From IMG/VR virus record IMGVR_UViG_3300027126_000052, positions 1 through 24,060 of that record: 24,060 nt of DNA; one strand, written 5' to 3'. How positions within the stretch are numbered: position 1 is the stretch's first letter; each line of letters opens with the position of its first letter. A program made the position numbers and the translations under genes. Source of the stretch: a virus. The notes under the pieces were generated by a model that made no database searches, was not told where the DNA came from, and worked only from the letters and a program-made list of their open reading frames with translations. Positions 1-24,060 of the stretch are shown piece by piece.

Positions 1-1235
1 AAAGCGTCTACGATGTGCGTAGCCCAATTATCTAAAGGCTTTGACTTGTAGCATGCTCTAGCATCGTCATATTCTCTCTGGTACTCCCGAATTGCTCTAA
101 CACCCATCTGGCAGTTTACTTTATCAACCATGATGTTTGGAAAAACATAGCGTATGGCTTCAATACCATCTTCAAAGTTTACTTTGTGTGTCACCTGAAA
201 GTTCCATCCTGCTTTTCTGGCTTGCATTAAGCGTGACTCAGTATGTTCCCATCCTTGATGTTCTTGTTTTACATCATGAGGCATAAAATGGTTTCCCCAC
301 TTGCAACCTATACTTTGTCTGATTCGTTCTGCTGCATCAAGATAGTACTTAAGTGGCTGTCCTGAGTCGTGAAGCAGGTGAAGCAACTTAACACGGTTGC
401 CTTCAATCTGAAACAACCACCCTGCTGTTGCGTCTGTGCCTCCTAAATCCCATGCGCTATGCAATGGTAAACTTGGATTTGCTTTGAGCGTGGTAAGTCT
501 TCCTTCTCTTTCCATCTCCGACATCTCACGTGTGAAGTATGCACCTAAGTTTCCAATCTCGAATGACACCATGAATTCTTGTTCAACCATTTCTTTAGAC
601 ATACCCATCTTTTTGGCTTCTTCGATTTGTTCGGGGGTAATTACAGGCGTGCCATCTGTCTTCTTAGTTTCCTTAACGGATAAATGTTGAACTAAATACC
701 TAGGGTTTTCCCTAACCGTATCGAATACATCCCATCCATGATTCTTGCCCCTAGGTGTAAACTGTAATACTTCAAGGCCACCATTCTCAATCAAAATAGG
801 ATTAAGGTATTGTCTAGCTAATGGGTTGTGTAAACTAAACTCAGAATAGATAATGCTAACTGGATTTGTTCCCATCATTCCGTTAAAATTGTTACTGCCC
901 CCAAAAATAAGTCGGCTTCCATTTATAAGGCGCATCTCCATACGTGCGTCATTCTTATACTCGATTAAGCATTCAGGTATATAAGAAATAAATGGTTTTC
1001 CGGTGTGGTCCAGGCCTGACCATACGACTTCCCTTGCTTGTTTTTGTAGGGGCAATAGATATATATGCGTGCCAACCCTCATAAGGCTTCGCAAGAGCAA
1101 CGCTTGTATTGAAATGGTATCTTTGCCAGCCCTTCTATGAATAACGCTACAAACGTTCCTATCTTCCTTTATAGCTTTTAAGAAATCCATCTGGTAATGA
1201 CGTGGTTCTAATATGTAGGGAACTTTTATATACAT
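1..1235 (-). CDS. terL: Terminase large subunit, C-terminus off the left edge
   Basis: This is the ATP-driven packaging motor and headful or concatemer-cutting nuclease. About 411 codons are visible, starting from an ATG whose A is shared with the stop of the VRR-NUC gene (TAATG junction). Seen in the translation: a Q-motif-like YQ at residues 14-15, a Walker A-like HRRAGKD at 33-39, a Walker B region ending in SEF with glutamate E132, a coupling motif FTPRG around T160, and the RNase H-like nuclease with AWDLGGTD (D263, D268), MPHD near residue 330 and a final THIVDA near the edge. The deviant Walker A (arginine-rich, D after GK) fits phage large terminases. The gene is last in the visible late operon, far from the small terminase at the other end. 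Family assignment is from motifs only. The missing end should hold only the last few dozen residues. Confidence 0.93.
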   Translation of the reverse strand, partial: MYIKVPYILEPRHYQMDFLKAIKEDRNVCSVIHRRAGKDTISIQALLLRSLMRVGTHIYLLPLQKQAREVVWSGLDHTGKPFISYIPECLIEYKNDARMEMRLINGSRLIFGGSNNFNGMMGTNPVSIIYSEFSLHNPLARQYLNPILIENGGLEVLQFTPRGKNHGWDVFDTVRENPRYLVQHLSVKETKKTDGTPVITPEQIEEAKKMGMSKEMVEQEFMVSFEIGNLGAYFTREMSEMEREGRLTTLKANPSLPLHSAWDLGGTDATAGWLFQIEGNRVKLLHLLHDSGQPLKYYLDAAERIRQSIGCKWGNHFMPHDVKQEHQGWEHTESRLMQARKAGWNFQVTHKVNFEDGIEAIRYVFPNIMVDKVNCQMGVRAIREYQREYDDARACYKSKPLDNWATHIVDA

Positions 1236-1639
1236 TATGATTTCATATATTTTTCAATTAAAGCAATACCTGCATCGGTGCCTATAGCCCAATCTGCAAG
1301 ATAACCATTAGCATTCATTTGGTCAATAAAAGCTTGTTGTCTTTTGATATGCTCTTCTTGTGCTTTAGTAAACTTCCAGCCATCTTTTTTAATTTCCATA
1401 AATAGACCTGGATAAGTGGCCGTAGGAAGAGCAAAAAATAGATCGCTTGCCCCAACACGAAAGCCAAGGCGAGGCAAAAGAATGTTTGTTGAACGTGACC
1501 TGTTGCCCTCATTATGTATTTTGATAACACTGCTGTATAACCTTGGATGCGCAAGTTTGCAGTATTCTAATATGTTTATGGTTGTTCTGTCTTCGGGTTT
1601 AATCTTAAATTTTTTCTGCTGAGATGTCCGTAGTCGCAC
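1235..1639 (-). CDS. VRR-NUC domain nuclease (possible branched-DNA resolvase)
   Basis: This is a stand-alone VRR-NUC protein of about 134 residues. The expected catalytic set is visible: E44 after the first helix, GASD (G63-D66), MEIK (E82, K84) and Q94 in the following helix, then a C-terminal strand and helix. Phage VRR-NUC proteins are Mg-dependent nucleases; viral members have been shown to act on branched DNA such as Holliday junctions. I prefer the GTG at 1639, which has AGGGA six bases upstream. A TTG at 1675 gives 12 more residues but lies deeper in the upstream gene and lacks a clear ribosome site. The gene overlaps the DUF1353 gene by about 35 bases and the large terminase by one base, so the three are probably translationally coupled. 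A role in debranching DNA before packaging is inference. Confidence 0.85.
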   Translation of the reverse strand: MRLRTSQQKKFKIKPEDRTTINILEYCKLAHPRLYSSVIKIHNEGNRSRSTNILLPRLGFRVGASDLFFALPTATYPGLFMEIKKDGWKFTKAQEEHIKRQQAFIDQMNANGYLADWAIGTDAGIALIEKYMKS

Positions 1640-2081
1640 AATGAGTCCCTGTATTGAAATGAGAGCTACCAGCAAGTCTAACTGCCAGCCAATACTCGTA
1701 GGCTACTATTGGGTTAACTAGGTTGTCAATCAAACTGCTATAGAAAATGCTATCAATTGTACGTCTGGAATACTTGCCCGGGCATGAGTACATAAAATCG
1801 TGCAATATGGCCGGAGAGATTGTTTCACTGTCTGTAGGCGAGTGAATAAACCATATCACACGAGGTATGGAGGCCAAATCTGTTTCAAACCCTGCTGGCA
1901 CAACAACAACATCATCATTAACCATTGCAACTAAGGGATTACAAAGCTTAAAGGAATTGTTAGTTGTTGGCTCTAAACAAGGTTTTCTAGGAAAATCAAC
2001 GTTACTTTCTGGAGAACATGACATTATAAAAGTAAATAGAAGTGCAAGTAAAGCGAGTGTTGTATAAGCTTTGATATTCAT
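1605..2081 (-). CDS. DUF1353 family protein with lipoprotein signal peptide
   Basis: A protein of 158 residues. Residues 1-22 form a signal peptide: a lysine near the start, a hydrophobic core LALLALLFTFI, and a lipobox-like IMS-C22. The mature protein would therefore be lipid-anchored in the host envelope. Residues 61-145 carry DUF1353 hallmarks: VPAGFETDLASIPR (61-74), SPAILHDF (89-96), SRRTID, and a YWLAVRLAG segment near 130-138. The biochemical function of DUF1353 is not established to my knowledge; it is common in phage genomes. I chose the ATG at 2081, preceded by GGGG, over an in-frame TTG at 2093, because it places the charged N-region correctly. Its 3' end overlaps the VRR-NUC gene. 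An envelope role, for example in lysis or superinfection exclusion, is inference. Confidence 0.82.
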   Translation of the reverse strand: MNIKAYTTLALLALLFTFIMSCSPESNVDFPRKPCLEPTTNNSFKLCNPLVAMVNDDVVVVPAGFETDLASIPRVIWFIHSPTDSETISPAILHDFMYSCPGKYSRRTIDSIFYSSLIDNLVNPIVAYEYWLAVRLAGSSHFNTGTHCATTDISAEKI

Positions 2082-2168
2082 AATAGGCCCCAAGGATAAG
2101 GAGAACTCGAGGCCGTCACAAGTAATACATAAGCATTACACTTACATACAGTACTATCTAAAGTGATA

Positions 2169-2231
2169 CTACTTGCAGCCCTTGCCACTGCGTCCTTTAC
2201 CTTTCTTTTTCATTTTCATTTTCATTTTCAT
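2169..2231 (-). CDS. 20-residue lysine-rich microprotein
   Basis: A tiny ORF with alternating Met-Lys at its start (MKMKMKMK) followed by KKGKGRSGKGCK and a TAG stop. It is highly basic, with a single cysteine near its end. An AGG lies about ten bases before the first ATG. Four in-frame ATGs arise from a short hexanucleotide repeat, so the exact start is uncertain and hardly changes the product. It sits between the one-membrane-segment gene and the DUF1353 gene, in a run of other small lysine-rich phage proteins, which makes it more believable than its length alone would. No function can be assigned; nucleic acid binding is a guess from charge. It could also be non-coding. Confidence 0.5.
   Translation of the reverse strand: MKMKMKMKKKGKGRSGKGCK
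2211..2231. repeat. Hexanucleotide tandem repeat encoding Met-Lys
   Basis: On the plus strand the unit cattt+t occurs 3.5 times without interruption (21 bases). On the coding strand it reads ATGAAA repeated and gives four consecutive in-frame start codons. Changes in unit number by slippage would keep the reading frame. Confidence 0.8.
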
Positions 2232-2260
2232 TTGTAGTAACCTGTAAAATATCTACCATT

Positions 2261-2416
2261 TCAATTTCGCATAGAAAATATATTACGTCTATAACCTTTA
2301 CCAATAATTTTAATATCAGTATTAATTGTAACCCATATTGCATGGCTAACAAGAATGAATATAAACCAGTATGCTTCTTTTTTTGTTATAATAGAATTAT
2401 AATCGTAACAAATCAT
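2261..2416 (-). CDS. 51-residue protein with one membrane segment
   Basis: A short ORF starting at ATG 2416 with GGGAG nine bases upstream. Residues 16-32 (AYWFIFILVSHAIWVTI) form a hydrophobic stretch long enough to span a membrane, with charged residues before it and a basic tail after it (KGYRRN). I do not recognise the family. It follows an intrinsic terminator and precedes the 20-residue basic microprotein and the DUF1353 lipoprotein. A small membrane protein beside an envelope lipoprotein could be a holin or other lysis or exclusion factor, but nothing in the sequence proves this. Confidence that it is translated rests on the ribosome site, the fit between neighbours and the coherent membrane segment. 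Confidence 0.6.
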   Translation of the reverse strand: MICYDYNSIITKKEAYWFIFILVSHAIWVTINTDIKIIGKGYRRNIFSMRN

Positions 2417-2445
2417 GAAATATATCTCCCAATAATTTCATAGTT

Positions 2446-2470
2446 AAAAAAAATCCCCAATCAAGGGGAT
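2446..2470 (-). terminator. Intrinsic terminator inside the late operon
   Basis: Read on the minus strand, a six-pair stem ATCCCC/GGGGAT with a six-base loop is followed directly by eight T residues. It begins just after the stop codon of the 46-residue gene (2472). The genes below it, from the membrane-segment protein to the large terminase, therefore depend on read-through or another promoter. Confidence 0.75.
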
Positions 2471-2471
2471 A

Positions 2472-2612
2472 TTATTTTTTCTTTTTCTTTTTTGATTTGC
2501 CTGCTGAGGCAAGACTGGCTGCTACCGCTTGTTTCTGTGGGTAACCTTCTTTCATCATTTTAGAGATATTACTACTGATGGTTTTTTTACTTTTACCTTT
2601 TTTCAATGGCAT
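2472..2612 (-). CDS. 46-residue lysine-rich phage protein (MPLKKGKS type)
   Basis: This short basic protein opens with [15 protein letters not shown], has a central [13 protein letters not shown] helix-like segment, and ends in AGKS plus six lysines. I recognise this as a widespread small phage protein type with the pattern MPL-KKG-SxKTIS and P-QKQAVA. It may match DUF6496, but I am not certain of that label. The start is ATG 2612 with AAGGGG seven bases upstream, a strong ribosome site like those of the virion genes, so good expression is likely. Its stop abuts an intrinsic terminator. Its function is not established. Confidence 0.85.
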
Positions 2613-2644
2613 TTCATTTCCCCTTTTTTCTAGCTGCACGGATA

Positions 2645-3232
2645 TTATTTTTTACTATAAGTACCTTTTTCATAAAGATATTTTATAGCTCTTTCCAGTA
2701 CAAATACAGAATCTTTCGACATACCTATCATAGTATTACACATCAAGCAAAGTATACCCCTGAATTCACCAGTTTCATGATTATGGTCAATAGAATATCC
2801 TCTGCGTCTATTTTCATAAACCATTAAGTCAGGTAATTCATCAAGACAAATTGCACAGCATCCATTTTGATTATTCCAAGCGCTTTCAAATTCTTGATAA
2901 CTTATTTTGTACTTATATTTTAAATGCTGCTCTAATCTTTTTTTAGGAGTTCTGCTTTGCCAAGAATTTTTTTGTTTGTGTTTAGAGCATTCTATGCAAT
3001 TCGATTGGCCACGCCAAAAATTTGATTTATGCTTTTCTAAATTGCAATTACTGCATTTGATATATAAATCATCTATTGCATCATATATTTCTAATTTTTT
3101 TTTGTTAGCCAGCCTATGATGTTCATTTTTACATGTTTTACATTGCGAATCATGTCCATCCTTTTTTTTATGATGCTTGTGAAATTCTGTAATGAATAAT
3201 TCTTTTTTGCATTTAGAACAGCACTTAATCAT
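2645..3232 (-). CDS. Endonuclease VII-like HNH nuclease with N-terminal zinc ribbons
   Basis: A protein of 195 residues. The C-terminal part carries the recombination endonuclease VII (T4 gp49-like) signature: CAIC (126-129), SIDHNH with D149, H150 and H152, RGILC, and CLMCN (162-166) followed by a helix ending in YL. Before it are two further pairs of zinc-type cysteines: C5/C8 with C31/C34, and C60/C63 with C79/C82, which suggest two small zinc-binding DNA-recognition units. The start ATG overlaps the stop of the upstream 52-residue gene (ATGA). Such genes are either free-standing homing-type HNH enzymes or resolvases used in packaging. The lack of any interrupted gene nearby and its coupling into the operon leave both open. 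The nuclease family call is firm; the role is inferred. Confidence 0.88.
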
Positions 3233-3387
3233 TTCTTTTTTGCCGCCATCATATTATCAATTAAATTTGGCCACTTTCTTCCTGCTTTCTTTGCCATAGC
3301 CTTAGCACTAGATTTTTGTTTAGGAGTTAGCTTCTTTGGTTTGCCTAGGCTTTTGGGTCTTGGTTTATCCCATATTTCTTTTTTCAT
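3229..3387 (-). CDS. 52-residue lysine-rich phage protein
   Basis: A small basic protein beginning MKKEIWDKPRPKSLGKPKKL and ending [14 protein letters not shown]. The pattern (KPRPKSLGKPKKLTPKQK, then AKAMAKKAGRKWPNLIDN) is one I associate with short conserved proteins of environmental podoviruses, with no known function. The start ATG 3387 has GGGA nine bases upstream and follows the stop of the DUF6321-type gene by one base. Its stop overlaps the start of the HNH gene (ATGA). The tight packing between two credible genes supports it as real. It could bind DNA or RNA, judged only from its charge. Confidence 0.82.
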   Translation of the reverse strand: MKKEIWDKPRPKSLGKPKKLTPKQKSSAKAMAKKAGRKWPNLIDNMMAAKKK

Positions 3388-3388
3388 A

Positions 3389-3664
3389 TTAGCAATCCCA
3401 TTTTCTTAATGCTTTGTTAATTCTACTGTTAGGGTCTTTAGCAGTTTTAGCAGAGGTAAGTTTCTTCTTCATGCCTTCCATCCTACTACAAAAACTCTTT
3501 CGTCTAGCTGCTGCCTTAGGTGACTTCTTGGCTTGTTCAGCACTAACTGGGGCTTGAAGGTTTCCGCCCGTAGCTCTGTTGTATTTCGCTCTCCCAGCAC
3601 TAGAAAGTCCTCCACTAGGATTCTTGTCTTTTTTAGTCATTACAACGGACGGTTTCTTTTTCAT
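3389..3664 (-). CDS. DUF6321-type small basic protein
   Basis: A protein of 91 residues from the ATG at 3664, which overlaps the stop of the upstream gene as ATGA; an in-frame GTG nine bases earlier is less likely. The text NPSGGLSSAGRAKYNRATGG, then ARRKSFCSRMEGMK, then NKALRKWDC matches the pattern of DUF6321, a small family found in many phages: an N-terminal GGL-AGR-Y-ATG block, a central RRKSFC-RM block, and a C-terminal ALRKW-C block. Function unknown. It is strongly basic and is the first of several small lysine-rich proteins in a row, which may act together or simply be a hotspot for small accessory genes. Confidence 0.83.
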   Translation of the reverse strand: MKKKPSVVMTKKDKNPSGGLSSAGRAKYNRATGGNLQAPVSAEQAKKSPKAAARRKSFCSRMEGMKKKLTSAKTAKDPNSRINKALRKWDC

Positions 3665-4116
3665 GATGGCCACACTATCTGTGGTAAAGATGTCATAAAC
3701 TCATCTTCACTCGGAATACTTCCGCCCGAATCAATAGCCATATACTCAATATAAACATGCTCCCAAACCTGGTCACGCCATGCAATAAATGCTTCAGCTT
3801 CAGAATGCCATTGCACGTTAGAGCTACTAACATAACTAGCAATACTTTGTGAATCACTATAGCCACGACTTTGTGCAGTACTATCGAGTAATGCTGCAAC
3901 TTTAAAATCAATATCTTTTTTAAATGTTTCTACATCAAACTGTCGTTGATATTGAGGAATCTCAGCTTCAAGTTCTTCAGTAGTTGGCTCAGGTACATTT
4001 GGCACATCCCAGTATTTTATTAATATTGGACCAGGAATCGTATCTTGACCAAACATGATATGCATTAATTCAACCATGCCAGGGTATTTTATTTTACAAA
4101 CATCAACAATATTCAT
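3661..4116 (-). CDS. Probable tail-fibre assembly or chaperone-like protein
   Basis: A protein of 151 residues lying directly after the fibre genes; its start shares one base with the stop of the last fibre gene (TAATG), with GGAGAG upstream. The N-terminal half is an acidic, proline-rich stretch (DVPNVPEPTTEELEAEIPQ). The C-terminal half has the pattern FKKDIDFKVAALLDSTAQSRGYSD, a short SYVSSS strand, then EAEAFIAWRDQVWEHVYIEY. This GY-S-SY-EA-WRD-W layout is common in small proteins encoded after phage tail fibres and annotated as fibre assembly or DUF4376-like proteins. The role is inferred from position and pattern; it may instead be a minor tail protein. Confidence 0.6.
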   Translation of the reverse strand: MNIVDVCKIKYPGMVELMHIMFGQDTIPGPILIKYWDVPNVPEPTTEELEAEIPQYQRQFDVETFKKDIDFKVAALLDSTAQSRGYSDSQSIASYVSSSNVQWHSEAEAFIAWRDQVWEHVYIEYMAIDSGGSIPSEDEFMTSLPQIVWPS

Positions 4117-4670
4117 TATCTCACTCTCCTTGCAATAATTTGACCTTGATAAGACCCAGTCCCTGTAAAGGCAGGACTAACAACTAAATATATTGTTGTA
4201 TTTGTGTTTACAGAAAATCTTCTTGTTGGTGCTACACCAAAAGCAACATATTGAGCTCCCACCGAATAAATACCAGAGCAATAAGCTTCTGCTGGTAAAG
4301 TTGCAGAGGTGGTATTTACTGCCGTTAAGCACGTATAAGATGCACCTGAACCACCAACAGCGGAGGAGCCACTAACATCCCAATCTCCAGCCGTAATTGT
4401 TATACTTGTAGCATTGAAATTAACGCCATTAGTAATACCGCCTGTGTAGGTTGTAACCGCTGAGGTTATGGTTTCTCCTACACTACCAGCAGCAGCATCA
4501 TTATTTGTTGTGGTACCAACTATACCTGACGTAGTGCTGAAGGTTATTTGTGAAAGTGTGGGTGCAGTATTTAAAACTACGCTGCCTGTGCCTGTACTTG
4601 TTGTTACGCCTGTACCACCTTGCGCAACTGGCAACGGAACTGGTAGTTGTGATGTAAATCCTTGTGACAT
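4116..4670 (-). CDS. Tail-fibre-like protein with MSQGF N-terminus (last of the fibre array)
   Basis: A protein of 184 residues, rich in Ser, Thr and Gly. The first five residues, MSQGF, followed by a proline-valine stretch and PVAQGGTGVTT, closely match the start of the preceding gene, which suggests a shared attachment peptide. The PV-GGTG motif is typical of short fibre linkers. The body alternates hydrophobic and polar residues, as expected for a beta-rich trimer. The last 60 residues (AEAYCSG to ARRVR) look like a compact beta domain. It has a good ribosome site (AAGGATAAATT-ATG) and follows the preceding stop closely. Host binding is likely but inferred. Confidence 0.68.
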   Translation of the reverse strand: MSQGFTSQLPVPLPVAQGGTGVTTSTGTGSVVLNTAPTLSQITFSTTSGIVGTTTNNDAAAGSVGETITSAVTTYTGGITNGVNFNATSITITAGDWDVSGSSAVGGSGASYTCLTAVNTTSATLPAEAYCSGIYSVGAQYVAFGVAPTRRFSVNTNTTIYLVVSPAFTGTGSYQGQIIARRVR

Positions 4671-4679
4671 AATTTATCC

Positions 4680-5378
4680 TTAACCAAAATAAGTTATATT
4701 TGCACTTCCAGCATTGAAGGTTCCACCGCCAGATTGACCAATGTAAACATCAGTTAATGCATTAGTACATGTTAAATAACCACCCGTGGATGAGCCTTTA
4801 GCACTTGTTCCGCCAGTTACACCACCACTAATTGTCCAGGTATTATTAGTGTTGTTACTTAATGTTAAAATAACTGTGCCAGTAGCTGGTGTTGAAGCCG
4901 TATAAGTATTTGATTGTTGAATTACAAAATACCCTGTATTTGTAGAACCGTTAACAGTATTTCCTGTGATTCCAGACCAACAGGCCGAAACATAACTAGA
5001 TGTGATTTGGCCTCCGCTTGTGCCCAATCTTACCCAAAGGTCTCCAGCTATAGAGGTCGCTAACCCCATAAAATTAATATAAATTATTTTAGAGGTTGAT
5101 GGTATTGAGCCAAATTGAATAGAGCTGCCCCCACTACCTGTTGCACTTACTGTTACAGGACTAACAGAAGCAGCCTGAAAAGTTGGTAAAGCCCCTGCAC
5201 CATTCGATGTTAAGACCTGCCCACTTGTGCCAACGCTTGCAATCGATTGATGCGCACCTGTAGAAGTAGTGCCACCACACTGTACAGCATAAGCGGTAGC
5301 AGAAGTTGCTCCTGTACCGCCATCACTAACAGGTAAAGGCAGCGTAATTGTTTGTGGATTTACAAAACCTTGTGACAT
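4680..5378 (-). CDS. Tail-fibre-like protein with MSQGF N-terminus and GGTT linker cassette
   Basis: A protein of 232 residues. Residues 1-16 hold the MSQGF start and a proline-rich strand. Residues 17-70 hold a cassette (DGGTGATSATAYAV-CGGTTST, ASVGTSGQVLTSNGAGALPTFQ) that is nearly repeated in the gene at 5719-6534 and is common in phage tail fibre stalks. Residues from about 75 to the end are glycine- and serine-rich beta structure ending in ANITYFG, probably a receptor-binding or head domain. The ribosome site AAGGAGCTAAT-ATG is strong. A fibre role is firm as a class; which receptor it meets cannot be told. Confidence 0.72.
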   Translation of the reverse strand: MSQGFVNPQTITLPLPVSDGGTGATSATAYAVQCGGTTSTGAHQSIASVGTSGQVLTSNGAGALPTFQAASVSPVTVSATGSGGSSIQFGSIPSTSKIIYINFMGLATSIAGDLWVRLGTSGGQITSSYVSACWSGITGNTVNGSTNTGYFVIQQSNTYTASTPATGTVILTLSNNTNNTWTISGGVTGGTSAKGSSTGGYLTCTNALTDVYIGQSGGGTFNAGSANITYFG

Positions 5379-5387
5379 ATTAGCTCC

Positions 5388-5717
5388 TTACGAATTTTCC
5401 ACGCCAAAAATATTAAAACTTAATGTCGCAAGCGTATTGTATACTCTAACAACATCACCGGCTCCAAGGGTAATCCCGATTGTGGTTGCAAACGTGTTGT
5501 TACCAGGTATTGCAATATCATAGTACAAATACTGTGATGCAGTATCAGCAGCTCCAGAAACCGCAACACTGATTCTAAAACTTGTCGCAGTAGCACTTTG
5601 ATTAGCTACTGTAATTGTTGAAACTGTTGCAGTAGTTAAAGCTGGCACTGTATAAGCTGCCGTTAAAGTTGCAGCACTTGGTTTAGACTGCCCTAATATT
5701 TTGTAAGTTGTTGCCAT
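5388..5717 (-). CDS. Small beta-rich structural protein in the fibre array
   Basis: A protein of 109 residues from ATG 5717 (MATTYKILGQ); an in-frame GTG three codons earlier overlaps the upstream gene and is less likely. The upstream GGGTGG serves as the ribosome site. The translation is an all-beta pattern: a short TYKILGQ strand, then SAATLTAAYTVP, TVSTITVANQS, TSFRISVAVSG, YLYYDIAIPGN, TFATTIGITLGAGDVVRVYN and LSFNIFGVE. This type is common beside fibre genes in phages and may be a head decoration, fibre-tip or adhesin subunit. I do not recognise a named domain. Confidence 0.7.
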   Translation of the reverse strand: MATTYKILGQSKPSAATLTAAYTVPALTTATVSTITVANQSATATSFRISVAVSGAADTASQYLYYDIAIPGNNTFATTIGITLGAGDVVRVYNTLATLSFNIFGVENS

Positions 5718-5718
5718 T

Positions 5719-6534
5719 TTAACCACCCATTAAAAGGAAAGAGAAAGCTGCATCAGCACCACCAGCAGCAGCATTTTGGAAACTAGGTAATGCGCCAGCT
5801 CCGTTACTAGTTAAAACTTGCCCTGCGGTTCCAACACTGGCCACTGATTGTTGTGCGCTAGTTGATGTCGTTCCACCACAAATTACTGCATAAGCTGTGG
5901 CTGTAGTTCTACCTGAACCTCCCGAACCAACAGGCAATGCATTTGCAAGTGTTGTGACACCGGCATTACTAATGCTTAAAGCTGTGACAGGAATCAACGC
6001 GCCATCAGGTGTAACCATCAATTCTAGTTTTCCTGGCGCAGAGCCATCAGCCAAAGTACCAGTGCTGTCTGCACTAAAACGCATTTGACCAAAAACACCG
6101 TAGTAAGAATTTAACCAACCCGTAGCATACATGCTGTAAAGAGGCATGTTTGCCGTTACTGTTGCATGAGCTGTAGTATTAGAATTACTTCTAGCTGCGA
6201 TTTGTAATGGTTCTTGTGTGGTTGAATGTTTGTGAATTGTGACCATCGCAGGAGCAGTATTGCCAATATCATTGACACGGAATCGGGAATTAAATGCCAC
6301 GCCATCAATTAAAATATTTCCTACTTCAAGACCTGGGTCTCCAACATCAACATGACCTGTGCCATTTGGCTCCAGGTATAAATTGCCGTTAGTTGTAATA
6401 GTGCTAATTGTGTCCGTGTTAATGTTAATATCATTAATTGTTACGTTAGTCATAGTCGGAGCGGTATCACCAACAAACTTCCCTGTGCCAGTTTGGCTCG
6501 CTAGACTTGTATTTACTGCATTATTAGTTGCCAT
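5719..6534 (-). CDS. Tail-fibre-like protein with intramolecular linker cassette
   Basis: A protein of 271 residues. The N-terminus (TGTGKFVGDTAPTMTNVTIND) and the LYLEPNGTGHVDVGDPGLEVG stretch are typical fibre stalk elements. Residues about 85-195 form a domain with MVTIHKH, SMYATGW, GVFGQMRFSAD and KLELMVTPDG, resembling shaft domains of phage side fibres. Residues 202-254 are the GGSGRTTATAYAV to ALPSFQ cassette also found in the next gene, and the protein ends shortly after in FSFLLMGG. It therefore lacks any large distal domain after the cassette. Receptor binding may be provided by the genes that follow. Its ribosome site is TAAGGAATCAAT-ATG. Confidence 0.72.
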   Translation of the reverse strand: MATNNAVNTSLASQTGTGKFVGDTAPTMTNVTINDININTDTISTITTNGNLYLEPNGTGHVDVGDPGLEVGNILIDGVAFNSRFRVNDIGNTAPAMVTIHKHSTTQEPLQIAARSNSNTTAHATVTANMPLYSMYATGWLNSYYGVFGQMRFSADSTGTLADGSAPGKLELMVTPDGALIPVTALSISNAGVTTLANALPVGSGGSGRTTATAYAVICGGTTSTSAQQSVASVGTAGQVLTSNGAGALPSFQNAAAGGADAAFSFLLMGG

Positions 6535-6543
6535 ATTGATTCC

Positions 6544-8739
6544 TTATGCTACAGTGATTGCGCCCTGAGGCCCACCTAGGCATGTCCAAGTAGTGTTAGC
6601 CGTTGTACATAGTAATTCTATACTATCGTACCGATTTGTAGATTCAACATATCCACCAGCACCTACAGTTGATGCAGTTGACCCGACCTGTATTTGTTGA
6701 CCTGCGCCCTGTGCTATTCTCCAGCCACCAGCACCTTTACCAACAATATTAATTACCGTTCCAAAAGCTGCTACAGCCGGGAGGGTTAGCGTAACTAATC
6801 CGGCATTGTTTGTTACATAGCCTTGGTCTGGAGCCATTGTTTGACTTGCGCCTGTGATTTCATTCCAGCCAATACCAGAACCAGTTCCGCTTAATGTAAT
6901 AGTTCCTGCGCCCACTGCTACACTGATACCGCTTGTTCCGGTAATTGTCCCAATAACTGGTGTTGCACCTGTAGAGCCAATTAAAATTTGGCCATTAGTC
7001 ATAGAGCCTGTCCAGGCAGGGACTCCAGACGCATTAGTTACCAAAGTTGCACTATTAGCACTTGCTAGTCCTCCAACTGTATTTGTCGCAGAGCTATAAA
7101 GCAATTGATTAGCTGTTGTTGTGCTTGGATAGGTTGCTGTAGTAAACGTATAAATTGAACCATTACTTTGAGCTAAAGTGCCATTTCCACCAATGCTTGT
7201 CGCTCCTGTACCACCATAACCCACAGCAACAGTGTTACCTTGCCATGTTCCTGAGCCAATCGTACCTACACTTGTTATGTTGCCTTGTACTGCACTTGGC
7301 AATGTAGAACTTATACTTGGTACACCGCCTGCACTTGTAATAAGCACGCCATTATTTGCTGTAGCCAAACCAGAAACTGCTGAGCCTGATGTTGCATAAT
7401 AAGCTAACTCATTTGCCGTGCCAGGATTAACAACACCACCAGCAGAACTTGAAATTTGAATTGTTCCAGCACCAGGAGTAACAGTGATTGAACCAGCGCC
7501 TGTAATGCTTCCAACAACTGGAGTTGCACCAGTAGAACCAATAACCAATTGTCCGTTTGTCATGCTACCAGTAAAAGCCGGGACACCTGTTGAACTTGTT
7601 ACGAGTGTTGCGCTATTTGCTGTAGTAATTCCACCAATCACATTGTTAGCAGAACTATAAAGAATCTGATTAATCGTAGTCGTGGCAGGATATGTCGCAG
7701 TTGTCGCTACCCAGTTTGTGCCGTCAGCTCTAAGAATGGTTCCTGTAGCCGTTGCAGTGCTTGGGTAGGTAGCTGTTGTAAATGTATACTTAGTACCATC
7801 TGACTGCGCTAATGTGCCATTTGCACCTACAGTCGTATTTCCAGTACCTCCATACGCTACACCTATTGTGTTTCCTTGCCATGTGCCACCAGTTATAACT
7901 CCAATATTGGAAATATTAAATCCATTAGCATCAACATTACCCCCAAACGTCATTGTTCCTGGTAATTGCAATGCACTTGATAAACTAAATACTGGATTAC
8001 CTGTGCCTGTGCCATTCGTTACGTTAATCTGGTTTGCTGTGCCTTGTAAAGTTCTGGTGCTAACAACTCCAGTACCAGTAACGCTAGACATAAATCCAGT
8101 TGCTAATGGACTTAAGGCTTGCTGATTTGGCAATTCACTACTTGGAATCCATGGTGTTTGTAGTATATATGTTGCATCACTTGGGCCTAATCCACCACTA
8201 CTTGGAAACGTGATTGGCACAATTTCAGTGTTTGCAGAATTCTTTTTCCATCCTTCATTAGCACCTAGAATTGGCAAATATATATCACCACCAAGACCTG
8301 TCATTGAACTGCCCAAATTAGGCGTTGCAGACACGTTATAGTGTGGCGCTACTTGCTGATTGTAAAGTTGTGCTTGCTGGTCAACCAGAGTTAGAATCCC
8401 GACATCCTGATTCAACATGCTTGGGGTAAAGTTTGTATTAGTATAGAGATTTAATCTATCTGCTGGTGTGTCTCTAGTAATGGTAATTACATCATTTAAT
8501 GCTCGACCAACCAGAAATGTAACTTCAACAATTTCAGAGCCTCCAACAAAAGCCACAGTATAATTTGCAGAGCTTACAAGCTGCGTCAGGTCATCAGGTG
8601 TTTGCGCTGAGGTTCGTGCATAAACAACCACGTCACTCGCTGCGTTGGCTGTCCAGTTAGTTGTAAATACCGTCTGTCCAGCAGTAGCGGTTATCTGGGT
8701 TTTTGGTATTACGTCATTAATTGTAACTTGAGTTGACAT
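6544..8739 (-). CDS. Main tail fibre with T7 gp17-like N-terminal anchor
   Basis: A protein of 731 residues. Residues 1-130 form the virion-attachment domain, with the common start pattern AGQTVFTTNW, ASDVVVYAR, LVSSANYTV, VEVTFLVGRALNDVITITRDTP and LVDQQAQLYNQ, as in T7-like and related podovirus fibres. Residues 285-610 are a long stalk that contains two diverged copies of one module. Residues 624-731 form a C-terminal head domain (GWNEITGASQTMAPDQGY, LTLP, GGWRIAQGAGQQIQVG, DSIELLCTT, TWTCLGGPQG), a widespread receptor-binding or trimerising cap. It is the first gene of the fibre array, just three bases after the gp16-like gene. The gene order matches T7, where the fibre follows gp16. Confidence 0.87.
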   Translation of the reverse strand: MSTQVTINDVIPKTQITATAGQTVFTTNWTANAASDVVVYARTSAQTPDDLTQLVSSANYTVAFVGGSEIVEVTFLVGRALNDVITITRDTPADRLNLYTNTNFTPSMLNQDVGILTLVDQQAQLYNQQVAPHYNVSATPNLGSSMTGLGGDIYLPILGANEGWKKNSANTEIVPITFPSSGGLGPSDATYILQTPWIPSSELPNQQALSPLATGFMSSVTGTGVVSTRTLQGTANQINVTNGTGTGNPVFSLSSALQLPGTMTFGGNVDANGFNISNIGVITGGTWQGNTIGVAYGGTGNTTVGANGTLAQSDGTKYTFTTATYPSTATATGTILRADGTNWVATTATYPATTTINQILYSSANNVIGGITTANSATLVTSSTGVPAFTGSMTNGQLVIGSTGATPVVGSITGAGSITVTPGAGTIQISSSAGGVVNPGTANELAYYATSGSAVSGLATANNGVLITSAGGVPSISSTLPSAVQGNITSVGTIGSGTWQGNTVAVGYGGTGATSIGGNGTLAQSNGSIYTFTTATYPSTTTANQLLYSSATNTVGGLASANSATLVTNASGVPAWTGSMTNGQILIGSTGATPVIGTITGTSGISVAVGAGTITLSGTGSGIGWNEITGASQTMAPDQGYVTNNAGLVTLTLPAVAAFGTVINIVGKGAGGWRIAQGAGQQIQVGSTASTVGAGGYVESTNRYDSIELLCTTANTTWTCLGGPQGAITVA
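6922..7887 (-). repeat. Duplicated stalk module inside the main tail fibre
   Basis: At the protein level, residues 285-415 and 497-606 share GTWQGNT, YGGTG, NGTLAQS, YTFTTATYPST, LYSSA, ANSATLVT, GVPA-TGSMTNGQ and IGSTGATPV. The first copy has about 25 extra residues with a second TTATYP. The DNA copies (7495-7887 and 6922-7251) have diverged, so this is an old duplication. Confidence 0.8.
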
Positions 8740-8741
8740 GG

Positions 8742-11700
8742 TTATTCCTCTTTAAATGACCAAGGTTCTGCTTCTGCTCTGGTTTCTGGTATTTCAAGAC
8801 CGTCAATCATTTGATTTATTAGTCCTCTTATGTAAAAGTTACCTATAAATGGAAGTAACCTTGCAGACCGTTTAACATCATTTTGATTTATTTTTCCTGA
8901 ATAAGCCATACCCAATAAATTAAATACATCATTTACATAATCTATTCCAGCCCCACCTATTCGCAAATTTCTGTCCTTGTACCTTTCACCCTGTAACTTT
9001 GGAATTAATTCATTGTGAAAAGCCAAATTTAATCCTTCAACTGTGCTTGGTAATATTCCAAAAAAACCATTTTGCATGATTCCTTGAAGTGTTATTTTTT
9101 GCAAATCATCTTCATCTGTAAAAGCATCTTTCCCGTTGATAATTCTTCTTAAAGGTTCTTGCCATACGGATACTGCACTCATAGCTAAAAATCCTAACAA
9201 AGCTTTTGAGTCAGCACTTTGCATGGTTGGTATTAAGTATCTACCTGTAGCTGAAAAAGCCCAACCATTAAACATAAATAAGGTACCCATGATTGGATTA
9301 TTCAATAATAATGGACCAGAGAACAATTGTCTTTTTACAACAACATCACTCACTCCTCTTCTAACTGACATTACCATTCTTTGCTGCAAATCTGCATCAA
9401 GCCAGTTTTGATAATTTGAATCATAAGCTAGACCGTTAAAAGAAGAAGTACCTCCATATTTATTATATTGATCAACAAGAGGTCTCGCATCTTCTTCTAA
9501 TTGAATCCCAATGCGTGCCATCTGTATTTTTTGTGCCTTTGTGGCTTTTCCTGCTAGATAATCATGACATGCTTTAATAATATCTGATTGAAAACTTCTT
9601 TCAGCTATACTTTCATTCATATTTTCTATAGCGTTAGCAAAACTAAAGTTGCTTGATTTATGAGCAAGCCATTCTGAAGCTTTAACTAACTTCCCTAATT
9701 TAGATTCATAAGACATAGAATTCGAATGAAACCAAGAATTTTGGAGATTTGACGAAACATGGTTGAGTGCCAACAATGATTTTGCTGCTGATTCTTTAAG
9801 AATTTGCGCGTCTTTTGTTTTTAGCATTTTATTGAATGACTTTAAATGAGGTATTACACCCTTTGTAAGCCATGGTATAAAACCTGTCCGCAATAAAGAA
9901 GATGTTATATCTGTTAACTGAGCAATCGGCAAAGCTCCGAGTTTTGTGGAGTAGGCTAAATTTCTTAAGATGTGTAGTCCTTGTGAGGTTGTAGAACTAC
10001 CAAGTTTGTCATATCTTCCATGGTAAATATCATACATTGCAGATATATCAGAGACAGCATTGTTATAATCTTTTTTTAATTTACTTAACTGTTTATTTCT
10101 TTTTTGTCCAGATGGCTTTTTTAATATTTCAGCTTCTTTGGCTTTATATTCTTCAAGTCCTTTATCTAATAGTCCTTTTAATCCATCAACACCATAAGAT
10201 TCTTTGAATGCTTTTTTAAGGCCTATTCTTTTGCCCATGCTACCCATATATGCATGCATAGCTTTTGTTAAATCATTATCTAAATATCCAGCATCATTTA
10301 ATACTTCTTGTGGAATTAGCACGCTTCTTTCTTTTGTATAAATCGGTCTTTCCATTCCAGGATGAATACCATGGCCTAGAACCGCATCTGTCAAAGCCAT
10401 AGGTGAATTACCTAAAATAGACTGTCTTAAACTATAAGCAGCATTCATTCTAGATTTTTTAGTTGCATAAGTTTTAACAAAAGATGGCTCGGCATTTGGA
10501 TCTCTAAAAACTATTTCATCGTTTCGGAGGGTAAAAAATCTTTGATTTAATTTTCCTGTTCTTGCCATAGATCTTAAAGTATTTTTATCTAAACCTGAGT
10601 CTAATAGTTTTTTTAATTCTGAACGTTCTTTTGTATTTAAATGAACTCTGTCTTCAAGTAAAAAATGAAACTCTTCATTGTCTGTTAACTTCTCATTTAA
10701 TTCATCTTGGATAATTTGTTTTTTTTCCAATAAAATATTTTTTTGTAAGTTTAACTGCTCAGCTTCAATATCAGTTGCTTTAGAAATTTCTTGATCTAAA
10801 TTTTTAATAATTTTATTTATTGCAACAACTGGTTCTTTTAATTCCTTAACTAAATCATATTGAGTTTTTAGATGATTAGATACTAACTCATAAAAACCAT
10901 CTGGTTCAGCATGCAATTTATCTAAATTATAATTTTGGAAAATATAGTTTGCAGCATTTCTTGGTGATAAAAATTTTTCAATTCCATGCGCAGCTGCATA
11001 GTCTTCATTAATTTTTTCCATTATTGTTTGAAAATCTTTAGCGGCTAAATTTATTGAAGAAACTTCATCAGGTATGTCTTTTATAATAACATTTCTTACT
11101 CTGCGCCCAAATTCCTCAAAAGACATTGCTTTTTTTTCACTAAAAGCTTGAGTCATATTTTTAACTGCATTAACTGTTTGCAAAGAACTTGTTAAGCCAT
11201 TTGCAGCATAATAGTGCTCTAAATAAGCGCCACTAAATTTTGTTGCGGTGGCTCTATAATATGACTGTATTGCCTCCGCACTATCAGGTCTCGCAAATCC
11301 TTGTAATTCTTCTGCTGTTCTAATGCCATGGTCAGCAATATTGTTTACAAAGTCCCTGAAAAACTGAAAGTCGCTACTTAATCCTCTAAAGACCGGGCTT
11401 GCCAACATTGAACCTTTTTTTAGAACTTTACCTAGACCAGGAATTTTATATAAGCCAGACTCAGCAACCATATTGAGAGCCTCAATTTTTGCCTCTTTAA
11501 CTTTTTGAGCATTGCCAGCAATTTTCTCACCAGGAACAAAATCGTAACCAGTAATTTCTCCGTTTTCAAATATTGGATTTATAGTAGAGCCTTCATACTC
11601 CATATTCATTACTTTACGTGCATTCCAGATTTTCATGTTATCTAAACCATAACCTGTTGCTTTAGCAAATCCAGATAAAGCTCCTCCAAATATTGTATCT

Positions 11701-12386
11701 CTAAGTGTGTTAACAGCTAAATCAGGTAAATCAACTTGCATTTTGGATAATTGCAGGCCACCTTCGTAAGCAAGAGAATCTAGAGCAATATTAGGCAAAG
11801 CTTTTACTACGCTTGATAATGTATCTTGTGCAATTTTTCCTGTTCTTAATGTTGATAAACTTGGCAAAAACCACTTTGATATACCAACACCATAACTACC
11901 AACAGTTACCCCTAAAGCGCCTCCAATAAATCCACCTACTGCTGAACCATCTTCGAATCTTTGTTTGTTATATATTTCTTCTTGTATTCTCGCTTGGCGT
12001 GCCTTTAAATCATTCGGGCTTACTGCCTCACGAATATCAGGCCAGTATTCAGGAGGTATATTTTTATATAAATCTGGATCTTCAGTGTTAAAATTGTCAG
12101 GCACATCATCTTGCAAGTAATAAAGACTTAGTCCAGTTTGTTTTAAAGACTGGTAAGCATTTGGCCAAATGCCAAATTCTTTAAATCCTAAATATGCAGT
12201 TTCAAAAAGACCAGCTTTTGGCTCTTCATCCCCAACAGGCATTTCTGGTCTTAGGCCATATACAGATCCCATGTCAGCATTTGTAAGGTCGTATGGTAAA
12301 TCCTTAGGGTTGCTTATTCGATTAGCCTCAAAGCTTTCTATGGCTGCTTTGTTAATACTTTCAGTTGCATTAGTTTTTATTGCCAT
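8742..12386 (-). CDS. Large internal virion (ejection) protein, T7 gp16-like
   Basis: A protein of 1214 residues, the longest in the window, in the position of T7 gp16 between the gp15-like protein and the fibre. It is probably part of the inner core that is ejected into the cell and spans the envelope. Seen: a glycine-rich hydrophobic stretch at 147-170 (AVGGFIGGALGVTVGSYGVGIS), a charged coiled-coil-like region at about 510-570, and a C-terminal region with FNGWAFSATGRYLIP and LLGFLAMSAVSVW that could insert in a membrane. Unlike T7 gp16 I see no lysozyme-like SLT domain at the N-terminus. The start ATG 12386 has AAGGAA upstream. The call rests on size, order and style rather than a clear motif. 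Confidence 0.78.
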   Translation of the reverse strand: MAIKTNATESINKAAIESFEANRISNPKDLPYDLTNADMGSVYGLRPEMPVGDEEPKAGLFETAYLGFKEFGIWPNAYQSLKQTGLSLYYLQDDVPDNFNTEDPDLYKNIPPEYWPDIREAVSPNDLKARQARIQEEIYNKQRFEDGSAVGGFIGGALGVTVGSYGVGISKWFLPSLSTLRTGKIAQDTLSSVVKALPNIALDSLAYEGGLQLSKMQVDLPDLAVNTLRDTIFGGALSGFAKATGYGLDNMKIWNARKVMNMEYEGSTINPIFENGEITGYDFVPGEKIAGNAQKVKEAKIEALNMVAESGLYKIPGLGKVLKKGSMLASPVFRGLSSDFQFFRDFVNNIADHGIRTAEELQGFARPDSAEAIQSYYRATATKFSGAYLEHYYAANGLTSSLQTVNAVKNMTQAFSEKKAMSFEEFGRRVRNVIIKDIPDEVSSINLAAKDFQTIMEKINEDYAAAHGIEKFLSPRNAANYIFQNYNLDKLHAEPDGFYELVSNHLKTQYDLVKELKEPVVAINKIIKNLDQEISKATDIEAEQLNLQKNILLEKKQIIQDELNEKLTDNEEFHFLLEDRVHLNTKERSELKKLLDSGLDKNTLRSMARTGKLNQRFFTLRNDEIVFRDPNAEPSFVKTYATKKSRMNAAYSLRQSILGNSPMALTDAVLGHGIHPGMERPIYTKERSVLIPQEVLNDAGYLDNDLTKAMHAYMGSMGKRIGLKKAFKESYGVDGLKGLLDKGLEEYKAKEAEILKKPSGQKRNKQLSKLKKDYNNAVSDISAMYDIYHGRYDKLGSSTTSQGLHILRNLAYSTKLGALPIAQLTDITSSLLRTGFIPWLTKGVIPHLKSFNKMLKTKDAQILKESAAKSLLALNHVSSNLQNSWFHSNSMSYESKLGKLVKASEWLAHKSSNFSFANAIENMNESIAERSFQSDIIKACHDYLAGKATKAQKIQMARIGIQLEEDARPLVDQYNKYGGTSSFNGLAYDSNYQNWLDADLQQRMVMSVRRGVSDVVVKRQLFSGPLLLNNPIMGTLFMFNGWAFSATGRYLIPTMQSADSKALLGFLAMSAVSVWQEPLRRIINGKDAFTDEDDLQKITLQGIMQNGFFGILPSTVEGLNLAFHNELIPKLQGERYKDRNLRIGGAGIDYVNDVFNLLGMAYSGKINQNDVKRSARLLPFIGNFYIRGLINQMIDGLEIPETRAEAEPWSFKEE

Positions 12387-12395
12387 AGTATTTCC

Positions 12396-14741
12396 TTATC
12401 GAAACATTTTTCCAGATTCTAATAGTCTCATTGTGCCAGTTTTTTGTAATAAAAATCTATTTATAGCTGATTGAAAATCTTCTCCTTCAAATACACTTAC
12501 AGAACCATACCGTTCATTAATTTTATTTATGTTTGGTCTATAGTTAGGAGAAGTATAACTATTGCCAAAAGTTCCGTTCATTTGTTCTAAACCACCACTA
12601 CTATTTCTTAAATTAACATCATATCCACCTAAAGTTGGCTCTCCGGGATTGGTTAATGATATAAATGGGCTTGGTCTAACCTCAATTGTATATGGTATTT
12701 TTTCGCCTGTTCTTTTTAAGACTTTATAAATTGTAATAGGTTCGCCAGATAAGTATTGTTTTTGTAGTTCTTGTGCATTAGCAGAATTATTAATTTTTGC
12801 TTCAGAAAATTTATTGTAATTAATTCTTTCTGGTAATTCATAGTAAAAATCAAGTGTACTACCTTTCATGTCATAAACTGCTTTCATATTGTCAACATGC
12901 ATCTTAACTTGTTCATATACATCATCTTGAATTAAAGGTATTACTCGTTCATCTTTGTTCAAAGCTTTTTCAATAGGCATATAAACAAACTCTGAGCGAC
13001 CATTAACTTTTGTTGTTCCATAGTTTTGATTTATACCTTTTTGTACAAATGATTTTGCTAACTCCGCATTTCCTTTAAAATACACCAGTGCATCTTTGTA
13101 TGCATTTGCAACAGTTATGTTAAATGCTCCTTGATTTGGTATTGCAACACTTCTTGGTAAATTAACAAAAGTTTTTGCAAATGATTGTAATTGATTAGCA
13201 GAACTATGTTTATTGTTCCATTTTTGTGCTTCAGATTGGGCAAATTGCATTTCTTCTTTAGTTTGATAAATCATCCCTCTAGCCATTTCTACGGCTTGTT
13301 GATCTGATTCTGCAAAAGGCAACAATTCAGTAATTGCATGCTGTAGATGAGCCAACCGACTATCACTACTTCTTAATTCAGGAGAAAGTTTCTCTCCTTG
13401 ATTTGTATCGTACAAACGCTGAATTGTTTGGGCTGCTTTGATTGCTATAGAAGGATTGGGATTGCCAAGCTGCGTGGCTAATTGATTTGTATATGCTGGA
13501 CTTGAAACCGCCATGGTAGATTGCGCTCTAAATTGAGCTTCTTCTAAATTTATAGGTCGACCAAGATCTTGCGCTTTTTGCAACTCAGAGTTTGTTAACG
13601 CATCAAAAGCTTGGTTAACTTCTTTATTAGTTGCTCTTGACATGATAATTGGGTTTTGTGCATTTGCAGCAAGAAAATTAGTTTGTTCTATAGCTTTATT
13701 TGTTTTGTTTTGCTGATTTAAAAATTGTGAATAAAAATCATTAAAGCGAATAGGATCTAAATTTGTTTTCAAATTATCAATATCAGTTGGACTAAAAGTA
13801 TTGTTTTCCATTTTCACTTTAGCTTCTGATATTAAAAGATTTTGTTCTCTTTGTGTAAACATTTCATAGTTTTGTACAGATCTCAAAGCGGAGTTTCTTG
13901 CATTAGACCAATCTGTATAACCTACTTTAATACCAGCAAATTCTTCAGGAACATCGGTTAATGAGTTTAAAAATGGCTCTAATTTTTTTCCTTTGCTTGC
14001 ATCAATTGCTTGCCGACTTAACTCATTTGAAAGGTATAATTGTTTCAGTTCTTGTCTTTTGGCTTCTGCTGCACCTTTTGTTAATAAACCAGATTTTTCT
14101 TTTGCATTTATATAACCTATAGTTTGATCGAAGGTCTGTTTAGATTGGAGATTAGCATTTTCTCGACCACTTAAAGCAAGGTCAGTAATGTTTTTAGCTT
14201 GATTAGAAAGGTACAAGTCCGTATTTTCTTTTTCTTGTCTTTTTTGTTGACTTATAAGTTGATTATTTAAACTATAAACGTTTTGTTCTAATTTTGCCGT
14301 ATATTGATTAGCTAATTTAGATTTAATTGTAAAAGGCGCTTGTTCAATAATTTGTTGCAAACCTTGTTGCATATTTTTTGAATAACTTTGAATTGAGCCA
14401 TTGGACAATTGATAGTTATTGCTCAAATCTAAATGACCTTTTTGCAGCAATTGTTGAGCTTGCAAACCTAAGGTTTGTTCTGCCTGGGCACTATAACCTT
14501 CTACAAAAGCTTTATCAGCCTCTGTAATAGGAGGCAATAAATTACCACTAGGTTCCTTTCCTGCTTCTATTCCCCTGAGTTGTTGATATGTTTGAGATGC
14601 ATTTTGAGCCATTTTTACGCCGATATCTCCTAATAAATTAGAAGAACTAGCAAGTTGAGTCATTGCGTTTACATAATTCTGTGGCTGCGTTGTAATAGAA
14701 AGCCGTTGTGTTGGTTCAAGTGTTTGGATTTCAGTAGCCAT
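12396..14741 (-). CDS. Internal virion protein, T7 gp15-like
   Basis: A protein of 781 residues, rich in Gln and Asn, mostly helical, with repeated heptad-like stretches (for example LYLSNQAKNITDLA and AAEAKRQELKQLYLSNE). Its order, after a small gp14-like protein and before a giant gp16-like protein, matches the three ejection proteins of T7 podoviruses. It probably forms part of the internal core and, after ejection, a periplasmic tunnel. The C-terminus carries a basic, beta-like segment (NPGEPTLGGYDVN, RPNINKINERYGS, INRFLLQKTG). Its start overlaps the end of the gp14-like gene by 11 bases, and its stop is nine bases before the gp16-like start. No enzyme motif is visible. Confidence 0.78.
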   Translation of the reverse strand: MATEIQTLEPTQRLSITTQPQNYVNAMTQLASSSNLLGDIGVKMAQNASQTYQQLRGIEAGKEPSGNLLPPITEADKAFVEGYSAQAEQTLGLQAQQLLQKGHLDLSNNYQLSNGSIQSYSKNMQQGLQQIIEQAPFTIKSKLANQYTAKLEQNVYSLNNQLISQQKRQEKENTDLYLSNQAKNITDLALSGRENANLQSKQTFDQTIGYINAKEKSGLLTKGAAEAKRQELKQLYLSNELSRQAIDASKGKKLEPFLNSLTDVPEEFAGIKVGYTDWSNARNSALRSVQNYEMFTQREQNLLISEAKVKMENNTFSPTDIDNLKTNLDPIRFNDFYSQFLNQQNKTNKAIEQTNFLAANAQNPIIMSRATNKEVNQAFDALTNSELQKAQDLGRPINLEEAQFRAQSTMAVSSPAYTNQLATQLGNPNPSIAIKAAQTIQRLYDTNQGEKLSPELRSSDSRLAHLQHAITELLPFAESDQQAVEMARGMIYQTKEEMQFAQSEAQKWNNKHSSANQLQSFAKTFVNLPRSVAIPNQGAFNITVANAYKDALVYFKGNAELAKSFVQKGINQNYGTTKVNGRSEFVYMPIEKALNKDERVIPLIQDDVYEQVKMHVDNMKAVYDMKGSTLDFYYELPERINYNKFSEAKINNSANAQELQKQYLSGEPITIYKVLKRTGEKIPYTIEVRPSPFISLTNPGEPTLGGYDVNLRNSSGGLEQMNGTFGNSYTSPNYRPNINKINERYGSVSVFEGEDFQSAINRFLLQKTGTMRLLESGKMFR

Positions 14742-15246
14742 AATTTACCTCTTCTAAACCGTAGGAAGCTTTTCCTTTTTTCCCTAAACCAGCGGTTAAA
14801 CTAGATATTGGAATTAAGTTAATAAACCGTTGCTGCATAGCTTGACCAAGTTGAGTTTGGCTAGATAAAGCATGTAAACCAGACAACACATTTCCAGCTC
14901 TAAGGTCTGCTTCTTTAGCAAGTTGATTCATTCTACGCACTCTTTCGTCTTCGCTAAATGCTGCCATGGATGTTTGTCTTAGGGTAGAGGCTGTACCTCC
15001 TGCGCTACTTGTTCCTCTTGCTGCTTGAACTGCAATTTGAGTGCCAATATTTTGTCTTAACTGTTTCATGGCAAACAATGATTCTTGCTCTGTTTGTGCT
15101 CTAAGAGATTCAAGATTAGCTTCATATTGTGCTTGCTCAATCTCACGACCAGCTTGTATTAAACCCTGTTGTCGGCGTGTTTGCGTATAATCGACAATCA
15201 TGCCGGCTGCTTGCATTCCTAATAATATTCCAGCGAAAGGTAACAT
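14731..15246 (-). CDS. Internal virion protein, T7 gp14-like
   Basis: A protein of 171 residues. The N-terminus is a hydrophobic glycine- and alanine-rich segment (FAGILLGMQAAGMIV), followed by a long helical region rich in Gln, Glu and Arg (about 22-70). Then come an ARGTSSAGGTASTLRQTSMAAFSEDE segment and a second helix. This arrangement, an N-terminal membrane-like segment with a GTSS-GG-S motif in the middle, is typical of gp14-type internal proteins, which enter the outer membrane during ejection. It begins two bases after the nozzle stop and overlaps the gp15-like gene, so it belongs to the same translational block. Confidence 0.83.
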   Translation of the reverse strand: MLPFAGILLGMQAAGMIVDYTQTRRQQGLIQAGREIEQAQYEANLESLRAQTEQESLFAMKQLRQNIGTQIAVQAARGTSSAGGTASTLRQTSMAAFSEDERVRRMNQLAKEADLRAGNVLSGLHALSSQTQLGQAMQQRFINLIPISSLTAGLGKKGKASYGLEEVNYGY

Positions 15247-15248
15247 AA

Positions 15249-17546
15249 TTATTCCTCGATTTTGTAATACACGCCAATTAATCTTATATCAAAAGGGTCA
15301 CTGTGTGTGATTGTAATTGGATCTCTTAAAAACTCATTCCAGCCTTTCATGAGGCTTTTACTAAATATGCCTGTCTGTGGCACTGGTGGCCCTAATGGAT
15401 TATATTGATTAAGAGTTTGTAATGTAATTGGCTGACCATCAATCTCACCACCAATAGTATTGTTAAACATGAATGTAGCGTTACGGATATGTTGTGGGTA
15501 AACTAAACTAGTGCCTTTTGGCCCTGTGGCTCCGGGTGGCGCATTAGGTAAGGTTTGAATAACCATGTTGATAGGTAGCCCAATGAATGCCTCTGTAACA
15601 TCTGTAGGTTGGCCATGTGCAATAAATTCGACTGTTGAATTTGTTACACTGTCTTGAAATCCATAACCATCGCCTTGCATAACAACATCTTTGCCGTTAA
15701 ATCTTGGCAGACCTGCAATGCTATTTACTGGAGGTCCTGAGTAAACATGACTGCAATCAGTAAATACATTAAAGCTTAACTCTTCAATAAAATATTTGGT
15801 GCTATAAGTAAAAGGTGCAACAAGTTCATTAGCAACTTTTCTTTCTACAACAAACCATGCACGACCATCTGGACTACTTGCGCCCCATCTAAAATAGGCT
15901 CTAAGCTCTGGTTTATTATCGTTGATTTCACCTGTGATGCATGATGTAAAACCTGTCACATTTTCATTCATTAATGTTTGGTAAACAACAAGGCTGCCAT
16001 CGTCATTGATAATAAATATGTACCTACTACCTGCACGATTTAAATTCTGAAATGAGACTTCATCGTGAGGTGCGCTGATAAGGTGTTCGGAGGTAACACT
16101 CACAATATTTGACATGTAAGAGTTATTGCCACCATCCCAAAGCATTGTGTGAACATCATTACCACTGATAATAATAATCTGATTATCTATGCCTTGTGGT
16201 TGAATTGCCGTTGCAGGAGTTGAATCTTGCAGTTGCAATGAAAATGTTTTAGGTGTTAAAGCAGTTTCGTAGATTAATGGTGAGGAAAAAATTGCTGAAT
16301 TTGTATGAACCGTTAAGCTTCGATATGGCACAATAAATTTAATAACATTTACAGTGTCGCTTGACGGAAAATAACTGATTGCATCGTCATCAGCTGGGTC
16401 TAATAATAATTCATCAAAGTTATTAAAATCATTAATTGCTGATAACCATAAACCATTTGGTAATGCATCGGTATTTGCAAATATAGCACGGCTTTGAAAA
16501 CTAGAGCATTTGCTTGGAAAACCTCTTTTAGTGGACCAAGCTGGTTCTCTAACTTCAACTAATCGGCCTAATTGTGCTGTTAGTGTGCTTAAAGTACTGG
16601 TTACTGTGCCTGTCATTTGTGTTGCTGATACATAAGCTGTGAATGAGACACAACCATTTGATAGAAATATACTTCCACCGACATGCTCTGGTGTAAACAC
16701 ATTTCCTGAGCTTGTAATGGTACATGCTGTACCAACAGTCACTGAGGTTGGTGTAAAAGTAAAAGTATCGTAATTTACATCACCAAAATCATATTGAGGC
16801 AAATTAGTGAATACAATTGGTGTTAGAGTCCAGTTGTTTGCTATTAGTACGTTTGTAGTACCTGCGCCAACGGTATTTAATGTAAAAGCATTTGTGTTGT
16901 TTGCTGCATCACGGGCAGTTGCGTAAACTTTAATCAAGGTTCCTGTCGCATCAGTACGAATGAAGTACGTTACACCTATAAGTATTTGTGGTGTTGTACT
17001 AGGCATACTTGCCGGTACTGCATTTGTAAATCGTGCTGCTGATATCAAATTTGCTGCAACTGGATTAGTTAATGTAAATTGATTTGAAACAATACCAGCA
17101 CCAGTATTGATTGGATTTGCTGCTAAACTGGAACGACTTAAGATATGTGGTTGGATAATATCAGCTGTTATTTCAAATTTATCTTCAAGTATTGTCCAGT
17201 CCATTGTTCGAATAACATGGCTTGTTAGTATGGCATTTGCAACAGTAGCGACTAATTCGTTTTCTAAATAAATTTCAACTTGTCCGGGAACAAAAGCTAA
17301 AACATATGTACATTCATTTTTATAAGGAAAAGTTTCAAAGAAAATATCACGCCAATCTGTTACACCAGTAATTTCGGCCGTGTATATAGTACCGAATCTT
17401 TTACCAATACCACCTTGAGGGTATGTAATAGTATTCTGTGCCTTTTTTAAAGATTTATAATAAGCGTCAAGAGTAGTTCTACCGTAAAGCATAGGTGACA
17501 ACTCACCTCTACTAAACTCATCTTGTGACCATATAATTTGTGGCAT
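15249..17546 (-). CDS. Tail tubular protein B (nozzle), T7 gp12-like
   Basis: A protein of 765 residues. The N-terminal signature FSRGELSPMLYGRTTLDAYY (about 12-30), followed by NTITYPQGGIGKRFGT, is the hallmark of podovirus tail nozzle proteins. Later segments with PSKCSSFQSRAIFANTD and a KNTDTVNVIKF-like strand pattern suit the beta-propeller body. It forms the lower tail tube and gates DNA. The start ATG 17546 has AAGGGGA close upstream. It sits between tail tubular A and the gp14-like gene, the same order as T7 gp11, gp12 and gp14. The length is close to that of T7 gp12 (794 residues). Confidence 0.92.
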   Translation of the reverse strand: MPQIIWSQDEFSRGELSPMLYGRTTLDAYYKSLKKAQNTITYPQGGIGKRFGTIYTAEITGVTDWRDIFFETFPYKNECTYVLAFVPGQVEIYLENELVATVANAILTSHVIRTMDWTILEDKFEITADIIQPHILSRSSLAANPINTGAGIVSNQFTLTNPVAANLISAARFTNAVPASMPSTTPQILIGVTYFIRTDATGTLIKVYATARDAANNTNAFTLNTVGAGTTNVLIANNWTLTPIVFTNLPQYDFGDVNYDTFTFTPTSVTVGTACTITSSGNVFTPEHVGGSIFLSNGCVSFTAYVSATQMTGTVTSTLSTLTAQLGRLVEVREPAWSTKRGFPSKCSSFQSRAIFANTDALPNGLWLSAINDFNNFDELLLDPADDDAISYFPSSDTVNVIKFIVPYRSLTVHTNSAIFSSPLIYETALTPKTFSLQLQDSTPATAIQPQGIDNQIIIISGNDVHTMLWDGGNNSYMSNIVSVTSEHLISAPHDEVSFQNLNRAGSRYIFIINDDGSLVVYQTLMNENVTGFTSCITGEINDNKPELRAYFRWGASSPDGRAWFVVERKVANELVAPFTYSTKYFIEELSFNVFTDCSHVYSGPPVNSIAGLPRFNGKDVVMQGDGYGFQDSVTNSTVEFIAHGQPTDVTEAFIGLPINMVIQTLPNAPPGATGPKGTSLVYPQHIRNATFMFNNTIGGEIDGQPITLQTLNQYNPLGPPVPQTGIFSKSLMKGWNEFLRDPITITHSDPFDIRLIGVYYKIEE

Positions 17547-17555
17547 ATGCTCCCC

Positions 17556-18149
17556 TTAAGAAATACTATTAGGATAAACACCACCAATAGCACGATTGCC
17601 AAGAACAGGGAAATCAACCTGAGTAAACTGAGGTCTATTTTGACAATCAATTGCACATGCCATGGCTTGCATCTGATTTCGTTTACCTTCGATAACACTG
17701 TAGTATTCGGTTTTTTGAGCATTACTTAAACACAAGTATGCTGCTATTTCATAAACAAAGTAATTTACAAACCAAGGTGGGAGAGCTGAAACATCAGGCT
17801 GATAAATAAACTGCATATACCACGGCCCTTGGTTAAATGTGTAAATCTTGTTTCCATTAAAAATATCCCAGTCATATGTGTTTGGCCACACACTTAATGT
17901 TTTTAACCAACCACTGGGGAGTTGATATACATATAAATAAGGTGGTGGAGGTGTTTCAACAAGCAAAGATAGTTGTTCAAACTTGCTTGCAAATCTCCAG
18001 TTGTTTGCTGATAGAACACTTGGCAAAAGCATGTCAAAAGCTTGCTCTGCTGCTACAACTAATTCATCTTGGTCTATCAATGACACGATAGGTGCATGGC
18101 CCAACTGGGCCAAAGCATTTGAAATGATTTGTACTTTTGTTAAGGCCAT
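17556..18149 (-). CDS. Tail tubular protein A (adaptor), T7 gp11-like
   Basis: A protein of 197 residues. The start (MALTKVQIISNALAQLGHAPI), then an LPSVLSANNWRFA helix, the YVYQLPSGWLKTL strand pair, and the C-terminal PPWFVNYFVYEIAAYLCL helix match the T7 gp11 or tail-adaptor family that forms the ring under the portal. Its length agrees with T7 gp11 (196 residues). It has AGGGGA upstream of the ATG, and its stop is nine bases from the nozzle start. The C-terminal extension (RPQFTQVDFPVLGNR) is the usual strand that docks on the nozzle. Confidence 0.92.
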   Translation of the reverse strand: MALTKVQIISNALAQLGHAPIVSLIDQDELVVAAEQAFDMLLPSVLSANNWRFASKFEQLSLLVETPPPPYLYVYQLPSGWLKTLSVWPNTYDWDIFNGNKIYTFNQGPWYMQFIYQPDVSALPPWFVNYFVYEIAAYLCLSNAQKTEYYSVIEGKRNQMQAMACAIDCQNRPQFTQVDFPVLGNRAIGGVYPNSIS

Positions 18150-18161
18150 GCAATTCCCCTA

Positions 18162-18821
18162 TTAGCTAGCTGCTCTTAAAACTTGATAATACAACACCAA
18201 GTCAGCACCTGGGTCACCAGAAAAAATAACTGTAATGGTGTTTAAAGTTGCTGCTGCTGATAATACAGTACGGTTATTCGTACCATCATTTTTAACTTGC
18301 ACAAATACTAAGTCAGTAGCTGCAACTCCGGTTACTGTAAACGCTTCTGTAGCACTACCACCAACAGTTGTTACTTGTGCAGCATATTTAACAATGTGAC
18401 TTGGAGTAATTCCAGATGCTAATTTTGCTAATGTTACGTTAGCATTTAGAATTTTTGCAGTTTCAACAGCATCATTTGCAAGTTTAATTGCAGTTACTGC
18501 ACCATTCTGTAAATTAGCTGTACCAACTGAACCAACTGGTCCAAATGTAACAACAGTAACAGTACCAGCGGTTTGGTTAACAGCATCTACATAATACATG
18601 CCGTTAGCATCACTTGCTTCAATGATAATAATATCACCTACCGCTAAATCATATACTGCTGATGCAAAATAGTTAGCAGCTGTAACAGTTGCAATATCAT
18701 CAGTAGCAGAAGCATAACTGAAAATTGCTGGTCCATTTGTAAAAGCTGGGCCGTCTACTGTTACACGTCCACTGTTGAACGCTAAAGTATGTCTAGTAAA
18801 TCTTTGGTCATTAAAAGCCAT
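18162..18821 (-). CDS. Capsid decoration or head-fibre candidate
   Basis: A protein of 219 residues directly after the capsid gene. The first 100 residues are beta-rich (AIFSYASATDDIATVTAANYF, DLAVGDIIIIEASD). Residues 102-138 hold three imperfect copies of a short stalk repeat (NGAVTAIKLAN, DAVETAKILN, ANVTLAKLAS), a pattern found in trimeric phage head and tail fibres. The remainder is a beta domain ending in DLVLYYQVLRAAS. BPP-1 has a cement protein (Bbp16) in this place, but I cannot show homology. The strong ribosome site AAAGGGGA fits a product made in high copy. A trimeric decoration protein is an inference. Confidence 0.72.
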   Translation of the reverse strand: MAFNDQRFTRHTLAFNSGRVTVDGPAFTNGPAIFSYASATDDIATVTAANYFASAVYDLAVGDIIIIEASDANGMYYVDAVNQTAGTVTVVTFGPVGSVGTANLQNGAVTAIKLANDAVETAKILNANVTLAKLASGITPSHIVKYAAQVTTVGGSATEAFTVTGVAATDLVFVQVKNDGTNNRTVLSAAATLNTITVIFSGDPGADLVLYYQVLRAAS

Positions 18822-18836
18822 TTTTATTCCCCTTTA

Positions 18837-19667
18837 TTATGCAGTTTCATCGCATTCGATTCCCAATACGCCCCGGGAATCGATCACTGTGGCTCCAGCA
18901 CTGAATACACCGTTTACTAAGTAAGAGGTGTTCTGTGGAATGTAGTTCACTTCGGTGCGGAAATTCATACCGATACCCATACCAGTTGACATTTTGTGCC
19001 ATGCTAAAGCGGTACGAATGTTTCCGGTTTTTGGTAAGCCACCCTCTGTCATTTGTGGAACTACGATAACGTTGAAACCTAAGTATTCACGAATGCGTGC
19101 ACGGTCAATTACATCATTTCTGGTGTAGAAAGTAGAAACGAATTGGTCATCTTGCATTAAAGACTTGAAGTTATTTGCAGACATAGCTACATAACGCTCT
19201 GCAAGTGGCACTGCGTTGTTATCAAAGAACTCTAAACATTGGGTAAATTTCAAGTAGTTGAAGTTTGTACCGCCATCTGCAATAGTGTCACCGGGATTAG
19301 CAACTAATGCATCAATGGTGATTTGGTCAGAACGACGACCCATAGCTTGAGCGACTAACATGGCGTTTTCCATTTTAGCGTCAAAGTTTACTGTTAGTTC
19401 TTGTACTTCGTCTACTGCGGTAGGTGTGGTGTATTTTTGTAAAGTACATACTGCTTTGTTGTAACCGGGATCTTGAATGGTTACTGCTGCTAAGTAAGCA
19501 GTTGGTACAGAAATTACTTGATCTACTTTACGAAACTCTACGCTTGCACCGATAACATCGTATTTTGTACGAATGGTATCACGCATTAAAAAACCTGTAG
19601 AGCGATAGATTGCTTTTACCAACGCATCGAACTCGATTTGTTGGACATTAGTTAAACTTATGGACAT
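18837..19667 (-). CDS. Major capsid protein, BPP-1-like (short HK97 fold)
   Basis: A protein of 276 residues in the expected place between scaffold and head-tail genes. Features include an N-terminal arm (QIEFDALVKAIYRSTGFLMRDTIRTKYD), a central VQELTVNFDAKMENAMLVAQAMGRRSDQITIDAL helix (the spine), a helix with LKFTQCLEFFDNNAVPLAERY, and EYLGFNVIVVPQM near residue 196. This composition resembles the Bordetella phage BPP-1 capsid family rather than T7 gp10. The codons look well chosen, and the ribosome site (TTAAGGGGATTAAAATG) is among the strongest here. A leader with promoter and hairpin precedes it. The fold assignment is inference from pattern. Confidence 0.87.
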   Translation of the reverse strand: MSISLTNVQQIEFDALVKAIYRSTGFLMRDTIRTKYDVIGASVEFRKVDQVISVPTAYLAAVTIQDPGYNKAVCTLQKYTTPTAVDEVQELTVNFDAKMENAMLVAQAMGRRSDQITIDALVANPGDTIADGGTNFNYLKFTQCLEFFDNNAVPLAERYVAMSANNFKSLMQDDQFVSTFYTRNDVIDRARIREYLGFNVIVVPQMTEGGLPKTGNIRTALAWHKMSTGMGIGMNFRTEVNYIPQNTSYLVNGVFSAGATVIDSRGVLGIECDETA

Positions 19668-19750
19668 TTTAATCCCCTTAAATAGTTAATGATGTTTTAT
19701 TAAGTATTATTGGGCTTGTAAAATGTTGGTTGTCCGTGAAGGGCCGATTA

Positions 19751-19793
19751 TGTACAAGTTATCCAATTCCCAGAAAAACTGGATACTTGTACA
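19751..19793 (-). other. Long inverted repeat in the capsid-gene leader
   Basis: Two arms, TGTACAAGTTATCCA (19751-19765) and TGGATACTTGTACA (19780-19793), pair over 14 bases with one bulged base and a 14-base loop. A short alternative hairpin, CCAG-aaaaa-CTGG (19770-19782), competes with the inner part. No T-run follows on the minus strand, so it is unlikely to be a terminator. It may be an RNase III site, an mRNA stabiliser or an operator. Confidence 0.75.
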
Positions 19794-19794
19794 C

Positions 19795-19824
19795 ATTATA
19801 AACCGCTATTTACTTAGTTTGCAA
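19795..19824 (-). promoter_or_regulatory. Candidate sigma-70 promoter for the capsid gene
   Basis: On the minus strand TTGCAA (19824-19819) and a perfect TATAAT (19800-19795) are 18 bases apart. The start of transcription would fall near 19788, about 120 bases before the capsid ATG at 19667. The -35 lies inside the end of the scaffold gene. Match quality is good for the -10 and moderate for the -35. No experimental support is visible. Confidence 0.45.
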
Positions 19825-20505
19825 TCTTTCGATTTTTGCAGTTATTTCTCTTCGATATCTTGGATCTGATTTATATTTTTCAATATTCTGAATCATCTCA
19901 AGTTGCAAATCTTCAAGACTATGTACGCCATCAGATTGTGATTGCTCATTGCCCGGTATCATTGTGTTTTGTCCTAACATTTTTGACCTCAATTCTTCTA
20001 ATGCTAACACTGCGTCAGCGGTTCTTAAATTTGATGTTAAAGCATAAAATGAGTCTTCAGATAAATTAGATTTAGCCCAGTTGTTTAAGATTTCTAATCT
20101 TTCATCTGCTTTATCACCTAAAGCCTGTTTTTCAGCATTATAGTCGATATTAAACTCATCCATGTACTTACCAACTGCGGATAACATTTTATCCATCACG
20201 TCTTGTGGTACACGTTTTGATTTAGCATATTGAGCCAATTCTTGAAATGGTTCATAGTCTGGGTCAATCCAGCCTTGTCCTGCTTCCCATGAATATTCAT
20301 TAGGTGCATCACCAAATCTTTTTTGTAATTCTTGATAGGACTTTGCAACATCCGAGGCTTTTTTAAATTGGCTTGGCAACCAGTCAGGTCTATCACCTAC
20401 ACCGGGGGTATTATCATCAAGCCACCAAGAAGGTTCTTGTTTTTGTATACCAGCGTCTTGCATAGCCATATCTTCTACTGTTGACGTTATAGTATCAAAA
20501 CTCAT
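19810..20505 (-). CDS. Scaffolding protein
   Basis: A protein of 231 residues, acidic and mostly helical. The block PSWWLDDNTPGVGDRPDWLPSQFKKASDVAKSYQELQKRFG at about 25-65 is a widespread podovirus scaffold signature (PG-G-RPDWLP, K-DVAKSY-EL). A central QELAQYAKSKRVPQDVMDKML helix follows, with a C-terminal helical tail rich in charges (EMIQNIEKYKSDPRYRREITAKI) of the type that contacts the capsid. Its start overlaps the stop of the Bbp19-like gene (ATGA). It lies between portal and capsid, as expected. It should be needed for procapsid assembly and be absent from mature virions. Confidence 0.88.
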   Translation of the reverse strand: MSFDTITSTVEDMAMQDAGIQKQEPSWWLDDNTPGVGDRPDWLPSQFKKASDVAKSYQELQKRFGDAPNEYSWEAGQGWIDPDYEPFQELAQYAKSKRVPQDVMDKMLSAVGKYMDEFNIDYNAEKQALGDKADERLEILNNWAKSNLSEDSFYALTSNLRTADAVLALEELRSKMLGQNTMIPGNEQSQSDGVHSLEDLQLEMIQNIEKYKSDPRYRREITAKIERLQTK

Positions 20506-20822
20506 GCTTCACCTGCTGCTCTGCGTGCTTCTTCATCTTTTCGTATTTGATAGCTTTGTACACTACCAATGATTTGTCGAAAAGCTTCCCTAAAGCCTTC
20601 ATAATAAATACATGCTTTATCATAGTTATCATTAATTTGGCTTGGTGTTCCGGGTATGATAAAACGCTCTTTGAATATCTCTAAAAGCTTTCTACCACCA
20701 TCAGAATTAAACACATCCCAACATAACTCGTCGAGCTGTACTACATCTGTGTTACGCTCAGGTTGTGCTGTTTGATACTGTTCATAAAAGTTCTCAGGAT
20801 TTATATATTGATTTTCACTCAT
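20502..20822 (-). CDS. Bbp19-like small phage protein
   Basis: A protein of 106 residues. The central pattern CWDVFNSDGGRKLLEIFKERFI, then PSQINDNYDKACIYYEGFREAFRQIIGSVQSY, fits small proteins related to Bordetella phage BPP-1 Bbp19 (a helix with GR-LL-L, then an EG-R--R-I helix). Its function is not known. It sits between portal and scaffold and overlaps the scaffold gene by four bases, so it probably takes part in head assembly. The start ATG 20822 follows the portal stop by two bases; no separate strong ribosome site is required if translation is coupled. Confidence 0.72.
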   Translation of the reverse strand: MSENQYINPENFYEQYQTAQPERNTDVVQLDELCWDVFNSDGGRKLLEIFKERFIIPGTPSQINDNYDKACIYYEGFREAFRQIIGSVQSYQIRKDEEARRAAGEA

Positions 20823-20824
20823 TC

Positions 20825-22408
20825 TTATACCTCTGGTAATTGTGCTGCTGGTGCTGCACCTTGCTGTTGCATTAACATGTCTTGCTGCTCATTCAACTTG
20901 TCTTGTTGTGCTTGAAACACTCTTGCAACTTCTTCCGGAGCATTCAACAACCGACTATCAATTTGCATCAAGTCTGCTAATAGATACGGATATTCCATTG
21001 GGTTAATAAATGCTTGTGCTGCTTCAGGGCCACTGATACCTTGCAATAATTGAAAGTACTGTGTGAATCTGGCTATTTGCTCTTGTCCCTTAGCTAAAGC
21101 AAGTGGTGACCTGTAAACGAAAGAGATCAACTTTCTGTCTAGATTTGGATATGGAAGCAAACCCATTTTGTCCAGAATGTATGAGCATCTTTCGATTACT
21201 GGCCATAGAAACTCTTGTTGTAACCTACTAAATAAAGGCCCAATACGTTCAGCCAAGGTTTGATTTTGTATCATTAATTGCGTAGCACTAACTGGTTGCT
21301 TAGAGTCAGTTGGAATGATTGAATCTGCAAACATTAGGCTACGAATTTGCATACGCAAATCTTGGATACTCAATTGGCTAAACTGAGGATTTGAAGTATC
21401 AGGCAATGGAATTAAAGGTGGTTGACCACCTGCGCCTAATGGTGCAATTGGAATGATTGTCATAGGCTGTAATTTAAATGTGTGTGGGTTAAATGTTGCG
21501 TCAGTAAATGCCATGTATGGTTTGAATGTATTAAGGTTTGCTGCTGCAAGTTCAATGCGTGCAAGTTCATTTAAACTGATAATAGAAGGCAATGCATCCA
21601 TAATTGGACCACGCCCATATGTATCGTTGTTTGTTTTTTGGAAACGCCACACAATACCGGGATTTACTTCAAACTCATCTACATACAAAATCTCACTGTC
21701 AGTACAAACCACATACTGATAACTCTTTTTTTGTTGTGGATTATACATAACACCTTCGTACACCATCTTGATTGTGTAGTCAGGATTGTTTCTCATCATC
21801 TGTAATATGCTTGGTGGTATTACTGCATTGCGCCAGCGTGTTGTTATCTCACTTGCTTTAACATCTTCCCAGTTACGATACCATGACTCTATTCTACCAG
21901 TCATTGCTTCTTCAATAGCAAGCTTATCCATAGGTATAGATGTAAATAACAACGGTTGTTCGTCAGTGTATTGATTCACTACCAAACAAGATGTGCCTAC
22001 CGCCAAATCAAAATAACATTCATTAATTACTACATCGAAATTAGAATCATGGATGTATTCAAATAGTTTGCGCATGTAATCATTTAACATACGTTGAGCG
22101 TCATCACGACTTATTCCTGCATCGTCCTCATCAAACTCAGGGTCAACACTCAAGAATCCCCATTGCGTTTGTGGTGGGGTCATAGCGGTATGTAGTTTCG
22201 ATACAAACGTTTTTGTCGCTTCGATAGCCGTTGTATCATAAACCCTTGTACCTTTCGACTCACCTTGTTGCTCTTTTGGTCTCCAGAATCTATTTCGATT
22301 TGGTATTGCATAGAAATAGCAAGCTTCGTGCAGACTCGCCCAAAGATAGCTAATTTGTTGCGCTCTATCGTAACGCTTCTTAAATTGATCTAAAAGTCTG
22401 TCTGCCAT
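20825..22408 (-). CDS. Portal (head-tail connector) protein, T7 gp8-type
   Basis: A protein of 527 residues, close to the T7 gp8 length (536). The N-terminus (LDQFKKRYDRAQQISYLWASLHEACYFYAIPNRNRF) and KGTRVYDTTAIEATKTFVSKLHTAMTPPQTQWGFL are diagnostic of the head-to-tail connecting protein family. Later YGRGPIMDALPSIISLNELARIELAAANL (the stem helix region) and PVSATQLMIQNQTLAERIGPLFSRLQQEFLWPVIERC (the wing and crown) also match. The C-terminus is Gln-rich (QDMLMQQQGAAPAAQLP). It forms the dodecameric ring through which DNA passes and to which TerL docks. It precedes the Bbp19-like gene by two bases. Confidence 0.95.
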   Translation of the reverse strand: MADRLLDQFKKRYDRAQQISYLWASLHEACYFYAIPNRNRFWRPKEQQGESKGTRVYDTTAIEATKTFVSKLHTAMTPPQTQWGFLSVDPEFDEDDAGISRDDAQRMLNDYMRKLFEYIHDSNFDVVINECYFDLAVGTSCLVVNQYTDEQPLLFTSIPMDKLAIEEAMTGRIESWYRNWEDVKASEITTRWRNAVIPPSILQMMRNNPDYTIKMVYEGVMYNPQQKKSYQYVVCTDSEILYVDEFEVNPGIVWRFQKTNNDTYGRGPIMDALPSIISLNELARIELAAANLNTFKPYMAFTDATFNPHTFKLQPMTIIPIAPLGAGGQPPLIPLPDTSNPQFSQLSIQDLRMQIRSLMFADSIIPTDSKQPVSATQLMIQNQTLAERIGPLFSRLQQEFLWPVIERCSYILDKMGLLPYPNLDRKLISFVYRSPLALAKGQEQIARFTQYFQLLQGISGPEAAQAFINPMEYPYLLADLMQIDSRLLNAPEEVARVFQAQQDKLNEQQDMLMQQQGAAPAAQLPEV

Positions 22409-22412
22409 GTTT

Positions 22413-22694
22413 TTAGCCTAATGTTTGTTGATAGCCAGAGTCACTCATTGGTTGTAAGAATCCACTAGAGCGATATTTACGTCTCATTGACCGAATCGTT
22501 TTTTCTTGGATACGTTGTTGTTCCATTTGCTTCTCAGCACCGATTCTTTTTTGTTCTTCAATTGCAGATTGCTTTTGCTGATAATAAGTATTTACTGCAT
22601 CAGCTCTTGCTCTTTTTTCTGCTTCACTTGTATGTGGTACTAATCCACCTACAACGTCTTCTATTTTTTTTAAACCTTTTGATAGCCAGCTCAT
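22413..22694 (-). CDS. Small coiled-coil protein before the portal
   Basis: A protein of 93 residues. The N-terminus (MSWLSKGLKKIEDVVGGLVPHT) is an amphipathic, weakly hydrophobic helix. Residues 22-70 are highly charged and helix-forming (EAEKRARADAVNTYYQQKQSAIEEQKRIGAEKQMEQQRIQEKTIRSMRRK), followed by a flexible end. Similar short proteins lie upstream of the portal in many podoviruses and are found in virions as minor structural proteins, but I cannot name the family. The start has GAGGG six bases upstream and the gene lies four bases from the portal start. A minor virion or assembly protein is inferred. Confidence 0.72.
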   Translation of the reverse strand: MSWLSKGLKKIEDVVGGLVPHTSEAEKRARADAVNTYYQQKQSAIEEQKRIGAEKQMEQQRIQEKTIRSMRRKYRSSGFLQPMSDSGYQQTLG

Positions 22695-22703
22695 TTTATA
22701 CCC

Positions 22704-22838
22704 TCATATCCAAATGTGAACATAAATTACTTTTTCTACAAACTCATCGGGATGAATTTCCCTTTCAACGTATACTATTCTATACGGTATTTTAATCTGT
22801 TGCTTTAGTTTCTTTAATTGCTGCGATATTGTTGCCAT
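22704..22838 (-). CDS. 44-residue ORF overlapping the end of the small terminase
   Basis: In a frame different from the small terminase, ATG 22838 opens 44 codons that run 47 bases inside the terS 3' end and then fill the otherwise empty 97 bases before the next gene, ending in TGA at 22704. The product starts MATISQQLKKLKQQIK and continues IPYRIVYVEREIHPDEFVEKVIYVHIWI, a basic helix followed by a strand-helix-strand pattern that looks like a folded small protein. There is no clear ribosome site at the ATG, so it would rely on coupling to terS. I do not recognise a family. The absence of any other use of this gap supports it. Confidence 0.5.
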   Translation of the reverse strand: MATISQQLKKLKQQIKIPYRIVYVEREIHPDEFVEKVIYVHIWI

Positions 22839-23373
22839 TATGCATATTCATCTTAATCAAATCGTCTTTCATTTTATCGACTTGTTCTTGTAATTTAAAT
22901 GATTCATACGCACGAATACCAATGTTTATAGATTCCATTAGTTGTTTAATTTCGCTTGCACAAAACTCACCGCCTGTGGCTTGTTCTATAAGTTGTTGAT
23001 ACTGTGTGTGTGGGTCAGCACTACTATCTACATTTAAACGTATTCTAGCACTTCTGCCGTAGTTATAACGTTGTGCGCCAATACCTTCCCAGTACTTAAA
23101 GTTAAAGTCTGGGTTGTCAGCGTTTTCCTCGCCTTCACGTTCCCACATTACCTGAGCATACAAACTTGCAAGTCTTGAGCATTCGTCAAAGATGGGATAA
23201 GTATTTCGCCATTTATAAAATCGTTTTTCTGAAATGCAAGCTTCTAAACAGAACTCAGCAACAGTACCACCATTACCGATAATATTTAATACCATTAAAC
23301 AATGGATTTGTTCATCGTATATTTGATTATGCGTTTTTACTTTATTGTATATTTTCTTAGGGTCTAGTTTCAT
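22792..23373 (-). CDS. terS: Terminase small subunit (putative)
   Basis: A protein of 193 residues from ATG 23373; a TTG just upstream is equally possible, both close to AGAGGAG. Residues about 30-80 (MVLNIIGNGGTVAEFCLEACISEKRFYKWRNTYPIFDECSRLA) fit a helix-turn-helix of the type that binds the packaging site. It is followed by EREGEENADNPDFNFKYWEGIGAQRYNY, a pattern I know from phage small terminases, and a C-terminal helical tail. It is the first gene of the minus-strand operon, far from the large subunit. The call rests on pattern and place, with no close homologue checked. Confidence 0.75.
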   Translation of the reverse strand: MKLDPKKIYNKVKTHNQIYDEQIHCLMVLNIIGNGGTVAEFCLEACISEKRFYKWRNTYPIFDECSRLASLYAQVMWEREGEENADNPDFNFKYWEGIGAQRYNYGRSARIRLNVDSSADPHTQYQQLIEQATGGEFCASEIKQLMESINIGIRAYESFKLQEQVDKMKDDLIKMNMHNGNNIAAIKETKATD

Positions 23374-23425
23374 CAATAGATTCTCCTCTATAATTATTCT
23401 GTACTATTTTTGGAGAAATTACAAA
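23374..23425. promoter_or_regulatory. Divergent 52-base spacer with candidate -10 element
   Basis: This short AT-rich gap separates terS (minus) and the lysozyme gene (plus). It holds a perfect TATAAT on the plus strand (23389-23394), but no good -35 at 17 or 18 bases, plus the ribosome site GGAG for the lysozyme and AGAGGAG for terS. Divergent promoters are expected here. The minus-strand one is not clear to the eye. Confidence 0.35.
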
Positions 23426-23893
23426 ATGATTGATAATAAGCAATTGCGAGAACAAATTATAAAACCTGCTTTAGATAGTTTACAAATGTATAGTGATAAC
23501 GCTATGGAGTTACTTGTATTTACTTGCGCATGTGAATCGTTAGGTGGCACATACGTTAAACAAGTCAAAGGGCCTGCACTCGGTATCTATCAAATGGAAC
23601 CTGCAACTTATACAGACATTTGGGAAAACTATATTAAACATAGTTCGTCTTTAGTTCAGTTGTTAGCACTAAACTTTGCTTCCCCTTCAATTCCAAACCC
23701 AGAACGCATGGTATATGACCTGAGGTTTGCAACGGCCATGGCACGACTACACTATCGTAGACGCAGTGAACCTTTGCCCCAACATACTGATATTGAAGCG
23801 ATTTGGGAATACTATAAAAAGTATTACAACACCCATTTAGGCAAAGCAGAAAAAGAGGAATCAATTAAACATTACCGGAAGTTTGTAAAGTAG
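23426..23893 (+). CDS. Lysozyme-like (SLT-type) transglycosylase, probable endolysin
   Basis: The only convincing plus-strand gene; 155 residues. ACESLGG places the likely catalytic glutamate at E37, and GPALGIYQMEPAT (49-61) has the G-YQ motif of lysozyme-like transglycosylases; a WEYYKKYYN helix lies near the C-terminus. It should cleave the glycan strand of peptidoglycan during lysis or entry. There is no signal peptide from the ATG at 23426, so release would need a holin. An in-frame TTG upstream at 23345 would add a hydrophobic stretch but lies inside terS and lacks a ribosome site. The gene is the only one transcribed away from the virion operon. Its 3' end overlaps a converging ORF by 29 bases. 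Confidence 0.83.
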   Translation: MIDNKQLREQIIKPALDSLQMYSDNAMELLVFTCACESLGGTYVKQVKGPALGIYQMEPATYTDIWENYIKHSSSLVQLLALNFASPSIPNPERMVYDLRFATAMARLHYRRRSEPLPQHTDIEAIWEYYKKYYNTHLGKAEKEESIKHYRKFVK

Positions 23894-24060
23894 TTTGATT
23901 CGCCATAACATCGCTTAGCTCAATAATATGTAAGCAGTGATTGCACATTAATGTGGTCACTTGCTTCATATGTGGGCTGCATACCCACGAAACTGGTATA
24001 TAGTTATGATTATCGCTTATACCGCACACCTTAGCCTTCTCTATCCACATAGGGTTACAC
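23865..24060 (-). CDS. Partial hypothetical ORF with cysteine pairs (right edge)
   Basis: An open frame enters from the right edge with no start visible beyond an in-frame ATG at 24050 that lacks a ribosome site. The readable part contains CNPMW, KVCGIS, SWVCSPHMK and TLMCNHCLHII; the spaced Cys and His residues suggest a small zinc-binding domain. It ends in TAA 28 bases inside the end of the lysozyme gene on the other strand. I cannot name a family. If this is a real gene, it faces the lysozyme gene. If not, the 167 bases after the lysozyme hold only an imperfect inverted repeat (23932-23966). Confidence 0.4.
   Translation of the reverse strand, partial: CNPMWIEKAKVCGISDNHNYIPVSWVCSPHMKQVTTLMCNHCLHIIELSDVMANQTTLQTSGNV

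Follow-up and report, generated by a model that had tools for sequence, protein, structure and literature searches.

The general class to which SD-sequestering leaders belong comprises translational riboswitches and other leader RNAs in which the Shine-Dalgarno (SD) sequence can be hidden by pairing. The leader described here resembles translational riboswitches in being a 5' leader that combines a conserved core, conserved unpaired bases and a strand common to the core and an anti-SD hairpin, and differs from them in having no Rfam match, in standing before phage capsid genes and in carrying two coupled copies of a loop. To our knowledge, few structured regulatory RNAs are known before the virion genes of tailed phages. 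The gene 10 leader of T7, with its RNase III sites, is likewise structured and precedes a capsid gene amid similarly ordered genes; in contrast to it, the relatives of the phage studied here keep another structure. The phage RNA motifs manA, wcaG and PhotoRC-II, likewise structured RNAs found by comparison in phages and metagenomes, are linked to metabolic or photosynthesis genes, and the word “capsid” does not occur in the main text of the article describing them (PMC2864571). In phage HK022, putL spans about 70 nt, and put RNA, located in early operons, forms two stem-loops in a V shape and binds the beta' zinc-binding domain, according to the accessible text of PMC9378689. Both put and the capsid leader are structured RNAs of phages that closely follow a sigma70 promoter; the capsid leader differs in being a nested twin-loop hairpin and in its place before the capsid gene.

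The window analysed here is an IMG/VR virus record (IMGVR_UViG_3300027126_000052) taken over its whole stretch of 24,060 bases. Portal-type and tail genes surround its capsid and scaffold genes, and a long series of same-strand genes lies downstream of the leader. A sequence-only reading had drawn attention to a promoter and a 14-bp inverted repeat (P0 below) before the capsid gene. The structure that is kept near-universally was overlooked in that reading: it is a twin-loop core, and P0 forms one edge of this larger element (Table 1). The presence of a conserved structured leader RNA before the capsid gene is practically certain. Its core consists of two copies, one nested in the other, of a 4x1 internal loop with the pattern GG-RYAM-helix/helix'-Y-CC, read along the leader as GG-RYAM, a helix, the hairpin Y-CC-loop-GG-RYAM, the other helix half and Y-CC. 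Both RYAM loops of the window, AUAA and ACAA, are equal at positions 3-4 and are accompanied by GG/CC clamps.

Table 1. Features of the capsid leader and its surroundings in the window, in the order of transcription, with the related leaders of the MEP301 type in the last line.
Feature	Position	Strand	Basis
Scaffold / head-assembly gene, 231 aa, upstream of capsid	19810..20505	-	phrog_1052, E 4.1e-10
-35 hexamer TTGCAA, inside last scaffold codons	19819..19824	-	promoter scan; relatives often TTGACA
-10 hexamer TATAAT, non-coding	19795..19800	-	read directly and promoter scan
P0 5' arm (TGTACAAGTATCCA..)	19780..19793	-	repeat listing, fold; covariation
P0 3' arm (TGGATAACTTGTACA), also GG, loop 1 and P1 5' strand of core	19751..19765	-	repeat listing, fold, models R1/R2
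Twin-loop RNA core	19709..19765	-	R1 19.5 bits, E 0.036 (window outside seed); R2 57.5 bits (window in seed)
GG clamp of module 1, partner CC 19712-19713	19763..19764	-	helix 1: 100% of cells paired across 90 distinct rows, almost invariant
Loop 1, AUAA	19759..19762	-	model alignment, loop count
P1 5' strand CUUGUA	19753..19758	-	covariation, alignment
Module 2 5' side: P2 GG 19744-19745, unpaired C 19743, CC 19741-19742	19741..19745	-	covariation, alignment
GG of module 2, pairs with CC 19741-19742	19734..19735	-	covariation, alignment
Loop 2, ACAA	19730..19733	-	alignment, loop count
P2 3' strand CC	19728..19729	-	covariation, alignment
P1 3' strand UACAAG 19715-19720, unpaired C 19714, CC 19712-19713 (anti-SD strand of P3)	19712..19720	-	covariation, P3 tests
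P3 hairpin: CCC 19712-19714 with SD GGG; AU stem 19699-19708 with 19681-19690	19674..19714	-	MFE; family-wide P3 test
SD of capsid gene, AAGGGG	19674..19679	-	read directly
Major capsid protein gene, 276 aa	18837..19667	-	phrog_3437, E 4e-36
MEP301-type leaders	L082 2831-3003; L295-L374 upstream of capsid start		

There is clear evidence for the core in capsid relatives from IMG/VR, 80 of which were kept out of 168 (67-100% identity). Covariance model R1, built from eight distant leaders with the window excluded, matched 67 of 81 sources at E up to 1 in the 490 kb of the window and the 80 loci, with one match each, and missed the other 14. Eight of these matches are its own seed and 59 fall outside it, including the single match in the window (19.5 bits); all are in the capsid leader and none elsewhere. 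As many single E-values are weak (0.036 for the window), it is the common position that constitutes the evidence. Model R2, refined from the 67 R1 rows and with the window included in its seed (A5), matched all but one of 52 group sources (51). With the loci of a further capsid search added (66 of 80 used, the other 14 being contigs already in the first set) it matched 97 of 98 leader sources, many outside the seed and part inside A5, and the sole miss, L035, has a leader that looks alike by eye. The accepted matches of both models all precede a phage capsid gene or, at the contig end of L087, its missing part. In whole records, exactly one match was obtained with R1 in 13 of 21 and with R2 in 17 of 19, never two; R1 was silent in eight and R2 in two of these records, though all hold the leader.

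The pairs themselves covary. Alignment A7 (98 rows, 90 distinct, including the chance match L168) has 90.7% of 1309 cells paired and two-sided changes in 12 of 15 pairs (shuffled mean 9.1), with a covariation score of 0.454 vs 0.151 in shuffles, none of 500 reaching it, and at most 0.090 in slid controls; being fitted to the model, A7 leans towards the structure. An earlier count on A5 agrees (92.1% paired, 11 of 15 pairs), while the MAFFT alignments A1, A2 and A3 misaligned the loops and were not used. L168 (22.4 bits) is a chance match to a DnaA box that was removed before the loop count and retained in the pair counts of A7.

Searches beyond the close relatives outlined how far the core extends. 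A pattern scan of viral contigs for GGATAACTT..CCC..GGATAAC returned, among the matches listed, mostly repeats that we take to be DnaA-box-like, and was also the source of L155, in which the core (R2 44.8 bits) precedes a 423-aa capsid with about 20% identity to that of the window and the same PHROG. In this biased set, of which 80 of 120 loci were searched, further R2 matches at E 0.04-0.9 were spurious. Arrays of the DnaA-box-like repeat TGTGGATAACTT occurred in many virus contigs (L099, L140, L146 and others, among the matches listed). A second scan, for the ACAC loop type in the whole virus collection, found 23 contigs, 15 of them with R2 matches at E <1e-8, all at the capsid gene and 13 known earlier; the other eight had no R2 match at the pattern, and one R2 match at E 0.95 was spurious. 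R2 gave no matches in five distant isolates, seven divergent capsid loci from bacterial bins and two bacterial-bin genomes, nor in 274 genomes of one bacterial class searched with strict filters and without a positive control. Rfam 15 had no match at the gathering threshold in the window and in 17 loci, and E-value searches yielded only miRNA- or snoRNA-type chance matches. No capsid leader RNA of such a kind is described in the literature searched, which covered openly accessible main-text passages, among them those of PMC8024684, PMC9378689, PMC2864571, PMC8040213 and PMC9004378.

The CC of module 1 is at the same time the start of hairpin P3, the end of which is the SD. Comparison of the leaders shows that, as predicted duplexes, this CC can instead pair with the capsid SD throughout the family. 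Over 95 of 98 distinct leaders (three without a usable site were set aside) the tested duplex has a mean of -6.1 vs -4.2 kcal/mol when shuffled. In 27 dissimilar representatives the values are -6.5 vs -4.36 kcal/mol, and the variable part alone gives -1.42 vs -0.44, neither being reached in 1000 shuffles. The tested part is weak in the window (-2.0 kcal/mol), L155 (-1.8) and L016 (-2.5), yet the P3 hairpin is in the window's minimum free energy (MFE) structure.

Such overlapping pairings suggest that the leader might be a cis-acting switch that controls capsid translation through exclusive pairings, a reading that we hold with about as much belief as doubt. P0, the core and P3 would be mutually exclusive. 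With the core formed, GG would hold CC, the ribosome site would be free and capsid would be made; with the core unformed, CC would lie on the SD and capsid would stay low. The core might be favoured by something that binds both loops alike or by direct loop-loop contact. In computed folds of the window the probability of P1 is 0.00-0.01, also for RNA begun at the local start, and in no case does the energy model by itself prefer the core. As the folds disfavour the core, the ON state would need extra, assumed stability.

The two loops are identical at positions 3-4 in all 89 distinct rows (L168 excluded), with position 2 free, and fall into the types AA/AA (73), AC/AC (13) and CA/CA (3), while shuffles of the loops agree in a mean of 61.9 and a maximum of 72 of 89 rows. 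On a tree of 95 capsids the loop state changes jointly at least eight times, and in all six independent pairs on supported branches the loops change jointly (sign test p 0.031). Since recombination may carry leaders from phage to phage, not every change on this tree is to be taken as a point mutation, and some might be whole-leader transfers. The spacing between the loops varies, from 11 to 16 nt on one side and from 14 to 19 nt on the other, which is mild evidence for a shared partner over a rigid loop-loop contact. In an autoregulatory scheme the capsid or another phage protein would bind both loops and repress or activate capsid translation. Two like sites that change in step suggest one recognising partner, and the leader is tied to capsid genes. 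We consider such autoregulation unlikely, since phages whose capsids are 95-97% identical can differ in loop type, neither of the rarer loop types has a diagnostic capsid residue, and a Pfam scan of ten window proteins named an RNA-binding domain in none of them.

The head of the leader carries TTGCAA and TATAAT at a spacing of 18 nt (10 of 12 hexamer matches), as the sequence-only reading had it, and direct reading bears out both hexamers at their positions. Transcription is predicted to start at about 19788, 7 nt after the -10, inside the first arm of P0 as had been proposed. Taken alone, the match in the window is not beyond chance, as 33 promoter-type matches were found on both strands of 10000-24060 vs 50.3 expected; its recurrence in relatives is. 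Within 90 nt before the core, a best promoter score of at least 10 (the threshold) is present in 73% of 97 leaders vs 1.9% of approximate dinucleotide shuffles, a recurrence that is inflated and in part perhaps due to the protein, given that the -35 lies inside scaffold codons in relatives (by eye). Sigma70-type -35 and -10 elements at 16-19 nt recur in the relatives, and TTGACA-19-TATAAT, its -10 preceded by TG, is present in many of them. The window, with its 18-nt spacer, scores 9.5 against the threshold of 10, and about a quarter of leaders score below 10, among them L155 (7.5), which has no clear promoter. Comparison shows a putative sigma70-type promoter before most leaders and supports the earlier view that a promoter heads a structured capsid leader. 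In relatives, by eye, the TTGACA overlaps the codons of a recurring scaffold C-terminus, GYVDK (e.g. L208 about 1330-1340), where protein and promoter would use the same nucleotides. A search for a T7-like RNA polymerase matched none of 21 records, and the control was equally silent, hence it was uninformative.

The leader could also be read as a case of processive antitermination of the HK022 putRNA kind, in which the nascent leader would bind host RNA polymerase and the long operon would be read through. Like putL, this structured RNA (about 55 nt) closely follows a sigma70-type promoter, and a long same-strand gene series comes after it. Antitermination appears quite unlikely here: terminator-like sites are not in excess in 10000-24060 (seven found vs 9.2 expected, with Rho-dependent ones outside the count), the RNA lies immediately ahead of the capsid gene, none of the records searched has a second copy, and L155 has the core without a clear promoter. 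Further, the leader has one nested hairpin, not two stem-loops, and antitermination would leave the SD pairing unexplained.

P0 proved to be as large as claimed, with arms of 9 perfect bp and 5 bp separated by one bulged A, 14 bp in all and at the coordinates originally given. The minus-strand RNA of 19830-19660 (171 nt) folds more stably than expected by chance (-40.2 kcal/mol, z -3.75, with one of 200 shuffles reaching this energy), and P0 dominates this fold. The short hairpin CCAG-TTTTT-CTGG at 19782-19770 (-) had been called competing, which is fair, as it occurs in computed alternative folds; it is absent from the MFE structure, where the same bases lengthen the P0 stem. Base changes that keep P0 paired, a check suggested by the sequence-only reading, were found in close relatives. 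Nine distinct rows of the window's clade, out of 12 distinct segments (in the three omitted ones the paired arms are the same as in rows that were kept), have 96.3% of cells paired and three of 15 pairs changed on both sides. The covariation score is 0.185 vs 0.085 in shuffles (reached in none of 500) and at most 0.067 in slid controls, while two of the five measures lie within the range of the shuffles (53 of 500 reach the number of two-sided pairs, and 237 that of pair types). All three double-changed pairs sit 2-5 nt 5' of the predicted +1, so these bases would be present only in read-through RNA or DNA. Outside the window's clade P0 is gone or has another hairpin in its place, and it is missing in groups that keep both capsid and core, e.g. 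L049-L062, L064 and L067 (all by eye). The P0 5' arm resembles the 3' strand of the core (ACAAG-UAU-CC vs ACAAG-C-CC) and might be a decoy of it.

The length and stability of P0 in the window, together with some hairpin near the 5' end of many relatives (by eye), could point to an RNase III processing site, as suggested earlier by analogy to T7, or to a 5' stem-loop that merely stabilises capsid mRNA. As a main function, RNase III processing found no support, and we regard either role as very unlikely, because P0 differs freely and is absent from several groups that retain capsid and core (by eye), and because neither role needs conserved unpaired loops or SD pairing. Also without support as a main function, and highly improbable, is a DNA operator, as once considered, or a cruciform, with a regulator bound to the inverted repeat at the promoter: the P0 arms do flank the predicted start and bases 5' of it covary, but the repeat is limited to part of the family, the family-wide constraint consists of RNA-type pairs including G-U plus loops, and the near-universal part is a second structure that reuses the P0 3' arm otherwise.

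Returning to a switch of exclusive pairings, the computed energies depend on where the RNA starts. For read-through RNA the ensemble with P0 reaches -52.7 vs -36.6 kcal/mol with P1 enforced. RNA from +1 at 19788 has a whole ensemble of -29.8 (its MFE being a P0-type fold) vs -25.8 with P1 enforced, and RNA from 19787 one of -28.9 vs -25.8. The computed advantage of P0 over the core fold is thus about 16 kcal/mol for read-through RNA and shrinks to some 3-4 kcal/mol for RNA begun at the predicted local start. The proposal that locally started mRNA could not form the hairpin holds for the full hairpin only, as most of it still forms from 19788, and a dependence on the start site is plausible only in this weaker form. 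Read-through RNA of the window would be locked in P0, and RNA from the local promoter, with a clipped P0 5' arm, would reach the core fold more easily. The clipped arm would tie capsid translation to the local promoter. An 8-bp inverted repeat (ACATTTTA/TAAAATGT, 19719-19726 with 19664-19671) would enclose the capsid start codon AUG in a helix; as a family feature this helix was rejected, being present, among the leaders compared by eye, only in near relatives of the window.

A sister clade around the cultured phage MEP301 has leaders of a different build. R2 matched none of 42 MEP301-type loci (41 of 80 fetched plus MEP301), and their leaders contain a second, larger conserved RNA with the same two modules in tandem (GG-CNNA/C-CC) and an extra conserved hairpin, GGCTAT-CGTAA-ATAGC. 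Across 22 rows (21 of the 80 loci plus MEP301), 95.7% of 506 cells are paired, 15 of 23 pairs are double-changed and the covariation score is 0.476 vs 0.157 in shuffles (0 of 500 reach it), the structure having been drawn on this very alignment. Both loops are CNNA in 22 of 22 rows but do not agree with each other at positions 2-3, so the comparisons show like-with-like coupling for the window's family alone. No Rfam match was found for the MEP301-type leader. In several of these leaders the AAGG of module 1 coincides with the predicted start (by eye), and the word “promoter” does not occur in the accessible text of the MEP301 article (PMC8024684).

The module occurs in both types of leader and might on that account be portable. 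We tentatively propose, as possible but doubtful, that these leaders represent a new type of RNA switch in phages, whose coupled loops would touch like-with-like (A-A, C-C) or bind two copies of one ligand and would free the ribosome site of the capsid gene solely on mRNA from the capsid promoter, the module being general and portable for capsid control in this phage group. Almost all of the close relatives examined retain the leader immediately ahead of the capsid gene, its folded shape having persisted despite strong divergence in sequence. The like-with-like coupling of its loops is unusual, and the leader probably helps to set the timing of shell protein production. Being small and well delimited, it lends itself to structure probing, to the search for a ligand and to reporter assays, and the related leader in MEP301 makes experiments possible.

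Elsewhere in the window, 1605-2093, 2645-3232 and 8742-12386 resemble a DUF1353 / tail assembly chaperone-like protein, an endonuclease VII-like protein and an internal virion protein with an endolysin domain, respectively. More distant capsid leaders that R2 does not match (L084, L288, L289, L291, L293 and L294) have, by eye, single hairpins of the inner-module type, e.g. GGG-C-CGGGGACTCCCCG-ACAA-CCC in L288.
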